Shown: in pieces, positions 1-64,000 of the stretch
How positions within the stretch are numbered: the stretch's first letter is position 1
How the letters are laid out: every line of letters starts with the position of its first letter
DNA from: Pseudovibrio axinellae
GTDB lineage: Bacteria; Pseudomonadota; Alphaproteobacteria; Rhizobiales; Stappiaceae
Reading direction: 5' to 3'
Assembly (NCBI RefSeq): GCF_900110875.1
Contig: NZ_FOFM01000009.1
Location: forward strand, 62,001 to 126,000
Length of the DNA stretch: 64,000 nt
Program-made: the position numbers and the translations under genes
The notes under the pieces: model-generated
Databases searched by the model: none
What the model saw: the letters and a program-made list of their open reading frames with translations, nothing else
What the model was told of the DNA's origin: nothing

Positions 1-573
1 GTAATTGGCTGTTTTGTCTATCTGGTCACGACAGTTTCGTATTCCCTTTATTTCAAGCGGCTCCCTCTGCTCGACACAGCTATTTTAGCAGCTCTCTTCA
101 CCATGCGCCTTGGTATAGGCGTAGCCCTTGTTGGTGTGCCGCCCTCCCCCTGGCTGTTTGTTTTTTCGATGTACTTGTTCCTCTCGCTGTCTATGGCTAA
201 ACGCCACACCGAATTGGCACGCCATATAGAAACAGGAACCAGACACGAACTATCAGGGCGCGGATACCGCAACATAGACCTGCCGGTCTTGCTCGCACTG
301 GGAACCGCAAGTGGCCTTGCGGCGACATTGGTGATGGTCCTTTACCTCACGAATGAAGCATTCAATGCAGCCTTCTACTCTGCTCCAGCTCTTTTATGGG
401 GCATGCCGCCTGTGCTCTTCCTCTGGCTTGGCAGGGTGTGGCTTAAGTGCCAGCGATTGGAACTCAACGACGACCCTGTCGTCTTCGCCCTAAAGGACAA
501 ACAAAGTTTAGTCCTCGGCGGCGTGTTGACCCTGCTCTTTCTAAGCGCATCCTTTGGAGGCTATCTAATCTAA
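1..573 (+). CDS. UbiA-family prenyltransferase, C-terminal part (5' end outside window)
   Basis: The frame is open from base 1 to the TAA at 571-573, giving the last 190 residues of a polytopic membrane protein. The visible start reads YLVTTVSYSLYFKRLPLLD followed by a stretch ending TMRLGIG. This matches the second half of the UbiA superfamily, in the style of decaprenyl-phosphate phosphoribosyltransferases, where a Y-S-x-x-x-K-R-x-P-x-x-D block precedes a conserved R. About five hydrophobic segments follow. The family transfers a prenyl or polyprenyl-phosphate group in the membrane. The following gtrA overlaps it by one base (TAATG), so the two are translationally coupled. The pairing suggests synthesis and flipping of a polyprenyl-phosphate-linked sugar. 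Whether an N-terminal HAD phosphatase domain is fused, as in many relatives, cannot be seen here. Confidence 0.75.
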   Translation, partial: VIGCFVYLVTTVSYSLYFKRLPLLDTAILAALFTMRLGIGVALVGVPPSPWLFVFSMYLFLSLSMAKRHTELARHIETGTRHELSGRGYRNIDLPVLLALGTASGLAATLVMVLYLTNEAFNAAFYSAPALLWGMPPVLFLWLGRVWLKCQRLELNDDPVVFALKDKQSLVLGGVLTLLFLSASFGGYLI

Positions 574-1025
574 TGATTGTTGCACGACTTGCCGCGCTCA
601 AAGTTTCTTATGACACCACCCCAGAATTCAAGCAGGTCGTCCGCTTCCTGCTCGCAGGCGGATTTGCTGCCTTCGTAAACTGGGCACTAAGGATCGGCCT
701 AACCGTTTTCATGCCGTTCTGGTTAGCAGTGCTACTGGCCTACTTTTTAGGTATGAGCATCGGCTTCACGCTGTACAAACATTTTGTTTTCAGCAGAGCT
801 GCCAAACCAGAAAGCGTGAAACGACAAATACTCATATTTCTCGGCGTAAACATGTTTTCCGCAACTGTCGTCCTCGGGCTGTCAGTTGGGCTCAGCGCGA
901 GCTTCCAAACAGTTCTGCCACTCTTCATGGCCCAAGCACTCGCCCATGGTCTTGCCATCGGCATAGGGGCTCTGACCAATTATTTTGGGCACAAACTTCT
1001 CACTTTCCGCGCAAATTCAACATAA
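573..1025 (+). CDS. GtrA-like membrane protein
   Basis: 150 residues with four predicted membrane segments and the GtrA family pattern: an N-terminal F-x-x-V-R-F-L-L-A-G-G block (about residues 18-28), a central LGMSIGFTLYKHFVFS (about 61-76) and a C-terminal TNYFGHKLLTF. GtrA proteins are thought to flip or help flip polyprenyl-phosphate-linked sugars across the cytoplasmic membrane for surface polysaccharide modification. I chose the ATG at 573 because it overlaps the stop of the upstream UbiA gene, and the N-terminus then fits the family length. A longer in-frame reading from 447 lies inside the UbiA gene. The gene converges on the glycosyltransferase-like gene that ends at 1030, leaving only four bases between them. 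Confidence 0.8.
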   Translation: MIVARLAALKVSYDTTPEFKQVVRFLLAGGFAAFVNWALRIGLTVFMPFWLAVLLAYFLGMSIGFTLYKHFVFSRAAKPESVKRQILIFLGVNMFSATVVLGLSVGLSASFQTVLPLFMAQALAHGLAIGIGALTNYFGHKLLTFRANST

Positions 1026-1029
1026 CAGC

Positions 1030-2304
1030 TCAAACGTTCACGGCGAAGGCAAGTACTTGCATAACAACGCTTAAAAACAACGCCTGAGCAACCAGCAACG
1101 CAAATATCCCCTTATCAACGCTCCTCACCGTCCTAACAACAAACAACATCATCAACGGCAACCAGTCCAAGGTGTAGCGTTGCACAGAATATTGCGAAAA
1201 GCCGTTTGAGTGATAAAAAAGCGTTAGACCGGCGATAAGCAATATGGTCAGAACCGCAAACAAATACTCGCGGCTCCATTGGGCCAGGAAAAAGTAAAAC
1301 AGGAAGGGAGCGCCGATAAAGAGCGCAATTCCTTTGTCGCCAAAACCGCTTAGCTGTGTCAGGTACCTCCCAGAAAACTCTACATCAGGTCCCTGAACAA
1401 AGAAGTGAACCAAATTAAAAAGAAAGTAATCGCGATGGAAAAGCCCTAGCTCCTGCACACGGTGTTCAATCCACGCCGTCAAAGGTTTTCTCAGAGCCTC
1501 CCATTCTGGCGGGAAAATGTAGGCGTAACCTGTTTGCAGCGGATCGCCGAACCGCGCGTAGTTGTAAGCAAAGTATACTAAAATGGCGCAGGCTGGAAAT
1601 ACGGCCAGTTTAAGAAATCGCCGGAAACTCTCCACATTGATAGCAAAGACAGATCTATCTGGTGACGACATCAAGACAAAGAAAAAGGGCATATAAAGAA
1701 TGCTCATCTGGCGGCTCAAAAAGGCAAGCCCGATGAACAAACCAACCAGCCAGGCATTCTTTTTCACCAGAGCGGACCAAAGCGCAAGTGAGGTCAGCAT
1801 CACCGCAACGGCCTGAGCAAAAAACCAAATTCCATCTGCTCGTAGCACGCTATATTGCAGAGGTGTCGCAAATAAGAATGCGAGAACCAATAAGGCTGCT
1901 AGCTGTCTGTCAGTTTGGTAAACTCGAGAAACCTGCCACCACACGACTGCGGTAACGGTAAAGCACAGCGTGCCTAACACAATAAAATGCTGGAAACTGG
2001 CACCAAAAATTGCAACGAATGGCAGCGCAATGAGGGCTGGGACTGGCGGGAAGATAACAAAGATTTTTTCTTCAAACAGCGCGCAGTCGAGGTCAAAACA
2101 ACGAGTAGCATCGAACCTGCCTTGCAAGAAGGCTTCTGCAAGTAACGCATAAGAATTGCTTTCCGGCTGCTCGCCAAGAATACGAAAGACAATCGCTGCC
2201 AACAGAATAACAGACAGCCCGCCGACCACAAACGGCAGGAGCGCCTCTCGAAAGCGTTCAATAAAAACCATGATGCCCCCCCAAATATATGAGAGTAATA
2301 ACAT
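1030..2304 (-). CDS. GT-C-like polytopic membrane protein (putative dolichyl-phosphate-type glycosyltransferase)
   Basis: About 424 residues, rich in hydrophobic segments (10 or more). A short hydrophilic loop after the first helix (EQPESNSYALLAEAFLQG) resembles the first periplasmic loop of GT-C glycosyltransferases and PMT-like mannosyltransferases, which use polyprenyl-phosphate sugars as donors. The acidic pair FDLDCALFEEK in that loop could be the catalytic acidic motif, though this is inference. Its position beside UbiA and GtrA supports a role in lipid-linked sugar transfer. The ATG at 2304 is preceded by AGGAAA at a suitable distance. An alternative ATG at 2271 follows a G-rich run. 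Specific family membership is uncertain because these proteins diverge strongly. Confidence 0.6.
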   Translation of the reverse strand: MLLLSYIWGGIMVFIERFREALLPFVVGGLSVILLAAIVFRILGEQPESNSYALLAEAFLQGRFDATRCFDLDCALFEEKIFVIFPPVPALIALPFVAIFGASFQHFIVLGTLCFTVTAVVWWQVSRVYQTDRQLAALLVLAFLFATPLQYSVLRADGIWFFAQAVAVMLTSLALWSALVKKNAWLVGLFIGLAFLSRQMSILYMPFFFVLMSSPDRSVFAINVESFRRFLKLAVFPACAILVYFAYNYARFGDPLQTGYAYIFPPEWEALRKPLTAWIEHRVQELGLFHRDYFLFNLVHFFVQGPDVEFSGRYLTQLSGFGDKGIALFIGAPFLFYFFLAQWSREYLFAVLTILLIAGLTLFYHSNGFSQYSVQRYTLDWLPLMMLFVVRTVRSVDKGIFALLVAQALFLSVVMQVLAFAVNV

Positions 2305-2383
2305 CAAGTTTCCTAGTGTATTCTTAAGAGGCTAACCCGATTTTCAAAGTGGAGCTGATAAGAAACCAACTTAGGGAGAAACC

Positions 2384-2674
2384 GAAATAAAAAGCCAGGA
2401 TACGCTGGAATTTGTAGCTCTGATATCAACTTTGATAAGCCTTAAAGCACTTTCGGTCCACGCTGTTTTACCTGCACTTTCAGCCATCGGACGAGACCTG
2501 GATATTGTAAGTTCGCAAAACATAGGGCTCATAACTTCAGGATTTTTCCTCGGCCTGAGCCCTGGGCAGCTTATACTTGGTCCTGCCTCGGACCGTTTTG
2601 GCAGAAAACCAACCATCTATGCTGGTACTGCTCTGTTCGTTCTTGGTTCAATTTTGACCACAATGGCAACCGTG
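2384..2674 (+). pseudogene. N-terminal remnant of a Bcr/CflA-type MFS exporter (partial duplicate)
   Basis: The frame reads EFVALISTL, then LSVHAVLPALSAI, then GPASDRFGRKPTIYAG and ILTTMATV. This is clearly parallel to residues about 11-110 of the intact exporter at 3034-4296, including MFS motif A (G-x-x-S-D-R-F-G-R-K-P). The homology stops near 2671. The frame then runs on through unrelated sequence to a stop at 2800. No ATG with a ribosome site sits where the start should be; the first in-frame ATG (2432) is inside the first membrane helix. I read this as the relic of a tandem duplicate that lost its start and everything after the third transmembrane segment. The divergence between the copies is large, so the duplication is not recent. 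Confidence 0.75.
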
Positions 2675-3033
2675 AGTAAGCACTACAAAAGAGACGAGTT
2701 GATCGACGTTTTATTGTGGCACAGATTCACCGGTACAAATTTGCTAAGTGTGGTCCCCCAAGATAGGATACTTGCGTTCCGCCAAGCAAATAAATCCTGA
2801 GCCCTTGAACGAATTAAAGAACGGGCAAGCTACCCAGACGTGGACCAACAGGGTCGCTTCATCGCACCGAAATAGCCAAAATGGCCTTTTATTAGAATTT
2901 ATCTCATTTCTTGATTTCAGCGATGTTGGCTGTTAGGAGAGAAAGCTCACTCCCACAGACTACGCCGAAATCACGGCAGATCCTGAACTAAGGGCTTTAA
3001 ACCAAATCAGGATCAAGACAGGAATATATTGAA
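2675..3033. other. Non-coding gap after the MFS remnant; inverted repeat before the intact exporter
   Basis: I recognise no gene here. The junction at about 2672 ends the MFS homology abruptly, and the following sequence matches no family that I can name on either strand. An 8-bp inverted repeat, GATCCTGA at 2979-2986 and TCAGGATC at 3007-3014, lies 20 bases upstream of the exporter start. It could be an operator or a leader hairpin. The ribosome site of the exporter (AGGAA, 3019-3023) follows it directly. Confidence 0.4.
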
Positions 3034-4296
3034 ATGTCGGACACTCCCAAAACCGCAGGTGCGAGCCTGGGACCGGTTGAATTTGTCGCCCTTATGGCTT
3101 CGCTGACATCCCTCACAGCACTTTCAATCGACGCCGTTCTGCCAGCTTTTTCTGTCATTACAAAAGACCTGAAACTCGAAAATCCCAATAATATCCAGTT
3201 TATTATCTCTGCATTATTTCTGGGTTTGAGCCTGGGGCAGTTTATTTTTGGTCCGGTCTCTGATCGGTTTGGAAGGAAACCAGCCGTCTATGCAGGTTCT
3301 GTGGTGTTTGCGATTGGCGCAATCCTTGCTGCGACTGCAACATCTTTGCCAATGATGATTTTTGGTCGACTGCTACAGGGCATCGGCGCAAGTGCGCACC
3401 GCACAGTGGTTATGGCGATTATTCGCGATAACTATGCTGGTGCTGAGATGGCGCGCATTCTATCATTCGTTACAGCTGTATTTATTATTGTACCCACCTT
3501 AGCACCTTTGCTCGGTCAGGCTATCCTGCTTGCAGCGGGGTGGCGTGCGATCTTTGTCATCATGCTCATTATGGCATCTGTTGGATGCATCTGGCTCGCT
3601 TTGCGACAACCAGAAACCTTAAAGCCAGAAAACCGCAGGACGATAACTCCCCGTGTTTTATGGGCTGGAGTTTTAGAGGTTACAAAGCACAGGGCAACGC
3701 TGTTTTACACGGCGGCAACAGGCTTCATTTTCGGTGCGATGATGAGCTATCTAAGCATGGCCCAGCCAATATTTGCAGATATTTACAACATCCACGAAAC
3801 GTTTCCACTTTATTTTTCGGGCATTGCGATCGTCTTTGGCATTGCCTCTATTGTGAATGGCAGGCTCGTAAGACGTATCGGCTTGCAGAAAATGTGCCGT
3901 CTGGCGCTTAGCGTCCAGCTGGCGGCTAGCATTATCTTTCTTCTCTATCTAGTCCTTGTAAACCCCACGCCTACCCTATGGCAGTTCATGAGTTATCTTT
4001 CAGTCGCGCTTTTCTGCCAACCAATGTTGAATGGAAACCTCAACGCGATGTCTATGGAGCCACTTGGTCACTTAGCCGGATTGGCTGCAACCCTGATTGG
4101 TGCCTCAACCACCTTCATCGCGCTCATACTCTCAGTAATCGTAGGGCGCTTCTACGATCAAACCTTGTTACCACTATCAGTCGCATTTTTCGTTTTTGGT
4201 AGTGTGGCGCTCCTGCTGGTAACCATCGGGTCAAAGCTACAACGAGCTGAAGAAACCGCTTCAAACATTGGTCTATCAGCTAAGGCCAACGCTTAA
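3034..4296 (+). CDS. Bcr/CflA-family multidrug efflux MFS transporter
   Basis: 420 residues with 12 predicted membrane helices, the normal length for the drug:H+ antiporter-1 family. Motif A is present after helix 2 as GPVSDRFGRKPAVYAG (about residues 69-84). The helix-4 signature RLLQGIGASAHRTVVMAIIRD contains the Q-G-x-G-A and I-R-D elements typical of Bcr/CflA proteins. Family members export drugs such as bicyclomycin, or small metabolites, in exchange for protons across the inner membrane. The ATG at 3034 has AGGAA about ten bases upstream. A truncated paralogue lies directly upstream, so this locus once held two copies. The real substrate cannot be inferred. Confidence 0.85.
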   Translation: MSDTPKTAGASLGPVEFVALMASLTSLTALSIDAVLPAFSVITKDLKLENPNNIQFIISALFLGLSLGQFIFGPVSDRFGRKPAVYAGSVVFAIGAILAATATSLPMMIFGRLLQGIGASAHRTVVMAIIRDNYAGAEMARILSFVTAVFIIVPTLAPLLGQAILLAAGWRAIFVIMLIMASVGCIWLALRQPETLKPENRRTITPRVLWAGVLEVTKHRATLFYTAATGFIFGAMMSYLSMAQPIFADIYNIHETFPLYFSGIAIVFGIASIVNGRLVRRIGLQKMCRLALSVQLAASIIFLLYLVLVNPTPTLWQFMSYLSVALFCQPMLNGNLNAMSMEPLGHLAGLAATLIGASTTFIALILSVIVGRFYDQTLLPLSVAFFVFGSVALLLVTIGSKLQRAEETASNIGLSAKANA

Positions 4297-4323
4297 CCTG
4301 CAAGATACAACAGAAGATAATTG

Positions 4324-4375
4324 ATGCCGGCTATTGTTTTTTGGGAAGTGTTCTCACCCAAGGAATAGCCGGCAT
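4324..4375. repeat. Long perfect inverted repeat over the 3' end of the lipoprotein gene
   Basis: ATGCCGGCTATT (4324-4335) pairs perfectly with AATAGCCGGCAT (4364-4375). Inside the loop a second pair is nested: TTGGG (4341-4345) and CCCAA (4357-4361). The stop codon of the minus-strand lipoprotein gene lies in the outer arm. It may act as a terminator-like or mRNA-protecting hairpin between the convergent exporter and lipoprotein genes. There is no long T-run after the stem on either strand. Confidence 0.55.
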
Positions 4376-4717
4376 TTCCACGCCAGCTCCAGGGAACCAA
4401 TCGTCGCGCACGTCTTCATGACCTTCTTTGGTGCAAACGATCTGAGCATCTTTGTACTCTTGCGGAATAACAAGCTGCCCAGGACTCTTAACGTGAAGAT
4501 TCTCAGCAAACCCATCCAAAACGCACTCGGCACCGGATGGGTTGGTCTCAATGGAAACAACATATGCATCAGACGGTGCCGTCGATAAATCAGGTTCAAC
4601 ATCACTTGATTGGCACGCAACAAGCAGTGTCCCTAATGTAGCTATAAAGCTGGCACCAGCCCCACACGAAATGAAAGAGCGGAAGTGACTGCTTTTTGAA
4701 ACTTTAGCAAAGCGCAC
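4331..4717 (-). CDS. Small lipoprotein, paralogue of the one at 18174-18617
   Basis: 128 residues. The start is GTG at 4717, preceded by AGGAGA at a six-base spacing, which decides the start. A basic N-terminus and hydrophobic stretch end in a lipobox-like LLVAC (Cys35), so the mature protein should be lipid-anchored, most likely in the outer membrane. The mature part contains VSIETNPSGAECVLDGF, then a PGQLVIPQEY segment and an IVCTKEGHE segment. This resembles a short PEGA-like beta fold in which a T-N-P-x-G-A-x-C-x-L-x-G block is followed by a P-G-x-x-x-x-P turn and a second Cys. The protein at 18174-18617 shares this pattern. Function is unknown. Confidence 0.65.
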   Translation of the reverse strand: MRFAKVSKSSHFRSFISCGAGASFIATLGTLLVACQSSDVEPDLSTAPSDAYVVSIETNPSGAECVLDGFAENLHVKSPGQLVIPQEYKDAQIVCTKEGHEDVRDDWFPGAGVEMPAIPWVRTLPKKQ

Positions 4718-4759
4718 GCGAATCTCCTGAGATGCAGTTCCACTTGGAAGCTACGCGCA

Positions 4760-4821
4760 TTCGCAAAGTTGGGTGAACCCCCAAATTAAACATGACTATT
4801 TATGCGGTACCGCTTTGCGAA
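4760..4821. repeat. Nested inverted repeat in the lipoprotein-VOC gap
   Basis: TTCGCAAAG (4760-4768) is the perfect reverse complement of CTTTGCGAA (4813-4821). An inner pair TTGGG (4769-4773) and CCCAA (4780-4784) abuts the left arm. It lies between the start of the lipoprotein gene and the end of the VOC gene and could fold in RNA from either strand. Its role is unknown. Confidence 0.4.
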
Positions 4822-4874
4822 GGTCACATAACATTACCCGCCTAAATGATTTTGGAAACGGGACCGTCCTTTGT

Positions 4875-5228
4875 TTAACTGTCTGACCACACCGCCAATT
4901 CATTGTTGTTTGGGTCGAGAAAATGAAAGCGGCGCCCTCCAGGAAACGAGAATATTTCACGGCAAATTTTCGCACCGTGTAAGACTAGCGTTTCTCGTAA
5001 TTTTTCCAGATCATTTGCATATAAAACGACAAGTGCTGCGCCACTTGCCGCGGAGGATGAGAGGGCTGACTTAAAAAATCCACCGTCAAACTCACCATCG
5101 TTGAAAGCGATATATTCAGGCCCAAAATCTTTGAATTTCCACCCAAGTGCGTTGCCATAAAAAGTCTTCACAGCTTCTAAGTCTGCGGCTGGCAGTTCGA
5201 TGTAATTGATCTTTCCAGACCCTGTCAT
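4875..5228 (-). CDS. VOC-superfamily protein (glyoxalase/bleomycin-resistance fold)
   Basis: 117 residues from an ATG at 5228 with AAGGG seven bases upstream. The sequence has the paired beta-alpha-beta-beta-beta pattern of the vicinal oxygen chelate superfamily. It begins INYIELPAADLEAVKTFYGNALGW, with the usual contact Glu in the first strand, and has GWKFKDFGPEYIAF in the middle and FHFLDPNNNELAVWSD at the end, with the final metal-ligand-like Glu. The subgroup with an N-terminal x-Y-I-E-x-P and short loops is often annotated as glyoxalase-like or as an antibiotic-binding protein. The substrate is not predictable. It stands alone on the minus strand upstream of the lipoprotein gene. Confidence 0.75.
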   Translation of the reverse strand: MTGSGKINYIELPAADLEAVKTFYGNALGWKFKDFGPEYIAFNDGEFDGGFFKSALSSSAASGAALVVLYANDLEKLRETLVLHGAKICREIFSFPGGRRFHFLDPNNNELAVWSDS

Positions 5229-5348
5229 TTTATGACCCTTTAAAGAGTGCAGTAACAATTATCCTAGACCAAATTACACGCAGCGTCTCATATAACGAGC
5301 GACATGCTCTCGTCTGCCTGTAAATCTTGAATATTGCGAGCGCTTAAT

Positions 5349-5966
5349 ATGAGTGTGATGATACAGCCATCCCCTCATCATAACAGTAAGCAAGGTATCG
5401 AGCTGAAAATTCTAGATTTTCTTATCTTCAAAACTGCAACTCTAACGGTGTTCGCTGTTTCTTGTGTTAGCGCGACATCGAGTTTTGCCCAGCCCGCACA
5501 AAATGATGTTACGGGAGTGGTTAGCAGCCCCAAAATGACTACTCATCAGCACGGAGACTGCGTATTGGTGTGTTATGACCCGGCAATCAATAGCTTAAGC
5601 TGTCAGATTAAGCAGCGCGTAGTGCATTTCGAAAGTAGCCGGAACATTCTTCAAATGATGACCTATAACTCAAAAGACAAGAGTGATATCGCATAATATG
5701 TGCTCTCACTCGATTTTCTATTGGGACCAGGTGTCGGTGTAAATGTTGGAGACCACCAGGCAGTAGCACGCATGAGCCGCTGCACTGCAATCGGGTGCGT
5801 CATAGAAGGTAAAACGGAAGACGCTTTCACCAAAGCAATGAAGGCGGTAACAGAGCAAGGGCGATTTGTGATTATGTCCTAAGCTGGCACAAAAGTCGGC
5901 ATCAACTTCTCTACTTCCGGCTTCACAAAAGCCTATAACGAGATGCGAGACCAAAACACTCAATAA
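5349..5966 (+). pseudogene. IalB-family (invasion-associated locus B) pseudogene with two in-frame stops
   Basis: One continuous frame runs from 5349 to the TAA at 5964-5966 but is cut by TAA at 5694-5696 and again at 5880-5882. The first segment has a signal peptide ending in SSFA-QPA and then HGDCVLVCYDPA...LSCQIKQRVV, the place where IalB proteins carry H-G-D-W and a C-x-x-x-Q-x-V element. The second segment reads LDFLLGPGVGVNVGD, then a RC-x(3)-GCV pair and AFTKAMKAV. The third reads GTKVGINFSTSGFTKAYNEM, the conserved IalB C-terminal F-S-x-x-G-F-x-x-A-Y. All three parts are in register, so the gene decayed by point mutation without frameshift. The usual Trp of H-G-D-W is Cys here, a further sign of decay. 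IalB proteins are periplasmic or outer-membrane proteins of alphaproteobacteria. Confidence 0.8.
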
Positions 5967-6297
5967 GTCTCACAAACGCTTAGAGGCTTAACAACAGAGC
6001 TGCTGGCATTCAGACCAATGAATACACATAGGGCATGGTCAGAACAATGCGGTTCGGCAGGCTGGTTTGTCGTTGATGCTCTCTGACTGAAGTGATGGTG
6101 GCTCTGGTTTTCGAACAACTCTGGATAAGAGAAAACCGCGCTGTAAGAAACGTCGGCGATTTCCCTTTTTGATAGATGTGCTTGTCGACAGAGATCCTTA
6201 GCTGGTTCAGCCGCAGAAAATATAACTATGGCCATGCGATGGAATTCATTATTTGAAGACGCGCTTGCGCTTTATTAAGATAGGAACGAGCCTTGGT
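5967..6297. other. Gap with no recognisable gene
   Basis: Between the IalB pseudogene and the oxidoreductase gene I see no supported gene. A 91-codon minus-strand frame contains a short stretch faintly like the second helix-turn-helix of AraC regulators, but not enough to call it. Confidence 0.4.
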
Positions 6298-7266
6298 TCA
6301 GGTTGGCAAGAGAATAGTACTCCCAGTTGTTCTGCCTGCTTCCAATTCTGTATGTGCAAGCGCTGCATCCGTGAGAGCATACTCTGCTCCGATCGCGTTA
6401 ATGAGCCCCGACCTCAAGGCAGAAAACAAGTCCGTTGCTGCTAACCTATAATCTGCAATGTTCTTGATATAGGCAATCACGCTCGGCTGGCTCAACTTGA
6501 TAGACCCGATCTCTTCAACGTGGAGGGGAGGAACCGCCCCGGCCGGTTGGCCTAGATTTGCAAGAGTTCCAAACGGCCGTATACAGGCGATGGTTTGCTT
6601 CAACATATTTCCACCAATGCCATCGCAGGCAAGGTGAACACCTTGGCCTCCTGTAAACTCTATCACTTTTTTCGCCCAGTTTGGATCACTGTGAAGGAAA
6701 ACAGCCTTCGCGCCTGCATTTTTTGCGATCGCAATTTTTCTTTCAGAACCAACCGTAGCAATAACGATGGCCCCAAGTTGCGTCGCCCACCGAGATACCA
6801 ATTGCCCTAACCCACCTGCTCCGGCATGCACAAGGACAAACTCCTTTGCGCTAACCGAATGAACCCGGCGTAAAATCATTTGGGCTGTTAACCCACGTAG
6901 CATACTACTGCCTACCAACCTGTTCGAAAGGTCATCTGGCACCCCAATTAAGCAACCTTGCGGAATGTTTCTAGTCTCAGCATAGCTTCCAGGTGGGGTA
7001 GCAGCATAAGCAACCCGTTGTCCCACATGGAAATTTGCAACATTGGTCCCCACAGCTACAACGACACCAGCCCCTTCAACACCAAGCACTGCAGCGAATT
7101 GAGGGAGAGGGTAAAGGCCTTTGCGATGATAAATATCGACGTAATTAACGCCAATTGTGGTCTGGCGAACTTGAACCTCCTCAGGGGTGGGGTCCGGCAC
7201 AACAGTGTTCACCGTTGCAAAGACTTCGGGGCCACCAACGGTTTGTAATTCAATAGATAACGACAA
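6298..7266 (-). CDS. NADPH:quinone oxidoreductase (zinc-independent MDR family)
   Basis: About 322 residues of the medium-chain dehydrogenase/reductase superfamily, quinone oxidoreductase branch. The N-terminal GroES-like domain has VNYVDIYHRKGLYPLP, the QOR signature N-x-x-D-x-x-x-R-x-G-x-Y, and LGVEGAGVV. The Rossmann half has VHAGAGGLGQLVSRWA with an A-x-x-G-G-x-G nucleotide loop and a CDGIGG segment. No structural zinc Cys cluster is visible. The enzyme probably reduces quinones or enones with NADPH in the cytosol. I chose the TTG at 7266, preceded by GGAG at eight bases, because it starts just before SIELQTVGGPEVF, where family members begin. A longer reading from an ATG at 7350 would begin inside the palindrome next to the divergent LysR gene. 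Confidence 0.8.
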   Translation of the reverse strand: MSLSIELQTVGGPEVFATVNTVVPDPTPEEVQVRQTTIGVNYVDIYHRKGLYPLPQFAAVLGVEGAGVVVAVGTNVANFHVGQRVAYAATPPGSYAETRNIPQGCLIGVPDDLSNRLVGSSMLRGLTAQMILRRVHSVSAKEFVLVHAGAGGLGQLVSRWATQLGAIVIATVGSERKIAIAKNAGAKAVFLHSDPNWAKKVIEFTGGQGVHLACDGIGGNMLKQTIACIRPFGTLANLGQPAGAVPPLHVEEIGSIKLSQPSVIAYIKNIADYRLAATDLFSALRSGLINAIGAEYALTDAALAHTELEAGRTTGSTILLPT

Positions 7267-7348
7267 TTTTCCAGCTCCAGTTGAAACACTTGCTCTGCCA
7301 AAATACACATCTGAAAAGAAGAGAAAATTCCTGTAATTTGCCCAGCTC

Positions 7349-7366
7349 ATGTGCAATAATGCACAT
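7349..7366. promoter_or_regulatory. Palindromic candidate operator at the LysR start
   Basis: ATGTGCA (7349-7355), four bases, then TGCACAT (7360-7366) form a perfect 7-4-7 inverted repeat. It ends at the base before the LysR start codon (7367) and lies in the divergent gap shared with the quinone oxidoreductase gene. This is the expected place for an autoregulatory LysR site. No Shine-Dalgarno sequence is visible for the LysR gene, so its mRNA may start inside or next to this site. Confidence 0.55.
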
Positions 7367-8221
7367 ATGTTTGATTGGCAGGACCTCCAATTCTTTCTAG
7401 CACTGTCCCGTTCGGGCTCCCTGTCTGCCGCAGCCCGCGATCTAGGTGTGGATCATGCTACTGTTGGTCGTCGCGTCTCCTCCCTAGAAACGGCCCTTAA
7501 CCTCAAACTCGTCGATCGCCTTCCGCGTCATTGCCCGTTGACCGACAATGGCCGCCTCATATCTGCACTAGCAGAGGATGTTGACGGGTTGGCTCATGAG
7601 ATCAAACGCTTGGCAAAAGGTGCAGCCACATCATTGTCAGGTACAGTTCGCATCAGCGTACCGCCCGCTTTGTCAGCTTGCTGTATAGCGCCTCAGCTCG
7701 CCTCACTCCGACAACGCTACCCAGAGCTGAAAATCACATTATTGAGCTCGCCCGATTTTGCAGACGTTGGCCGCGGAGAAGCAGACATTGCTTTACGCTT
7801 GAGCCAACCCAAAGAAGCTGACGCCATTACCCGCAAAGTCGCGGCAATAGGCTTTGCTGCATACGCAACACCCGAATATATGGCTCGCCCCGCATATTCT
7901 TGGGAGTTTATCGCCTTTGACAGTGGTATGGATCAGGCGCCGCAACAGCAGTGGTTACAAGGCATACTGAAGGGCCGTTCCATTGCTTTAGAGGCAAGTG
8001 ACCTTTTTGCGCAGGAGGTGGCGGCTCAAGCTGGTGCAGGGGTTGCTGTGCTGCCGACCATTGTTGGAGATAAGAATCCAGCGCTATCAAGAGTAGAGAC
8101 TGACGTTCCTCCGCCAATAAGAGACCTATGGATCATAACCTACCCAGACTTGCGTCGCTCGCCGTTAATTCGCGTGACAATGGACTTTTTGATTGAGTGT
8201 TTTCGCGGTAAATCCTCTTGA
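7367..8221 (+). CDS. LysR-family transcriptional regulator
   Basis: 284 residues. The N-terminal winged helix reads FDWQDLQFFLALSRSGSLSAAA, then DHATVGRRVSSLE and LVDRLPRHCPLTDNGR, a canonical LTTR DNA-binding domain of the subgroup with D-H-A-T-V-x-R-R. The C-terminal substrate-binding domain includes GTVRISVPPALS and the typical GAGVAVLP near the end. It diverges from the quinone oxidoreductase gene at 6298-7266 and most likely controls it, with an inducer that could be a quinone-like compound (inference). An upstream in-frame ATG at 7349 would add six residues and coincide with the palindrome. The internal ATG at 7367 gives the family N-terminus. Confidence 0.85.
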   Translation: MFDWQDLQFFLALSRSGSLSAAARDLGVDHATVGRRVSSLETALNLKLVDRLPRHCPLTDNGRLISALAEDVDGLAHEIKRLAKGAATSLSGTVRISVPPALSACCIAPQLASLRQRYPELKITLLSSPDFADVGRGEADIALRLSQPKEADAITRKVAAIGFAAYATPEYMARPAYSWEFIAFDSGMDQAPQQQWLQGILKGRSIALEASDLFAQEVAAQAGAGVAVLPTIVGDKNPALSRVETDVPPPIRDLWIITYPDLRRSPLIRVTMDFLIECFRGKSS

Positions 8222-8528
8222 AAACACAATCAAGTCAAAGGCCTCTAGTGTTGGCGTTACCTTTAAAGGCGGCTTAGCCTCGGCGAAAACCAAAGCCCTT
8301 GCATACCGAACTGCGCGATCTTAAGCCAAGATATAAACGCGTTCATATGGTCATGCGGAAGATAGGCCGATCTCGAGATCCAAATAAGATGTGTGATGCA
8401 AAGTCCCTTATTCTACCAAAAGCTGTTGTTTTGTTCGTGCACCTTGTTCTGACAACTCTTGGATGCATGACCATCTTTCTCTAAACTGTCGTCTTTGTTC
8501 ATGTCGGAACATTGGGGGAGAATATTCG
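8222..8528. other. Gap upstream of the ABC-F gene
   Basis: No convincing gene. A 61-codon frame at 8299-8484 has no family features or ribosome site. The leader before the ABC-F gene contains short ATG-initiated frames (for example near 8467) that could be a regulatory leader peptide, as seen for some antibiotic-resistance ABC-F genes, but I see no paired attenuator stems to support this. Confidence 0.3.
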
Positions 8529-10307
8529 ATGGCAAAATCCAGTGGCACGCCGTTGATAACCGTGAGCGGTCTTTCGCAGCAATCGCCAGAACAACAGCTA
8601 TTTGAGGACCTCTCCTGCGGTTTGAATGTCGGTGACCGCATCGGTCTCGTTGGACATAATGGATGTGGTAAATCGACTTTCCTAAACCTTCTTGCAGGTC
8701 GAAGTCAGCCAAATGAAGGCAGCATTTCTGTTTCTCGCGCTGCTATAGTTTCGTGTGTTGAACAACACCTTCCCAACCACTTGATTGAATTGAGTCTGGC
8801 GGACGCTGTTCGAGAAGCCCTACCAGCAGATAAGCGCGATTGGATGAGCTGGAAGGTGGACATCAAACTCCCGGAAATAGGGTTTGAACCGCATCAGTCG
8901 CAAGTGCTTTGTAAAGACTTAAGTGGCGGGCAAGTCACCCGGTTGATGCTTGCACGAGCATTGATGAGTGAACCGAACCTCTTGCTGTTAGATGAGCCAA
9001 GCAACCACCTGGACCTGCCAACCATCATTTGGCTTGAGAACTTCCTGAAGTCGTGGAAGGGAAGCTTTCTGATCATTTCCCATGACGCGAACCTGCTGGA
9101 TGCTGTCACTACCCACACTTGGGTTCTACAGGACCGAAAACTACAGGCGTTCAATTTACCCTGTACCACTGCATTGCAAGTACATCAGGTTTTGCTCGAG
9201 GGCAGGATCTCCCAACGCGAGGCAGAAAGCAAAGAAATCAAACGGGTGGAAGCCAGCGCAAAACGTATCGCTGAATGGGGCAAGACATTTGATAACCCAA
9301 GCCTTTCCCGCAAGGCCAAGTCTATGGAGAAATTGGTCGACCACATGAAAGAGGACCAAACCGAAGCCGTGGACGGTTACCCTTGGAACCTCTCCATTGG
9401 CGGAGAGAAGATTCAAGCGGACCGATTAGTTCAGCTCAAAAACCTCCCTATAACGCCGGCAGGTGTCCCAGTAATTTTATACAGGGTGGAAGAGAGGGTT
9501 ATTCGGCCTGGAGATCGGATCGCCGTCATGGGTGCCAATGGCTCGGGTAAGTCCAGTCTACTGCGTTGTTGTTGGGAAAAGCGCTTGAGCGAAGCGGGGG
9601 AAGTTGCGGTACATCCAAGATGCAAGATCGCCTTTTACGATCAAACACTCCAGCAGTTGCCCAATAATGCAAACCTAGTGGAAGGGATGGTAACAGTAGC
9701 TGAAACGCTTGGCGTAGATCTGCGTGCTGAGGATTGTGAAAAGATCATTATTGGCGCCGGTTTCAAATACAGTCAGTTACAGCAAAAAGTTTCACAATTA
9801 AGCGGAGGTGAGCGAGCGCGATTGCTTCTCACATCCCTCTCTCAGGCTAAATCAAACCTCTTGATGCTGGATGAGCCAACTAACCATTTGGACCTGTACG
9901 GAAGAAACGAGCTCTCCAATCAACTACAATCGTTCAATGGAGCCTTGCTCCTGGTATCGCACGACAGACATCTTGTGGAAGCAACATGCAACCGTTTTTG
10001 GGTGGTGCAAAATGGAGCACTACAAGAGGTGAATGACGTTGAAGCAGCTTATTCTATGATCGCAGCCACCGAGCCAAAGCCCCAAGTTGATCCCAGCGTG
10101 TTGAAAGAAAGTGTACTGGTCGAACTGGCAGAAACCGCTATTCCGAGCAGCGACGATGCGGAAGAAACCCTTGAACGCTTGATTGAACTGGAAGAGTTGA
10201 TGGAGGCTGACCTAGCACGCCGCCCAAATCGACAGTCTCCTCATTTACATGGCAAGTGGAAGGACGAAATAGAACAGCTCCAAAAACACCTAGAGTTAGG
10301 TAACTAA
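8529..10307 (+). CDS. ABC-F family ATPase
   Basis: 592 residues with two ABC ATPase cassettes and no membrane segment. The first has Walker A GHNGCGKST (residues 42-50), signature LSGGQVTRLMLARAL and Walker B LLLLDEPSNHLD. The second has GANGSGKSSLL, LSGGERARLLL, LLMLDEPTNHLD and the H-loop LLVSHD. A charged interdomain linker (EAESKEIKRVEASAKRIAEW) is the P-site tRNA-contacting region of ABC-F proteins, and the C-terminus is a short acidic coiled coil. ABC-F proteins bind the ribosomal E site and act as translation factors or antibiotic protection proteins. This one sits outside the well-known EttA sequence type; whether it confers resistance is unknown. Start: ATG 8529 with GGGGGAG upstream. 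A longer reading begins at 8463 without support. Confidence 0.85.
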   Translation: MAKSSGTPLITVSGLSQQSPEQQLFEDLSCGLNVGDRIGLVGHNGCGKSTFLNLLAGRSQPNEGSISVSRAAIVSCVEQHLPNHLIELSLADAVREALPADKRDWMSWKVDIKLPEIGFEPHQSQVLCKDLSGGQVTRLMLARALMSEPNLLLLDEPSNHLDLPTIIWLENFLKSWKGSFLIISHDANLLDAVTTHTWVLQDRKLQAFNLPCTTALQVHQVLLEGRISQREAESKEIKRVEASAKRIAEWGKTFDNPSLSRKAKSMEKLVDHMKEDQTEAVDGYPWNLSIGGEKIQADRLVQLKNLPITPAGVPVILYRVEERVIRPGDRIAVMGANGSGKSSLLRCCWEKRLSEAGEVAVHPRCKIAFYDQTLQQLPNNANLVEGMVTVAETLGVDLRAEDCEKIIIGAGFKYSQLQQKVSQLSGGERARLLLTSLSQAKSNLLMLDEPTNHLDLYGRNELSNQLQSFNGALLLVSHDRHLVEATCNRFWVVQNGALQEVNDVEAAYSMIAATEPKPQVDPSVLKESVLVELAETAIPSSDDAEETLERLIELEELMEADLARRPNRQSPHLHGKWKDEIEQLQKHLELGN

Positions 10308-10538
10308 ACTTATTTACTTCAGAAGTACACGTGGAAATTGCGGTCTAGGTATCAAAACATGAGCCAGATTAAGAGTTTATGGGGACTCAACAACCTAAAC
10401 TCAGCTACCAACATTCCTGAGAGATTCAAATCGTCAACTCGCCTTAATAAACACCAGTTCATATGATTTTTTCAAATATGCTAATAAGTGTAAATTTATC
10501 TTTTACGCTTTTAAATTGCACTTTGTGGAGTTCATATT
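10308..10538. other. AT-rich intergenic region
   Basis: There is no gene. The second half is strongly AT-rich and precedes the secreted lyase-like gene. It likely holds that gene's promoter, but no sigma-70 pair stands out clearly. Confidence 0.4.
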
Positions 10539-13277
10539 TTGAAAAAGATAGATATATATTCATTATTTTACGCAGTTAAATTTCGACCAACAAGAAGTAA
10601 ATTAAGGAAGGCAGCAATCAATCTTGTTGCATGCATCGCAGTCGGCTCACAGCTCGAACTGACGTCATCTGTCAACGCTGCTGACCTACCCGAAGAAATA
10701 TTGATCGGGGTCTCACTACCTAACCTTACCTATTCAGAGCATGGCTTCAAAATAATAGAAGCTTATAGACAACCCCTTGGATTTGGCGTTCCGTTTATCA
10801 AAGGCGACATGACCCAGGAGGGTTTTTTGAATACGACGGTTAGTTGTATCGTCGATGAAAAGAGAGAGACAATCCCATCCCATCCACTAGTCAAGAACAT
10901 TTGGAGCGATGACAGCGTTCGTTGGGCATGGGTGGACTTCTTGTGGGCATCAAATATGTCGGATTGTCACCTCGACACGGGCAATCAACTTGCAACAGGA
11001 ACGATAGCAGTTAGTAACACGCCCGTTACGACTAAAGATCTTTCTGGCGGTGCACTTGAGGTAGACAACGGCAATCTAAAACTGACATTCGGAACATCAA
11101 AACTCTTTCCTGAAGCTATCGAGCAATTTGATGGTGATAGTTACAAGAGCGTGTTGGACGAGACGGTCGACGCAAATTTCTACATCAAGGATCGATATGA
11201 ATGTGACTCTTCAGAGTGTGATGAGCCTGCTTTGGCAACACTTTCAGGTAACATTCACTGGGTGGTAGAAAGAGACAGTCCATTACGAACGGTTATTAAG
11301 GGCACAGCCTCTTACATCACTCAGGATGGAGTTTCGCTCGCCCAAGCAGTTCTTCGCTATACTATTTTTAGCAATGCCAAATACATCGATATCGAGCATC
11401 GTTTAGTCAATAATCGAAAAAATGTCGAATACACGGAGATGGGCATTGAGCTTGGCCTTTCACCCGAATTTACGTTGCTAGCACTTGAGGAAGAAAAGGC
11501 CGAACAACAAGTTTACGCAGGTCTGCAGAACGTTCTGGCAATCACAAACACGCAAGATCACCGCTTTAAGATCTGGTCCGCCGAGGAAGATGAACGTTTC
11601 GACTATATCGACTACAGGCCAGAAACGGTTTTAAAAAGCTTCCCTCAAGACTATCAGGACACCCTTGATGGAATCTTGGGCTACACGTCAGATCTAGATA
11701 CTGTCGTAGACTGGCTGGAAAATGTCGTCCCGCCAAGCGCCTTAGGTGTCGCACGCACACACAACTTGAGGCTGGCTCTTTCACAAAAATCAAATTACGA
11801 TCTTGAGAGGGAGAAATTCCTAGTTGGTACGTTTGTTCAACCAATCCTTTCCTCAATTGACCCTAAATACCTAACCCACCGCCACAGCTCTCTATTCCCC
11901 GTCATGGCAACGTATGAGGAGGGCAACGAATATAGCTCCGAACTGGAAAACTTACGTTCACAATGGTTCGACAATTACATAAGTCAGGGAGATTGGTACC
12001 CTTCAGCCGGGTGGTATGACTATGGTCGTGCGCCTTACAACCGTTTCATGAAAAACGAACAGCCAAATTCAGACGGAAGTGAGCGAATTTACCCCAACTG
12101 GTACCGGCAAACAATCTCGCAATATCACATTATCCGAAACAGTATTTTCAGTTGGGCTCGTTCTGGCGACCGCAAGTATATGGATTTTGCGCGTAAATCG
12201 AACCGACATACAAGGGACTTTCATTTTGTCCATGATGTGGTAGGCGACCTCAACTCCGTTCAAAAAATTGCAGGCCAGTATATGGGAGGGTTTGATTCAC
12301 GTTTCCCTATTTACTGGTCAAGGCCTGGTAGCCAGGGGATTCAACAATTCAATGATGGAGAAGATCTTTCTGCATTTATGTATGAATATTTTCTGATGGA
12401 TAACCTATCAAGCCTCGATGTACTTCAAGGTTATTATAGCGCCTTGCAGTATTATCTTGAGAGTTTTGATACCACTATGGATCCAGCAAGCAAGCGTAGA
12501 ACGATAAAAGAGAACTACTTTAATACAACGCCCTTCCCTTCTATGTCTGCCATGTTGAGCACCTACAAAGCTATCGAAGGAAACTTTTCTGATGGGCAGG
12601 CAGTTCACCACGAAGACCTCAAATCATGGCTAGAAGAATTCCTACCCCTTTTCTACGATGCAAATGACATTTACGGTTTATCTCCTGCATACTGGACTGA
12701 AAACTTTGAAGGCCATAACACTTGGACGCCCTACTATAAGCTAGATCGGAAACTCTCCTTTCTCTTGGACGCTTATCACTTCTTTGAAGTAGAACCGCCG
12801 ACGGAATCAGCCGAACTAGATCTATCCCTTTTACCGAGCAAACTTGCAAATGTGTATTCAAACCCTGAACAGAGCGAGACCTTCAAAAAGGGGGTTTTCA
12901 TTTCGCAGAGTCTGGCACCTTTGTTTTACGGTGTAGGATATGAGGCAAGTTGCAGCGAACAGGCGAAAATTGCACTCAACTGGAATTTAGAGATGGCTAA
13001 AGGACTCGCCAAAGAGCTCTCCTCTCCCCCTGATATCTATAAGGATAAGATCGATATCATGCCAACGAGAAACAATAGCTCGGGCTGGTCCACACATGTC
13101 TCGCAGTACCTTACGGATAACCCTGACCTGAGTTGTCTTGATAAGGATGATCCAGACGAGGGTTGCCTGTATTTCGAATACCACATCGAGCCATCACGAA
13201 ACTCTTACATGCTTTATGCCTTGCCTGTCGCAATTGAACATGCACGCTCTGCAGCTTCGTATTGCGAGAGCCCCTAG
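10539..13277 (+). CDS. Large secreted PcRGLX/YetA-like protein, putative polysaccharide lyase
   Basis: 912 residues starting at a TTG (10539) with GGAG eight bases upstream. A basic N-terminus and hydrophobic stretch end at SSVNA-ADL (about residue 48), so it is exported. The first domain carries GFGVPFIKGDM (about 81-91) and IWSDDSVRWAWVDF (121-134). This matches the G-V-P-x-x-x-G and W-x-D-G-S-x-x-W pattern of the RIFT-barrel N-terminal domain of exo-rhamnogalacturonan lyase PcRGLX and YetA-like proteins. A long middle beta region and a Trp/Tyr-rich alpha/alpha part (YPSAGWYDYGRAPYNR, NWYRQTISQYH) follow, consistent with the toroid domain. I infer a periplasmic or extracellular lyase acting on an acidic polysaccharide, perhaps from algae or host matrix. 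Many substitutions (D-D-S for D-G-S) make the substrate uncertain. No susCD-like or sugar-uptake genes adjoin it. Confidence 0.6.
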   Translation: MKKIDIYSLFYAVKFRPTRSKLRKAAINLVACIAVGSQLELTSSVNAADLPEEILIGVSLPNLTYSEHGFKIIEAYRQPLGFGVPFIKGDMTQEGFLNTTVSCIVDEKRETIPSHPLVKNIWSDDSVRWAWVDFLWASNMSDCHLDTGNQLATGTIAVSNTPVTTKDLSGGALEVDNGNLKLTFGTSKLFPEAIEQFDGDSYKSVLDETVDANFYIKDRYECDSSECDEPALATLSGNIHWVVERDSPLRTVIKGTASYITQDGVSLAQAVLRYTIFSNAKYIDIEHRLVNNRKNVEYTEMGIELGLSPEFTLLALEEEKAEQQVYAGLQNVLAITNTQDHRFKIWSAEEDERFDYIDYRPETVLKSFPQDYQDTLDGILGYTSDLDTVVDWLENVVPPSALGVARTHNLRLALSQKSNYDLEREKFLVGTFVQPILSSIDPKYLTHRHSSLFPVMATYEEGNEYSSELENLRSQWFDNYISQGDWYPSAGWYDYGRAPYNRFMKNEQPNSDGSERIYPNWYRQTISQYHIIRNSIFSWARSGDRKYMDFARKSNRHTRDFHFVHDVVGDLNSVQKIAGQYMGGFDSRFPIYWSRPGSQGIQQFNDGEDLSAFMYEYFLMDNLSSLDVLQGYYSALQYYLESFDTTMDPASKRRTIKENYFNTTPFPSMSAMLSTYKAIEGNFSDGQAVHHEDLKSWLEEFLPLFYDANDIYGLSPAYWTENFEGHNTWTPYYKLDRKLSFLLDAYHFFEVEPPTESAELDLSLLPSKLANVYSNPEQSETFKKGVFISQSLAPLFYGVGYEASCSEQAKIALNWNLEMAKGLAKELSSPPDIYKDKIDIMPTRNNSSGWSTHVSQYLTDNPDLSCLDKDDPDEGCLYFEYHIEPSRNSYMLYALPVAIEHARSAASYCESP

Positions 13278-13305
13278 GAGTGCGGTTAAGTGTGGTCACA
13301 ATGAA

Positions 13306-13333
13306 AAAGCCCGCTGAGATTTCAGCGGGCTTT
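13306..13333. terminator. Bidirectional rho-independent terminator
   Basis: AAAGCCCGCTGA (13306-13317) and TCAGCGGGCTTT (13322-13333) form a 12-bp perfect stem with a four-base loop. An A-run on the left and T-rich sequence on the right allow termination from both sides. It separates the convergent lyase-like gene and the ferredoxin reductase gene. Confidence 0.85.
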
Positions 13334-13355
13334 GTGTTTAAACTATGAAGATAGG

Positions 13356-14192
13356 TTAACCAACGAAGGCGCGCTCAACCACAAATGTTGAGGGGGCAGC
13401 GTTGGAGCCTTCTTCAAGACCATTCTTCTCAAGAAGTGCCTTGGTATCGTTGATCATGTCCATAGATCCGCAAATCATGCCACGGTCGATAGCTGGGTCC
13501 AGCGGTGGTAATCCGAGATCTTCAAAAAGCTTTCCGCTCTCGATGAGTGTCGTGATGCGTTCCTGGCAAGGGTAAGGTTCACGGGTCGCTGCTGTATGCA
13601 AGCGCAGTTTACCAGCCGCAAACTCACCGACGAGTGGATCGTTCAGCACCTCTTCAACCAGTTCTTTGGCGTAGCTAAGCTCACTGACTTCACGGCACGT
13701 TTGTGTCAGGATAACCTCTTCAAACTTCTCATAAGTTTCCGGGTCACGGATGACTGATGCGAATGGAGCAACACCGGTGCCAGTGGAGAACATATAAAGG
13801 CGCTTACCCGGGATTAGTGCGTCATGCACAAGCGTGCCGGTTGGCTTTTTACGCATCAAAACAGTATCGCCTGGCTGAATCTTCTGAAGATGCTCAGTCA
13901 GTGGGCCATTAGGAACCTTGATGGAGAAAAACTCCAGTTCTTCATCCCAGGAAGGGCTCGCGATGGAATAAGCGCGGAAAGTCGGTTTTTCTGCGTTGGG
14001 CAGGCCAATCATCACGAACTCGCCAGACCGAAAGCGGAAAGAACTGGGGCGTGTGATGCGAAATTTAAACAGGCGGTCAGTATAATGCTTAACAGAAACT
14101 ACCTTTTCCGCAAAAACCCCTGCAGGAATAGGGAAATCGGTCTTGGCTTCCTGATCAAGCGCAGGAGCTTGGGCCAACACTGTGTCGGTCAT
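13356..14192 (-). CDS. fpr: Ferredoxin--NADP+ reductase
   Basis: 278 residues, a single-domain plant-type FNR fold without an iron-sulfur domain. The FAD-binding motif is FRAYSIASPSWDEELEF (R-x-Y-S followed by the S-I-x-S-P block), and the NADP part has YMFSTGTGVAPFASVIRD and MICGSMDMINDTKALLEKNG. The C-terminus ends FVVERAFVG, typical of subclass I bacterial FPRs in alphaproteobacteria. The enzyme shuttles electrons between NADPH and ferredoxin or flavodoxin, often in oxidative stress defence or iron-sulfur assembly. The ATG at 14192 follows AAGGA. No SoxR or RirA site is obvious in the upstream gap. Confidence 0.9.
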   Translation of the reverse strand: MTDTVLAQAPALDQEAKTDFPIPAGVFAEKVVSVKHYTDRLFKFRITRPSSFRFRSGEFVMIGLPNAEKPTFRAYSIASPSWDEELEFFSIKVPNGPLTEHLQKIQPGDTVLMRKKPTGTLVHDALIPGKRLYMFSTGTGVAPFASVIRDPETYEKFEEVILTQTCREVSELSYAKELVEEVLNDPLVGEFAAGKLRLHTAATREPYPCQERITTLIESGKLFEDLGLPPLDPAIDRGMICGSMDMINDTKALLEKNGLEEGSNAAPSTFVVERAFVG

Positions 14193-14574
14193 TTGCAATC
14201 CTTAGATTGTTTTGATTAGGCCAAAGTCCCGATACCTGGCCAATTGCTACCTCGCTTTATCTGAGCAATAGGAGAAAAAGCAACCGTTTTATAAGTAAAA
14301 CTTCAGAAAATTGACCTTAAAAGAGACTAAGTCATCTTTAGTTTTCAACGAACAGTGAAATTCACAGAGAAAAGCGCGGGTGTGAACGTTCAGGCTCGTT
14401 ACGGACTAGGTAAAATTACCATCCAACCCATCAAACCAGCAAGGATCGGTAAGCGGTAGTCGTTGAAAGCGCTTATGACGCGGGAACAGACTTATACCCG
14501 TCAATGCATTTCTAAACATGTGCTTGCCCAGGTCATTTGCTGCAAAATATCTACTTCAGTCAGAGACTTAGCGT
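14193..14574. other. Gap between fpr and the secreted hypothetical protein gene
   Basis: No gene is visible. The part next to 14192 should hold the fpr promoter on the minus strand; I see no clear consensus. Nothing else is recognisable. Confidence 0.4.
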
Positions 14575-14928
14575 TTAGTTCTGCAAAATGCTGTTTTCTT
14601 CCTTAGTTTCTTGCCCTTCAACGATATCGCCATCCTTATTGATTTCTTTGATGCATGCTTGCTTGTCTGAATCTGATAATTGAGCGAACCCAAAGTCGGC
14701 TGGGTAACCCATTGCATCAGAGCCAGAGCCGCCAGAACGATACTTCGACGCGATATCGGGGCAGTCTGTCACCGGGCTCACAATATCTGGATACTCCGAC
14801 TTCAAAGGGTCGGAGTTTGCATTGGCGGCTGGGTCCTCTGCAAATTCGTTGATTTGTGCAAATCCATAACTCATTGAAATCAATAGAATACTGAGAGCAA
14901 TCAATAGTGTTTTCTGGTTTGTCTTCAT
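14575..14928 (-). CDS. Secreted hypothetical protein
   Basis: 117 residues with a clear Sec signal peptide (MKTNQKTLLIALSILLISM, cleavage likely after GFA at about residue 24). The mature part is small, acidic, and Ser/Asp/Asn-rich, with two Cys (TDCPDIASKY and KQACIKEIN) that could form one disulfide. I do not recognise a family. The region GYPADFGFAQLSDSDKQACIKE looks like a helix-forming segment. It is transcribed alone on the minus strand, and its ribosome site (AAGAGA) is weak. Confidence 0.5.
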   Translation of the reverse strand: MKTNQKTLLIALSILLISMSYGFAQINEFAEDPAANANSDPLKSEYPDIVSPVTDCPDIASKYRSGGSGSDAMGYPADFGFAQLSDSDKQACIKEINKDGDIVEGQETKEENSILQN

Positions 14929-15145
14929 AGTCTCTTGTCCCGGTGCTCTGTGGAAATGGAAGCTGATGGCATTAAACAGGAGACTCTGAAAGGTTATGTG
15001 AGCGCTTTGGTTTTAATTGCGCGGATATTGGTAAGGATCGCCTTTTGGTTGTGCCTTACCAGCTTTACAAGCAATTTACCTATGCGTAAGCTCTGGGCAC
15101 ACGCTGGAGGGTCTTGATACCTCCCAGCGAAATGGGGGGGACATT

Positions 15146-16384
15146 ATGTTAAAGAAGATTGGCTGGAGTGTTCTGGCTGTCGTGTTGTTGCTTGCCGCTG
15201 GTGCTTTTTACTTTCGCCAGGACATCGCCGAAATTCGAGCTGTGATGGCATACGCTGACGCATTTAAGCCTGAGAAAATCGACCAGAAGTTTCGCTCTCT
15301 TCATGTAGAATATCCAAGTATTTCGATCCCGGCGCCGGAACAAACCTATGACCTGCCGCGGGAGCACCAAGCAGCTCCCATGCCAGCAAGTTTTATGTAC
15401 AAAGGCGAGCCAAGTTCTACCGCCGATTATATTGTAGACTCGCATACCACCGGCCTTGCCATTATGCACAATGGGAAGTTGGTCCATGAGTACTACGATC
15501 GCGGAAACACTGCGGAAACGCATGCCATTCAAATGTCAGTGTCAAAGTCCATGGCATCCATTCTAGTTGGTGTCGCGATGGACGAAGGCTATATTGACAG
15601 TGTTGAAGATCAGGTTGTGAAATACGTTCCTGAACTGAAAGGGACCGCCTATGACGGGGTCCGCCTGAAAGATGTGCTTGAAATGTCTTCTGGCGTACGC
15701 TGGAACGAAGACTATGCCGACCTCAAATCAGATATCGTCCAGTCCGTCGTTGCAATTCTACTCGGCTCGCAAGATGAATTCACCAAGGAAGTGCCACGGG
15801 AGTTTGAACCTGGGACTTTCAACCGCTACTCCTCAATTGATACACACGTCGTCGGTTGGGTGCTGCGTGCCGCAACCGGAAAACCTTATAAGGATTGGTT
15901 TCAGGAGAAGCTTTGGTCGAAGATTGGAGCGGAGTCCTCTGCCAAAATCATGGTCGACACGGTTGGCGAACCTGTCGTTTTTGGGGGCTTAAACATACGC
16001 CTTCGCGATATGCTGCGCGTTGGAATGGTGCTGGCAAGCGGCGGTGTGAACCACAAGGGTGAACGTATTGTTTCTGAGGAGTGGATCAAAGCGTCTGTGA
16101 CGCCAGATGACCCGCGACTGATGCCAGGCTACAAAAATCCGCAGAGCCCGTCTCCGCTCGGCTATAAATATCAATGGTGGCTGCCGATGGAATCCGATCA
16201 GGGAGACTTCACAGCAATCGGCATTCACGGTCAATTCATTTACGTTAACCCAAGCCGCAATGTTGTGATTGCCAAGACGTCAACTTTCCCTGCCTACCAA
16301 GAAAACAAAGAAATGATAAAATTGAAAGCAATCGCCATGTTCCAGGCAATTGCGCGCCACTTAGATGAAGTGCCTAACTCCTAA
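15146..16384 (+). CDS. Membrane-anchored serine hydrolase of the class C beta-lactamase/esterase fold
   Basis: 412 residues. A single N-terminal hydrophobic segment (WSVLAVVLLLAAGAFYF) anchors or exports it. The beta-lactamase (PF00144-type) domain shows the nucleophile motif SVSK (Ser131-x-x-Lys134) in AIQMSVSKSMASI, a second motif NRYSSID where the family has Y-x-N or Y-S-N, and a third motif GIHGQFIYV where penicillin-binding proteins have K-T-G. H-x-G at that place is typical of family esterases and EstB-like hydrolases rather than true beta-lactamases. Likely an envelope esterase, amidase or peptidase of unknown substrate. The gene follows a G-rich ribosome site (15134-15140) and ends in a strong terminator. 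It forms its own transcription unit. Confidence 0.8.
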   Translation: MLKKIGWSVLAVVLLLAAGAFYFRQDIAEIRAVMAYADAFKPEKIDQKFRSLHVEYPSISIPAPEQTYDLPREHQAAPMPASFMYKGEPSSTADYIVDSHTTGLAIMHNGKLVHEYYDRGNTAETHAIQMSVSKSMASILVGVAMDEGYIDSVEDQVVKYVPELKGTAYDGVRLKDVLEMSSGVRWNEDYADLKSDIVQSVVAILLGSQDEFTKEVPREFEPGTFNRYSSIDTHVVGWVLRAATGKPYKDWFQEKLWSKIGAESSAKIMVDTVGEPVVFGGLNIRLRDMLRVGMVLASGGVNHKGERIVSEEWIKASVTPDDPRLMPGYKNPQSPSPLGYKYQWWLPMESDQGDFTAIGIHGQFIYVNPSRNVVIAKTSTFPAYQENKEMIKLKAIAMFQAIARHLDEVPNS

Positions 16385-16390
16385 GAGACT

Positions 16391-16418
16391 GGCCGACTCT
16401 TTACCGAGTCGGCCTTTT
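16391..16418 (+). terminator. Rho-independent terminator of the serine hydrolase gene
   Basis: GGCCGACTC (16391-16399) and GAGTCGGCC (16406-16414) form a 9-bp perfect stem with a six-base loop, followed by TTTT. It also separates this gene from the convergent SDR gene. Confidence 0.85.
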
Positions 16419-16432
16419 GCAGCCAAGAGCAA

Positions 16433-17155
16433 TTAAGCCGGCTGCCCAGTAGCGGCCAGCAATATTTCCCGTATATTCACGTTCTGAGGTTGCTGGTAGA
16501 CAAACAATACGGCGTTTGCGACATCCTGTGCGTTCAGGACTCCGCCCATCTCTGTCTTCCACTGCTCATAACCATCTACGATTTCCTTCGAGGTTGTGTG
16601 AGACAGCAATTCGGTTTCAACTGCGCCGGGCGCAATAGTCATGACCCGCACATTATCAGCTGAAACCTCTTCACGCAGGTTCTCGCTGATCGCATGAACC
16701 GCAAATTTGGTACCGCAATACGCCGCATGAGCTGGAAATGTTTTGCGGCCCGCAATCGAGCTGACATTGATAATGGAGCCGCCACGCCGGGCTTTCATAC
16801 CAGGCAGCACCGCGTGGATGCCGTTCAGCACGCCTTTTACGTTCAAGTCGATCATGCGGTCCCATTCAGCAGGGTCCTGAGTGGAGAGATCTCCCAGCAG
16901 CATACAACCAGCGTTGTTGACAATTGCATCTGGTGCGCCATACGCCTTCTCAGCTTCCTCAACCGCTGCAACAAGCTGCTGTCGGTTAGTAACATCGACA
17001 GCACGGCACAGAGTATTGGGAAGGCCTTGGGCTTCCATTTTCTCAACGCGCCGCGCGAGCAAAAGCAACGGATGGCCAGCGGCACTGAAAGACTTCGCAA
17101 TAGCTGCGCCAATACCGGAACTTGCGCCGGTGACAATGATAAGTGGCTTTTTCAT
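16433..17155 (-). CDS. Short-chain dehydrogenase/reductase (classical SDR)
   Basis: 240 residues from the ATG at 17155, which begins MKKPLIIVTGASSGIGAAIA; GGA lies eight bases upstream. Classical SDR features are all present: T-G-A-S-S-G-I-G for the dinucleotide, NNAG (NAGCMLLGD), the catalytic Ser in INVSSIAGRK and YCGTK (Tyr-x-x-x-Lys), then IAPGAVETELL. It should be an NADP(H)-dependent oxidoreductase of the YdfG-like group that acts on small hydroxy acids or alcohols. Divergent from a LysR gene whose palindromic site lies between them, so regulation by that LysR is likely. A longer reading to 17236 would run into the regulatory region. Confidence 0.85.
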   Translation of the reverse strand: MKKPLIIVTGASSGIGAAIAKSFSAAGHPLLLLARRVEKMEAQGLPNTLCRAVDVTNRQQLVAAVEEAEKAYGAPDAIVNNAGCMLLGDLSTQDPAEWDRMIDLNVKGVLNGIHAVLPGMKARRGGSIINVSSIAGRKTFPAHAAYCGTKFAVHAISENLREEVSADNVRVMTIAPGAVETELLSHTTSKEIVDGYEQWKTEMGGVLNAQDVANAVLFVYQQPQNVNIREILLAATGQPA

Positions 17156-17251
17156 TTTGTTTTCCAGTCTTCTCAGGCTTTCTTTAAGCAAGGCGGCCTT
17201 GTTTTGTATTGGCGCGATTGTATAAATCCCAATCACTGTGATAAATGCGGG

Positions 17252-17264
17252 TAATTCGAAATTA
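17252..17264. promoter_or_regulatory. Candidate LysR box (T-N11-A)
   Basis: TAATTCGAAATTA is an inverted repeat (TAATT, CGA, AATTA) that fits the T-N11-A consensus of LysR-type regulators exactly. It lies in the divergent SDR/LysR gap, 13 bases before the LysR start, as expected for autoregulation plus control of the SDR gene. Confidence 0.55.
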
Positions 17265-17277
17265 TTGTTAGGCTGAA

Positions 17278-18177
17278 ATGAACAATATATATTGGAATGG
17301 GGTACGTTCGTTTCTCGCTGTCGCAGAGCATGGCAGCTTCACGTTAGCCTCGGAGGCAATAGGCCTTTCAAAAGCCAGCTTGAGCCAACAGGTAACCCAG
17401 CTGGAAGAACAATTAGACGTCCAGCTGCTTTATAGAACGACGCGTAAACTGCGCATGACCGAGATTGGCGAACGCTATTACGAAATGTGCCGCGCAGGCG
17501 TAAAGCAGATCACTGATGCCTCTGACCTTGCAGCGCAGGCGACGGACAGCTTGACCGGTTCAATTCGTATGAACGCGGTAGGCGGATTGATTGGGGAAGA
17601 GCTGATTGCACCACTGCTCATCGAGTATCAGCAGGCTCATCCAGCAATTGAGGTAAAGCTGGAGTTCTCCAGTTCCCGCGTTGATCTTCTGGAGAATGAC
17701 TGTGATCTTGTACTACGCATGGGAGAGCTAGAAGACAGCACTCTTATCGCACGTAAACTGCACACCATCACCACCAGATACGTTGCAGCTCCCTCTTTCA
17801 TAGCCAGCCATCCAAAGATAAACCATCCCTCCGATCTGAAAGGCCTTCCGTGTATCTCAGGCAGCGTGCAAGAGTGGATATTCGCTCGTGGCCAACAGCG
17901 CATTGTTGTCCAAGCAGAACAGGGATTTCAGATCTCTAATGGCCGTGTCATGTGTCAGGCTGCTGCGGCTGGTTTAGGCATTGCGCGCTTGGCAGACGTG
18001 TACACCGATGCACTCATCAAACGCGGGGAATTAACGGAGGTTCTTTCTGGCTGGCAGCAGACAACACCTCTTTGGCTCGTGAGCCCACCTACGCGGCACC
18101 AATTGCACCGGGTGCGTGAATTGATGGACTTTCTCGCGCGCAACTTTAAACATCGCTATCAAATAGTTTTGACCTAG
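17278..18177 (+). CDS. LysR-family transcriptional regulator
   Basis: 299 residues. The winged helix reads WNGVRSFLAVAEHGSFTLASEA, SKASLSQQVTQLEEQL and LLYRTTRKLRMTEIGERYY. This is the CrgA/AaeR-like subgroup of LTTRs that carries L-x-x-R-T-T-R-x-L-x-x-T. The effector domain has GSIRMNAVGGLIGEELIAP and GLGIARLADV. The gene is divergent from the SDR gene at 16433-17155, and members of this subgroup often regulate just such an adjacent oxidoreductase. The last four bases overlap the end of the convergent lipoprotein gene. Confidence 0.85.
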   Translation: MNNIYWNGVRSFLAVAEHGSFTLASEAIGLSKASLSQQVTQLEEQLDVQLLYRTTRKLRMTEIGERYYEMCRAGVKQITDASDLAAQATDSLTGSIRMNAVGGLIGEELIAPLLIEYQQAHPAIEVKLEFSSSRVDLLENDCDLVLRMGELEDSTLIARKLHTITTRYVAAPSFIASHPKINHPSDLKGLPCISGSVQEWIFARGQQRIVVQAEQGFQISNGRVMCQAAAAGLGIARLADVYTDALIKRGELTEVLSGWQQTTPLWLVSPPTRHQLHRVRELMDFLARNFKHRYQIVLT

Positions 18178-18617
18178 CGACGATACGTGCCAACAAAACC
18201 ATCGGGGATGAGCGCCCCTGCTGGGCCTGAATTGGGGTCATCGACACCCACTGGTATAAAGACACGCTGAATTATTATCTTTTCTCCATCCGGTGGTGGA
18301 GGACCAGGTAAGACCGCACCACGCGTGGTTTTAAAGCCCTCCAGCTCACAAATCAGCGAGGTCTTCTCAAATCCTTCGGGCACGACCATCGGACCGGGAG
18401 TATGTTGGACGAAGATAGAAGAACGATAGCCACTCAGATAACAAAATGCGCCGTCAGGCGTCGTATTTACTGTTACGAGCGTTGCACCAAACGGAATGGC
18501 AATCTCAGGCGTAAAGGCCTGTGGTAACCGTTCCTCTTCTGATATACAGCCGCTCAAGCAAAGCAAAGCGACCACGAGAGTGCTTAAGGTATGTCCGCTT
18601 TGCAAATCGGCCTCCAT
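18174..18617 (-). CDS. Small lipoprotein, paralogue of the one at 4331-4717
   Basis: 147 residues with the N-terminus MEADLQSGHTLSTLVVALLC and lipobox LCLSGC (Cys24), so a lipoprotein is predicted. The mature part shares a pattern with the protein at 4331-4717: VTVNTTPDGAFCYLSGY, then a PGPMVVPEG turn and SLICELEGFK, with two Cys in equivalent places. It adds a longer Pro/Gly-rich tail (GPPPPDGEK, VDDPNSGPAGA). The shared core resembles a PEGA-like surface beta domain. Function is unknown. The ribosome site is weak (GGTAAAAG). It ends convergently inside the LysR gene with a four-base overlap and no visible terminator. Confidence 0.65.
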   Translation of the reverse strand: MEADLQSGHTLSTLVVALLCLSGCISEEERLPQAFTPEIAIPFGATLVTVNTTPDGAFCYLSGYRSSIFVQHTPGPMVVPEGFEKTSLICELEGFKTTRGAVLPGPPPPDGEKIIIQRVFIPVGVDDPNSGPAGALIPDGFVGTYRR

Positions 18618-19177
18618 CTTTTACCAGTAAGCCGAACCTAACTGCGGAGCCTAAGCAGAAAAATCCACCAGATAAACTGGCGTTGTTCTGACGAGGGAGG
18701 CATTTGTAAAAAATACACATGACCTATACGCTCACACACCGATTTATCATGAAGTTTGAAAAATAGTTGATGGTTGTATTAGGCTGGGAGAAATTGTGTT
18801 TTCACAGCAAAAACACGCAAAAAAGAGTGTCCTGAAAGTGTTTTTAAATATGAAGGCTAGTTAAAGTGAAAATTTTTATCGCTGTTATTGTTTCTCACTA
18901 TTTTTGCTTTTCTAGGTGTCTAACAAATAGAAGTAGGTTTTTAAAAGTTTTTCGCAAGTCACACACTTCTTTTATGAGAGAAACCGTGTTGATTAGATGA
19001 GTTTCATTCACGGTTTTGGCGATCAGTGTTACCCGCAAAACACTAATTGAGAAGTGAAAAGGCTTTGTGCCCTTGCATCCACAAAATTACAAAGTATCTA
19101 TGAGAGAGAGTACTCCCCAAGGGCTTCACGAAGACTGTGAGCCTTTGTACAGTTTTGCGCAGATTAACGGAATGAGA
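18618..19177. other. AT-rich leader region of gshA
   Basis: No gene is supported except a possible 37-codon N-terminal extension of gshA from a GTG at 19067. A loose hairpin, AAAAACAC (18809-18816) with GTGTTTTT (18838-18845), is visible. Its significance is unclear. Confidence 0.35.
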
Positions 19178-20782
19178 ATGACAAAACTTAGTGAAGCCAC
19201 ACTCAAGCTGCTAACTGATGAATCTGTTCGCAGTGGCCTTGCTGCACTTCGCGTTGGGATCGAAAAAGAAGCCCTTCGTGTGAGCAGTGAAGGCTTTATG
19301 TCATCGCATGATCACCCAGATGCATTGGGCAAGACACTAACGCATAAGTTCATCACTACCGACTTTTCTGAGGCGCAGGCGGAGTTCATTACTCCGACGG
19401 CAAATACAGTTAAAGAAAGCCTCGACTTTCTGAAGGAGCTTCAGGCATTTGCTGCGCGCAATACTGAGGCTGGCGAATACCTTTGGAATTCTTCGATGCC
19501 GCCAGAGATCCAGAGCGACGAAAGTATCCGGGTTGCACAGTATGGAGAATCGAACTCGGCGCAGATCAAAACGCTATATCGCAAGGGGTTGGCGCACCGC
19601 TATGGTAAGCGGATGCAGACGATCTCAGGCATTCATTACAATTTCTCCATTTCCGAAAGCCTTTGGAGTGCCTTCCATGAGCAGTGTAGCTCTGGCGGTA
19701 GTTTGCAGGATTTCCGAAGTGCCGCCTACCTCGGCCTGATCAGGAATCTTCAGCGTCATGGCTGGCTGGTACTCTACCTGTTTGGTGCCTCCCCTGCTTT
19801 GGACAGGAGTTACCTTGCGAAACCCCATCCAACTCTTTCGGTGTTGGGTGAGGACACTTACTACGGTGAGTACGCAACCTCGCTGCGCATGAGCGATCTT
19901 GGTTATACCAGCGTCGTGCAGAGTGAGTTGGACATCCACTTCAACTCCATCTGTGAGTACATAGAAGGCCTACGCGGTGCTTTGGCCACGTCAGTTCAGC
20001 AATACGAACAAATCGGCGTTTTTGAAGAAGGCGACTACAAGCAGATCAACACCCACCAGCTTCAGCTGGAAAATGAGCTTTATGGATCAGCACGACCAAA
20101 GCGCAATACTCAGGATGGTGAGCGACCAATCGCTGCCCTATGCCGTAGAGGCGTCGAATATATCGAGTTGCGGTCTCTTGATATCAACCCGCTGAACCCT
20201 ATCGGAATTGGCGAGCAGCAAGCTTACTTCCTCAATACCTTCCTGACCCATTTGGCCCTTGCGCCGTCGCCTTGTATTGAGGCAGCTGAGCAACTGGCAT
20301 TGAACGATCAACAGCGAATGGTTGCATGGCAGGGACGTTTACCAGATCTCGTGCTGCCCACTTACGGTGCAGGCGAAGTCACCCTTCGCGAAGCTGGCAA
20401 TAACTTGCTTGACGACATGCGGCATACGGCAGAAATGATGGATGATGTCTATGGTGGCACCGGCCATATCGACGCGCTTAATGCCCAGGCTGCAAAGCTG
20501 GATGATCCAGATCTGACTCCGTCTGCACAGATCTTGAAAGGCGTGAAGCAAAATGGCTCTTACGCTGGCTTTATCGCAGAGCTCTCCAAAAATCAGTCGG
20601 ATCACCTGAAAGCACTCCCGCTCTCAGCTGACCGCTTAAAGTTTCAGGAAGCAATGGTGGCACAGTCAAAAGCGGCCTACGAGCAAATTGAGTCCCGGCA
20701 AGGCTCAAACAATTTTGACCGTTTCCTTGACTCGCAGAATAAAACTGACCTTCTACCGCCGGAATGTCTTGGCGAACGTTAA
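19178..20782 (+). CDS. gshA: Glutamate--cysteine ligase, gammaproteobacterial (class I) type
   Basis: 534 residues from the ATG at 19178, close to the 518 residues of E. coli GshA. Family blocks are clear: LRVGIEKEALRVSSEGFMS near the N-terminus, then DALGKTLTHKFITTDFSEAQAEFITP, corresponding to the E. coli H-P-E-A-L-G-S-A-L-T-H-K-W-I-T-T-D-F region. Then come SGIHYNFSISESLW, LRMSDLGYTS and VEYIELRSLDINP. The enzyme joins glutamate and cysteine with ATP in the first step of glutathione synthesis. Many alphaproteobacteria instead use the plant-like class III enzyme, so this copy may have been acquired laterally (inference). GGA lies seven bases before the chosen start. The ATG at 19172 or the GTG at 19067 are alternatives. 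It is a single-gene unit. Confidence 0.9.
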   Translation: MTKLSEATLKLLTDESVRSGLAALRVGIEKEALRVSSEGFMSSHDHPDALGKTLTHKFITTDFSEAQAEFITPTANTVKESLDFLKELQAFAARNTEAGEYLWNSSMPPEIQSDESIRVAQYGESNSAQIKTLYRKGLAHRYGKRMQTISGIHYNFSISESLWSAFHEQCSSGGSLQDFRSAAYLGLIRNLQRHGWLVLYLFGASPALDRSYLAKPHPTLSVLGEDTYYGEYATSLRMSDLGYTSVVQSELDIHFNSICEYIEGLRGALATSVQQYEQIGVFEEGDYKQINTHQLQLENELYGSARPKRNTQDGERPIAALCRRGVEYIELRSLDINPLNPIGIGEQQAYFLNTFLTHLALAPSPCIEAAEQLALNDQQRMVAWQGRLPDLVLPTYGAGEVTLREAGNNLLDDMRHTAEMMDDVYGGTGHIDALNAQAAKLDDPDLTPSAQILKGVKQNGSYAGFIAELSKNQSDHLKALPLSADRLKFQEAMVAQSKAAYEQIESRQGSNNFDRFLDSQNKTDLLPPECLGER

Positions 20783-20854
20783 GGGGTAGCTTAACTCCCT
20801 TTTTGAATAGGATTGCAGTGCAATCAACTTCTGCACTCAAACGCTAATCTATAC

Positions 20855-20881
20855 TCGCCGCGCTAAAAACAAGCGCGGCGA
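20855..20881. terminator. GC-rich hairpin after gshA
   Basis: TCGCCGCGCT (20855-20864) and AGCGCGGCGA (20872-20881) form a 10-bp perfect stem with a seven-base loop. No T-run follows, so it may be a factor-dependent terminator or a processing hairpin. It lies 70 bases after the gshA stop and about 200 bases before the carotenoid oxygenase gene. Confidence 0.5.
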
Positions 20882-21085
20882 TGCACCAAAGTGGCCACCT
20901 GAAAGTTTTTGCAGCCACACAAAAACCCCCACATCCATCTGAAATCCATAGGATTTGGCCTTCAACAAAGGCTCATGAACAGTGTTCACTCCAATACAGA
21001 TATGCCTTTCTTCTTGAAAACCAAAGCATCTTAAGCTCTACTACTTGCATAACCGTACGAACTTCCACTGGCGGAGGAACATGCA

Positions 21086-22543
21086 ATGGACAAAGCACTA
21101 GATGAGCCTGAAGCACCGTTTGGCCTGAACCACGGCCCAATGCTGACAGGAGCTTTCGCACCGATTTCACATGAGGAAATAATCGATACACTTGACGTTG
21201 AGGGCACAATCCCAACCGACCTGAACGGTGTGTATTTGCGTAATGGGCCTAATCCACGGCATGAACCAAAAGGCAGTTATCACGTATTCGACGGTGACGG
21301 CATGTTGCACTCCGCCGAGTTTCGCGGCGGCAAAGTGGTTTATCGCAACAAGTGGATCCGTACGGAGGGCTGGTTGCAGAACGAAGAGAGCGGTGAAGAG
21401 CGGTATTGGGGTGTCATAAACACCGTCAAAGGAAACCCGGACCGCCCGATGAATGATGTCGCCAACACAGATGTTGTAGGCCATGCGGGCTATGCGGTCG
21501 TCTCCTGGTATCTGTGCGGCACTCCTTATCTCGTAGATCCGATGACACTGGAAACTGTCCGCTCAGCTCCTGATTATGTAGCAGGACCCGGCCAGGGCAT
21601 GTCCGCGCACACCAAAGTCGATGAATACACTGGCGATATGATGTTCTTCGATTACTTCAATGAAGCGCCTTACATGACTTACGGTGTTGTGAATGCCCAG
21701 GGAAAGCTTGTCCATCATGTGCCGATTGAACTCCCCGGTTCACGCCTGATGCATGACATGGCGGTGACCGAGAACCATTCGATCCTGCATGATGTACCCG
21801 TTTACCATCAGCAAGAGGCTCAGGAAAAAGGCCGGCATAAAATCCGTTTTGACAGCTCCCTTCCGATGCGTTTTGGCGTGATCCCAAGGTTTGGGCAGTC
21901 CAATGAGGTCCGGTGGTTCGATTTCACACCTTGCTTTGTGTATCACGTTGTCAACTCCTGGGAGGAAGGCGACGAGGTGGTGATGGTACTGTGCAGGTAC
22001 ATGCCAACCCTTCACGCTGATGGCACGATTGACGAAATTGAAACGGCAAAACGAATAGGCCGTTTGAAGATGGATGCCCGCCTTTGGCGCTATCGCATGA
22101 ATGTTAAGACCGGTGAATGCTCGGAGGAATGTCTGAACCCGGACCTGAATGTAGAATTTCCAGGCTACAACAGCGCAGAGACCGGGCGCTACACCAAATG
22201 GGGTTATCTCATTGATCACGACCCTGAGATCCTGCGCTGGACAGGACTGCGGAAATTCAATCTGGACACCGGAGAGAGTGTCGCTGAATGGTCGGATGAC
22301 CCAGATCACTGCTGGTATTCGGAGCCATGGTTTGCCCCCGCTGATGAGGCGACGGCAGAAGACGACGGCTACGTCATTGTCTTTTGCTGGAACGATGCAA
22401 CGCGTTTGCAGGAAATGCAGGTGTTTGATGCGCGCAAAATCAGCGAGGGACCTGTAGCACGCATCAAGCTACCACACCGATTGCCTCCGGGTTTTCATGC
22501 TTGCTGGATGAAGCCAGAACAAATCGCATCTTGGAGCAAGTAA
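21086..22543 (+). CDS. Carotenoid/stilbene cleavage oxygenase (RPE65 family)
   Basis: 485 residues, the usual length of the family of non-heme iron carotenoid, apocarotenoid and lignostilbene dioxygenases. The four iron-ligand His residues can be placed at GQGMSAHTK (H175), LMHDMAVTENH (H223), FVYHVVNSWEEGDEV (H287) and PPGFHACW (H471). The N-terminal LNGVYLRNGPNPRHEP and YHVFDGDGMLHSAEF blocks are diagnostic. It cleaves a conjugated double bond to give two carbonyl products. No signal peptide is present. GGAGG lies eight bases upstream. Its position just before a catabolic transport/CoA-ligase operon suggests a stilbene or phenylpropanoid-type substrate as an alternative to carotenoids, but this is inference; no carotenoid synthesis genes are nearby. 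Confidence 0.85.
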   Translation: MDKALDEPEAPFGLNHGPMLTGAFAPISHEEIIDTLDVEGTIPTDLNGVYLRNGPNPRHEPKGSYHVFDGDGMLHSAEFRGGKVVYRNKWIRTEGWLQNEESGEERYWGVINTVKGNPDRPMNDVANTDVVGHAGYAVVSWYLCGTPYLVDPMTLETVRSAPDYVAGPGQGMSAHTKVDEYTGDMMFFDYFNEAPYMTYGVVNAQGKLVHHVPIELPGSRLMHDMAVTENHSILHDVPVYHQQEAQEKGRHKIRFDSSLPMRFGVIPRFGQSNEVRWFDFTPCFVYHVVNSWEEGDEVVMVLCRYMPTLHADGTIDEIETAKRIGRLKMDARLWRYRMNVKTGECSEECLNPDLNVEFPGYNSAETGRYTKWGYLIDHDPEILRWTGLRKFNLDTGESVAEWSDDPDHCWYSEPWFAPADEATAEDDGYVIVFCWNDATRLQEMQVFDARKISEGPVARIKLPHRLPPGFHACWMKPEQIASWSK

Positions 22544-22549
22544 TCCCAA

Positions 22550-22581
22550 GCTGTGGCCGGTTCGAGAGAGCCCGCCACAGC
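22550..22581. terminator. Hairpin between convergent carotenoid oxygenase and HxlR genes
   Basis: GCTGTGGC (22550-22557) and GCCACAGC (22574-22581) form an 8-bp perfect stem directly after the carotenoid oxygenase stop. It has no T-run, so its terminator activity is uncertain. Confidence 0.4.
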
Positions 22582-22626
22582 CCCACGCAGCAGTGAACCA
22601 TTTTTGCGTTACGCTCAGACGCGTTT

Positions 22627-23595
22627 TCACGCCTCTTCAATTGGGTTGGCAAAGTTCTGCTCAACCCCATCTGGCCACTCAAGTTCGTACGTTACGTCAT
22701 GAACATCCAGTTCTTCCCTGCACGCTGAACAAGCGACAACTGGCGAAAGGTTATGTCCGTTTGGCTCGTGTGTTAGCAGCACCGGCGCGCCTTCTGGAGA
22801 GGCGTAGTAAGTATCTCCCCAACGCATGAGCATCAGCAATATCGGAAAGATATCTGTAGACTTACGCGTCAGCCTGTAGCCTGTTTTCTTTCCGCCTGCC
22901 TCCTCGTCGTTATGGTTTACGAGGCCGAGAGTCTGCATCCAGTTTAACCGCTCAGTCAGAATGTTGGTCGCGGCACCGCTATCCTCGCGGATCCTGTCAA
23001 AACTATTCAATCCGGTAAACAACGCGCGCAGCACCAAAACGGCCCATCGATCGCCCATAATCTGCGCCACTTCTACCATGATGGCTGAGCCTGAGTTTCG
23101 TTCCGCAATTGCATCCCGGTGCTGGCGTCGCCGCACGTAATTTGCCGCCATAGTGCCAACACCCGGCCCCTCTTCCCAGTCCACCTCAAACGCTGAGTAT
23201 TCATGCCCGCAGGTTGCACAAAGTGGGAGCGGCTCAAATATCTGACCACACTTCTTATGGGTCAGCTTCACCTTCACCACTTGACTTTGATCGCCCCAAA
23301 TGCGCTCCCACCGAAGCATCATGAGCGACATCCAATAAAGCCCCTGCCCCTTTTCGGTGAGCCGATACTCATAGCGTGCCGGTCGTTCGGAATAGAGCGC
23401 TTTGCACATGACGTCTTTTTCAACGATGCGCTTTAGCCGATCGCTAAGCAAGGCACGTCTCAAGCCCGTCGCATTTTGAAATTGCCCAAAGGTGCGTGCG
23501 CCCAGCCATGCTGCCTCCAGGATCATCATAGCCGAGGAGTCGCCCATAATTTCAAGCGCCCGCCAGATCGAGCATGATCTCACCAATTTAGTCAT
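22627..23595 (-). CDS. HxlR-type regulator with two tandem winged-helix domains
   Basis: 322 residues from the ATG at 23595. The first HxlR domain begins RSCSIWRALEIMGDSSAMMILEAAW and continues through LSDRLKRIVEKDVM and EYRLTEKGQGLYW. A Cys-rich spacer (KKCGQIFEPLPLCATCGHEY) resembles the small zinc-like tail of single HxlR proteins. A second complete domain follows: VEVAQIMGDRWAVLVLRALFTGLNSFDRI, ILTERLNWMQTLGLV, GYRLTRKSTDIFPILLML, then another CSACREELDVHDV tail. Normal HxlR proteins are about 110-150 residues and act as dimers, so this chain looks like a covalent dimer. It is divergent from the livH operon and probably controls it. In-frame ATGs up to 23772 would give up to 59 more residues with no recognisable domain. 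Confidence 0.8.
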   Translation of the reverse strand: MTKLVRSCSIWRALEIMGDSSAMMILEAAWLGARTFGQFQNATGLRRALLSDRLKRIVEKDVMCKALYSERPARYEYRLTEKGQGLYWMSLMMLRWERIWGDQSQVVKVKLTHKKCGQIFEPLPLCATCGHEYSAFEVDWEEGPGVGTMAANYVRRRQHRDAIAERNSGSAIMVEVAQIMGDRWAVLVLRALFTGLNSFDRIREDSGAATNILTERLNWMQTLGLVNHNDEEAGGKKTGYRLTRKSTDIFPILLMLMRWGDTYYASPEGAPVLLTHEPNGHNLSPVVACSACREELDVHDVTYELEWPDGVEQNFANPIEEA

Positions 23596-23805
23596 AGGCA
23601 ACCCATGTTGTTCTTTTTTAAAACCAACATTTTCGAGACCTCGCGGGAAAGGATTTCCATCCATGCATTTAAACATTTTGTTCGGATATGCAAATTCAGC
23701 TTTTGCTAAACAACCTGTCATCACAGCGCTCAATGAGACCAAACCATTCATATCTGATCGAAACCTAACCATCTGAAATATATCATACCTTTAGGTGCGT
23801 TTCAT

Positions 23806-23824
23806 TGATAATGATCATTCATCA
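23806..23824. promoter_or_regulatory. Palindromic candidate operator in the HxlR-livH gap
   Basis: An imperfect 19-bp palindrome with a perfect 10-bp core AATGATCATT (23810-23819) and flanking TGAT and ATCA half-sites. It lies in the divergent gap between the double HxlR regulator and livH, the expected target of the regulator. Confidence 0.45.
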
Positions 23825-23982
23825 AAATTAATACTTATCTCTTTCTTCAGATATCACAGGATCTTCACTAAGTCATTTTACTTGCATTAGCGTACTCACT
23901 TGCTATCGTAAACCCGATTCTTGACGTGCTTATCGTCACAGGAACAAACCGCCGGAGCCTCGGCAGGACGGGAGGGGAAGCG

Positions 23983-24864
23983 ATGCCAGATATCGAACTA
24001 TTTGTGCAGTCGTTAGCCAATGGTGTTTCTGTAGGTGCGATTTATGGGCTCATAGCGCTTGGTTTTGTGCTGGTTTATAAATCCACCGAAGTGGTCAATT
24101 TTGCACTTGGTGACCTTTTGATGTTCTCGGCTTTTGCGGGGTGGAGCTTGAGCGTTGCTCTAGGTTGGCCAATCTGGCTGGCCGTTCTGGCCGCAATTTT
24201 CCTCACCTCCCTTTTATCGGGTATTATCAATGAGGCCGTTGTCTCTCGTATTATTGGACAACCCCAGTTCGCCCATATTCTCCTGACTTTGGGGATCGCC
24301 TTTACGCTACGTGGACTGATTTTACTCATATGGGGTGCAGACCAGCGCTCGCTTGATTCCCTTGCACCAGACACGCTTTTAGAAGTCGCCGGTATTACAC
24401 TAAGAGCCGAACGTGTGCAGATTATCCTGATCACTCTTGTCTTGGTGATCGCATTACAGTTCTTCTTTCGCAAAACCCGTTTCGGGCTGGCCTTGCAAGC
24501 ACTTGGTGAAAACCAAATGGCTGCCTACTTGATGGCAATACCAGTCCGGCGGGCCATCTCTGGAATTTGGATGCTCTCAGGGGCAATCGCAGCAATCGCA
24601 GGCCTGATGCTGGCCCCTCTTTTGCTAGTGGATACGAACCTGTGGCTCGTCATGGTCAAGGGCCTGATCGTCGCGGTAATGGGCAGTTTTCACTCTGTTC
24701 CCGGTGCATTGGGCGCCGGTATTCTGGTTGGCGTAATAGAGCAACTCGCTGGGGTATACCTAGATGCTGAATACCGGGACCTCGTTGTCTATGCTTCCTT
24801 TTTTGCGATCCTCGCGGTGTTTCCGAAAGGCCTCTTCGGTGGCCAGTCAGCCAAGAAGGTCTGA
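23983..24864 (+). CDS. Branched-chain-type ABC transporter permease (LivH family)
   Basis: 293 residues with about eight membrane helices. The LivH pattern starts at LFVQSLANGVSVGAIYGLIALGFVLVYKSTEVVNFALGD and continues with ALGENQMAAYLMAI, the cytoplasmic coupling loop E-N-x-x-A-A-x-x-x-G/A-I. With LivM it forms the translocation channel of a HAAT-family importer. It opens a nine-gene block whose CoA ligase and thiolases suggest that the cargo is a carboxylic acid rather than leucine. The ATG at 23983 has GGAGGGG six bases upstream. Confidence 0.85.
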   Translation: MPDIELFVQSLANGVSVGAIYGLIALGFVLVYKSTEVVNFALGDLLMFSAFAGWSLSVALGWPIWLAVLAAIFLTSLLSGIINEAVVSRIIGQPQFAHILLTLGIAFTLRGLILLIWGADQRSLDSLAPDTLLEVAGITLRAERVQIILITLVLVIALQFFFRKTRFGLALQALGENQMAAYLMAIPVRRAISGIWMLSGAIAAIAGLMLAPLLLVDTNLWLVMVKGLIVAVMGSFHSVPGALGAGILVGVIEQLAGVYLDAEYRDLVVYASFFAILAVFPKGLFGGQSAKKV

Positions 24865-24867
24865 TCC

Positions 24868-25941
24868 ATGTATTTCGATTTCAAAACCAGTTACAATGAT
24901 GATATCCGATTGATAAGGCGACCACTTTCCGGTCTTTTTTACGCCATTGCATTCGGTACCGCTCTTTTCTCACCCCTTGTTATTTCTGAATTCTACATCA
25001 CCGAGTCCAGTGCCATATTCGTGCTCGGGATCATAATCATTGGCTATATGATTTCAGCAGGTATGGCAGGGCTCGTTGGGCTTGGGCACGCTGCCTTTGT
25101 TGGCGTTGGCGCCTACACTCATGCCATATTGTTGGGTGCTGGTGTCCCGTTTCTTATTTCAATTTTCTCAGCCATTGCAGTTTGCGCTCTTTTAGGCGTT
25201 ATGCTTGCGGTGATTTCGCTGCGCCTTTCCGGGCTCTACCTTGCCATTTCGACATTGATCTTTGCACTAGCCGTTGAGCACATACTGGGGTCATGGGAAA
25301 CCCTGACAGGCGGATATGAAGGGATCCTGGTACCTGATCCTATTATCTTCGGGACAAGTTTCGCTTCCAGCATAAACTATTACTACCTAACGCTTTCTGC
25401 GCTGGTATCTGTTATTATTCTTGCGGCTAACTTGATGCGCTCGCTTTCGGGCCGTGCACTCATTGGACTGCGCGATAGTGAGCAAGCAGCTGCATCCCTT
25501 GGGATCAATGTTCTTAAGACAAAATCAGTTGCCTTTGCCCTGTCAGGTGCCGTTACGGGGTTTGGCGGCGCCCTCATGTCCCATCAAATCTTCTTTATCA
25601 CTCCAGAAGCATTCAACATGATGCTCTCGCTTCAAATCGTTTTAGCTGCGGTCATCGGTGGATTGGGGAGCATCACCGGGGCCCTTATAGGGGCGGTTGT
25701 GATTGGCTGGATGCCTGAGTTGATCAGTCAAATTAAAGCACTTTTACCTGTCAGTATTCGCTACCAACCAGGGCCGGATTTAGTGATTTATGGCGCGGTT
25801 CTCATTGGCTTCGTCCTGTTCGAACCTCTGGGTCTTTATGGTCGCTGGAAGAAGATCGAGAACTGGTTGCTGACATTTCCGCTCGACCGTAAAGCCACAT
25901 TTGCAAAAACCCGTACCTACATGAAATCCGAGCGGGTGTGA
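24868..25941 (+). CDS. Branched-chain-type ABC transporter permease (LivM family)
   Basis: 357 residues with about nine membrane helices. The core reads MISAGMAGLVGLGHAAFVGVGAY (LivM signature G-L-x-G-x-G-x-A-x-F), GLYLAISTLIFALAVEHI, then GRALIGLRDSEQAAASLGINV, the coupling loop found in all LivM proteins. It starts three bases after the livH stop and its stop overlaps the livG start, so the products are probably made in equal amounts. The N-terminal 25 residues are hydrophilic before the first helix, and the C-terminal tail is basic. Confidence 0.85.
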   Translation: MYFDFKTSYNDDIRLIRRPLSGLFYAIAFGTALFSPLVISEFYITESSAIFVLGIIIIGYMISAGMAGLVGLGHAAFVGVGAYTHAILLGAGVPFLISIFSAIAVCALLGVMLAVISLRLSGLYLAISTLIFALAVEHILGSWETLTGGYEGILVPDPIIFGTSFASSINYYYLTLSALVSVIILAANLMRSLSGRALIGLRDSEQAAASLGINVLKTKSVAFALSGAVTGFGGALMSHQIFFITPEAFNMMLSLQIVLAAVIGGLGSITGALIGAVVIGWMPELISQIKALLPVSIRYQPGPDLVIYGAVLIGFVLFEPLGLYGRWKKIENWLLTFPLDRKATFAKTRTYMKSERV

Positions 25942-26708
25942 TGATGAAGTTACGAGTGGCCGGGTTAAAACAGTATTTTGGTGGGCTGAAAGCGGTGGAC
26001 ACCGTCTCACTGGATGCAAAACAGTCTGAGATCCTGGCGATCATTGGACCTAATGGCGCGGGCAAAACAACGGTAATCAACGCGATCACCGGTCTGCGCA
26101 AACCCACGGCAGGTACTGTCTGGCTAGGCGATAAAACGATCACTGGACTTGCCGCCAACCGCATCGCAGAGCTTGGCATTGCGCGGACCTTTCAAAACAT
26201 AGAGCTCTTTGAACATGCAAGCGTTCTCGACAACATTCAGTTGGGTTTTTATCGTCACCGCAAGGTCACGCTATGCGCGGAACTCTTTAACCTTCCCTCT
26301 GCGCGGGCAGAAGCAGTAAACGCCCGGCTCGCCGCCGAAAAAATCTTGCACTACCTGGATCTCGTGTCGTGGCGGGACAAAGCAGTCTCTGGCCTTTCTT
26401 ATGGCATTCGAAAACAGGTCGAGTTGGGCCGCGCTCTTTGTTCTGCACCAAGCTTTCTTATCCTCGACGAACCTGCCTCCGGCTTAACTCGGGAAGAGAC
26501 ACTCGATCTGGGATATTTTTTGCGTGATCTGGCAAAAAATCGAGGCATCGGCATTTTGATGATTGAGCATGATATGGGTTTGGTGTCGCGTGTCGCGGAC
26601 CATGTTATCGCTATGAATGAAGGCCGGATACTCGCGAAAGGTAGCGCGCCAGAGGTGCAGTCAAACGCGGATGTCATCGAGTGCTATCTGGGTTCGGAGA
26701 TGGTGTAA
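25941..26708 (+). CDS. Branched-chain-type ABC transporter ATPase (LivG family)
   Basis: 255 residues. Walker A is IGPNGAGKTTVINAITG. The signature region is GLSYGIRKQVELGRAL, where LivG proteins carry L-S-Y-G-x-Q/R. Walker B is FLILDEPASGLT, and the H-loop is IEHDMGLV. ARTFQNIELF is the Q-loop of the LivG subgroup. The start overlaps the livM stop (TGATG). An ATG three bases later is equally possible. It pairs with LivF as the heterodimeric motor of the transporter. Confidence 0.85.
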   Translation: MMKLRVAGLKQYFGGLKAVDTVSLDAKQSEILAIIGPNGAGKTTVINAITGLRKPTAGTVWLGDKTITGLAANRIAELGIARTFQNIELFEHASVLDNIQLGFYRHRKVTLCAELFNLPSARAEAVNARLAAEKILHYLDLVSWRDKAVSGLSYGIRKQVELGRALCSAPSFLILDEPASGLTREETLDLGYFLRDLAKNRGIGILMIEHDMGLVSRVADHVIAMNEGRILAKGSAPEVQSNADVIECYLGSEMV

Positions 26709-27472
26709 TGACTATTTTATCAGCAAAGAATCTTGAGAGCTTCTACGGCCCTGTTCCTGCATTGCGAGGGGTGAGTGTTGACATCTGTAAGGGTACTGTC
26801 ACGGCAGTAATCGGTGCCAATGGCGCAGGCAAGTCAACCCTGCTCAATACTCTTTCCGGTCTGTTGGAAGCTCGCTTTGGGCATATTGAGTTTCTTGGTG
26901 AGCGCATCGAGATGCTGAGCGCTGATCAAGTCGCCTCGCGTGGTTTGGTATTGGCGCCAGAGGGCCGACAAGTATTCCCTGAAATGAGCGTTCGCGATAA
27001 CCTTCGATTGGGCGCCTTTCGTAAGGATGCACGAGCGCACGAAGAGCGTAATCTCGCTCGTGTACTGGCTTATTTCCCAAGACTTGAACAACGTTTTGAG
27101 CAGCGTGCTGGAATGATGTCTGGGGGCGAACAACAGATGCTTGCCATCGCAAGAGCACTCATGGCTGCACCCGATATGCTGATGCTGGATGAGCCTTCAC
27201 TGGGTCTCAGCCCAAAATACGTTCACGAAATCTACCAAATACTTGCGCGTATCAATGACGAAACCGGACTAACGGTTCTTGTCGCCGAACAAAATGCCTC
27301 AGTCGCACTATCAGTTGCCCATTTTGCATACGTGCTGGAGCTGGGCCGGGTCGTATTGCTCGGCCCTGCGGAAGAAATGGCAACGAAAGAGGTTCTGCAA
27401 GAGAGTTTTCTGGGATCGACAAACGTGACCATGGATCAAAAACGGTTCAGGAGAAAAAAGAAATGGCGCTAG
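26708..27472 (+). CDS. Branched-chain-type ABC transporter ATPase (LivF family)
   Basis: 254 residues: Walker A IGANGAGKSTLLNTLSG, the Q-loop region LAPEGRQVFPEMSV (the R-x-V/I-F-P LivF hallmark), signature MMSGGEQQMLAIARAL, Walker B MLMLDEPSLGLSP and an H-loop-equivalent VAEQNASVAL. The start codon overlaps the livG stop (TAATG). The C-terminus has an unusual basic tail (DQKRFRRKKKWR) that overlaps the first codons of the ligase gene, probably because the frame drifted into the ligase ribosome site. Confidence 0.85.
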   Translation: MTILSAKNLESFYGPVPALRGVSVDICKGTVTAVIGANGAGKSTLLNTLSGLLEARFGHIEFLGERIEMLSADQVASRGLVLAPEGRQVFPEMSVRDNLRLGAFRKDARAHEERNLARVLAYFPRLEQRFEQRAGMMSGGEQQMLAIARALMAAPDMLMLDEPSLGLSPKYVHEIYQILARINDETGLTVLVAEQNASVALSVAHFAYVLELGRVVLLGPAEEMATKEVLQESFLGSTNVTMDQKRFRRKKKWR

Positions 27473-29250
27473 ACCTTGCTGACTCTCCTTCAGTCATTCA
27501 CCTTTTGCGCCAACGAGCAGTTGATTGGCGTGGCCGCGTTGCCATGTACCACAAGGTGCTGGGGCTTTGGCAGCCGTTGAGCTGGGATGCATATTATACA
27601 CTCATTTGCGAAGCAGCCACCGCTTGCAATTTTTTGGGCCTGACGCCCGGAACAGGTGCTGCAATCCTTTCTGAAAACCGGCCTGAGTGGTTGATAGCCG
27701 ATTTCGCTGCCATAATGTGTGGCCTCCTATCAAATGGAATATACACCACCTCCTCAACAGAGCAGATTGCCTACCAGATTGAAAAAAGCGGGTCTGAAAT
27801 TCTTTTTGTTGAGGGAGGTGAGTTGCTCGACAAAGTGCTGGCAATGGACGCCCGCGTACTGGCAAAACTGAAAAAAATCATCCTGTTTGATATGGATGGC
27901 CTCCAGGATCTAGACCATCCCTTGTGTGTGAGTTGGGACGAATTTCTCAAACTTGGGAGAACCGCACTAGAAAGCGAACCAGACATTCCTGATCAGATGA
28001 TCGACGAGCTGACAATCGACAAAATCGCCATCCTTATTTTCACATCAGGAACAACCGGTGCACCTAAGGCGGCGATGATCTCTCATCGCAACATACTGGT
28101 ACAAACCAATGCGTGGATGAGCCATTACGAACTGAGCTTTCGCGATCGTGTTATCTGCTATCTGCCGCTTTGTCATATTGCAGAACGACAGTTTTCTGGC
28201 ATGACACCGCTCGCCACCGGGGCTGTCGTTCATTTTGCCGAAAGCATGGAAGCGCTCGGTGAGAATATGCGTGAGGTGAAGCCAACTGTCCTGTTCGCTC
28301 CGCCCCGCATCTATGAGAAACTAAGTGCGCAGATTAATCTCGCCATTGCCGAAGTCCGCCCTTTAAGTGCCTATGCCTATCAGGCCGCCCGCCGCCGGAT
28401 ATCAAACGGTGCAACCCCGCTCATGCGCTGGGTTCTAAAAAAGACTGTGCTGAACAATGTTCTGAGAGTCATGGGGCTTTCAGAGCTTCGTCTGGGGATC
28501 ACCGGAGCTGCTGCAGCTTCTGAAGAACTCGTGGATTGGTACTTGAGCCTTGGCATACCGCTTTACGAACTGTTTGGCATGACCGAGACAACCGGAGCCG
28601 TGACCCACATAAATCGAGATGGGACCCACCAGTTTTGTGGCCCACCAATAGAGGTCGGCGAGGTTCGAATTGGCAGCAACAATGAGCTTCAAGTACGCGG
28701 ACCCCAAGTCTTTTGCGGATATTACGGCGACCGGGAGAAAACCGCTGAAGCCATTACTCCAGATGGCTGGCTGAACACCGGCGATCAGGCGCGCATTGAT
28801 GAGGCTGGCAATATCCAGATTATTGGGCGGATCAAAGACCTTCTCATCACATCAGGCGGAAAGAATATTGCCCCTTCCAAAATCGAAGGCAAGATCAAAG
28901 CTTCGCCATATGTCGTTGACGCTATGTTGGTTGGAGAGGGACGAAAATTCATCACTTGCCTCGTGATGATCGATCAGGAAACTGTTTCCCGCTTTGCGCG
29001 CGACAATGGGATCTCATTTACCGACTACAAAAACTTGTGTCGTCAAACAGCCGTCGAAGAGCTGGTGCGCAGCGAGATTGCACAGGTGAACAGTACCGTA
29101 TCACGCGTCGAACAGGTCAAGGATTTCAAAATTATCGATGTCGATCTGGACGCAGAAGATGACGAGCTGACACCAACGCTAAAACTCAAACGTACTCAAA
29201 TTGAGAAGAAGTACTCAACGCAGATTGAAGAGATGTATTCACATGCTTGA
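27463..29250 (+). CDS. AMP-forming acyl-CoA synthetase (long-chain/aryl type)
   Basis: 595 residues of the ANL superfamily. The phosphate-binding loop is IFTSGTTGAPKAAM, followed by the adenine motif LFGMTETTGAVTH, the A7-type motif GWLNTGD and the hinge region IIGRIKDLLITSGGKNIAPSKIE. It lacks the final conserved Lys context of acetyl-CoA synthetases and most resembles FadD15-like long-chain fatty-acid or bile-acid CoA ligases. It overlaps livF by ten bases and has AGGAGA upstream. Genes of this type are regularly inserted in livHMGF-livK operons, where they are thought to trap the imported acid as its CoA ester (vectorial activation, inference). Confidence 0.85.
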   Translation: MALDLADSPSVIHLLRQRAVDWRGRVAMYHKVLGLWQPLSWDAYYTLICEAATACNFLGLTPGTGAAILSENRPEWLIADFAAIMCGLLSNGIYTTSSTEQIAYQIEKSGSEILFVEGGELLDKVLAMDARVLAKLKKIILFDMDGLQDLDHPLCVSWDEFLKLGRTALESEPDIPDQMIDELTIDKIAILIFTSGTTGAPKAAMISHRNILVQTNAWMSHYELSFRDRVICYLPLCHIAERQFSGMTPLATGAVVHFAESMEALGENMREVKPTVLFAPPRIYEKLSAQINLAIAEVRPLSAYAYQAARRRISNGATPLMRWVLKKTVLNNVLRVMGLSELRLGITGAAAASEELVDWYLSLGIPLYELFGMTETTGAVTHINRDGTHQFCGPPIEVGEVRIGSNNELQVRGPQVFCGYYGDREKTAEAITPDGWLNTGDQARIDEAGNIQIIGRIKDLLITSGGKNIAPSKIEGKIKASPYVVDAMLVGEGRKFITCLVMIDQETVSRFARDNGISFTDYKNLCRQTAVEELVRSEIAQVNSTVSRVEQVKDFKIIDVDLDAEDDELTPTLKLKRTQIEKKYSTQIEEMYSHA

Positions 29251-29263
29251 AAGGGAGGGAAGC

Positions 29264-30436
29264 ATGACGTTCAACGCTTTTAAAAAGGTTTTCGTCGCAT
29301 GTACGCTGGCACTTGGCACAACAACGACAGCCCTGAGTGACACCCGCGGTGTCTCAGAGGACGAGATCATTATCGGAACGCATCTGGATCTGTCTGGCCC
29401 AGTCGCTGCAGCTATGCCCCCTCTTGTGGCAGGCATACAAACACGCCTCCAAGAGATAAATGAGGCCGGAGGCATCCACGGCCGTAAGCTGCGGCTGCTC
29501 ATAGAAGACAACGCATACCAACCCAAACAGGCCGTACGTGCCGTACAAAAAATGGTAACCAAGGATCAGGCCTTTCTGATTTTCAGTCCCTTTGGCACTG
29601 GAACCTCCGCCGCTGGCTATGCTTTTGCGCAGAAGTTCGGTGTCCCCCACGTTTTTCCATGGTCAGGTGTACCTGCAATCTTTCACCCAAAAGGCACTGA
29701 AGGAAGTTTCACATATGTAGAGGACTACGCGTGGGCCACTGGTGCTGGCGTGGATTGGATCATCAAAGACAAAGGCTTTAAGCGTATCGGTGTGCTTTAT
29801 CAGGACGACGCTTTCGGAAAGCTCGTGCTTGCCGGGGTTGATGAGGCTCTTAAATCCAATGGGCTAACCTTGGTTGAAAGTGCTGGTTACAAACCCGGAG
29901 ATGTCGACTTCTCGGCCCAAATTGCGAAGCTGAAAGCAGCAGATGTTGACTTGGTGGTGCTGGGCACCGTGATCCGTGAAACCATCGGAGCCTATAGCAG
30001 CATCCGCAAAGTAGGCTGGGGTGTGGATGTTATTACAACCATTCCAGGGCGCAGTCAGGTTGTGCCCCTGCTCGGAAAAAGCGCAATGGATGGTCTCTAC
30101 GGCGTCGGGCAGTGGAATATTCCCGGCACTGGCAATGACAGCGCAGCGGCGCAAACCTGGCTGGCAAAGTTCAATGAAGCAAACCCCGGAGTACCTGCGG
30201 AAAATGCTGCCATCGCCTATTTGATGACCGACTGGCTGGTGCAGGCTTTAGAAGCTGCTGGGCCCAACCTTACAGTCGAAAGCTTCAACACAGCGTTCGA
30301 AGGCTCCAAGTATCAAGACATTTTTGGCAGTCCAGAACTCACGATGACGAACGGGCACATATCTCCAGAAGTCGCCTCTGTCTGGAAAGTCGATGGTTTG
30401 GGCTGGGTAAAGGTTTCAGACGACATCACAAACTAA
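29264..30436 (+). CDS. Branched-chain-type ABC transporter substrate-binding protein (LivK family)
   Basis: 390 residues. A Sec signal peptide (KVFVACTLALGTTTTALS) precedes VSEDEIIIGTHLDLSGPVAA, the Peripla_BP_6 start seen in LivK-like proteins. Also present are INEAGGIHGRKLRLLIEDNAYQPKQAVRAVQKMV, the fingerprint of the HAAT binding-protein family, and SAGYKPGDVDFSAQIAKLKAADVDLVVLG. It captures the ligand in the periplasm for LivHMGF. Start ATG 29264 with GGAGGGA upstream; a longer reading to 29201 lies inside the ligase gene. The gene comes after the ligase, not before livH. Confidence 0.85.
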   Translation: MTFNAFKKVFVACTLALGTTTTALSDTRGVSEDEIIIGTHLDLSGPVAAAMPPLVAGIQTRLQEINEAGGIHGRKLRLLIEDNAYQPKQAVRAVQKMVTKDQAFLIFSPFGTGTSAAGYAFAQKFGVPHVFPWSGVPAIFHPKGTEGSFTYVEDYAWATGAGVDWIIKDKGFKRIGVLYQDDAFGKLVLAGVDEALKSNGLTLVESAGYKPGDVDFSAQIAKLKAADVDLVVLGTVIRETIGAYSSIRKVGWGVDVITTIPGRSQVVPLLGKSAMDGLYGVGQWNIPGTGNDSAAAQTWLAKFNEANPGVPAENAAIAYLMTDWLVQALEAAGPNLTVESFNTAFEGSKYQDIFGSPELTMTNGHISPEVASVWKVDGLGWVKVSDDITN

Positions 30437-30496
30437 ACCCGTACCGCTCCGGTCTCTGTGATCGGGGCGGACCACCTCAGCAACAAGAGGCCTACC

Positions 30497-31741
30497 ATGA
30501 GCCAATCTGCCGTGTATGTACTGGGTGGTGCCCAGACGGATTTCGCCCGCAACTGGTCCCGCGAGGGATTGGGCCTTGAAGACATGATGCGCTCCGTCCT
30601 CATTGATGGACTTGAGGCTACTGGACTTGAAGCAAACCAAATCGAAAAAGCACACTTGAGTAACTTCACCGCAGAACTTTTTTGTGCGCAAGGTCAACTG
30701 GGCGGCCTCTTCGCGGCGCTTGCTCCAGAGCTATCGGGCGTCCCTTCCACGCGGCACGAAGCAGCATGCGCCTCAGGGTCGATGGCTCTCCTATCCGCGA
30801 TGGCCGATATCGAGGCGGGGCGCTACGATTTAATTTGCGTTCTTGGCCTCGAGTACATGCGCAACGTTCCTGGGCAAACAGCCGCAGAGTATCTGGGCTG
30901 CGCTGCATATGCAGGCGAGGAATGGAGCGATGCCACCTACCTGTGGCCCCGTGCTTTTTCAGATTTAAATGAAGCCTACAGCGAAAAATATGGCCACCCA
31001 GTAGACTATACCCACCTTGGGGAAATTGCCCGAATAAACTACGAGAATGCCCGGCGTAATCCAAACGCTCAAACACGCAAGTGGCAGTTCAATACTGAGA
31101 GTTTCACCGAGAACGATGACACCAACCCAGTGATTGAAGGCCATGTGCGACGCAATGATTGTGGGCAAGTGACTGATGGGGCCGTGACCGTGTTTTTGGC
31201 ATCGGATCGCTTTATGCGCGCACACGCAAAAAAACAGGGCAGGACACCCAGTGATTATGCGCAGATCGAAGGTTGGGGGCACCGCACTGCAACCATGCGT
31301 TTTGCAGATAAGCTGGAGGAAGGGCAAAATACGCGCTTTGTCCTGCCGCAGGTCAATCAGACAATACTGGAATGCTTTGCTCGCGCAGGTATCGACAGTC
31401 CTTTTGCACTGGACACGATTGAGACTCATGACTGCTTTGCAATGACAGAATACGCCGCCATCGACAGCTTTGGCATAACCAGTCCGGGCGAAAGCTGGAA
31501 AGCGATTGAAAATGGCACAATCGCTTTTGACGGACGACTCCCGATCAACCCCTCTGGAGGGCTGATTGGTCTGGGACATCCCGTTGGGGCTACCGGTGTG
31601 CGAATGATGTTGGATAGTTTCAAACAGGTCACCGGACAGGCGGAAGACTATCAAGTTGAGGGAGCAAAGCGCGCAGGCATCTTAAACATTGGAGGATCTA
31701 CGACCACGATTGCATCGTTCGTGGTTGGCAGAGCGGGGTAA
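30497..31741 (+). CDS. SCP2/SCPx-type thiolase (acetyl-CoA acetyltransferase-like)
   Basis: 414 residues. The nucleophile lies in HEAACASGSMALL (Cys91). The second catalytic loop has ETHDCFAMTEYAAID, the H-D-C-F loop that SCPx-type thiolases have in place of N-E-A-F. GGLIGLGHPVGATGVRM holds the catalytic His, and the C-terminus has NIGGSTTTIASFVV without the second Cys, as normal for this subgroup. SCPx-type thiolases cleave branched or ring-bearing 3-ketoacyl-CoA, as in sterol side-chain degradation. It sits 60 bases after livK and four bases before the next thiolase, so the two may work in sequence or as a heteromer. Confidence 0.8.
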   Translation: MSQSAVYVLGGAQTDFARNWSREGLGLEDMMRSVLIDGLEATGLEANQIEKAHLSNFTAELFCAQGQLGGLFAALAPELSGVPSTRHEAACASGSMALLSAMADIEAGRYDLICVLGLEYMRNVPGQTAAEYLGCAAYAGEEWSDATYLWPRAFSDLNEAYSEKYGHPVDYTHLGEIARINYENARRNPNAQTRKWQFNTESFTENDDTNPVIEGHVRRNDCGQVTDGAVTVFLASDRFMRAHAKKQGRTPSDYAQIEGWGHRTATMRFADKLEEGQNTRFVLPQVNQTILECFARAGIDSPFALDTIETHDCFAMTEYAAIDSFGITSPGESWKAIENGTIAFDGRLPINPSGGLIGLGHPVGATGVRMMLDSFKQVTGQAEDYQVEGAKRAGILNIGGSTTTIASFVVGRAG

Positions 31742-31745
31742 GACC

Positions 31746-32897
31746 ATGCAAACATACATATATGACGCTGTGCGCACAGCCCGTGGTAAAGCAAAACCGG
31801 AAGGTGGGCTCGCGGCTGTAAAGCCCGATGAGCTGGTGGCTGCCCTGAGCGACGCGATCACAGACCGGGTCGGACAGTTTAAACCCGAAGCATTACTGCT
31901 GGGCTCCGTCGGACAAGTCGGGGCTCAGGGTGGCAATATCGCTCTCGTTTCCAAATTTCGCGCCAAACTGCCCGATGAAACTGTCGCCTGGACCATCAAC
32001 AATTTCTGTGCCTCTGGACTCACTGCAATTGGGCAAGCTTCTTCCATGGTCGCGACAGGGCAAGCAAACCGTGTGCTCGCAGGGGGCGTAGAAATGATGT
32101 CGTGTGTGCCATTTATGGCAGATGATGCGCACTACTACGTGGACACCACCTTACCCGAACGCCACCGCTATCTGCTGGTTGCACTCGCCGCTGACAAGCT
32201 CGCAGAGGATTTGGATATTAGCCGTGCAGAAATGGACACTGCCGCGCTGCGGTCCCATGCTCAGGCTTTGCTGGGTGATGATAATGGGAAAAATGCGTCG
32301 CGGATCATCGTGAATGGTTTGAACCGTGAAGAGTGCGCAAAGAAAATGGATCATGAAAGCATAGCAGCACTGCAACCGGCATTTGCTGCACTTGCCCCTC
32401 AATACGCTCAGGTTTTGGGACGTAAGGTTGACCATCGCCATACAATAGCACACGCCCCGCCTATGACTGACGGAGCAGGTCTGGCAATGGTCGGCACCTA
32501 CGGTGCGATTGATGCCCCTCCCCGCGCCCAAATTGTTGCATTTGCCGAAGTCGGTGGTGATCCTGCCGTTTCACTGGGTGCTGGTTTCGCTGCGATGGAT
32601 CAGGTGCTCGCAAAGAGCGAGTTATCCTTGGAGGATATGGACCGCATCGAGTTCATGGAGGCATTTGCAGTCACCATCGTAAAGTTCTTACGTGACCACC
32701 CGCACCTTGAAGATCGGGTCAACACCAGTGGTGGGCACCTCGCAAAAGGCCACCCACTTGGAGCCTCTGGCGCAATCTTAGTGTCCACATTACTCGATAC
32801 ACTGGACATGGTGCAGGGACGCTACGGGCTCGTTGTTGCCTCCGGTGCGGAAGGCATTGGCAGTGCAATGATTGTTAAGCGGATGGACGAGGGCTAA
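31746..32897 (+). CDS. Thiolase-family protein lacking part of the catalytic site
   Basis: 383 residues of the thiolase fold. The nucleophile loop TINNFCASGLTAI is intact (Cys88), as is VNTSGGHLAKGHPLGASGA with its catalytic His. However, the N-E-A-F loop reads EFMEAFAVTIV (Asn replaced by Met), and the C-terminal C-x-G-G-G-x-G reads SGAEGIG (the acid/base Cys replaced by Ser). Classical degradative thiolases need both residues. The protein may therefore catalyse a different Claisen-type or hydrolytic step, or work only with the adjacent SCPx-type thiolase. It starts four bases after the first thiolase and ends five bases before the NMO-like gene. Confidence 0.75.
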   Translation: MQTYIYDAVRTARGKAKPEGGLAAVKPDELVAALSDAITDRVGQFKPEALLLGSVGQVGAQGGNIALVSKFRAKLPDETVAWTINNFCASGLTAIGQASSMVATGQANRVLAGGVEMMSCVPFMADDAHYYVDTTLPERHRYLLVALAADKLAEDLDISRAEMDTAALRSHAQALLGDDNGKNASRIIVNGLNREECAKKMDHESIAALQPAFAALAPQYAQVLGRKVDHRHTIAHAPPMTDGAGLAMVGTYGAIDAPPRAQIVAFAEVGGDPAVSLGAGFAAMDQVLAKSELSLEDMDRIEFMEAFAVTIVKFLRDHPHLEDRVNTSGGHLAKGHPLGASGAILVSTLLDTLDMVQGRYGLVVASGAEGIGSAMIVKRMDEG

Positions 32898-32902
32898 AGA
32901 AA

Positions 32903-33862
32903 ATGAGTTATGACTTAGTCCCCCATCTCAGACTTCCGGTGATCTGTGCACCCATGTTTTTGGTGTCTGGTCCTGAGCTAGTCATTGCTGCCTGCAAATC
33001 CGGTATTGGCGGGGCTTTCCCCTCAACCAATTGCAGAACCCTTCAAGAGCTTGAAAGCTGGATGTTGCAGATTTCAAACTCGATTGAACCGGGTGATGCT
33101 CCGTGGATTATGAACCTCATTACCCACTCCACCTATCCTAGGCTTGAGGAGGAATTGTAATTGGTTGCAAAATATCAACCTCCTGTCGTCATAACCGCAC
33201 TTGGCTCGCCAAAACCAGTCATTGAAACTGTCAGATCGTATGGTGGTATGGTTTTTGCCGACGTCGTGAACCTGAAGCTTGCGCGCAAGGCGGCGGATGC
33301 AGGTGTCGATGGATTGGCTTGTATTAGCGCAGGTGCAGGCGGTCATACAGGACATCTGTCACCTTTCGCCTTCATTTCTGCGATCCGGGAGTTCTATAGC
33401 GGTAGAATTGCGGTGGGCGGGGGTATTTCCGATGGAGCAGGCATAGCAGGGGCGATCGCAGCCGGAGCTGATCTTGTCTATATGGGAACACGTTTTCTAC
33501 CAACATTTGAAAGCGTTGCCCAACCAGAATACAAACAGATGGTCGTGAATTCAGATGCAGACGACCTTATCGTCAGTTCAGTTGTTACCGGAACAGATGC
33601 TTCTTGGCTTCGTGCAACACTGGAAGCTGCCGGAATAGATCCAAACTCGCCTTCACATGCGCGTAATTATTCCGGCAAAGATGCTGCGAAGCGATGGCGA
33701 GACATTTGGGCGGCTGGACAGGGACTGGGTCGCAGTAAACAAATCGAACCACTCTCAAAAATCGTTGACGATCTGCACCGAGAGTACACGACAGCGATTG
33801 AGCGGGTTTATCGCGTTACCGGCATTTCAATGCAAAAAGGGCTGTCTGTCTCTCCACCTTGA
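32903..33862 (+). pseudogene. Nitronate monooxygenase-like flavoprotein gene interrupted by one in-frame TAA
   Basis: The frame from 32903 gives LRLPVICAPMFLVSGPELVIAACKSGIGGAFPS, the N-terminal NMO barrel with the A-P-M-x-x-V-S element, and stops at TAA 33158-33160 after RLEEEL. Without any shift it continues with PPVVITALGSPKPVI, GVDGLACISAGAGGHTG, RIAVGGGISDGAGIAGAIAAGADLVYMGTRFL (FMN phosphate site) to 33862. Together this is a full-length NMO-family FMN enzyme of about 318 residues. AGGAGG (33147-33152) lies eight bases before a TTG (33161) directly after the stop, so the second half could be translated by reinitiation. Family members oxidise nitronates or, as IpdC in steroid degradation, act on CoA thioesters. 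The latter fits this operon better (inference). Confidence 0.75.
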
Positions 33863-34038
33863 GCAGTGATGAAACCACCAAAATCAAATCTACATGGTTC
33901 CTGATCTTCAGTGAACTCTAAAAGCAAAGCCGAGTTATAGCTTCAAATCAGGAAACGGAAATTTATTCAGAAAATTATTCTCTTTTATTCCATCTCGTCA
34001 TTCCGCATAGTAATATACGTAGAAATAAGTAGAATCAG

Positions 34039-34066
34039 GCTTTCCGTTCTCTTGCGGTCGGAAAGC
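34039..34066 (+). promoter_or_regulatory. Hairpin in the leader of the TetR gene
   Basis: GCTTTCCG (34039-34046) and CGGAAAGC (34059-34066) form an 8-bp inverted repeat 18 bases before the TetR start codon. It could be the TetR operator for autoregulation or an RNA hairpin. Otherwise the gap 33863-34083 shows no gene. Confidence 0.4.
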
Positions 34067-34083
34067 TCTTGGGGCGAGAAGAA

Positions 34084-34758
34084 ATGAAATATACGTCAAT
34101 GCAAGATTTACAGGCGCTGGCGAGCAATAAACTGAAAACACGGCCCACTCCCAAGCAGGCCCGTGCATTGTTGCGCGTCCAGGAAATCCTAGTGACCACA
34201 GCGCAAGTTCTTGAACGGCACCCTCCAGCAGACCTCTCAACCACATTAATCGCCGAGAATGCAGGGATTCCGGTTAGCTCTATCTATCGCTATTTTCCTG
34301 GTATCGAAGATCTTTTGGACGAGCTTTATGAGCAGGCAACGGAGCAGTTGAACGCACAAATCATGGCGGTGATGAATGAATGGACGCCGGCGGAAGACTG
34401 GAAAGAGAAACTTTATAAAGCACTGAGTGTCATCCGGGTCTTCCTCAATGAACACCCATTTTACCGCGCACTGCACCTGCTGATCATGGCGCGTCGCGGC
34501 CCGCAGACATTGCAGGAAGAGCGCCATAAGCCTTTTACCCAGTTCCTGGCAGAGCGCTGGCGTAACGGGCTTGATGGTTTTTCCGGCGGGGATGCAGATG
34601 TGGTGGCTCGCATTAGCGTCCAGATGGCGCTGACATTGGAAGATTTGATGGCGCGCCAGACGGATCCAGAAAATGAGACTGTGTATTTCGATGAACTGAA
34701 CAAAGCCATGCAACAGTATCTGCGGCTTTATCTCAGCCAAAACGAAGCAGTTGACTAA
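34084..34758 (+). CDS. TetR-family transcriptional regulator
   Basis: 224 residues. The helix-turn-helix reads LSTTLIAENAGIPVSSIYRYFPGIEDLLDELYEQ, which is standard for TetR proteins; the remainder is all-alpha as expected of a ligand-binding domain. A polar N-terminal extension of about 35 residues precedes the DNA-binding domain. Directly downstream (177 bases) begins the cytochrome c/aldonolactone oxidase operon on the same strand, which this protein probably represses. The start at 34084 (ATG after GAGAAGAA) is preferred to the TTG at 34069. Confidence 0.8.
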   Translation: MKYTSMQDLQALASNKLKTRPTPKQARALLRVQEILVTTAQVLERHPPADLSTTLIAENAGIPVSSIYRYFPGIEDLLDELYEQATEQLNAQIMAVMNEWTPAEDWKEKLYKALSVIRVFLNEHPFYRALHLLIMARRGPQTLQEERHKPFTQFLAERWRNGLDGFSGGDADVVARISVQMALTLEDLMARQTDPENETVYFDELNKAMQQYLRLYLSQNEAVD

Positions 34759-34935
34759 AGCTATTTTTGAACAGGAGATGTTCAAAAAACGGGTTAAAGC
34801 ATTGTGGCATAATATTTTTTGCCGCCCGAAACTAAGCAATTTGACGGGGAGTTCTAACGCTTCACAAGGGCACCGATATCTCTGTCAGGTTGAAACATAT
34901 GTAACAGACTTTGCGCATTCCGGTGGGAGGGAAGA

Positions 34936-35346
34936 GTGAGAAAGAATGTATTGGTTGCTAGCGCCCTATTAGTTTTGTGCGCAGCAGCTTTAACAGGTGG
35001 CATCATGTGGTGGAATGGCGGCTTCGCCGTTCAGGCTACAGTTATTGCGCCATCCAAAGCCGATATTTCAAGAGCAGAAACTTTGATGCCAACAGATGGC
35101 TCACTTGCAAAAGTCTACGCACGTTCCTGCATGGCTTGCCATTCCGTGGCAGACGCACAGGCCCCACTGACGGGTCACATAAATGGGTGGACCCAGCGGT
35201 TTTCAGAGCGTGGCTCTCGCGGGCTTCTCAAATCCGCAAAAGAGGGCTTTGGCAACATGCCAGCTATGGGCCTGTGCACCGATTGTACGGATGAACAATA
35301 CACCGCATTGATTTCTTTCATGTCTGGTAGGGAGGACAGCCAATGA
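34936..35346 (+). CDS. Small c-type cytochrome
   Basis: 136 residues, GTG start at 34936 behind GGGAGGG. An N-terminal hydrophobic signal or anchor (NVLVASALLVLCAAALTGGIMWW) is followed by one class I cytochrome c domain with ARSCMACHS (heme Cys65, Cys68, His69) and a probable Met ligand in NMPAMGLCTDCTDEQY. The extra C-T-D-C pair beside the Met is characteristic of the cytochrome c5/CycA-like group. It overlaps the next gene by four bases (ATGA). I infer that it accepts electrons from the neighbouring Tat-exported flavoenzyme in the periplasm and passes them to the respiratory chain. Confidence 0.85.
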   Translation: MRKNVLVASALLVLCAAALTGGIMWWNGGFAVQATVIAPSKADISRAETLMPTDGSLAKVYARSCMACHSVADAQAPLTGHINGWTQRFSERGSRGLLKSAKEGFGNMPAMGLCTDCTDEQYTALISFMSGREDSQ

Positions 35347-36797
35347 AACTTTCACGCAGAACTCTATTGAAGCTTGGTCTTGGAGCCGGAGCACTCTTGG
35401 CGGTCCCTGTCGGTATGCAGGCGCACTGGAGCAGTAAAGATTTTACCCGTTCAGACTACTCCCCTACGGCCCCCAAAGCCCCGGCGGGACGCCGCAGTTG
35501 GCGCAACTGGTCAGGGCGCTATACCGCAACACCTCAAGAGATTTACTCTGCACCCTCAGAAGGTGAGCTGGCTGAAAAAATAGCCAACTGGGAAGGTCGA
35601 ATCCGTCCAGTGGGCAGCGGGCACTCCTTCATTGACATTGTGCCTACTGAAGACTTGATGATTGATGTGGGACAACTGTCCGGCCTTTATGATGTCGACA
35701 AAGAAAACAAGACTGTCACATTCGGTGCAGGGACACGCTTACGACAAGCAGCACGTTTAGCGGCAGAGCAAGGTTTGGGTTTTTCAAACCTGCCTGATGT
35801 CGATGTACAAACACTTGCTGGGTCTTTCAGCACGGGAACCCACGGCACCGGACGTACATTGCACGCCCTGCATAATACGGTCAAAAACTTCCGATTGATC
35901 AGGCCTGACGGCGAAGTCCTTAATGTCTCCAGAGATGAAAACCCAGAGCTGTTTGATGCTGGCCGTGTTTCGCTCGGGTCCTTGGGGGTGATCAGCCAAT
36001 ATACCTTGCAACTGGTTGATACCTACGCGTTGAATCGGAAGATTTACTTCCTCAAAACAGAGGATGTGCTCGACCAGTTCATCGAGCTCTCAAAGGCTCA
36101 CAGGAATTTTGAATTCTTTATTCTTCCCAACACCGGGTACTCCGCTCTGCTAACACACGATTTGTACGAGGGAGAACTTGAGGGGCGGCCACCAAGCCAG
36201 GATGAAGACTTCATTCTTACCCTCAAACAGCTGCGCGATGTACTTGGCTGGTCGCCTTGGTTGCGGCGCTCCGCTTTCAAGGCATATGTGAACACGCTCA
36301 TTCCTGAAAGCGGCCTGGCCGAGGACACGACTGATGAATACTGGAAGCTTCTCTCCAGCTCTCGCATCACAAAAATGAACGAGATGGAATATCATATTCC
36401 GGAGGCCAACGCGCAAAAGGCAGTCAGGGAAGTGGCCGCTGTTATGGACAGCAGTAAGGAGTCTTTCTACCCCATCGAGGTTCGCTTTACTGGTCAGGAT
36501 GATGCTTGGTTGAGCCCGTTTAACGACGGCGTCCGGTGTTCAATCGCAGTACATACGCTCCACAGTGAAAGTTACATGCCGCTTTATGATGCGGTGGAAC
36601 CAATCGTCCGAAAATATGGCGGACGGCCTCACTGGGGCAAGTTTCACTCACTGGATGTGCAACACCTGGACGAACTCTATCCCAATTTCGCGCAGTTCAG
36701 AGAACTGCGCCGAGACATGGATCCAACCGGAAAGTTCCTTAACACACGCCTTGCCAGCATTTTTGGTGAGGACTTTGGCGCTAGTTCCACAAGTTAA
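35343..36797 (+). CDS. Tat-exported FAD enzyme of the aldonolactone oxidase family
   Basis: 484 residues. The N-terminus LSRRTLLKLGLGAGALLAVPVG is a twin-arginine signal. The VAO/PCMH FAD domain follows: IRPVGSGHSFIDI, whose His94 matches the residue that carries covalent FAD in L-gulonolactone and D-arabinono-lactone oxidases, then VTFGAGTRLRQAA, LAGSFSTGTHGTG and SLGSLGVISQYTLQLV. The ALO C-terminal domain ends with RPHWGKFHS (about residues 427-435), the family H-W-G-K-x-H active-site motif. Relatives oxidise aldonolactones, sugar alcohols or similar polyols. The export signal and the adjacent cytochrome c suggest a periplasmic dehydrogenase using cytochrome rather than oxygen. The substrate is unknown. 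Confidence 0.85.
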   Translation: MKLSRRTLLKLGLGAGALLAVPVGMQAHWSSKDFTRSDYSPTAPKAPAGRRSWRNWSGRYTATPQEIYSAPSEGELAEKIANWEGRIRPVGSGHSFIDIVPTEDLMIDVGQLSGLYDVDKENKTVTFGAGTRLRQAARLAAEQGLGFSNLPDVDVQTLAGSFSTGTHGTGRTLHALHNTVKNFRLIRPDGEVLNVSRDENPELFDAGRVSLGSLGVISQYTLQLVDTYALNRKIYFLKTEDVLDQFIELSKAHRNFEFFILPNTGYSALLTHDLYEGELEGRPPSQDEDFILTLKQLRDVLGWSPWLRRSAFKAYVNTLIPESGLAEDTTDEYWKLLSSSRITKMNEMEYHIPEANAQKAVREVAAVMDSSKESFYPIEVRFTGQDDAWLSPFNDGVRCSIAVHTLHSESYMPLYDAVEPIVRKYGGRPHWGKFHSLDVQHLDELYPNFAQFRELRRDMDPTGKFLNTRLASIFGEDFGASSTS

Positions 36798-36813
36798 ACG
36801 GGTAACATCGACA

Positions 36814-38055
36814 ATGGAAAAGCCAGAGGCCGAGTACTTTCATAATGTGACAGCCGCGTTGAGAGCCCACGGTGTGTGCCAGCCTACGCTGGTTCTGGAC
36901 CTCACACGGCTGGACCATAATACAGAAGCAGCGATGTCCGTGGTTCGAAACGGCTATAATCTGCGGATCGTGACTAAATCGCTGCCTTCGCCCCCGCTCC
37001 TCTCTCATATTATGGAGAAAGCAGGCACGAAGCGGCTGATGTGCTTTCATATTCCGTTCCTGCTGGAACTGACCCGCACTTTCCCTTCCGCGGACATCTT
37101 GCTGGGCAAACCGATGCCAGCAAGTGCCGTAAAGTGGTTTTACGAACAACAAAGGCCTGCCGGTAACTCATTCGATCCGGCAAAAAGCCTTCACTGGCTC
37201 GTGGATAGTTTGGAGCGGCTGAAGGACTACGAAACGATAGCCCTTTCCCTCGGGCTGGACCTTCAAATCAACCTGGAAGTCGACATTGGTTTGCATCGGG
37301 GCGGTTTCTCCTATCAGAGCCATAAGGAGTTTGGTGAGGCGCTGGACTACATCCACAACTCCTCCTGCCTGCATCTTAGTGGCTTGATGGGCTATGATGT
37401 TTTTATCACCCACGTACCGCAAATTTTATGCGGGAAGCAGAAGTGCATTGAGGCCGCTCATACACGGTATCGGCAGTTCCGTGGGATGGTGGAGGCCAAA
37501 TTTACACCAGAAGACGTTGCAGGCATGAATTTCAATACAGGAGGGAGCACGACATACCCTTTGTACGATCAAGCTGGGCCTGCTAACGAAATCTCGATGG
37601 CCTCTGCACTCATTCAGCCAACTGACTTTGATAGAAAAGTGCTCTCGCATCATCAACCGGCAGCCTTCATTGCAGCACCGGTTTTGAAAGTCATCGACAA
37701 GCCACAAATACCCATGCTGCCCCGGCTTTCCAAGGTCCTGCGCATGACAGGCCAAGTACCGCACAAAGCCTGCTTTCTTTATGGCGGCAACTGGCTGGCT
37801 GAACCCTACTACCCAAGCGGGACGAAATGCTCTTCTTTGTTCGGGCGCTCCAGTAATCAAGAAATGTACGAGTTGCCGAGGGACAGTAACCTGAAAGTAG
37901 ATGACTACGTATTTTTCCGACCCACGCAGAGCGAAGCGGTTTTGTTGCAGTTTGGCGATATTGCTGCCTTCGATGGCACCAACATTGTCGACCGGTGGCC
38001 TGTATTAGGGCAAACCCATAAGGAACAAGAGGCGGGACTATGCTCATTATCCTGA
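36814..38055 (+). CDS. PLP enzyme of the D-threonine aldolase/D-serine dehydratase-like fold
   Basis: 413 residues with the alanine-racemase N-terminal barrel. The PLP Lys is likely Lys55 in LRIVTKSLPSPPLL. INLEVDIGLHRGGFS matches the conserved E-x-D-x-G-x-x-R-x-G segment, and NFNTGGSTTYPLY matches the PLP-phosphate-binding G-G-S-x-T of this family. The C-terminal metal-binding part (about residues 350-400) is less clear. Characterised relatives are D-threonine aldolase, D-serine dehydratase and 3-hydroxy-D-aspartate aldolase. Proteins of this subtype often adjoin ALO-family oxidases, but their substrate is not known to me. ATG 36814 lies 16 bases after the oxidase gene; the ribosome site is weak, so coupling is likely. 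The 3' end overlaps the DUF819 gene by 16 bases. Confidence 0.75.
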   Translation: MEKPEAEYFHNVTAALRAHGVCQPTLVLDLTRLDHNTEAAMSVVRNGYNLRIVTKSLPSPPLLSHIMEKAGTKRLMCFHIPFLLELTRTFPSADILLGKPMPASAVKWFYEQQRPAGNSFDPAKSLHWLVDSLERLKDYETIALSLGLDLQINLEVDIGLHRGGFSYQSHKEFGEALDYIHNSSCLHLSGLMGYDVFITHVPQILCGKQKCIEAAHTRYRQFRGMVEAKFTPEDVAGMNFNTGGSTTYPLYDQAGPANEISMASALIQPTDFDRKVLSHHQPAAFIAAPVLKVIDKPQIPMLPRLSKVLRMTGQVPHKACFLYGGNWLAEPYYPSGTKCSSLFGRSSNQEMYELPRDSNLKVDDYVFFRPTQSEAVLLQFGDIAAFDGTNIVDRWPVLGQTHKEQEAGLCSLS

Positions 38056-39221
38056 TATTGTTAATCATCCCAGCGTTTATGATTGCGCTGGCGCAAAAAT
38101 TTCCTTTGCTGGATCGGTTTGGCGTTGTCCAGCTAACTTTTGCTATTGGTTTTGTCATCGCGGCATTCGGAATCTTCGGCAATATTGACGAAGGCATGAC
38201 TACGCGCACGAGCCTGGCTGAAATCAGCGTGGCATTGGCTTTGCCCATGATCCTGTTTGCTTCAAACATTAAAAAGGCACTGAGTGACGCCCGCGAAGCA
38301 CTGCTTGCAATGGCGACTGCCGTATTCTCTGTCATCTTGGTGAGCTTTGTCGGCGTTCTCATCTTCTCCGAACAAATCAATGAAATCTGGCAGGTTTCCG
38401 GTATGGCGGCTGGAGCTTATACCGGTGGCGGCGTCAACATGGGGGCCATCAAGACCGCCATTAATGGCGATCACGATATTTTCCTGTCCATGGTCACCTA
38501 CGACATCATTTTTTCAGGCTTATACTTGCTAGTGATTTTGTTCTTTGGGCAAAAACTAGCAGGCTTGTTTCTGCGTCCCTATGAAGGCCGCAAGGCATTG
38601 GAACCGGTCGTGACAGACGATGCGGACCCAATGGCAGATGAAACTGCTCGTGGTTACAACCGTTTGCTCAAGGTCTCTGCGTTGCCAGGATCTGTTTTGT
38701 CACTTGTAGCGTCTGTGCTCATCGTTGGCGCTTCAGTTGGTATTTCTCAGCTCTTCTCCACGGAAGTCGCGCCGATCGTTATTATTCTCAGCATCACGAC
38801 ATTGGGCTTGCTAGGGTCTATGATCCCGCGCCTTCACGCCATCGCAACAAGCTTCCATCTGGGAATGTACCTGATTATGGTCTTTTGCGTGACCACGGCC
38901 ACCATGCTGGACATCTCAGTTTTCACCAATATCAACTGGGCACTCGGCGGCTACTTCACCCTGATCCTTGCCGGATCGATGTTGCTTCAGGGAATATTGT
39001 GCCGACTGTTTAACGTGGACCGCGATACCTATCTGATTGCCTCGGGTGCTGCCATCATGTCCGTACCGTTCATTCCCCTCATTGCAGGTGCCCTCAAAAA
39101 CCGGGAGATCCTCATTCCGGGTATTGCGATTGCGGTTATTGGCTATGCGCTCGCGAACTACATGGGCGTCATTGTAGCAACCGCCAGTCGTTCACTCATA
39201 GATACCGGGCTCCCCTTTTAA
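38040..39221 (+). CDS. DUF819-family membrane protein (putative transporter)
   Basis: 393 residues with about ten to eleven membrane segments in two halves. The first half has ALALPMILFASNIKKALSDAREALL and SGMAAGAYTGGGVNMGAIKTAI; the G-x-Y-T-G-G-x-x-N glycine-rich re-entrant-like loop is a hallmark of DUF819 (YjcL-like) proteins. The second half has LHAIATSFHLGMYLIMVFC and ASGAAIMSVPFIPLIAGAL. The family is uncharacterised; sequence layout suggests a secondary transporter distantly like the CPA/BASS fold. As the last gene of the TetR-controlled operon it is the probable transporter for the substrate or product of the PLP enzyme. Confidence 0.8.
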   Translation: MLIILILLIIPAFMIALAQKFPLLDRFGVVQLTFAIGFVIAAFGIFGNIDEGMTTRTSLAEISVALALPMILFASNIKKALSDAREALLAMATAVFSVILVSFVGVLIFSEQINEIWQVSGMAAGAYTGGGVNMGAIKTAINGDHDIFLSMVTYDIIFSGLYLLVILFFGQKLAGLFLRPYEGRKALEPVVTDDADPMADETARGYNRLLKVSALPGSVLSLVASVLIVGASVGISQLFSTEVAPIVIILSITTLGLLGSMIPRLHAIATSFHLGMYLIMVFCVTTATMLDISVFTNINWALGGYFTLILAGSMLLQGILCRLFNVDRDTYLIASGAAIMSVPFIPLIAGALKNREILIPGIAIAVIGYALANYMGVIVATASRSLIDTGLPF

Positions 39222-39255
39222 GAGTTGGACTGGTGCGAAACATTACATAGGCGGG

Positions 39256-39281
39256 GTGTTGCAACTAATATGACGCAACAC
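39256..39281 (+). terminator. Hairpin after the DUF819 gene
   Basis: GTGTTGC (39256-39262) and GCAACAC (39275-39281) form a 7-bp stem with a 12-base loop 35 bases after the stop codon. No T-run follows; it is a possible operon end or processing site. Confidence 0.35.
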
Positions 39282-39441
39282 TCCGTTCTCAAAACGAGAA
39301 TATACGGATAAGCTCTTGTTTTCAATTGCGAAAATGTCATCTACGAGCATCACTTCACAAGAAGCGCCTTAGGACTATCTGGAGGTGGCATAAGATCGCT
39401 GTAACAAGCTAAATTAGCGGGGGGATTACCATATAGCAGAT

Positions 39442-40212
39442 GTGCAGACAAATTTACCAGCGGAGACAACTGAGGAAGAGTTGTTTGACGCGATAACCAA
39501 TCAACTACATCTCTGTTATCAAACGCTGAACTTTCAAGCTATTCCGGAGGAACTTGGTTTCGGCATTTTTCAAGATCGCTGGAACAACTCCACCATTTCA
39601 TTGCAACAATATAGGAAAGAGTTTAGAAAAATCTGGGACGGGAAAAATTATCTCGATAAGTTTTATAAGATAAACGAGGGTGTTCTTAAACAGCTTCAAT
39701 CTTCTAGAATACTATGTCTGACCCGGTCCGCCTTCATGCATAATATGTGGGGGTATTACGGGGAAAGTCACAAGGGGGTGGCTTTGGAGTTTCAAGCTCC
39801 AATCTGTACTCAGTCGAGATTTACCCAAGCTTGGGAAGTAGATTATCTCGATCAGCCCCCTGTAATTGCAAGTTTGAATGACATCGTCGGATGGCTTTTT
39901 CAGCAGCTTGAGCCTCTTCCAACACAAATTGCAAGGGCAATGTTTACTACTAAGCACACCGATTGGCTGACTGAGAAAGAGTATCGAATAATCACCACGC
40001 GTGAGAATGCTAACTCGGATTTTGATGATCTCCCGTTTGAGGACAATGAGCTGAGAGCTGTCTAACTAGGCGCAAATATGTGCGACAGTAATAAGGACGA
40101 GATTTTGGAAATTGTTACAGAAAACTACGACTCCTCTGTAGCAGTAAAGAAAATCAAAAGGGTTGAGCGGAGCTATGGGCTTGAAGCAGTTGACCTAAAG
40201 TTCGCGCCCTAA
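39442..40212 (+). pseudogene. DUF2971 protein gene, 5'-truncated and cut by one nonsense codon
   Basis: The frame contains RILCLTRSAFMHNMWGYYGESHKGVALEF, the DUF2971 core (C-L-S-x-x-x-x-x-x-M-W-x-x-Y-x-x-x-H-K-G), then WEVDYLDQPP and TDWLTEKEYRII, all conserved family blocks. It stops at TAA 40063-40065 in ELRAV-stop, exactly where relatives read V-Y-L-G. In the same frame it goes on as LGANMCDSNKDEILEIV and YGLEAVDLKFAP to the real stop at 40210-40212. The N-terminal K-Y-x-x-F and W-F-S blocks of the family are missing, and a stop at 39415-39417 closes the frame upstream. DUF2971 proteins are frequent in accessory and defence regions; function is unknown. Confidence 0.75.
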
Positions 40213-40495
40213 CTGTGAACTTAGATTTGAAGCAGGGTACCCTTTCCCAAAAAAAGTGGTCAGCGCTAACCTCGTCTCGCATAAAATTACAAACGGGCGG
40301 TCACAGTTGATATGGAGCATTAGCCAGATACCTATCTACTAAAGCCCGCCTAAACCCGCCTTTCAGATCTTTGCAATCTCTCCATCGATACCATCTGCTC
40401 CAATATACAAATCATAACCGCGAGCATGGTCAAAACGTATTAAGCAGTGGCGGCTCGTTATCAGGGTAGCACGCGCCACCACACCAAGCAGATTG

Positions 40496-40954
40496 TTACA
40501 TGAGTTTTTGGGTTGTATCGGTTAAAAGCGCTTGCGGAACAGGGAGTCCAGAGACTGCAGCTTCGACTGTCATTTCGTCAAGCACTTGAAGAAATGCGTT
40601 TGACGCACGGTGCATCAACGGCTTTAGCCGGCACGATGGAAGAAAGCAGCATTGGACGTCTTCAGGCTTCTGGTGCCGCAGGCATTCAACGACTGCAAAG
40701 TCGCTTTCAACGGCTCGTACTACATCACCGACCGTAATTTCTTTCGCATTTCGGCCAAGTTTGAAACCACCTCCGCGCCCGCGCATCGTCTCAAGGATCC
40801 CTGCATGTGAAAGCTGGTTGACCAACTTCATCACATGTCCTTTAGAAAAACCCTGCTGAAGGACGACCTGGTCGATCCGATGATTGGTCTCGGGTTGCAT
40901 GGCACACTGCATAACGAGTCGCAAAGCGAAATCACTTGCCTGATTTAAGCGCAT
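40496..40954 (-). CDS. nsrR: Rrf2-family regulator, NsrR-like (nitric oxide sensor)
   Basis: 152 residues. The winged helix MRLNQASDFALRLVMQ, SKGHVMKLVNQLSHAGILETMRGRGGGFKLGR and ITVGDVVRAVE are typical of NsrR rather than IscR (the R-G-R-G-G-G-F-x-L motif). Cys91, Cys102/Cys103 and Cys108 (VVECLRHQ, VQCCFLPSCRLK) are the likely iron-sulfur ligands; the first gap is longer than the usual C-x(5-7)-C. NsrR proteins repress NO-detoxification genes and release DNA when NO attacks the cluster. GGAG lies seven bases before the ATG at 40954. An NsrR-type operator lies just upstream and the same motif precedes the small ORFs at 41180, which suggests that this regulator controls both itself and that unit. 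Confidence 0.8.
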   Translation of the reverse strand: MRLNQASDFALRLVMQCAMQPETNHRIDQVVLQQGFSKGHVMKLVNQLSHAGILETMRGRGGGFKLGRNAKEITVGDVVRAVESDFAVVECLRHQKPEDVQCCFLPSCRLKPLMHRASNAFLQVLDEMTVEAAVSGLPVPQALLTDTTQKLM

Positions 40955-40966
40955 AGAGAGGCTCCA

Positions 40967-40989
40967 AAGATATATTCTGTATGTATCAT
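40967..40989. promoter_or_regulatory. NsrR-type operator upstream of the Rrf2 gene
   Basis: A 23-bp element of 11-1-11 layout, with left arm AAGATATATTC (40967-40977), one spacer base and right arm GTATGTATCAT. The left arm is identical to that of the element at 41140-41162. The layout agrees with the published NsrR consensus type (AAGATG-Y-ATTT and its inverse). It starts 13 bases upstream of the start codon, suiting autorepression. Confidence 0.6.
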
Positions 40990-41139
40990 AATATCATAAT
41001 TTTCGAAAACTCAATTCGCTTGATCAGATCCAACCTGTTTAACATATTGAAAAAACAATATTTATAGAAGCCATCGATTCAAAATTCAAAGGCTAAAAGA
41101 TCTAAAGTAAATATTTCTTTTAGTCGAAATTATGTGCTA

Positions 41140-41162
41140 AAGATATATTCAATGTATATCTT
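41140..41162. promoter_or_regulatory. NsrR-type operator upstream of two small membrane-protein genes
   Basis: Left arm AAGATATATTC (41140-41150), one base, right arm ATGTATATCTT (41152-41162). The outer eight bases of each arm (AAGATATA and TATATCTT) are perfectly inverted. It is 17 bases upstream of the ATG at 41180 and shares its left arm with the site next to the Rrf2 gene. Confidence 0.65.
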
Positions 41163-41179
41163 ATAGTGGAGGTGCATCA

Positions 41180-41401
41180 ATGTTACCAGCCATAGTCTTG
41201 ATAGCTGAAGTACTCGCTGTTGCGTGGTTTGTTATCTTCTTGACGATGATAACGAGCACATATCTTGACGGGAGAAGCTACGGTCTAGGAAAGAAAAACA
41301 AGGTAGAGCTGGCCTTTCTCAGGCATATCCGCATCTTCGTAATAATCGGGGTTTCTACCGCTTGCCTTCTGTCACTTGCAGATGCTTTCGAAATGATCTG
41401 A
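41180..41401 (+). CDS. Small two-helix membrane protein under the NsrR-type operator
   Basis: 73 residues with GGAGG eight bases before the ATG. Two hydrophobic helices (about residues 3-25 and 50-66, AIVLIAEVLAVAWFVIFLTM and IFVIIGVSTACLLSLADAF) flank a basic loop with GLGKKNKVE and HIRIF. I recognise no family. The single-site upstream context and close spacing to a second tiny ORF suggest a NO-inducible membrane subunit or regulator. Inner-membrane location with the basic loop in the cytoplasm is likely. Confidence 0.65.
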   Translation: MLPAIVLIAEVLAVAWFVIFLTMITSTYLDGRSYGLGKKNKVELAFLRHIRIFVIIGVSTACLLSLADAFEMI

Positions 41402-41419
41402 CGGCTAACGGAGAGACAT

Positions 41420-41512
41420 ATGAAAATATACAACTACCTACCCGCTTTATTTATCTGGGGTATCGTCCCTGCGCCATTATGGATCTGGTTATGCCTGTCT
41501 TTCCTGATCTAA
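41420..41512 (+). CDS. 30-residue membrane micro-protein
   Basis: ATG 41420 to TAA 41510-41512, preceded by GGAGAG at normal spacing and only 18 bases after the previous gene. The product starts MKIYNYLPALFIWGIVPAP and ends IWLCLSFLI: one Trp-rich hydrophobic helix of 20 or more residues. Micro-proteins of this kind often are accessory subunits of cytochrome oxidases or transporters (for example CydX-like), but no known family motif is seen. It is probably cotranscribed with the 73-residue protein gene under the NsrR-type site. Confidence 0.5.
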   Translation: MKIYNYLPALFIWGIVPAPLWIWLCLSFLI

Positions 41513-41581
41513 GCCGCACCTAAAGACCACACAGATCTGCGAGTAACAAATGAAATTTGCTGGGTATTGCATCCAGCCGAA

Positions 41582-41617
41582 GAAAAGCCAGAAGCGGGGG
41601 TGCCCTCCGTTTCTGGC
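41582..41617 (-). terminator. Strong rho-independent terminator of the VOC gene
   Basis: A 14-bp stem with two G-U pairs, GCCAGAAGCGGGGG (41587-41600) and CCTCCGTTTCTGGC (41604-41617), with a three-base loop. Read on the minus strand it is followed by TTTTCTT (41580-41586). It lies directly after the VOC gene ending at 41643 and also insulates the small-ORF unit that runs the other way. Confidence 0.85.
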
Positions 41618-41642
41618 GCAATTTCACTCAAGCAAATAGTGG

Positions 41643-42005
41643 CTAACAGTGGAAATTTAGCTTGTTGCCATCAGGGTCTCTGCAATAGGCACCGTAAAAC
41701 GATTCACCGCGCAGCCCAGGAGCTCCTTCATCGTCAGCCCCCAACCCCAGCGCAATCGCGTGCATTTCGTCTACAGTTTCCTTATCAGGCACACGTAACG
41801 CCACCATGCTGCCATTGCCAAAGCTGGCATCATGGCCATCAAACGGGGTGTTGAGGACGATCAACGGTTTGTCTTTCCCAAACCCCCAAGCAAATAGCTT
41901 ATCATTTTCATAAAGTCGTTTCGCGCCAATTTTTTCCAAAATGGCATCATAAAATGCACAGGCGCGTGTTAGGTCGTTTGTGCCCAAAGTAACATAGCCG
42001 ATCAT
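41643..42005 (-). CDS. VOC-superfamily protein (glyoxalase-like)
   Basis: 120 residues from the ATG at 42005 with AGGA seven bases upstream. IGYVTLGTNDLTRACAFYDAILEKIGAKRLYEN opens the first beta-alpha-beta-beta-beta unit with the usual N-D-L-x-x-A-x-x-F-Y-D. SFGNGSMVALRVPDKETVDEMHAIALGLGADDEGAPG forms the second unit, ending YGAYCRDPDGNKLNFHC with the terminal D-P-D-G-N-x-L. This is a well-known lactoylglutathione-lyase-like group of about 120 residues. The substrate is unknown. A longer reading to 42179 has no support. Confidence 0.8.
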   Translation of the reverse strand: MIGYVTLGTNDLTRACAFYDAILEKIGAKRLYENDKLFAWGFGKDKPLIVLNTPFDGHDASFGNGSMVALRVPDKETVDEMHAIALGLGADDEGAPGLRGESFYGAYCRDPDGNKLNFHC

Positions 42006-42200
42006 GAGGTATCCTGATCTAATTGATGTACTTGAAAATTCATAAAAGCGAGCGCAGAACCCGCCTGGAGACCTAAGTAAACAACATGGATGCCGTAAAG
42101 TAAACAGAAGACTGGAGCATGCGACAGGTGTCTTTTTTAGAGAGCTGGGCTTGCGCAGGCATAAACTGAAACCGGACATCTACCTGCGGCAGGTAGGTGG

Positions 42201-42233
42201 GATCCGTGGCAGGCGCAAAGCTCCCCACGGATC
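42201..42233. repeat. Inverted repeat downstream of the flavoprotein gene
   Basis: GATCCGTGG (42201-42209) and CCACGGATC (42225-42233) form a 9-bp perfect stem. A second small palindrome, TACCTGC and GCAGGTA, lies just left (42181-42195). They follow the stop of the minus-strand flavoprotein gene (42257) and may end or protect its mRNA; there is no T-run. Confidence 0.45.
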
Positions 42234-42256
42234 GAGTTTATCAAATCATGGATTCA

Positions 42257-43999
42257 TCAACCGGAAGCTGGCCATGCATCAAAGTTTTGCTTTTCAAACT
42301 GCATGCCCCCTTTTTCATCCTGCCACATATTGATCCAGGCCTGCCAGTTCTCAATATCCACCTCAGGGTAATCCAAGCGATAGTGACCGCAACGACTTTC
42401 GGTACGCATGATTGAAGCCTTGAGTTTCATCTCAGCCGTTATAATCATGTTCTCCGTTTCATGAGCCAGACGCAAGCGATGCAAGTCATCTGCCACAAGC
42501 ATAGGCACGTGGTGGTCCCGAAGTTCTTCCACATAAGCCAAAGCACCTTGCATCATGCGTTCTTTCTTCATGTAAAGCACAAAGTTCGGAATCATAACGC
42601 CTTGCAAGACCTGCGTGACCCATGCTGGGCTGTAGCCTCTTTCGCGAACGAGCGGGGCGAGCATTTCTTGTTGTACACGTTTGAGCTGCTGGTGGGAGGC
42701 AAAGAGATCTTTGGCGTCTTTACTGGCCTTAGCTGCTGCTTCGCCCGCAATTGCCCCTTGTACCGCTGACCCAGTTATCGGCGCCCCCATCTGGTTAAAA
42801 ATACACCCCTGCATGTAGGAGCCGAGCGCATCACCAGCTGCATAAAGCCCAGGAAGAGTCGTCAAACCCGCTTCGTCTATCGGTACGAGCCCTTCCGCCT
42901 TGTGCATGGCCATACCAGCCGTTGAGCCTCCAACAAGTTCCCTGTTCGGATCAGGAGCAGTCGAGGTCATGTTCTTAGTCAGACCAAGCAAACCACCTGT
43001 CTCATCAGGGGCGGGCGCTGGGTCAAAACTTCTATAGCCCTCCGGAGCATGAGGCGCGTCATCTTCGCTTGTATGCTCCATCTTTTCAGGCGTACGCGCC
43101 GTAACAGGTCCGCCCTTTGTGTAGGCTTCATAGTTCAACGCCATACTGTGATGGTAGGTGATATCCTCTGCAATCACGGAAGGCATTTGTTCTGTACGGC
43201 CATTCCAGTTGTCGTAGCTGGATCCGGAATCCTCCGCAGTTGTCAGCCGACCGTCGTTCCACTCCTTACCAGTCACCTTTGCCCCGATTTTGTACGCCAT
43301 AATCGTACCATCGTGGGTAAGGTCACTAATCGGATAACCATTGGGCTTGAATGCGCCAGCACCAGTGCAAAGGATGGTTGTTTTGGTGTGGAAGTGTATC
43401 ACCTTGTTTTCATTCAAGCTGAAACCAGATGCACCGACAACGCGCCCTTTTTCCTTCAAAAGGTGAGTGATCATCACCCTTTCGTGCAAGGGAATCTCGC
43501 GCTCATTTATAGGGCGCATAAAACTCTCATTGTACAATGGCGAGTTGAAGAAGCCCCATTTCTTTAAGTCATATATCCGCTCTGCCGAATGTTCTGCCAA
43601 TTGGCGGGTGAACACTGGGTTATTGGTATAGACCGAGGACTTTGAAATGTTCTTCACAAAGTCATCAACACTCATCGTGCTGTTGTCTTTGTCAAAGCTA
43701 TAAAATCTCTTCGCGTGAGGTGTCAGGCCCGAGGCGCCTAGGCGTCCCTTCGACACCATAGTAACATGCGCCCCGTTGTCATGCGCGTTTACCGCTGCAA
43801 ACAAGCCTGCCATGCCCCCACCGATGATCAAAACATCCGTTTTGTGCTGCTCGACGGTAAACTCACCTGGTGCCGCCTTGCGCGGGTTTTGTTCCACAAC
43901 ACCAGCTTGTGTTGGAAGTGAGGAAAGGGCCGCCGTACCAAGAATGCCGCCTGCAGCCCCAAAAAGCTGCCGCCGTGAAAGATTCAGTTTATTCGTCAT
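42257..43999 (-). CDS. Tat-signal FAD-dependent reductase/dehydrogenase of the FrdA/AprA type
   Basis: 580 residues. The N-terminus LNLSRRQLFGAAGGILGTAA is a twin-arginine signal (Arg9-Arg10). The FAD-binding domain has DVLIIGGGMAGLFAAVNAHDNGAHVTMV (about residues 55-82), ILCTGAGAFKPNGYPISDLTHDG in the succinate dehydrogenase/fumarate reductase pattern and GLYAAGDALGSYMQGC near the C-terminus. The helical tail has MRTESRCGHYRLDYPEVD, as in the AprA and SdhA tail R-x-E-S-R-G-x-H-x-R-x-D. There is no FMN-binding or heme domain. Substrate is unknown: the catalytic Arg/His set cannot be assigned by eye. The adjacent ferredoxin gene ends five bases upstream, so the pair probably forms an AprAB-like complex, perhaps exported together. 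GGAGAT precedes the ATG. Confidence 0.75.
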   Translation of the reverse strand: MTNKLNLSRRQLFGAAGGILGTAALSSLPTQAGVVEQNPRKAAPGEFTVEQHKTDVLIIGGGMAGLFAAVNAHDNGAHVTMVSKGRLGASGLTPHAKRFYSFDKDNSTMSVDDFVKNISKSSVYTNNPVFTRQLAEHSAERIYDLKKWGFFNSPLYNESFMRPINEREIPLHERVMITHLLKEKGRVVGASGFSLNENKVIHFHTKTTILCTGAGAFKPNGYPISDLTHDGTIMAYKIGAKVTGKEWNDGRLTTAEDSGSSYDNWNGRTEQMPSVIAEDITYHHSMALNYEAYTKGGPVTARTPEKMEHTSEDDAPHAPEGYRSFDPAPAPDETGGLLGLTKNMTSTAPDPNRELVGGSTAGMAMHKAEGLVPIDEAGLTTLPGLYAAGDALGSYMQGCIFNQMGAPITGSAVQGAIAGEAAAKASKDAKDLFASHQQLKRVQQEMLAPLVRERGYSPAWVTQVLQGVMIPNFVLYMKKERMMQGALAYVEELRDHHVPMLVADDLHRLRLAHETENMIITAEMKLKASIMRTESRCGHYRLDYPEVDIENWQAWINMWQDEKGGMQFEKQNFDAWPASG

Positions 44000-44003
44000 A
44001 ACG

Positions 44004-44219
44004 TTATCTCCACGCAACCATTACCGGCACAGACTTTTCCGGATTGATAGAAATAGCATCAACCGGGCAATACAGACGGCACAAATGGCAAATCTGACAG
44101 TCTTCTGGGTAAGCAATAAAGGCCTTCTTGTTTTCCTGATCCATCTGAATAACGTCAGTCGGACACGTCTCAACGCAGGTCTGGCACCCTATGCAGCCCG
44201 AAATTTCACTGATGGGCAT
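44004..44219 (-). CDS. 2[4Fe-4S] ferredoxin-type subunit
   Basis: 71 residues with two complete cluster motifs, CIGCQTCVETCP (Cys9, 12, 15, 19) and CQICHLCRLYCP (Cys41, 44, 47, 51), both C-x2-C-x2-C-x3-C-P. It has no signal peptide, so it acts in the cytoplasm or is carried out by its Tat-signalled partner. It lies between the membrane oxidoreductase gene and the flavoprotein gene with gaps of 23 and 4 bases and so is almost certainly their electron-transfer partner. Its size and position resemble the small iron-sulfur subunit AprB beside AprA, though AprB is longer. Confidence 0.85.
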   Translation of the reverse strand: MPISEISGCIGCQTCVETCPTDVIQMDQENKKAFIAYPEDCQICHLCRLYCPVDAISINPEKSVPVMVAWR

Positions 44220-44242
44220 AAAATTGACTTTCTTGTTTCATT

Positions 44243-45625
44243 CTAAAAGGAGAGCTGTTCGAAATTGACGTGCTTATCGCGGACTTGCAGGCCCTTGAGG
44301 TGGCCGCAAACTGCATTCACCATTGGCTGTGGTCCGCACAGATAGAAACACCAGTCCTCAATCTCGTGACTCTCTAGATTTTGCTGAATCGACACACGGT
44401 CGATGAAACCTTGGTAGACCCCTGGTTGCTCAGTGGCCTGCGCGCACACCAGTTGCTGACAGAAGTCGGACATTGTCTGTTCCAACGCTGTGATTTCGTC
44501 CTGACACACCATCTGCTCAAACTGGTTATTGCCGTAAATGAGGCGAATAGGGCGCTGATCATTCCGTGCGGCAAGCTTTCTCAGCATTCCGAGCATCGGC
44601 CCAATTCCTGCCCCGCCAGCAATGAGAACAATACCTTTGGCTCTTTCGCAGCACCGCAAACTAACGCTTCCATAAGGTCCGTCGACGTAAACATCTTGAC
44701 CGATGGTCAGATCGCCTAGCTTCGAAGTGTAATCTCCCAGTTCACGAATGAGGAACGACAGATAAGGAAGGTTCTCCCGACAGGAGGCAATGGAAAACGG
44801 GTGTTCGTTAACGCCGTGCGCACTACCGCTGGTGTTGATCCATGCGAACTGTCCTGCCTCAAAATCAAACTTGGCATCATCGGATTTTTCAAGAGTAAGC
44901 TCCCAGTCTGAGCTACTAACCTTCTTGATGTTGGCTAGTTTAAAAGGCCGGCTTTTCAACTTCCGCGGTTTCAGCAAGTAATTATAGCCAACCATTGCAA
45001 GAGAACCTGAGCACAGGAAAAGCCACAAGACGTTAAACATTGGCTGGAACTGCCCGTGTCGACCAACACCGGTAATGTGCAAAGTCGCGAGGGTCGCGAT
45101 TACCACAAACCCAAGCATGTGGGTAAAGCGCCAAGTCTCGTATTTGATCGGTAGCTTATTCTTGAAGATAGATGTCAGAATCCAAAGGACCATGATCCCC
45201 CACGCGACGACACCAGTCAGCGATTGAGGGGCTGTCAAAAGCTCGTAGGCGCTGGTCATTCCCACATCAAAGGAAACAAAAAATCGCGGAGCAAGAATAA
45301 GAAATGGATGGAGGAAGAATATATATCCGAGCCATTTCCCAACTTGTCTGTGCCTGGTCATACTCCAATCAATATTGGCAAAGAGCCCGATAGCCTTGAT
45401 CCGACTACCAAGAGGGAACTGGATGAAAAACGCCATCATCGCGATGCTGTTTATCAGAGCAAGAATTGCCCCGTACCATCCCTTATTATCCATCCCAAGC
45501 ATGTACGTTGCGGCATATGGAAGTATGAGGAGAGAGAGATACCCCATCGCTAACTGTGTTTTTCGTCCAGTCCCGAAAATGGAAGCTCCATTTAAACGAG
45601 AGGGCATAGCTATCTGGCCCACCAT
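44243..45625 (-). CDS. NOX/ferric-reductase-like transmembrane NAD(P)H oxidoreductase
   Basis: 460 residues. The N-terminal half has six membrane helices with two bis-His heme pairs in exact H-x13-H spacing: His92/His106 (HRQVGKWLGYIFFLH) and His169/His183 (HMLGFVVIATLATLH). The C-terminal half is an FNR-type dehydrogenase: HPFSIAS (FAD, about 275-281), GGAGIGPMLGMLR (337-349) and YLCGPQPMV (428-436, NAD(P) binding). This is the layout of NADPH oxidases and ferric reductases, moving electrons from cytosolic NAD(P)H through FAD and two hemes to the outer face of the membrane. It begins the operon with the ferredoxin and Tat flavoprotein. AGG lies nine bases before the start; an internal ATG at 45607 is possible. 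Confidence 0.8.
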   Translation of the reverse strand: MVGQIAMPSRLNGASIFGTGRKTQLAMGYLSLLILPYAATYMLGMDNKGWYGAILALINSIAMMAFFIQFPLGSRIKAIGLFANIDWSMTRHRQVGKWLGYIFFLHPFLILAPRFFVSFDVGMTSAYELLTAPQSLTGVVAWGIMVLWILTSIFKNKLPIKYETWRFTHMLGFVVIATLATLHITGVGRHGQFQPMFNVLWLFLCSGSLAMVGYNYLLKPRKLKSRPFKLANIKKVSSSDWELTLEKSDDAKFDFEAGQFAWINTSGSAHGVNEHPFSIASCRENLPYLSFLIRELGDYTSKLGDLTIGQDVYVDGPYGSVSLRCCERAKGIVLIAGGAGIGPMLGMLRKLAARNDQRPIRLIYGNNQFEQMVCQDEITALEQTMSDFCQQLVCAQATEQPGVYQGFIDRVSIQQNLESHEIEDWCFYLCGPQPMVNAVCGHLKGLQVRDKHVNFEQLSF

Positions 45626-46161
45626 AGTATTTACCTAATCTCTTTCCAACGGCCCACCCAACACTAAATCAAGTATTACTAAGACCAAAAACAACATTCA
45701 TTATTCACGAACAATGGCGTACTAATAAATATTATTGATTCTTTAAATAGAAAATATGTGGATTCACATAAAATATTATTTACACTTATACTATACAACT
45801 TCTTATTTACTACTAATAAAATTGTATTAAAAATTATCTTCTTATACTGATTTGATATTTACTAGCCATTACATAAATATTTAATCATATACCCAAAAAC
45901 GGCAGAAGATTCGTAATTCCAACGATTTCAAAGGAACTCACCAGCAAGGTGAATGCTTATTGAGGGGGTTCTAGGAGAGCGGGAATAGGGTATTTTTCTT
46001 GCTTTTCCCGAGCTTACAAGCTTGCTGTACATGTGTAACAGCGTCTAAATACAAAGAAGTAGGCTCAGATTATCAACCTGAAGCGAAACACTACACTTGT
46101 GTATAAACCAGTAAAACTTTCGTCGAACTAGTCAGCTCTATTATTTTTGTGAGGGGAAAAG
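45626..46161. other. AT-rich intergenic region upstream of the NOX-like operon
   Basis: About 535 bases without a gene; 45690-45900 is extremely AT-rich. It should carry the promoter of the minus-strand operon. No copy of the NsrR-type arm AAGATATATTC is seen here, so control by NsrR is not shown for this operon. Confidence 0.5.
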
Positions 46162-46237
46162 TGGTGCCCGAAGGCGGATTCGAACCACCGACACGCGGAT
46201 TTTCAATCCGCTGCTCTACCAACTGAGCTATTCGGGC
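46162..46237 (-). tRNA. tRNA-Phe (GAA)
   Basis: A complete 76-base tRNA with encoded CCA on the minus strand. The acceptor stem is GCCCGAA with TTCGGGC, D arm GCTCAGTTGGTAGAGC, anticodon stem GCGGA and TCCGC with loop TTGAAAA, so anticodon GAA (Phe), then T loop TTCGAAT. Every stem pairs perfectly. Such tRNA ends are common integration sites, but I see no integrase or repeated 3' end nearby. Confidence 0.97.
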
Positions 46238-46446
46238 ACTTTCTGCTGGGCGGGTTTGTTTCCGTCCTGCGAAGGTGAGCGTCTTATAGGGTGCCAATTT
46301 TCTCCTGTCCAGCGGCCAAATGCATTTTTTTGGAAAGAAACCAAGTTTCTCCACTGCCAGCTTACTGAATATTCATAAGCCCCTTAAATCATGAGGTTTT
46401 TTGCGGCTTATAAACGCGCTGATACATCTGAAAAGACTATCCTACA

Positions 46447-47841
46447 TCAAACAGGAGCCCCATTTTCAGAAATATCCCAGAACAACGCCGCCATATTACG
46501 AAGGGCGTCTCGGGCAACAGGTTTCAAGATATGCTCGTTAGGCGCATGTTGGGAACACCCTGCATATGAATGCGGAACCCACACTGTTGGCAGACCCAGC
46601 GTATCAGCAAAACACTCATTAGGAAGAGACCCGGCCAGATTCGGGAGCAAGTGGACTTTCTTACCACTGGTTCTTTCCAGAGAAGCCACTGTCATTTGCA
46701 CCCATGGGTCTTTTGTAGAAAGGCGGGAAGCTTTAAAGTAGCACCGCTCGTCTTGTTGGATCTCCACATCCTTAAACCCATACGCATCCAAATGTTCCCT
46801 GAGTGCTGGAATGATGTTGTCTGGGTCGGTGCCCACCACAAATCTAAGCTGGCAGGTTGCAAATGCAACACCGTCAATTGCGTTTACCGGCGCTTCAGGA
46901 ACCCCAGATTTTAAAGCAAGCACAGCAAATGAGTTCCAGCCATAAGCCCGTTCTGCTGGCGTAAGGCCCTTCTCCCCCCAGTCTTTGCTGATTTCCGGTC
47001 CTCGTGCATCCCCAACTGGCAAACCTTTCAAGGATTCGCGAATTTCTGGCGTCAAACTATCTGGGCGCCATGCGGGAATATGGATTTGCCCACGCTCATC
47101 TACTATTGAGGAAATCGCATGGGCCAAAATAATCGCTGGATCGGCAAGCAAGCCGCCCCAGTTCCCAGAGTGGTTTGCCCCTTCACGCAATTTCACCTGC
47201 AAGGTAAAAGTTTGTGCCCCGCGCACGCCAGTAAACACTGTTGGCGTATCAGCCTGCAAACGCGGACCATCAGAGGCAATTAGAACGTCCGCTGAGAGTA
47301 AATCTTGATGATCCTCGAAGAATTCCAATAGTCCCGCGGACCCTGTTTCCTCAGAGGTTTCAATTATGACCTTGCAGTTGAAGCCCAATTTCTCTTTATC
47401 CTGAAGAAGGCACTCAAGTGCTTTCAGGTTGATCAGGTGTTGGCATTTGTTATCTGCCGTACCGCGCCCGTATACTCGCTCGCCATCTTCTTTCAGAACG
47501 AACGGATCCAGATCATCCCTCCAGCTTCCGGCCTGCCCACGAACGACGTCGCCATGACCGTAAGTGAGTATGGTTGGCAGGTCTGGGTCCTCAATTCGTT
47601 CTGCGACCAGAAAGGGGCCGCCGGTTGAAACGGGGTTTTCAAAAATCCGGACTTCAAATCCAAGCTGCTCAAGAAGTGGCTGCACCTCTTGTGTCAGGTA
47701 ACGCATCAGCTGATGTTTTTGAGAGGGTTTCTGACTTTCTGTCGGGATTGCGATAAGCCGCGCCAAGTCGGATAGGAATTCACCACTGTCAAAGTAGGCT
47801 TCCGCTCTTTTTATTACCTCATTACGGCTTGTCATCATCAT
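46447..47841 (-). CDS. M20-family metallopeptidase (dipeptidase-like)
   Basis: 464 residues of the M20 family. Metal and catalytic elements: LTYGHGDVVRGQ (first metal His and Asp), GRGTADNKCQHL (bridging Asp with the G-R-G-x-x-D-x-K of the CNDP group), ETSEETGSAGL (general base Glu and metal Glu) and the late SQHAPNEH (metal His). The lid domain carries GANHSGNWGG. The protein should hydrolyse dipeptides or N-acyl amino acids in the cytosol with two zinc ions. Three ATGs in a row (47841, 47838, 47835) share the AAGG upstream; the third gives the best spacing. It is separated from the pcaF operon by a hairpin. Confidence 0.85.
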   Translation of the reverse strand: MMMTSRNEVIKRAEAYFDSGEFLSDLARLIAIPTESQKPSQKHQLMRYLTQEVQPLLEQLGFEVRIFENPVSTGGPFLVAERIEDPDLPTILTYGHGDVVRGQAGSWRDDLDPFVLKEDGERVYGRGTADNKCQHLINLKALECLLQDKEKLGFNCKVIIETSEETGSAGLLEFFEDHQDLLSADVLIASDGPRLQADTPTVFTGVRGAQTFTLQVKLREGANHSGNWGGLLADPAIILAHAISSIVDERGQIHIPAWRPDSLTPEIRESLKGLPVGDARGPEISKDWGEKGLTPAERAYGWNSFAVLALKSGVPEAPVNAIDGVAFATCQLRFVVGTDPDNIIPALREHLDAYGFKDVEIQQDERCYFKASRLSTKDPWVQMTVASLERTSGKKVHLLPNLAGSLPNECFADTLGLPTVWVPHSYAGCSQHAPNEHILKPVARDALRNMAALFWDISENGAPV

Positions 47842-47897
47842 TCACCTTGTCAGCTGCCTTGTGCTACTCGTGATCTACAAAACGACCGATATTTCGC

Positions 47898-47943
47898 TTG
47901 AGCGCCGCCGATCCACGGATAGTCGGCGCTCAAGTTACGAAAT
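47898..47943 (-). terminator. Hairpin after the pcaF operon
   Basis: TTGAGCGCCG (47898-47907) and CGGCGCTCAA (47934-47943) form a 10-bp perfect stem about 35 bases after the pcaF stop. No strong T-run follows on the minus strand. Probably the operon end. Confidence 0.5.
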
Positions 47944-47978
47944 GCAGAAAGTTAAGCTTCTAGCGAGGTCACTGCCTA

Positions 47979-49184
47979 TCAATCTCTTTCAAGTGCAATT
48001 GCAATCCCCTGCCCTACGCCAATACACATGGTTGCCAACGCTCGTTTTTTACCTTGCAGGCTGAGTTCAAGAGCAGCCGTTCCAGTAATCCGCGCGCCAG
48101 ACATCCCCAACGGATGACCTAATGCAATCGCACCGCCATTTGGGTTGATATGCTCGGAAGATTCATCCAGACCCAACTCCCGCAACACCGCAATGCCCTG
48201 ACTTGCGAAGGCTTCGTTCAGTTCAATGACATCAAAGTCGGCAGGTTCCAGCCCCAAACGACCACAAAGTTTCTTGGCAGCAGGTGCTGGGCCAATACCC
48301 ATAATACGTGGAGCAACACCCGCTGTCGCACCACCTAATACACGTGCAATCGGGGTCAAACCATATTTTCTCACAGCAGCTGCCGAAGCCACAATCAACG
48401 CAGCAGCACCATCATTCACCCCGGATGCATTGCCTGCCGTAACGCTTCCGTTCTCGCGAAATGGAGTTGGAAGCTTTGCAAGTTTTTCAGCAGTTGTGCC
48501 TGCACGTGGGTGCTCGTCATTTGAAACGATGATTGGATCCCCTTTTCGCTGAGGGATCGTTACATCCAAAATCTCTCGTGCCAGGCGGCCGTTTTCTTGT
48601 GCTGCCGCTGCTTTCGCTTGCGAACCAGCTGCAAATGCATCCTGATCAGCACGGGAAACGCCATAATCTTCAGCGACGTTCTCCCCAGTCTCTGGCATGC
48701 TGTCGATACCGAATTGCTTTTTCATCTTCGGGTTTACAAAACGCCAGCCGATGGTGGTATCGAATACTTCGCTTGACCGTGAAAACGGTGAGGTTGCTTT
48801 TGGCATCACAAACGGTGCCCGGGACATAGATTCAACACCGCCCGCAATCACCAAGTCACACTCACCCGTTTTGATGGCGCGAGATGCAGCGATGATCGCA
48901 TCCATTCCGGACCCACACAGCCGATTAAAGGTTGTACCTGGAACCGCCTCTGGCAAACCAGCCAACAAAGCAGCCATGCGTGCTACGTTTCGGTTATCTT
49001 CACCAGCCTGATTGGCGCAGCCGTAATAGACTTCATCAACGGCCTCCCAATCGACGGAAGAGTTTCGCTCCATCAGCGCTTTAATCGGCAGTGCTCCAAG
49101 GTCATCTGTACGCACAGAAGAGAGCGCTCCGCCATAACGGCCAATTGGTGTTCTAATATAATCGCAAATATATGCCTCAGACAT
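47979..49184 (-). CDS. pcaF: 3-oxoadipyl-CoA/3-oxo-5,6-dehydrosuberyl-type thiolase
   Basis: 401 residues, a canonical thiolase with all catalytic groups: FNRLCGSGMDAI (nucleophile Cys90), ELNEAFASQ, INPNGGAIALGHPLGMSGAR (His) and ATMCIGVGQGIA (second Cys). The sequence GHPLGMSGAR and the start MSEAYICDYIRTPIGRYGG are typical of beta-ketoadipyl-CoA thiolase PcaF/CatF, which splits 3-oxoadipyl-CoA into succinyl-CoA and acetyl-CoA. Its start overlaps the catJ stop by one base, which supports the assignment, because the CoA transferase makes its substrate. PaaJ of phenylacetate catabolism is a close alternative, but no paa genes are here. Confidence 0.85.
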   Translation of the reverse strand: MSEAYICDYIRTPIGRYGGALSSVRTDDLGALPIKALMERNSSVDWEAVDEVYYGCANQAGEDNRNVARMAALLAGLPEAVPGTTFNRLCGSGMDAIIAASRAIKTGECDLVIAGGVESMSRAPFVMPKATSPFSRSSEVFDTTIGWRFVNPKMKKQFGIDSMPETGENVAEDYGVSRADQDAFAAGSQAKAAAAQENGRLAREILDVTIPQRKGDPIIVSNDEHPRAGTTAEKLAKLPTPFRENGSVTAGNASGVNDGAAALIVASAAAVRKYGLTPIARVLGGATAGVAPRIMGIGPAPAAKKLCGRLGLEPADFDVIELNEAFASQGIAVLRELGLDESSEHINPNGGAIALGHPLGMSGARITGTAALELSLQGKKRALATMCIGVGQGIAIALERD

Positions 49185-49975
49185 CAGGCCGTCTCCACTT
49201 TGTTACCCGCCTGCGCCGCCGCCGTTCGCGCTTTAAGTGCGCGCAGAACAGACAACTCCTCCTCAGTCGGCGCAGGGGTTTCCTGCAAATCATCGCTGAA
49301 ACGTACAGCCCAAGACACTGTTTGTTGCACCCGTTCTTTCGTCGTACGCGGATGCAATGAGACGACTGTCAGCTCTTTGGTGACAGGATCCGGCTTCCAA
49401 ATAGCAAGGTCGGTGATGAGCAAAGTCGGCCCTTTGCTTGCAATACCCATACGCGCACGATGGTCTCCACCCTCTCCGTGACCGAACGATGTGAAGAAGT
49501 CGATCTTTTCCACAAAGCCACGTTTACTCTGTTTCATGGTGATATAAATCTCCTGCGAGGACGAGGCGATCTCTGGCGCACCCCCACCCCCTGGCAGTCT
49601 CACTGTCGGGTGTTCGTAATCACCAACAACGGTTGTGTTGATGTTGGCAAAGCGGTCGATCTGAGCAGCCCCCAAAAAACCCACCGTGATTTTGCCGCCC
49701 TGCAACCAATAGCGAAACATTTCTGGAACAGAGACCGTGGTCAAAGCGGTATCGCACAGCTCACCATCGCCGATAGAAAGCGGCAAAACATCAGGCGCGG
49801 TACCAATGGTGCCACTTTCATAAATCAGCGTAATGTCTGGAGCATGTGTCAAACGGGCAATGTTGCATGCAGCGGAGGGAGGGCCGATCCCGACAAAACA
49901 AACATCGGTGTTCGTTAAAGCACGCGAGGCAGCAATTGCCATCATCTCATCAGGGGTGAAGTCCAAATCACTCAT
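49184..49975 (-). CDS. catJ: 3-oxoadipate CoA-transferase subunit B (CatJ type)
   Basis: 263 residues of the glutaconate-type family I CoA transferase beta subunit. LIYESGTIGTAPDVLPLSIGDGEL contains the E-S-G element with the catalytic Glu position, and GGKITVGFLGAAQIDRFANINTT plus LPGGGGAPEIASS are family landmarks. Together with CatI it transfers CoA from succinyl-CoA to 3-oxoadipate. The gene overlaps catI by four bases (ATGA) and pcaF by one. IpdB-like hydrolases of steroid degradation have the same fold, but the pcaF linkage favours the beta-ketoadipate pathway. Confidence 0.8.
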   Translation of the reverse strand: MSDLDFTPDEMMAIAASRALTNTDVCFVGIGPPSAACNIARLTHAPDITLIYESGTIGTAPDVLPLSIGDGELCDTALTTVSVPEMFRYWLQGGKITVGFLGAAQIDRFANINTTVVGDYEHPTVRLPGGGGAPEIASSSQEIYITMKQSKRGFVEKIDFFTSFGHGEGGDHRARMGIASKGPTLLITDLAIWKPDPVTKELTVVSLHPRTTKERVQQTVSWAVRFSDDLQETPAPTEEELSVLRALKARTAAAQAGNKVETA

Positions 49976-50826
49976 TGGGTCACCTCCAGACCTTTTATGC
50001 GATCAGCAAAAACACCAGGGTCTTGCTTCAAAACATGCTCTTCCATCCATGCCTGGAATTTCCCCCGATCAACCGCAATTGTATCCCAATCAATATAGGT
50101 TTTGTTGTCCCGGCGATAATAGCCCTGCGTATATGAAGGATGCGCCCCACCTGGAACCTCGCAAATTGCAGAGACTGCCCAATGAGGTAAAATCGTTGCG
50201 TTCATGTGCGTATCCAGATCATCAACAATCTCTTCAACTGTCACGATGGAGCTTTTTGCAGCCATCACGGCTTCTTTCTGTACACCCAGGATCCCCTCAA
50301 TAAGCACATTCCCTTTTCGGTCTGCCTTGAGGGCGTGAATGAATGCAACATCTGGCAGAACTGAAGGAACTGCGGCGAGTTCTTCGCCTGTAAAAGGGCA
50401 CGTGATGGATTTGATATTGGGATTTACACGCTGAAGGTCTGTCCCAAGGTAGCCCCGAAAAACCGCGCAAGGCAAGCCTGCAGCTCCGGCTTCATACGCA
50501 TTGGCAAGCGCGGCGTGAGAGTGTTCTTCAAGTGTGATAGAGCGCGGCCAGCCATTTTCGACAGCGTCACGTACGCGGCGCAACAACCCAACTCCTGGGT
50601 TGCCCGCGTAAGAAAAAATCATTTTCTTGACGAGGCCCATGCCGATCAGCTGATCATAGATAAGATCAGGCGTCATACGTATAACAGTCAGCTCATCAAT
50701 GCCTTGCCGTATGACTTCGTGGGCAGCAGCGTGGGGAATAAGGTGCGTAAAGCCTTCAAAAGCAGCGCTATCACCGCTTTTAAGGTACTTGGTTACAGCA
50801 TCCTTTAAGGAAAGAAATTCAACCAT
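49972..50826 (-). CDS. catI: 3-oxoadipate CoA-transferase subunit A (CatI type)
   Basis: 284 residues of the alpha subunit of the same transferase family. Landmarks are AAFEGFTHLIPHAAAHEVIRQG (the G-G-F/F-x-x-x-x-P-x-x-x-x-x-E-x-x-R motif), MIFSYAGNPGVGLLRRVRDA, ITLEEHSHAALANAYEAGAAGLP, and HALKADRKGNVLIEG near the middle. The ATG at 50826 begins MVEFLSLKDAV, though its ribosome site is poor. It is the first gene of the catI-catJ-pcaF operon, which converts 3-oxoadipate to tricarboxylic acid cycle intermediates. Genes for ring cleavage (pcaGH, catA, pcaD) are not in the window. Confidence 0.8.
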   Translation of the reverse strand: MVEFLSLKDAVTKYLKSGDSAAFEGFTHLIPHAAAHEVIRQGIDELTVIRMTPDLIYDQLIGMGLVKKMIFSYAGNPGVGLLRRVRDAVENGWPRSITLEEHSHAALANAYEAGAAGLPCAVFRGYLGTDLQRVNPNIKSITCPFTGEELAAVPSVLPDVAFIHALKADRKGNVLIEGILGVQKEAVMAAKSSIVTVEEIVDDLDTHMNATILPHWAVSAICEVPGGAHPSYTQGYYRRDNKTYIDWDTIAVDRGKFQAWMEEHVLKQDPGVFADRIKGLEVTQ

Positions 50827-51620
50827 ATTTTTCAATCATGTATCAAAGAAGGCGCTTCACTTAGCCTTCAATGGAAATATCAATGGTGTAAGTGTCACCA
50901 TTTCATGGGATTTTGCGGATAATGGATAGAAACGTAAGGTTCCGGCTCGCGGCCTCGACAACATCAAACGATGTTCTTTTCCTAAGAAAGGGATCAGCGG
51001 GATCGGGAGTGCGAGCAAGAATTCATTGGGGCATTGGTGAGAAATAATATGCCCTGCGCCTGAAACAGTACGGGCCTCAGGAACCGAATTAAAGTGTATA
51101 TCGTTTAGCAACCTCCCCGAGTGCTAATTACCAGAGCTACATGGCGAAGGATAGGTGTCAAAATTGGGGAAGTAAGTCACAAAGAGACATTTCTGCCCTT
51201 CTCTAAGGATTCGGTTGCCCAGCTTACGCGCGCGGTTAAAGATAATTTCGTCTTCTCCTGCCAACCCAGAGTATCCCTGAGAAGCTGGTAAGGCAGGAAA
51301 CCTAACCCATCTTTCTGGTAGAACAGTACGAAGACAGCGGCTGTAGGGGGGAACTCCCCAAAATAGCTTCGCCACTGATCGATGAACCTTTTCACTCTTA
51401 TGCAACCTTGTCTCAACCAATCAACAAGTCCACCTAATTTTCAATGAGACATAGTTGAGATTGGTTCGAATTCCCCTAGGTATTTTGCTGCAATCCTCTT
51501 TGAATTTGCTGGAATCCCGCAGCATGCGCGGCTTCGGATACCTGGTGTGGCAAGGATTTACAGGGGCGCTTTAAACACGGGGCAAGCAGTTCAAATTGGT
51601 TTAATGGGGTTCTCTTAGTC
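50827..51620. other. Gap of about 800 bases without a recognised gene
   Basis: Overlapping minus-strand frames at 50857-51111, 51124-51420 and 51177-51416 have no family features and overlap one another. One segment (EDEIIFNRARKLGNRILREG) looks protein-like and could be a relic, but I cannot identify it. The part next to 50826 should hold the catI promoter. No terminator is clear for the LacI gene at 51621. Confidence 0.35.
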
Positions 51621-52652
51621 TTACTGTGACTGAGCCACCAGCACCTTTTGTACACTGTTACGCCAAACAAACCGCGCAGGAAGTTTTACTGCTTCGGTAG
51701 AAGGTTGCTGGGTCGTGCACCACTCAAGGCATTTATCGATAATGAGATCAGTTGGTTGGGCAAAGGTTGTAAGATTGTAGCCCTCCCACTCTGCCTGAGG
51801 AATATTATCAAAACCGATGACAGAAAGGTCTTCAGGCGTCCGTAAACCAAACCGTTGACGGGCAGCATCAATTACGCCGCACGCAATCAAATCTGTCGTA
51901 CAAAACACACCATCTGGACGATCTTCCCGATCCATCAACCTGGTCCCGATTTCAAGCCCGGCCTTGTATGAGGTAACGCCGGCAACCTCGCAGATTACAT
52001 TCACACCCGCTTCAACGGCTGCTTCTAAAAACCCTTCTTCACGCTCCAAAATTCCAGAAGTAGCGTTTGAAGAGTTAGACAGAGCGATTCGCTGGCATCC
52101 AGCACGCAAAAGAGCGTTGAATGCTGTCCTGCCCGCGGCCTTGTTGTCTGGGCCGATCTGTAACGAACCGGGAAAATCTTCCTCACGGTTGATCAGAACC
52201 AGCTTCATACCGTTGCTAAAACAGGTATCAGCAAGCGATGGATCTGGTGCGCCAGACAAAATAATTGCAGCTTCTGTGCGAAAGCTAATGGCCTGAAGCA
52301 ATGCATCTTGTACACGCTCTTCATATCCGCTGGTGTTGATCAGCATCGTCACCTTACCAGCAGCCTGAAGCTTTTCTGAAAGCTCAGCGATCATCGTAGC
52401 GCGATGTGGCGTCTCGATCTCAGCGGCAATCAAAGCAACGATCCCGCTCTCTGAGCGGTTAAGGCTACTGGCCAATCGATTTACGTGATACCCCAGTATT
52501 TCTGCGGATTTCAGTACTTTAGCACGCGTGGAAGCGGAAACACTCGCCCCTGGTGTAAAGGTTCTGGAGACAGAAACACGGGACACCCCCGCGTGGCGCG
52601 CGACATCCACAGCTCTCACTTGCTGCTTTCTTGAAGACACTTTTTCGGACAT
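51621..52652 (-). CDS. LacI-family transcriptional regulator
   Basis: 343 residues from the ATG at 52652. The DNA-binding part reads RAVDVARHAGVSRVSVSRTFTPGASVSASTRAKVLKSAEILGYHVNRLASSL: the LacI helix-turn-helix with the hinge helix. The effector domain has a Peripla_BP fold with LINREEDFPGSLQIGPDNKAAG, PDGVFCTTDLIACGVIDAA and LSVIGFDNIPQAEWEGYNLTTFAQP. The Arg, Asn and Asp contact residues suggest a sugar-like ligand. It is divergent from the AfuABC-type operon, with a perfect 14-bp palindrome next to that promoter. A longer reading to 52913 crosses the promoter region and is rejected. Confidence 0.85.
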   Translation of the reverse strand: MSEKVSSRKQQVRAVDVARHAGVSRVSVSRTFTPGASVSASTRAKVLKSAEILGYHVNRLASSLNRSESGIVALIAAEIETPHRATMIAELSEKLQAAGKVTMLINTSGYEERVQDALLQAISFRTEAAIILSGAPDPSLADTCFSNGMKLVLINREEDFPGSLQIGPDNKAAGRTAFNALLRAGCQRIALSNSSNATSGILEREEGFLEAAVEAGVNVICEVAGVTSYKAGLEIGTRLMDREDRPDGVFCTTDLIACGVIDAARQRFGLRTPEDLSVIGFDNIPQAEWEGYNLTTFAQPTDLIIDKCLEWCTTQQPSTEAVKLPARFVWRNSVQKVLVAQSQ

Positions 52653-52734
52653 TAATTCTGCTGACTTGTGAACACGTTCGCATCTGCATATCAAGAAATA
52701 TCCAGAAAACAAATTAGTCTTTATTGGAATAAAG

Positions 52735-52762
52735 TTGACATTGATAAAATATATAAGATTAT
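52735..52762 (+). promoter_or_regulatory. Sigma-70-type promoter of the AfuABC operon
   Basis: A perfect -35 box TTGACA (52735-52740) is followed after 16 bases by GATTAT (52757-52762), an acceptable -10 box. Transcription would start about six bases on, inside the LacI-type palindrome at 52767-52780. This arrangement is typical of repression by steric block. Confidence 0.55.
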
Positions 52763-52766
52763 TGTA

Positions 52767-52780
52767 TGTACACGTGTACA
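52767..52780. promoter_or_regulatory. LacI-type operator
   Basis: TGTACACGTGTACA is a perfect 14-bp palindrome with the central CG typical of LacI-family operators. It lies 24 bases before the binding-protein gene, immediately after the predicted -10 box, and on the far side from the LacI gene. Confidence 0.75.
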
Positions 52781-52803
52781 CAACGTGTTTGGGAGGAGTT
52801 AAT

Positions 52804-53835
52804 ATGAGATCTATCAAGACAGCCTTGTTAGGGGCAACACTTATTGCGGGTGTGGGAGCGACCGCAAGTGCAGCCTCAGCAGACGAAGTAAACATTATCT
52901 GTTCAGCTGACAATTCGCTTTGCGAAAAGCTCGCAGCGACGTTTGAAGAGAAAACCGGTACTGACGTAAGTATGATCCGACTTTCGGCTGGCGAGGCTTA
53001 TGCAAAGATCCGCGCAGAAGCGCGCAACCCGCAAACGGACGTCTGGTGGGGCGGCACCGGTGATCCGCATTTGCAAGCTGCAAACGATGATCTCTCAGCA
53101 TTTTACAAATCACCAATGTTGGAAGAGCTTCTTCCATGGGCTGTCGCTCAAGCTGAAACCTCAGGCTTCCGCACAGTTGGCGTCTATTCGGGTGCTCTAG
53201 GTTGGGGTTACAACAAAGAGATCCTTGCAGAAAAGGGCATTGAAGGGCCTAAATGCTGGTCTGACTTGCTCAACCCAGCTCTTAAGGGCGAAATTTCTGT
53301 TGCTGACCCGAACTCATCTGGCACCGCCTATACTGCTCTTGCAACGCTCGTCCAGCTGATGGGTGAAGACGAAGCATTTGAGTACCTGCTGTCTATGGGC
53401 AAAAATGTGTCTCAATACACCAAGTCCGGTTCCGCACCTGTTAAAGCGGCCGCACGTGGTGAAGCAGGCCTTGGTATCGTCTTTATGCATGATGCGGTAA
53501 AGCAAGCTGAAGCAGGCTTCCCAATCGAGGTTGTCGCTCCATGTGAAGGCACTGGATACGAAATCGGGTCCATGTCTCTCATCGATGGCGCGCCGAACCC
53601 AGATACAGCAAGAGTGTTCTACGATTGGGTTCTTACTCCAGAAGCTCAAAACCTGATGGCAGAAACTGGCTCCTACCAGATTCCGTCCAATAAAGCTTCT
53701 ACGCAGCCAGAAGCAGCTCCAAAGCTCGAAAACGTACGTCTGATTGACTACGACTTTGCACAATACGGAAGCAGCGAACGCCGTAGAAACCTATTGGCAC
53801 GCTGGGACATGGAAGTTGGCGCTGCCGCAAACTGA
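52804..53835 (+). CDS. Periplasmic binding protein of an AfuA/iron-type ABC transporter
   Basis: 343 residues. The signal peptide KTALLGATLIAGVGATASAASA is followed by DEVNIICSADNSLCEKLAATFEEKTGTDVSMIRLSAGEAYAKIRAEARNPQTDVWWGGTGDPHLQAA. This is the AfuA/FbpA-like class II fold (SBP_bac cluster D). The Y-x-x-I-R-A-E-x-x-N-P-x-x-D-V-W-W-G-G block is shared with the AfuA group. Some of that group were shown to bind sugar phosphates rather than ferric iron (AfuA of Actinobacillus). The tyrosine pair that binds iron in FbpA (near residues 195-196 there) is not obvious; GSYQIPSNKAST is the late segment. GGAGG precedes the ATG. The gene is under the LacI operator. Confidence 0.8.
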   Translation: MRSIKTALLGATLIAGVGATASAASADEVNIICSADNSLCEKLAATFEEKTGTDVSMIRLSAGEAYAKIRAEARNPQTDVWWGGTGDPHLQAANDDLSAFYKSPMLEELLPWAVAQAETSGFRTVGVYSGALGWGYNKEILAEKGIEGPKCWSDLLNPALKGEISVADPNSSGTAYTALATLVQLMGEDEAFEYLLSMGKNVSQYTKSGSAPVKAAARGEAGLGIVFMHDAVKQAEAGFPIEVVAPCEGTGYEIGSMSLIDGAPNPDTARVFYDWVLTPEAQNLMAETGSYQIPSNKASTQPEAAPKLENVRLIDYDFAQYGSSERRRNLLARWDMEVGAAAN

Positions 53836-53842
53836 TTGAGAC

Positions 53843-53866
53843 CGGGGTGGGTTAACACCTGCCCCG
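53843..53866 (+). terminator. Intercistronic hairpin after the binding-protein gene
   Basis: CGGGG (53843-53847) and CCCCG (53862-53866) with an extra inner GGT/ACC pair form a short stem in the 59-base gap before the permease gene, followed by a T-rich stretch. Such hairpins partly terminate or protect mRNA so that binding protein exceeds permease. Confidence 0.5.
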
Positions 53867-53894
53867 TTTCCTCCAAAAATCTGGTTTTTTCCAA

Positions 53895-56108
53895 ATGACA
53901 AATGAAAATCGTCGGCTGGACCTCGCACTCATATGCGGCGTCCTTGGGTTGTTTATATTGCCTTGGTTCCACATTCGCAGCGGCTTTTTCGGCGGCGAAT
54001 GGATCCATGACCTCCTGAGCAACCCGCGCTATTGGCCAGGCTTTTTCCAGCTTTACCTTGGCAAGTTGCAACTGCTTCCAGTGTTTGCTCTTGTTGGTAC
54101 TGTGGGCTTCCTTCGCCAGAAAGCTGCACCGGGCCGCCGTGGTAGTCTCATCGCTATGATTGGCGCAATGGGCCTCGCGTGGATGGTCATACAAGGTTTG
54201 TCCATTGGCCTACGCGGCTGGAACTGGGACTTGCTGACCGCAACGTTCGGTTCGATTGAAGGGCAACCTGCGTTTGGTGCCGGCGCTATTTTCCTCCTTC
54301 TGTCATTTGCAGGGTTCATCTCATTTGGGCTTGCAGAAAAAGGCGCCTTAAAAGGCGACGCGATTGTGCTATCGGCAGTCACACTGTTGATTTTGCTGGT
54401 CGTCACATTCGTTTTCTATCCAATTCTCTCCATGTTCGCAGGGGCATTTCAGGATTTTCGCGGAAACTTTACAACCGAAGGCGTGATGCGTAACATCACT
54501 GACCCGCAAATCTGGAAGCTATCTTGCCTCGCAGGGGGCAGCTGTGGCATTGCATGGCGTACTATGTTTCTCGCCATTTGTACGGCAGCTGGCTCTACCA
54601 CACTTGGTCTTGCATTCGCGTTGATCGTAACGCGCACAAACATGCCATTCCGCAAGGGGCTCAGACTTCTTAGCATTCTGCCAATCATCACACCTCCCTT
54701 TGTTATTGGTTTGGCGCTGACACTGATGATGGGCCGTACCGGGTTTGTCACTGAATCCATTGAAGCCGCGACAGGCCTTGAACTAGGACGCTGGATTTAC
54801 GGCCTGCCTGGCATTTGGTTAGCCCAGATGCTCAGCTTCACACCGATCTCCTTCCTTGTTCTGGTTGGCGTTGTCGAAGGCATTAGCCCGTCCCTGGAAG
54901 AAGCAAGCCAGACAATGCGCTCTGGTCGCTGGAGAACCTTCCGCAAGGTATCCCTCCCCTTGATGGCACCAGGCTTGGCTAACGCTTTCCTGATCGGCTT
55001 CATTGAATCCATGGCTGACTTTGGTAACCCGATGGTTCTGGGCGGCAATGGCGGGGTCCTTTCGACCGAAATTTTCTTCGCTGTTGTTGGTGCTCAAAGC
55101 GACCCATCACGGGCAGCTGTGCTTGCAACAATCCTGCTGATCTTCACGCTTTCTGCATTCTTTGCGCAGCGTGTCTGGCTCGGCAAACGTAACTTTGCGA
55201 CTGTCACGGGTAAAGGCGATGGCGGGCGTTACGCCAAACTTCCAAAGCGCATTGCGATCCCGGTAGGGACAGTGGTTGCATTCTGGAGCCTCTTCACCGT
55301 CGCTGTTTACGGACTTATCCTCTTCGGCGGCTTTGTGAAGGTCTGGGGTTTGGATCACAGTGTAACGCTGGATCACTATATAACAGCTTTTGCCGTATCG
55401 TTTGAAGGTGGCTTTTCCTTCACAGGCGTTGCATGGAACAGCTTCTGGACCACCATGTGGATTGCACTTGCGGCAGCTCCTTTGACAGCGGCAGTTGGTA
55501 TCCTCTCCGCATGGCTGATTGTTCGTCAGGACTTCCCAGGTAAGTCCGCGTTTGAGTTCGGTCTTATGATGAGCTTTGCGATCCCCGGAACAGTTATCGG
55601 TATCAGCTACATCCTCGCCTTCAACCTTCCACCACTGCAAATGACGGGTACAGCGCTGATCTTGATTTTCTGCTTCGTATTCCGAAACATGCCTGTAGGT
55701 GTTCGCGGTGGTGTCGCTGCAATGTCCCAGCTTGACAAGAATCTCGATGAAGCATCCCTGACACTTGGTGCTAACAGTGCGCGTACACTGAAGAAAGTGA
55801 TACTGCCACTGCTGCGCCCAGCCATTCAAGCTGCGTTGGTCTACAGCTTTGTGCGTGCCATCACTTCAATCTCTGCGGTCATCTTCCTTGTGAGTGCAAA
55901 ATACAATATGGCGACGGCCTACGTCGTCGGTCTGGTTGAAAACGGCGAATATGGTGTTGCGATTGCTTACAGTTCTGTCCTGATCTTTGTGATGATTACA
56001 GTGATTGTTGGGTTCCAGCTGATCGTTGGCGAAAGAAAACTACGCCGTCCAGAAAATAAAACGAAGAAATCTCCTCGCGAGGGCAAATTGAAGGAAGTCG
56101 CAGCATGA
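53895..56108 (+). CDS. Fused two-domain ABC permease (AfuB/FbpB type)
   Basis: 737 residues with two binding-protein-dependent permease domains and a long N-terminal membrane extension of about 180 residues (five helices) not present in FbpB. Each half carries an EAA loop: EEASQTMRSGRWRTFRKVSLPLMAPG (about residues 333-358) and DEASLTLGANSARTLKKVILPLLRP (about 615-640). The permease cores start near WRTMFLAICTAAGSTTLGLAFAL and WNSFWTTMWIALAAAPLTAAVG. It forms the membrane channel with AfuC. No ribosome site is seen at 53895. The 3' end overlaps the ATPase gene by four bases. Confidence 0.85.
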   Translation: MTNENRRLDLALICGVLGLFILPWFHIRSGFFGGEWIHDLLSNPRYWPGFFQLYLGKLQLLPVFALVGTVGFLRQKAAPGRRGSLIAMIGAMGLAWMVIQGLSIGLRGWNWDLLTATFGSIEGQPAFGAGAIFLLLSFAGFISFGLAEKGALKGDAIVLSAVTLLILLVVTFVFYPILSMFAGAFQDFRGNFTTEGVMRNITDPQIWKLSCLAGGSCGIAWRTMFLAICTAAGSTTLGLAFALIVTRTNMPFRKGLRLLSILPIITPPFVIGLALTLMMGRTGFVTESIEAATGLELGRWIYGLPGIWLAQMLSFTPISFLVLVGVVEGISPSLEEASQTMRSGRWRTFRKVSLPLMAPGLANAFLIGFIESMADFGNPMVLGGNGGVLSTEIFFAVVGAQSDPSRAAVLATILLIFTLSAFFAQRVWLGKRNFATVTGKGDGGRYAKLPKRIAIPVGTVVAFWSLFTVAVYGLILFGGFVKVWGLDHSVTLDHYITAFAVSFEGGFSFTGVAWNSFWTTMWIALAAAPLTAAVGILSAWLIVRQDFPGKSAFEFGLMMSFAIPGTVIGISYILAFNLPPLQMTGTALILIFCFVFRNMPVGVRGGVAAMSQLDKNLDEASLTLGANSARTLKKVILPLLRPAIQAALVYSFVRAITSISAVIFLVSAKYNMATAYVVGLVENGEYGVAIAYSSVLIFVMITVIVGFQLIVGERKLRRPENKTKKSPREGKLKEVAA

Positions 56109-57166
56109 CTCATTTAAATTTTGGTCAAGTCCGCTTCGAAAATGTCGGAAAGAACTACGGCGACTTTACTGCAATCCCAGACCTTAATCTCGTTATAGAG
56201 CCGGGTCAGTTGGTTACTCTTCTTGGGCCATCAGGATGTGGCAAAACAACAACTCTGCGCATGATTGCAGGGTTGGAGACTCCAACCTCAGGCCGGATCA
56301 TGATTGGTGGTCAGGACGTTACGCGTCTTCCGCCTAATGAGCGCGACGTATCCATGGTTTTCCAGTCCTACGCACTGTTCCCGCATATGAGTGTTCTGGA
56401 AAACGTGAAGTATGGTCTGGAGTCCAGCGGGCTCAAGAATGCCGAGGAGCTGGCGTTTAAAGGCCTGGACCTAGTTGGCCTGCGTGAAAAAGCACCGCGC
56501 CTTCCTTCAGAGCTTTCCGGAGGCCAACAGCAGCGTGTTGCTGTGGCACGCGCGCTTGTGCTTGAACCGCAAGTCCTGCTGCTGGATGAGCCGCTGTCCA
56601 ACCTTGATGCACGCTTGCGTCGTCTCGTACGTACAGAAATTCGTGAAATCCAGCAGCGTCTCGATTTCACAGCCGTTTATGTAACGCACGATCAGGAAGA
56701 AGCTTTGGCTGTGTCTGACCGTATTGTTGTCATGCGTGATGGCCGTATCGAACAGGATGGCACTCCATTTGAGCTCTATGAGAGCCCTGCTTCAGAGTTC
56801 ATCGCTGACTTTATTGGTGAAGCAAATATCCTAGATTGTGACATCAGCAGTATTGTTGAAGACAGTGCGCACATTGCCATTGGTGATGCTAAGTACTTGT
56901 TGCGCAACAGAAACCATAGTGTTGGCAAGGCGAAACTGGCAGCACGTGCTAACTCAATCAAGCTCAATAAAGAAAACACAACCGGGCTAACCGGCAAGAT
57001 CAAGAGCGCCGCGTATCTTGGAGATCATTTCCAGTATGAGGTTTTGAGCGATCTTGGTGACCTGTTTGTCATCGACAACGAAACAAACCATCAGCTTGAA
57101 AACGGCACAACGGTCGGTATCGACTTTGATGTCCGTGGCTTAGCACTGATTGGCGGGAAAAAATGA
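56105..57166 (+). CDS. ABC transporter ATPase (AfuC/FbpC type)
   Basis: 353 residues. Walker A is LGPSGCGKTTTLRMIAG, the Q-loop VFQSYALFPHMSV, signature ELSGGQQQRVAVARAL, Walker B VLLLDEPLSNLDARLR and H-loop VTHDQEEALAVSD. All belong to the iron/putrescine/sugar CUT1-like group. A TOBE-like domain occupies residues about 280-350. It couples ATP hydrolysis to import by the neighbouring fused permease. The start overlaps the permease gene, and its end overlaps the phosphatase gene, each by ATGA. Confidence 0.85.
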   Translation: MTHLNFGQVRFENVGKNYGDFTAIPDLNLVIEPGQLVTLLGPSGCGKTTTLRMIAGLETPTSGRIMIGGQDVTRLPPNERDVSMVFQSYALFPHMSVLENVKYGLESSGLKNAEELAFKGLDLVGLREKAPRLPSELSGGQQQRVAVARALVLEPQVLLLDEPLSNLDARLRRLVRTEIREIQQRLDFTAVYVTHDQEEALAVSDRIVVMRDGRIEQDGTPFELYESPASEFIADFIGEANILDCDISSIVEDSAHIAIGDAKYLLRNRNHSVGKAKLAARANSIKLNKENTTGLTGKIKSAAYLGDHFQYEVLSDLGDLFVIDNETNHQLENGTTVGIDFDVRGLALIGGKK

Positions 57167-57984
57167 CCGCTCAAGCAGAACTGAACCAAGCCGCAGAGCT
57201 GGAAAAACGCTTCAATGCTGCCCAGAAAATGGCCGATCAAGGCGCGGAGTTGGCGTTGCAGCATTTCGCCAATCGCGATGATCTGGATATTGATGTGAAG
57301 CGACATCCTCAAGATGTTGTTTCCGAAGCTGATAAAGCTGTTGAACAGAAGATCCGGAGCCTGATTTCAGAGAGCTTTCCTGAGGATGCACAGCTTGGTG
57401 AAGAATTTGGTTTCGTTGATGGATCAACAGGTTACACGTGGGTTATTGATCCGATTGATGGAACAGCGCCGTTTTTGAACGGCCTTCCTGGCTGGTGCGT
57501 TTGCATCGCTGTCATGGATAAGGATGGCGCAGCAATTGGTGTGATTGATGTCCCCGTTTTGGGGGAACGTTTTGCCGCAATGCGCGGCAAAGGTACTTCC
57601 TTAAATGGAACTCCGGTTCGTGTCACGGACCGGTTTAACCTGCAAACCGGAATGCTGGGTGTGGGCGCGAATGACCGCGTCTCACCGAAGCAAATTGGTC
57701 AAATGTTTGAAGATCTTATGTCTGCAGGCGTGAGCTACACTCGTTATGGCTCTGGCGCTTTAATGTTGGCATGGGTCGCTGCGGGGCGCTTGGTAGGCTA
57801 CGTTGAACCACGCATGTCGGCCTGGGACTGCATGGCTGCGTATTGCCTGATTGAAGAAGCTGGCGGGAAGATACTCCCATTTCCTGTCGCTGATAATCCA
57901 AGCGCTCCGTATCCTGTTTTGGGTGCGGCACCGCAGGTGTTTGACGAGGTTTTGAACCTCACAAATCTAACCCAGTTTGCCTAA
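57163..57984 (+). CDS. Inositol monophosphatase-family phosphatase
   Basis: 273 residues. The metal-binding motifs of the IMPase superfamily are clear: LGEEFGFVDGS (Glu80/Glu81), WVIDPIDGTAPFLNGLPGW (Asp96, Asp99; the family pattern D-P-I-D-G-T) and MSAWDCMAAYCLIEEAGG (the W-D-x-x-A/P block). It hydrolyses a phosphate monoester such as inositol phosphate, histidinol phosphate, fructose-1,6-bisphosphate or adenosine bisphosphate, using magnesium. The overlapping ATGA with the ABC ATPase gene and a terminator right after show that it belongs to the LacI-controlled operon. That context suggests it removes phosphate from the imported ligand. Confidence 0.85.
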   Translation: MTAQAELNQAAELEKRFNAAQKMADQGAELALQHFANRDDLDIDVKRHPQDVVSEADKAVEQKIRSLISESFPEDAQLGEEFGFVDGSTGYTWVIDPIDGTAPFLNGLPGWCVCIAVMDKDGAAIGVIDVPVLGERFAAMRGKGTSLNGTPVRVTDRFNLQTGMLGVGANDRVSPKQIGQMFEDLMSAGVSYTRYGSGALMLAWVAAGRLVGYVEPRMSAWDCMAAYCLIEEAGGKILPFPVADNPSAPYPVLGAAPQVFDEVLNLTNLTQFA

Positions 57985-58019
57985 CCTCCCAAGGTAGCAC
58001 TGGGTTAATCTTCTACTTG

Positions 58020-58057
58020 CAGGCGCTGTCCTTAATTGAGCAGCGCCTGTCTTTTTT
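58020..58057 (+). terminator. Rho-independent terminator of the AfuABC operon
   Basis: CAGGCGCTG (58020-58028) and CAGCGCCTG (58041-58049) form a 9-bp perfect stem, followed by TCTTTTTT. It lies 36 bases after the phosphatase gene and before the convergent TRAP gene. Confidence 0.9.
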
Positions 58058-58065
58058 ATAAACCC

Positions 58066-59823
58066 TTATATGAACAGCAGAATTGCGCCGCAGACGACCA
58101 GTCCAGCTCGCAGCAGGGGCTTAAACGGGGCGATCACGCCGTATGAGATTGCGCTAAGCGCAAGCCCAACTTTCACAGCTGCAAACAAAGACCAAAACGG
58201 TGAGCTTACAACGGTGATCAGGGCCGGATTTGCGATCATTCCCAATGGGATAAGGTAGAGCCCAATCCCTAGCGCCATTGCAAATGCCGCCACTTTCAAC
58301 CAGTTCTCGTTGACCATTCCCGCTGCAATAAAGACAGCACCGCACACTGGTGGGGTGATGGTGGAAAGCAACGCAAACCAGAATACGAACAAATGTGCCT
58401 GAAGTGGTTGTAATCCAATGTCAATTAGCGCTGGACCAGCAACAGAGACGCAGATGACATAGGCCGCTGTTGTTGGCACTTCCATGCCTAAAACCATACA
58501 GGCCAATGCGGTCAGAAGCAGAGCCGGCCAGAGCATTCCACCGGAGCCGGACAGGATAAGCGAGGTGATCTTCACGCCAAGACCGGTAACACCCAATGTG
58601 CCGATGATGATTGACGCGCACAAAATGATAGAGGCAATCATAGCCACTTGCTTACCAGAATTCATCAATGCCTGTTCATTGCGTTTCCAAACTTTGCGCC
58701 AGTCCACTGCAAAATCTTTATCAATCAACAACAAAGCCATCGCCGCCAAAATAGCAAGGCAAGCAGCATATTGCGGGGTGTAACGCGACACAAACATCGC
58801 CCAGAGCAGAACGGTAAACGGTACAAGAAAGAACAGCGATGTGATGACCACTGATCGTGTTCCCGGCTGGTCTTCAGGTGCCAATCCTTTCAGTTCGTAC
58901 CGGCGTGCAAAGGCATTTATGCCCATCCAGACAGCGAAGAAGTACAAGAGTGCAGGCAAAATAGCGGCCGCCATAATGCCCGTATAGGGGACACCGGTCA
59001 GCTCAACCATTACAAACGCACCTGCCCCCATCAACGGAGGCATGATCTGACCGCCGGAAGAGGCCACCGCTTCCACTGCGCCAGCCAGCGCTCTGGGATA
59101 CCCAAGTTTCGTCATAGCAGGCAGTGTAATTGCACCTGTTGACGCCACATTGGCAGAGGCAGAACCCGAGATGGACCCAAACAAGGCAGAGGAGATCACA
59201 GACACTTTAGCGGTGCCGCCCTTCAGCTTTCCTGCAGCAGCTGCGGCAACATTCATGAAACCTGCACCTGCCTCGCCGGCGTTAAGGAACGCCCCAAAGA
59301 TAACGAAGATCGCAACAACACCAACAGAAACGCCGGTAAGCTTACCCCATAGACCTCCTTCAGCAATGGTCATGGTTCCAAGGAAGCTTTCTACCGGCAC
59401 CCCAGCATAACCAAACTCCCCTGGAATATGCTTGCCGTAAAGCCCATAGCACAGCGCAACAAGCGCAACCAACGGCAAAGGCCAACCAATAGCGCGGCGC
59501 GCCATTTCCAGCACGGTGATCAGCAGTCCCACAGCGAGATACAGCTGAAAATTATCGGTCAAATAGCCATATTGATCAGAAAGGTCGGCATGGTTCCATG
59601 CAATCCAGCCTGTTGCAAACAACCCAAAGGCTGTGAGCAGATAACCGCTCACTCTTTCAATTGGAGTGCGGGCCATAAAAATGAGCGCCCACGGCAATGC
59701 CAATGCCATATGTAAAGGGCGACTGACCAGATTGGGCACGAGGCCGGAAAAAATCAGTCCCAAATGGAACACGACAGTTGCAAGGCCTAAAACCAGCCAG
59801 ACAGAACGATGAAGACTATTCAA
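58066..59823 (-). CDS. TRAP transporter fused small/large permease (TAXI type)
   Basis: 585 residues with about 16 membrane segments. The first 150 residues are the DctQ-like small subunit, and the rest is the DctM-like large subunit with SALFGSISGSASANVASTGAITLPAMTKLGYPRALAGAVEAVASSGGQIMPPLMGAGAFVM, the fingerprint of TRAP TAXI permeases. A second copy of this pattern occurs near STITPPVCGAVFIAAGM. It moves a substrate with sodium or proton symport after delivery by the TAXI binding protein. The start is a TTG at 59823 with TAGG upstream; no ATG fits before the second helix. It ends convergently with the AfuABC operon. Confidence 0.85.
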   Translation of the reverse strand: MNSLHRSVWLVLGLATVVFHLGLIFSGLVPNLVSRPLHMALALPWALIFMARTPIERVSGYLLTAFGLFATGWIAWNHADLSDQYGYLTDNFQLYLAVGLLITVLEMARRAIGWPLPLVALVALCYGLYGKHIPGEFGYAGVPVESFLGTMTIAEGGLWGKLTGVSVGVVAIFVIFGAFLNAGEAGAGFMNVAAAAAGKLKGGTAKVSVISSALFGSISGSASANVASTGAITLPAMTKLGYPRALAGAVEAVASSGGQIMPPLMGAGAFVMVELTGVPYTGIMAAAILPALLYFFAVWMGINAFARRYELKGLAPEDQPGTRSVVITSLFFLVPFTVLLWAMFVSRYTPQYAACLAILAAMALLLIDKDFAVDWRKVWKRNEQALMNSGKQVAMIASIILCASIIIGTLGVTGLGVKITSLILSGSGGMLWPALLLTALACMVLGMEVPTTAAYVICVSVAGPALIDIGLQPLQAHLFVFWFALLSTITPPVCGAVFIAAGMVNENWLKVAAFAMALGIGLYLIPLGMIANPALITVVSSPFWSLFAAVKVGLALSAISYGVIAPFKPLLRAGLVVCGAILLFI

Positions 59824-59844
59824 GGGAGCGACCTAAGAAGGGAA

Positions 59845-59868
59845 AGGCCCGAAGTTCAACTCGGGCCT
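59845..59868 (-). terminator. Intercistronic hairpin between the TAXI binding-protein and permease genes
   Basis: AGGCCCGA (59845-59852) and TCGGGCCT (59861-59868) form an 8-bp perfect stem with an eight-base loop in the 69-base gap. It is followed on the minus strand by TTTCCC. It probably lowers permease expression relative to the binding protein. Confidence 0.6.
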
Positions 59869-59892
59869 AAGTATTTGTATAAATGCGTGAAC

Positions 59893-60846
59893 TTAGCGCT
59901 GACTGTCAGAAACCGGGAATCCGGCCTCCTCGTAGAAATTAAGCGCACCAGGGTGTATCTTACCGCTGATGTTACTCAGCAAGTCTGCATTAACGCCGTC
60001 CCACCAAGCAGCACCTTTGCCCATTTTGGCTTTGTGATCCCAAAAATTCTTGGTCATTGCATAGGCTGTTTCATCATCCATCTGCGTTGTTGCGTAGGCC
60101 ACAACTGGCAGGGATGTTGTCGTAATATCAGCCTCTTGGCCAGCGTATGTGCCTGCTGGAATAACCAGTTTGGTACGTTTGGTTTTTGCAATCTGCTCAT
60201 CTGAAAGCGAAAGCACATTCACGCCGGTTCCCGCCGCCGCTTCAATAACGTTTGGAGCCGGGTATGAACCTGCCGTCACAAAGCCGTCAATCTGGCCATT
60301 CTTCAAAGCAGGAACAGCATTGGAAAGCTCAACGTCCGCAAGTTCTACTTGCCCTTCAAGACCAAATAATTTCAGGTATTTTGCACCTTCTTTGGCACCA
60401 AATGAGCCTTTACCAATGAGGATCTTTTTACCCTTCAAATCAGCGAAGCTCTCAATTCCGGCATCTTCTCCCACAACGAAATGCATGGTCAAAGAAGGAA
60501 TTGGGAACAGAGCGCGGATTTCACCAAACTTTGGGTTCGCGCGCTTTTCAAACATTGCCTTGCCATCCTTAGCCAGCTTTACCAGCACAGGAGGAGTGGT
60601 GAAAACATAGTTTCCAGGACGTACAGCAGCTTCCATCACGTTTTGAACGGAGCCCTGACTCTCCTCAACAGTAACAATAATATCCCCGTTGGAAGCTTCC
60701 TTCATGGCTTCTGCAATCTGGACAGCCATCTGGTAGTAGGAGGATGAGGTCTTCGCTGATTTATAGGTAACGCGCGTTTCAGCCTGAGCTGCAAACGAGA
60801 ACCCAATGAGAGCCGCCGCAGCCACGCATGTAGTCAGTAGTTTCAT
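59893..60846 (-). CDS. TAXI-family TRAP substrate-binding protein
   Basis: 317 residues, ATG at 60846 after AGAGGA. A signal peptide (KLLTTCVAAAALIGFSFAAQA) precedes VTYKSAKTSSSYYQMAVQIAEAMKEAS. The TAXI signature appears as SQGSVQNVMEAAVRPGNYVFTTPPVLVKLAKDG and IPSLTMHFVVGEDAGIESFADLKGKKILIGKGSFGAKEGAKYL. TAXI proteins bind organic anions such as glutamate or other carboxylates; the ligand here is unknown. The gene lies between an amidase gene and its permease gene on the same strand, so the ligand may be an amide or its acid product. Confidence 0.85.
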   Translation of the reverse strand: MKLLTTCVAAAALIGFSFAAQAETRVTYKSAKTSSSYYQMAVQIAEAMKEASNGDIIVTVEESQGSVQNVMEAAVRPGNYVFTTPPVLVKLAKDGKAMFEKRANPKFGEIRALFPIPSLTMHFVVGEDAGIESFADLKGKKILIGKGSFGAKEGAKYLKLFGLEGQVELADVELSNAVPALKNGQIDGFVTAGSYPAPNVIEAAAGTGVNVLSLSDEQIAKTKRTKLVIPAGTYAGQEADITTTSLPVVAYATTQMDDETAYAMTKNFWDHKAKMGKGAAWWDGVNADLLSNISGKIHPGALNFYEEAGFPVSDSQR

Positions 60847-61069
60847 GAACGATCCTCTGGAATTTCTTATGCCTGAACCCAAAAAAATTTAATGTGACTC
60901 TAGCTTGAATGCAGGGCGTTTCAAGTACAGAGATGCGCTTATCGGTGGCTTGACATTGAAATATCCTCATGAATAAGCAAGCACCCCTACCAGTTTGCGC
61001 GGATTTGCGTTTTTTCGGTAGAAGCTGCGTTGTTTACGATGATCGTGCGCTGCTATGTAGAAATTGCCT

Positions 61070-62341
61070 TTACCGCAGTAAGTGCTCCACCTCTTCGCCT
61101 GCAGCAAGCACGTGTTCGTCCTGTGCCGCAACACCACATACCGAAATACTGTGTGATGGTTTGGACGGATCAACTGGAAGCGTAAGAGACGGCATGTTCA
61201 AAAATGCGGTGATCATCGTCAAGCGCAACGCGGTGGCATTGGCCTTTTGAAACGACTCTATATTTTTTTCAACCTCAACAACACGTGGCGGCAACTCAGG
61301 TACTGTCGGCATCAACAAGAACCCGCCTTGAAGTTGCGCTTCTATCTCTGCCTGCAAAATGGCGCGTTGGTGCCTTAGGTAGGCAACTTGCTTTGCAGTC
61401 ATTGGCAGGACGCCCTCCAAACGCGACTTTATCTGAGGATCAATCTGAGCATCACTCAAATCTAAAAATCGACAAACCTGCTCTCGGGCTTCAACGCTAA
61501 CCAATGTTCCATATTCAGCGAAAAGCTGGTGTGTCCGTAAGATTGCTGGAAGATCCTTGCGAACCACATCGACACCAGCGTCAAACAGCGTTTCGATGCA
61601 AACATCAAACATCCTCATAATCTCATCGGAGATGCCAAGTCCCTCCATGTCTGGCACCACAAGCTGGAAGGGCTGGGCCCTGAGTGATTTCCCGACATGC
61701 TTAGCTTGAGCAGACATCACAGCATCAAGTTTTCGTATGCCGTGAACTGTACGCGCCATTGGACCGAGCACATCAAGGCTGGCTCCAAGCGGAACAACGC
61801 CTTCCATAGGGTAGCGACCCATCGTAGCCCGATAGCCGCAAATGCCTTGAAAGGCAGCAGGAACACGCGTGGAACCGGAGGTATCACTCCCGATGGCCAA
61901 ATCACAAATCCCACTAGAGATCGCAGATGCGCAACCTGACGAAGAGCCACCTGGGACGCTTTCAGCATCCAACGCATTGGGGGAGTTGCCATAGTGTGGA
62001 TTTAACCCCAAACCAGAAAAGGCAAACTCAGTCATATTGGCAGGGCCGATTGGAATAGCCCCGGCATCAATCACCCGTTGCACAGCAGGCGCGTTGTCGG
62101 GTTCAACACCGGTAGCATAGGCGAGCGAACCTGCTGTTGTCGCAAGTCCTTGCAGAGCGATATTCCCCTTGATAGCGACCAGCTCACCATCAATGGGGCT
62201 AAGTGCGCGGCCTTCCGCTTGACGTTGCTGTGCCGCCCTCGCCAACTCCTCAACCTGGGCTTTGTTAAGAGCAATAAAGATCGCCTTAAACGCAATAGTG
62301 TTGAGCTTGTCCCAGAGCTTTGTAAGATTGATCACTGTCAT
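61070..62341 (-). CDS. Amidase-signature family hydrolase
   Basis: 423 residues, somewhat shorter than the typical 450-500. The Ser-cisSer-Lys triad can be placed: Lys58 in VAIKGNIALQG, the cis-Ser in VPGGSSSGCASAIS (133-135) and the nucleophile Ser157 in IGSDTSGSTRVPA. The residue after the catalytic Lys is Gly where most relatives have Asp. The enzyme hydrolyses carboxamides in the cytosol. Relatives include allophanate hydrolase N-domains and AtzF-like proteins. It precedes the TAXI-TRAP genes by 223 bases on the same strand and may act on the imported compound. Confidence 0.8.
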   Translation of the reverse strand: MTVINLTKLWDKLNTIAFKAIFIALNKAQVEELARAAQQRQAEGRALSPIDGELVAIKGNIALQGLATTAGSLAYATGVEPDNAPAVQRVIDAGAIPIGPANMTEFAFSGLGLNPHYGNSPNALDAESVPGGSSSGCASAISSGICDLAIGSDTSGSTRVPAAFQGICGYRATMGRYPMEGVVPLGASLDVLGPMARTVHGIRKLDAVMSAQAKHVGKSLRAQPFQLVVPDMEGLGISDEIMRMFDVCIETLFDAGVDVVRKDLPAILRTHQLFAEYGTLVSVEAREQVCRFLDLSDAQIDPQIKSRLEGVLPMTAKQVAYLRHQRAILQAEIEAQLQGGFLLMPTVPELPPRVVEVEKNIESFQKANATALRLTMITAFLNMPSLTLPVDPSKPSHSISVCGVAAQDEHVLAAGEEVEHLLR

Positions 62342-62925
62342 TACTCCGATACCCCGGCTGTGCCTTTCCTGCCCGGTATATTAGAGAAAGGCAATTCAAC
62401 CTGTCAAAGCCTGTGTCCCAAAACCAAGAACCAAACAACGATCACCTGCCCAAGGTGTGCCCTGTTTGTTTCCTTCAAACACTTCAATATTGAGTTAAGG
62501 CAGACAATTGATTGTTGGAACATAAGCCGGCAGCGTCACGAACCCTCGCGCTTGGATACACTTAGCTTGAGTAGAATCAGTAAATAATAATAAGTATTGA
62601 TTATAGATTTATTTGATTTGCTGAGAAATAATGTTCTCATGCCTTCCAAAAAGCAACCCTATCATGGAATGATTTCCCGCTTGCAGTGGTTCATTTAACA
62701 CAAATATTCTAATGGTTTAGATTAACATTTGCGGAAAAATCGATTAATTCATACTTAAAATATGTCATATATATTATAATTTAATGCAGCTCAAATATCA
62801 AATATTATTGTACTATATTCATTTAATTACTTTCTTCTGTGAAATCTAAAAATGTTTATATTGATTTTAGATGCAACCTTAATACGATTAAGCGGCTTAA
62901 TACTTCTATTACTCTAGGAGATACA
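62342..62925. other. AT-rich intergenic region before the serralysin gene
   Basis: About 580 bases without a gene; 62580-62920 is strongly AT-rich. It should contain the divergent promoters of the amidase and protease genes. No consensus pair or operator stands out. Confidence 0.4.
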
Positions 62926-64000
62926 ATGTTTAAGAATAGAAAAAAATTCAAAGCCGAGTTTGTTGAAGGAAGTGATGCACCTTTCAGTACATCAACCCCC
63001 TACTCCATTGCAGCTGGTGATACCTTCGAAGGCACTTTAAGCACTCGCAGTGATTCCGACGCGATCGCATTTGAAGTGGAAGCTGGCGTTACTTACACGA
63101 TCTCCCTTGACAGCTTTGGCGCCGACGGGGTTCCTGATACCTATCTTTATATTTTCGATTCTGAAGGCCAAGCAATCGCAATGGATGATGACAGCGGAGA
63201 AGGGCTTAATTCGTTAGTCACCTTCACAGCAACATCCTCAGGCAAGTTTTACATAGGGGCAACAGGTGTTGGCCGCGATACAACAGGTGATTATAAAATC
63301 ACCCTGACTTCCAATGCAGGTCCCGTTGATCCAGATGATCCGGTAGACCCAGATGAACCGGTCGATCCAAATGCCTTCACAAACGACCAAATCGCAGCAC
63401 AACTGACTGATGGTTTCTGGGAAAGCAACCACGACAGCCGTCGCTCCTTTGATGTAAGCCCGGGTGAAGCAATCACCGTTGACATCGGCGACCTTAATGC
63501 TGACGGTCGGGAACTTGCAATCAAGGCCCTGCAAGCCTGGACCATGACGACCGGCATCAACTTTGAATTCGTCACATCCAATGCGCAGATCACATTTGAC
63601 GACAACGAAAGTGGTGCATACTCAACTTCGTCAACCTCAGGCGGCACAATCCGTTCGTCCTTTGTAAACGTCAGCACTGACTGGGTTGCCTCCTACGGCA
63701 CAGATCTGGATGGTTATGCATTCCAAACTTACATGCATGAAATCGGTCATGCCATGGGTCTTGGTCATGCAGGAAACTACAACGGCAGCGCGGACTACGG
63801 CGTAGACAACCACTATAGCAACGATTCCTGGCAGGCATCTGTGATGTCCTACTTCGATCAGCGGGACAACACGAGTGTCGACGCCAGCTTTGCTTACGTT
63901 GTCTCTCCGATGATTGCAGATATCCTTGCGATGCAAGAACTGTATGGCACCACAGCAGACCTGCGCACTGAGTCCACCGTATATGGTGAAAACTCAACTG
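62926..64000 (+). CDS. Serralysin-type zinc metalloprotease (M10), 3' end outside window
   Basis: 358 residues visible, open to the end of the window. ATG 62926 with AGGAG six bases upstream. There is no Sec signal, as expected of a type I-secreted protein. Residues about 27-130 form a pre-peptidase-like beta domain (DAIAFEVEAGVTYTISLDSF, DTYLYIFDSEGQAIAMDDDSG, GKFYIGATGVG). A Pro/Asp linker (DPDDPVDPDEPVDP) leads to the protease, whose zinc site is HEIGHAMGLGH (His271, Glu272, His275, His281), with the Met-turn SVMSYF (Met307, Tyr309). RTX calcium-binding repeats are expected after the window edge. The placement of the PPC-like domain before, not after, the protease is less common. Confidence 0.9.
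   Translation, partial: MFKNRKKFKAEFVEGSDAPFSTSTPYSIAAGDTFEGTLSTRSDSDAIAFEVEAGVTYTISLDSFGADGVPDTYLYIFDSEGQAIAMDDDSGEGLNSLVTFTATSSGKFYIGATGVGRDTTGDYKITLTSNAGPVDPDDPVDPDEPVDPNAFTNDQIAAQLTDGFWESNHDSRRSFDVSPGEAITVDIGDLNADGRELAIKALQAWTMTTGINFEFVTSNAQITFDDNESGAYSTSSTSGGTIRSSFVNVSTDWVASYGTDLDGYAFQTYMHEIGHAMGLGHAGNYNGSADYGVDNHYSNDSWQASVMSYFDQRDNTSVDASFAYVVSPMIADILAMQELYGTTADLRTESTVYGENST

Follow-up and report, generated by a model that had tools for sequence, protein, structure and literature searches.

AprA acts in the cytosol with AprB, a 2[4Fe-4S] ferredoxin, as its partner, and known proteins of NOX architecture transfer electrons outward. The iron-sulphur subunit of 8-methylmenaquinol:fumarate reductase (MFR) is larger than the ferredoxin described below. 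In the MFR of Wolinella (SdhABE), the hydrophilic subunits are exported by Tat, FAD is non-covalently bound in the unmodified enzyme, and the membrane partner SdhE is presented as a protein with cysteine-rich motifs, not as a NOX protein (PMC2680327); MfrA of Campylobacter is a related Tat-exported precedent (PMC4148689). Subunits without a signal of their own are reported to be exported as hitchhikers in PaoABC and hydrogenase 2 (PMC4273604). The Tat-exported MFR of Wolinella is the nearest precedent for the locus analyzed here and was overlooked in a preliminary description, which assigned c-hemes or FMN domains to the known periplasmic enzymes of fumarate-reductase type. This claim is not supported, since Tat carries the hydrophilic subunits of Wolinella SdhABE across the membrane; MfrA of Campylobacter is a further case.

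The window, a stretch of 64,000 nucleotides from Pseudovibrio axinellae, contains three closely spaced genes with the following features:

44243..45625, minus strand: NOX-like di-heme membrane protein, 460 aa (open reading frame; Pfam Ferric_reduct, FAD_binding_8, NAD_binding_1)
45089..45442, minus strand: ferric-reductase transmembrane domain of the NOX-like protein, residues 62-179 (Pfam; heme His92, 106, 169, 183)
44246..44944, minus strand: FAD/NAD(P)H-binding part of the NOX-like protein, residues 228-460 (Pfam; motifs HPFS, GGAGIGP, CGPQPM; C-terminal Phe)
44004..44219, minus strand: 2[4Fe-4S] ferredoxin, 71 aa, without export signal (open reading frame; Pfam Fer4, Fer4_7)
42257..43999, minus strand: FrdA/AprA-like FAD flavoprotein, 580 aa, with twin-arginine signal (Pfam FAD_binding_2, Succ_DH_flav_C)
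43901..43999, minus strand: predicted Tat signal peptide of the flavoprotein, RR at residues 9-10 (twin arginine conserved among loci)
42779..42799, minus strand: putative active-site loop of the flavoprotein, residues 401-407 (assigned from the alignment with FrdA)

All Pfam matches of the trio exceed their gathering cut-offs; 23 bases separate the genes for the NOX-like protein and the ferredoxin, and 4 bases those for the ferredoxin and the flavoprotein. The flavoprotein length is counted from the ATG at 43999, whereas the list of open reading frames opens the frame at an upstream TTG (44017). Reading frames, Pfam domains and motifs thus confirm the three proteins as first described: a NOX-like protein with H-x13-H pairs, a 71-residue ferredoxin and a 580-residue twin-arginine flavoprotein.

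Relatives were collected by an alignment-based scan of genome contigs, from which the best 80 of 180 were kept and used; a scan of genome contigs with a single protein confirmed no relative. All three genes occur together in 76 of 84 flavoprotein loci, spanning nine phyla, which rules out a chance grouping. The ferredoxin gene adjoins the flavoprotein gene in 81 loci and the di-heme protein gene does so in 77. Among the eight incomplete loci, two (L093 and L098) lie on contigs that begin with the flavoprotein, and in five without a detected di-heme gene (L040, L082, L101, L102 and L113) ferredoxin and flavoprotein stay paired. The co-occurrence that the preliminary description proposed to look for is therefore real, while its statement that these parts are not normally seen together is not supported, since they recur jointly in so many loci, mostly with a short di-heme protein and not a NOX protein. 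It had also allowed that the trio might turn out to be a known annotated reductase; among the NCBIfam matches listed, no model attains its cut-off for the trio and no curated model claims the genes. Likewise, among the matches listed from open-licence PMC literature, no title or abstract opening concerns the trio. Database labels in Paracoccus and Ilyobacter are generic: 'FAD-binding protein', 'ferric reductase-like transmembrane domain-containing protein', '4Fe-4S dicluster domain-containing protein' and 'ferredoxin family protein'.

The protein encoded at 44243-45625 combines the elements that define the NOX/ferric reductase superfamily, namely an FRD domain, two bis-His sites and FAD and NAD(P)H domains. 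His92 and His106, like His169 and His183, are 14 residues apart, and all four heme histidines are present in 77/77 di-heme proteins, the window copy included. Solved relatives of the dehydrogenase part include the ferric reductase entries 5o0x/8cak and the oxidoreductase 8qq5, which we take to be NOX5 and SpNOX. The NOX-type proteins form a single clade of 17 sequences (SH-aLRT 100 in one tree, 100/100 in another), with the window copy placed inside gammaproteobacterial sequences. Frame length alone gave 19 such proteins, and reading of the sequences excluded L104 and L119; the pattern GG[AT]G[IV][AGT]P matches 13 of the 17, and the other four (L048, L049, L051 and L055) were kept because of frame length and tree position. 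The remaining 60 of the 77 di-heme proteins are short and lack the NAD(P)H domain. In Ilyobacter, a NapH-like protein that carries an FMN domain is encoded close to the flavoprotein/ferredoxin pair, and no di-heme gene was found in the stretch examined. Judged by these sequences, the membrane conduit varies by lineage between NOX-type and short di-heme proteins.

We consider it fairly probable that the trio is an extracytoplasmic reductase with a private electron feed, reduced outward through a membrane conduit and accompanied by a co-exported ferredoxin. Cytosolic NAD(P)H would reduce the FAD in the NOX-like protein, whose two hemes would carry the electrons across the membrane to the ferredoxin; this would sit on the flavoprotein in the way that AprB sits on AprA, and from there they would reach the flavoprotein FAD and a substrate reduced outside the membrane. 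Flavoprotein and ferredoxin would fold, acquire cofactors and form their complex in the cytosol, and the folded pair would leave by Tat with the ferredoxin as hitchhiker. The preliminary description had already drawn this outward path, and it stays the best reading, in which we infer both the direction of electron flow and the export of the ferredoxin. Direct reduction of O2 or Fe(III) by the NOX-like protein would not be expected. A machine working inward, in which the exported flavoprotein would be a dehydrogenase whose electrons the di-heme protein passes to quinone or NAD(P)+, appears quite unlikely: although FAD_binding_2 enzymes include dehydrogenases, as NCBIfam model names indicate, and the short di-heme proteins lack an NAD(P)H domain, the NOX-type partner shares the architecture that known members use outward. 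Moreover, the Ilyobacter NapH-like/FMN protein resembles proteins that act as donors to periplasmic reductases.

The ferredoxin has two 4Fe-4S cysteine motifs, no RRx[FL] within its first 30 residues, and a penultimate Trp that is found in 81/81 ferredoxins. It is probably a Tat hitchhiker. Its lack of a signal also fits a scheme in which it would stay in the cytosol and carry electrons to the membrane di-heme protein while the flavoprotein alone is exported, and the 60 short di-heme partners would need some electron donor. Nevertheless, the NOX clade retains the ferredoxin despite its own NAD(P)H domain, the pair persists in the five loci where no di-heme gene was detected, and the analogy with AprAB favours a docked pair, so that we regard a cytosolic ferredoxin as rather unlikely. 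A fusion of ferredoxin and flavoprotein would have shown that the ferredoxin is exported; none was found in 84 loci, where a ferredoxin match never lies in the flavoprotein frame, and this absence counts against the export reading. The one long flavoprotein frame that was read, that of L041, is an upstream extension across other genes. Where the di-heme protein has no NAD(P)H domain, at the least, a ferredoxin lacking a signal might instead donate electrons from the cytosol, a point that we count against the co-export reading.

The flavoprotein begins with MTNKLNLSRRQLFGAAGGILGTAALSSLPTQA. The twin-arginine signal noted in the preliminary description proves to be conserved, with a twin arginine near the flavoprotein start in 80/84 loci including the window: RRxF in 79 and RRxL in the window, where Leu stands in place of the Phe of other copies. 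As in Tat substrates with a conserved signal, the twin arginine is followed by a hydrophobic stretch in 79 of 84 flavoproteins; the window flavoprotein is not listed for Pfam TAT_signal at E <= 1. No twin arginine was seen in L084 and L089, the L079 frame begins past the motif, and L098 is cut off. In Ilyobacter, tatA/tatC genes lie behind its three flavoproteins, the first two of which lack the twin arginine. A DNA pattern for Tat motifs was discarded as far too loose, its hits being fewer than those of its own control in every genome. In four of five spirochaete genomes the sole TatC found sits directly behind the flavoprotein, and in these four Pfam TAT_signal matches nothing at E <= 1 except the start of the flavoprotein. 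Within the order of G088, TatC occurs in 2/119 genomes, and these two also carry the flavoprotein, next to TatC; both were already known carriers, so the news lies in the other 117 genomes, which have neither. The association is looser in the order of G478, where three of seven full TatC genes, spread over 5/26 genomes, have the flavoprotein within the 1.5 kb examined. G479 and G480, two more carriers, have their sole TatC on a different contig from the flavoprotein. Tat dependence of the flavoprotein is supported, at the level of gene arrangement, by this coupling to tatC in spirochaetes.

By profile, the nearest solved relatives of the flavoprotein are AprA chains, although its middle (profile positions 217-370) has no alignment to AprA. 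The arginines of the FrdA R-G-E-G and N-R-L motifs have a catalytic role. Among 67 flavoproteins, R[GA]EG occurs in three and NR[LM] in one, and the N-R-L arginine aligns, within a weak cap-domain alignment, with Gln403, present in 67/67. The substrate is probably not fumarate because these arginine motifs of fumarate reductase are missing. That the trio is a respiratory reductase acting on an organic acid similar to fumarate, as MFR or flavocytochrome c in other form, is very unlikely, even though the flavoprotein belongs to the FrdA/AprA-like family and His366, aligned with the histidine of FrdA HxxMGG, is present in 67/67. A further point in its favour is that MFR is likewise Tat-exported with an iron-sulphur subunit (PMC4148689, PMC2680327). 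Against it, the NCBIfam MFR model scores 43.8 bits (cut-off 1100), and carriers of the trio include Maribacter and Winogradskyella, which are aerobic genera. The quinol fumarate reductase model reaches 63.8 bits (cut-off 854). At residues 401-407 the window reads FNQMGAP where the family consensus is YTQIGSS, and its flavoprotein is the most divergent of the 67, with 24 of 217 near-invariant columns changed (the next worst has 11). All three frames in the window are open, which speaks against a pseudogene; yet a copy that diverges to this extent may have shifted in function or be fading.

In other phyla the trio has genes for CotH, Lcl_C and Gly/Pro-rich secreted proteins as neighbours, which may point to a function at the cell surface. 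CotH, polyphosphate polymerase and DUF4956 gene kinds adjoin it in several Bacteroidota and one Calditrichota bin; the same kinds are described as accessory genes attached to Pel exopolysaccharide genes in Gram-positive Pel loci (PMC7112168), where they accompany Pel genes and not a redox trio. We tentatively raise the doubtful but broader idea of a mobile cross-phylum redox cassette. Tat would export an AprAB-like pair in folded form, and in some spirochaetes the translocon would have no further substrate that the Pfam signal model can detect. The pair would be fed by exchangeable conduits (short di-heme, NAD(P)H-driven NOX or NapH/FMN type) and act on proteins of the surface or matrix (CotH kinase, Lcl_C lectin-like, EF-hand, Gly/Pro-rich) or on a compound that these handle, with chemistry beyond known FrdA/AprA reactions.

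A redox module conserved across at least nine phyla thus sits under generic annotation labels. The trio would add a route for moving reducing power across the membrane, show one exported enzyme pair wired to differing membrane donors, and provide a naturally occurring case for testing whether Tat can co-export a ferredoxin. Spirochaetes with TatC found only beside the flavoprotein would represent a near single-substrate Tat system, and the question of the flavoprotein substrate is directly testable.

Compared with the MsrPQ and MsrQ-like flavinylation systems (Meheust 2021), the trio lacks an FMN-binding or ApbE gene. No NCBIfam match was obtained for the three short di-heme proteins tested (L057, L066 and L039), which were not assigned to MsrQ, and no MsrP (molybdoenzyme) gene stood out in the clustered neighbourhoods. 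With AprAB (and PAPS reductase) the trio shares the profile relationship to AprA and the pairing of a flavoprotein with a small 2[4Fe-4S] ferredoxin; in contrast to cytosolic AprAB, the flavoprotein here has a Tat signal and an unaligned middle part, and scores fall below the cut-offs (aprA, 72.4 versus 641.75 bits; aprB, 35 versus 135.65). The trio resembles MFR (SdhABE/MfrABE) in an FrdA-like flavoprotein with a Tat signal: the signal and an iron-sulphur partner are both present in the genes, with export predicted here and reported for the hydrophilic MFR subunits. FAD is non-covalent in MFR, and an SHTVA-type flavin-binding histidine motif is found in 0/67 flavoproteins here; SdhE with its cysteine-rich motifs and the catalysis of fumarate reduction set MFR apart. 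Finally, the di-heme transmembrane domain, H-x13-H pairs and FAD/NAD(P)H domain are those of the NADPH oxidase/ferric reductase superfamily, from which the protein in the window differs in its association with a ferredoxin and a flavoprotein predicted to be exported.

The trio lies on the minus strand of the window (G000:C68:62001-126000), in a genome of 5.13 Mb. Its genes follow one another, with intergenic gaps of 23 and 4 bases, in this order:

44243-45625, minus strand: NOX-like protein, first in the trio (Pfam Ferric_reduct, FAD_binding_8 and NAD_binding_1)
44004-44219, minus strand: ferredoxin, second (Pfam Fer4-type models)
42257-43999, minus strand: flavoprotein, third (Pfam FAD_binding_2 and Succ_DH_flav_C)

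In NCBIfam searches with these proteins, the cut-off was reached by none of the best 25 of 26, 78 and 84 models, and no model was shown over its cut-off for the relatives compared (three flavoproteins, three short di-heme proteins and one NOX-type protein). An M20 peptidase gene is located upstream of the trio and a glyoxalase-like gene downstream, with an Rrf2-type regulator further downstream. Within the 20 kb that were clustered (36001-56000), the single non-trio gene with relatives in other loci (L091 and L108) was 51621-52913, which by eye looks like a LacI-type regulator. On the plus strand, the window also has an apparent operon at 35343-39221, in which a second flavoprotein (ALO/FAD_binding_4), its Tat signal matched by Pfam TAT_signal, precedes genes for an alanine-racemase-like protein and a DUF819 membrane protein.

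A plasmid protein search retrieved relatives from Paracoccus seriniphilus (53.6% identity) and Ilyobacter polytropus (39.7%), in both of which a ferredoxin is encoded close to the flavoprotein. Genome contigs scanned with a profile gave 180 relatives, the best 80 of which, together with Paracoccus, Ilyobacter, G035 (a genome of the window's own family) and the window, form the set of 84 loci. In a profile search of six-frame translations, 81 of the 84 had a same-strand ferredoxin within 4 kb of the flavoprotein, 77 a same-strand di-heme protein within that distance, and 76 both; as the search models derive from members of these very loci, the counts record presence and are no independent test. 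At least one partner was missing in eight loci (L040, L082, L084, L093, L098, L101, L102 and L113), two of which, L093 and L098, have the flavoprotein at the contig start. Carriers in the tree belong to Pseudomonadota, Bacteroidota, Thermodesulfobacteriota, Campylobacterota, Spirochaetota, Calditrichota, Fermentibacterota and Omnitrophota, to which Ilyobacter adds Fusobacteriota. Going by strain names, many carriers appear to be of marine or saline origin. The system is rare in the window's class, where a single one of 385 drawn genomes, the window's own, had it. Among 61 near relatives of the window genome, 37 gave some match, a long one being found in G000 (the window genome) and G035 only.

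The solved proteins nearest to the flavoprotein by profile are AprA chains, followed by succinate dehydrogenase and the PAPS reductase alpha subunit; no alignment with AprA was obtained over its middle part in this search. The histidine of the E. coli FrdA HxxMGG motif aligns with His366 (window numbering), present in all 67 flavoproteins compared, and the arginine of the FrdA N-R-L motif aligns with Gln403, likewise present in 67/67, while R[GA]EG occurs in only three. The glutamine in place of this arginine and the rarity of R[GA]EG make fumarate reduction improbable, so the reaction is probably a different one; this is an argument and not a proof, as the cap domain aligns weakly with FrdA. 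A flavin-binding histidine motif of the SHTVA type was found in none of the 67, so covalent attachment of FAD is unlikely. The window flavoprotein deviates at 24 of 217 near-invariant columns (11 for the next most divergent), some of these changes (H251R, H282Y, and YTQIGSS to FNQMGAP) lying close to the putative active site, and this divergence may reflect either another substrate or decay. Many relatives carry a variable Gly/Pro-rich insertion at the place of window residues ~298-357, resembling stretches in neighbouring secreted proteins and in one histidine kinase; in the window copy it is weak or missing.

The ferredoxins are uniform, with 69-76 amino acids in 80 of 81 loci, a 2[4Fe-4S] pattern in 79 and a penultimate tryptophan in all 81; RRx[FL], sought in their first 30 residues, was found in none. 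The four heme histidines, and likewise His190, are present in 77/77 di-heme proteins. Seventeen loci, including the window, encode the long NOX type (frames of 460-513 residues), and 13 of these proteins match a strict GGAGIGP-like pattern. The frames of the other 60 span 207-301 residues stop to stop except in L104 and L119, which are not of the NOX type and owe their length to upstream extensions.

The 17 NOX-type loci form a single branch in two trees, one of the flavoprotein (SH-aLRT 100 by a quick method) and one built on the transmembrane domain only (100/100). Long branches separate the two kinds of transmembrane domain in the latter, making replacement of the short protein by NOX more likely than a simple fusion. 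In both trees, the window copy falls inside the NOX branch with 16 other rows, which belong to gammaproteobacterial families. Eleven copies of alphaproteobacterial kind, including that of G035, have the short protein and group in a separate branch. Judged by the genes around the trio, the host of the window appears to be alphaproteobacterial: the best partial DNA matches of these genes were to Phyllobacterium, Methylocella, Chelatococcus and Rhizobium (66-67% identity over 63-64% of the query). We therefore read the window trio as acquired by horizontal transfer.

By rule, 79 of the 84 flavoproteins have a twin arginine with a hydrophobic stretch behind it, and with L039 the twin arginine is present in 80 (RRxF in 79, RRxL in the window). 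The motif is missing from L084 and L089, the frame of L079 begins past it and L098 is cut off. The window flavoprotein is not among the 21 Pfam TAT_signal matches of its genome, which counts against export; TatC is present there. In Ilyobacter, three tandem flavoproteins of the family accompany one ferredoxin (L040:8989-13996) and of the three just the last carries a Tat signal, so the family may include a cytosolic form.

The best independent support for the predicted Tat export comes from spirochaetes. A tatC-like gene follows the flavoprotein genes in L040 (Ilyobacter), L075, L086, L092 and L102, and in L087 the TatC match coincides with the gene behind the flavoprotein. In four of five spirochaete genomes the TatC beside the flavoprotein was the sole one found, and in the same four the flavoprotein start was the sole Pfam TAT_signal match at E <= 1; the fifth, G477, had a second TatC and three such matches. 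From these matches, the spirochaete bins of L075, L087, L092 and L102, with TatC directly behind the flavoprotein, are predicted to have a near single-substrate Tat system. In the order of genome G088, TatC was found in 2 of 119 genomes and the flavoprotein in the same two; since both were already known carriers, one being the centre of the draw, the informative part is the other 117 genomes with neither. The order of G478 (26 genomes) contained seven full TatC genes in five genomes, and the flavoprotein was present for three and absent for four of these in the 1.5 kb fetched around each TatC gene, which was the extent of the check. Most genomes of these orders come from metagenome binning and may therefore be incomplete in gene content. 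In the carriers G479 (Omnitrophota) and G480 (Fermentibacterota), the sole TatC is on a different contig. This slightly lowered our confidence in the explanation we favour, a Tat-exported AprAB-like pair fed by a membrane conduit, which we consider moderately probable.

Flanking genes were clustered over the 84 loci, each cluster being named from one or two members tested. Regulators included response regulators (30/84), histidine kinases (21/84) and LytS-type histidine kinases (15/84); other clusters were CotH kinases (21/84), Lcl_C (DUF1566) proteins (17/84), LTXXQ-like Gly/Pro-rich secreted proteins (14/84), VTC (11/84) and DUF4956 (11/84). Neighbours in Bacteroidota and a Calditrichota bin were CotH kinase, VTC polyphosphate polymerase, DUF4956, DUF2490 or Cthe_2159 (L059, L065, L074, L088, L106 and L112 among others). 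CotH, polyphosphate polymerase and DUF4956 are given as accessory genes of Gram-positive Pel loci in PMC7112168, and such neighbours suggest a surface or matrix role for the trio in those phyla; the window shows no such link. CotH was followed through 23 genomes, that of L059 not among them, of which 14 had been picked for CotH already in the locus. It was present in 16 and within ~10 kb of the trio in 15, in six of which (G067, G069, G070, G071, G074 and G075) it was the genome's only CotH gene. Seven of the nine genomes not so picked, the window's included, lacked CotH; the others were G069 (~9.6 kb from the trio) and G063 (other contig). Lcl_C was found in all 18 genomes searched, 16 of them picked for an Lcl_C cluster near the trio. 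All matches lay inside the fetched locus in G077, G081 and G090, the other picked genomes had further copies elsewhere, and in G035 and the window genome Lcl_C was on contigs other than the trio's. YHYH-domain proteins also occur near the trio (L054:9872-11608 and L118:3805-4875), as does, in 8/84 loci, a small secreted-looking family, cluster 14, with GPPPEA...C.GK..GD-like motifs and at least three cysteines (L064:8762-9010, L079:8857-9246, L082:6151-6459, L089:5053-5433 and four others); two members tested had no Pfam match.

The closest precedent in working is the Wolinella MFR: its hydrophilic subunits leave the cytoplasm by Tat, which the abstract of PMC2680327 contrasts with every other member of the superfamily characterised before. 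New here is the combination of an AprAB-like pair, predicted Tat export and exchangeable conduits, as are the breadth of the system and its tatC coupling in spirochaetes.
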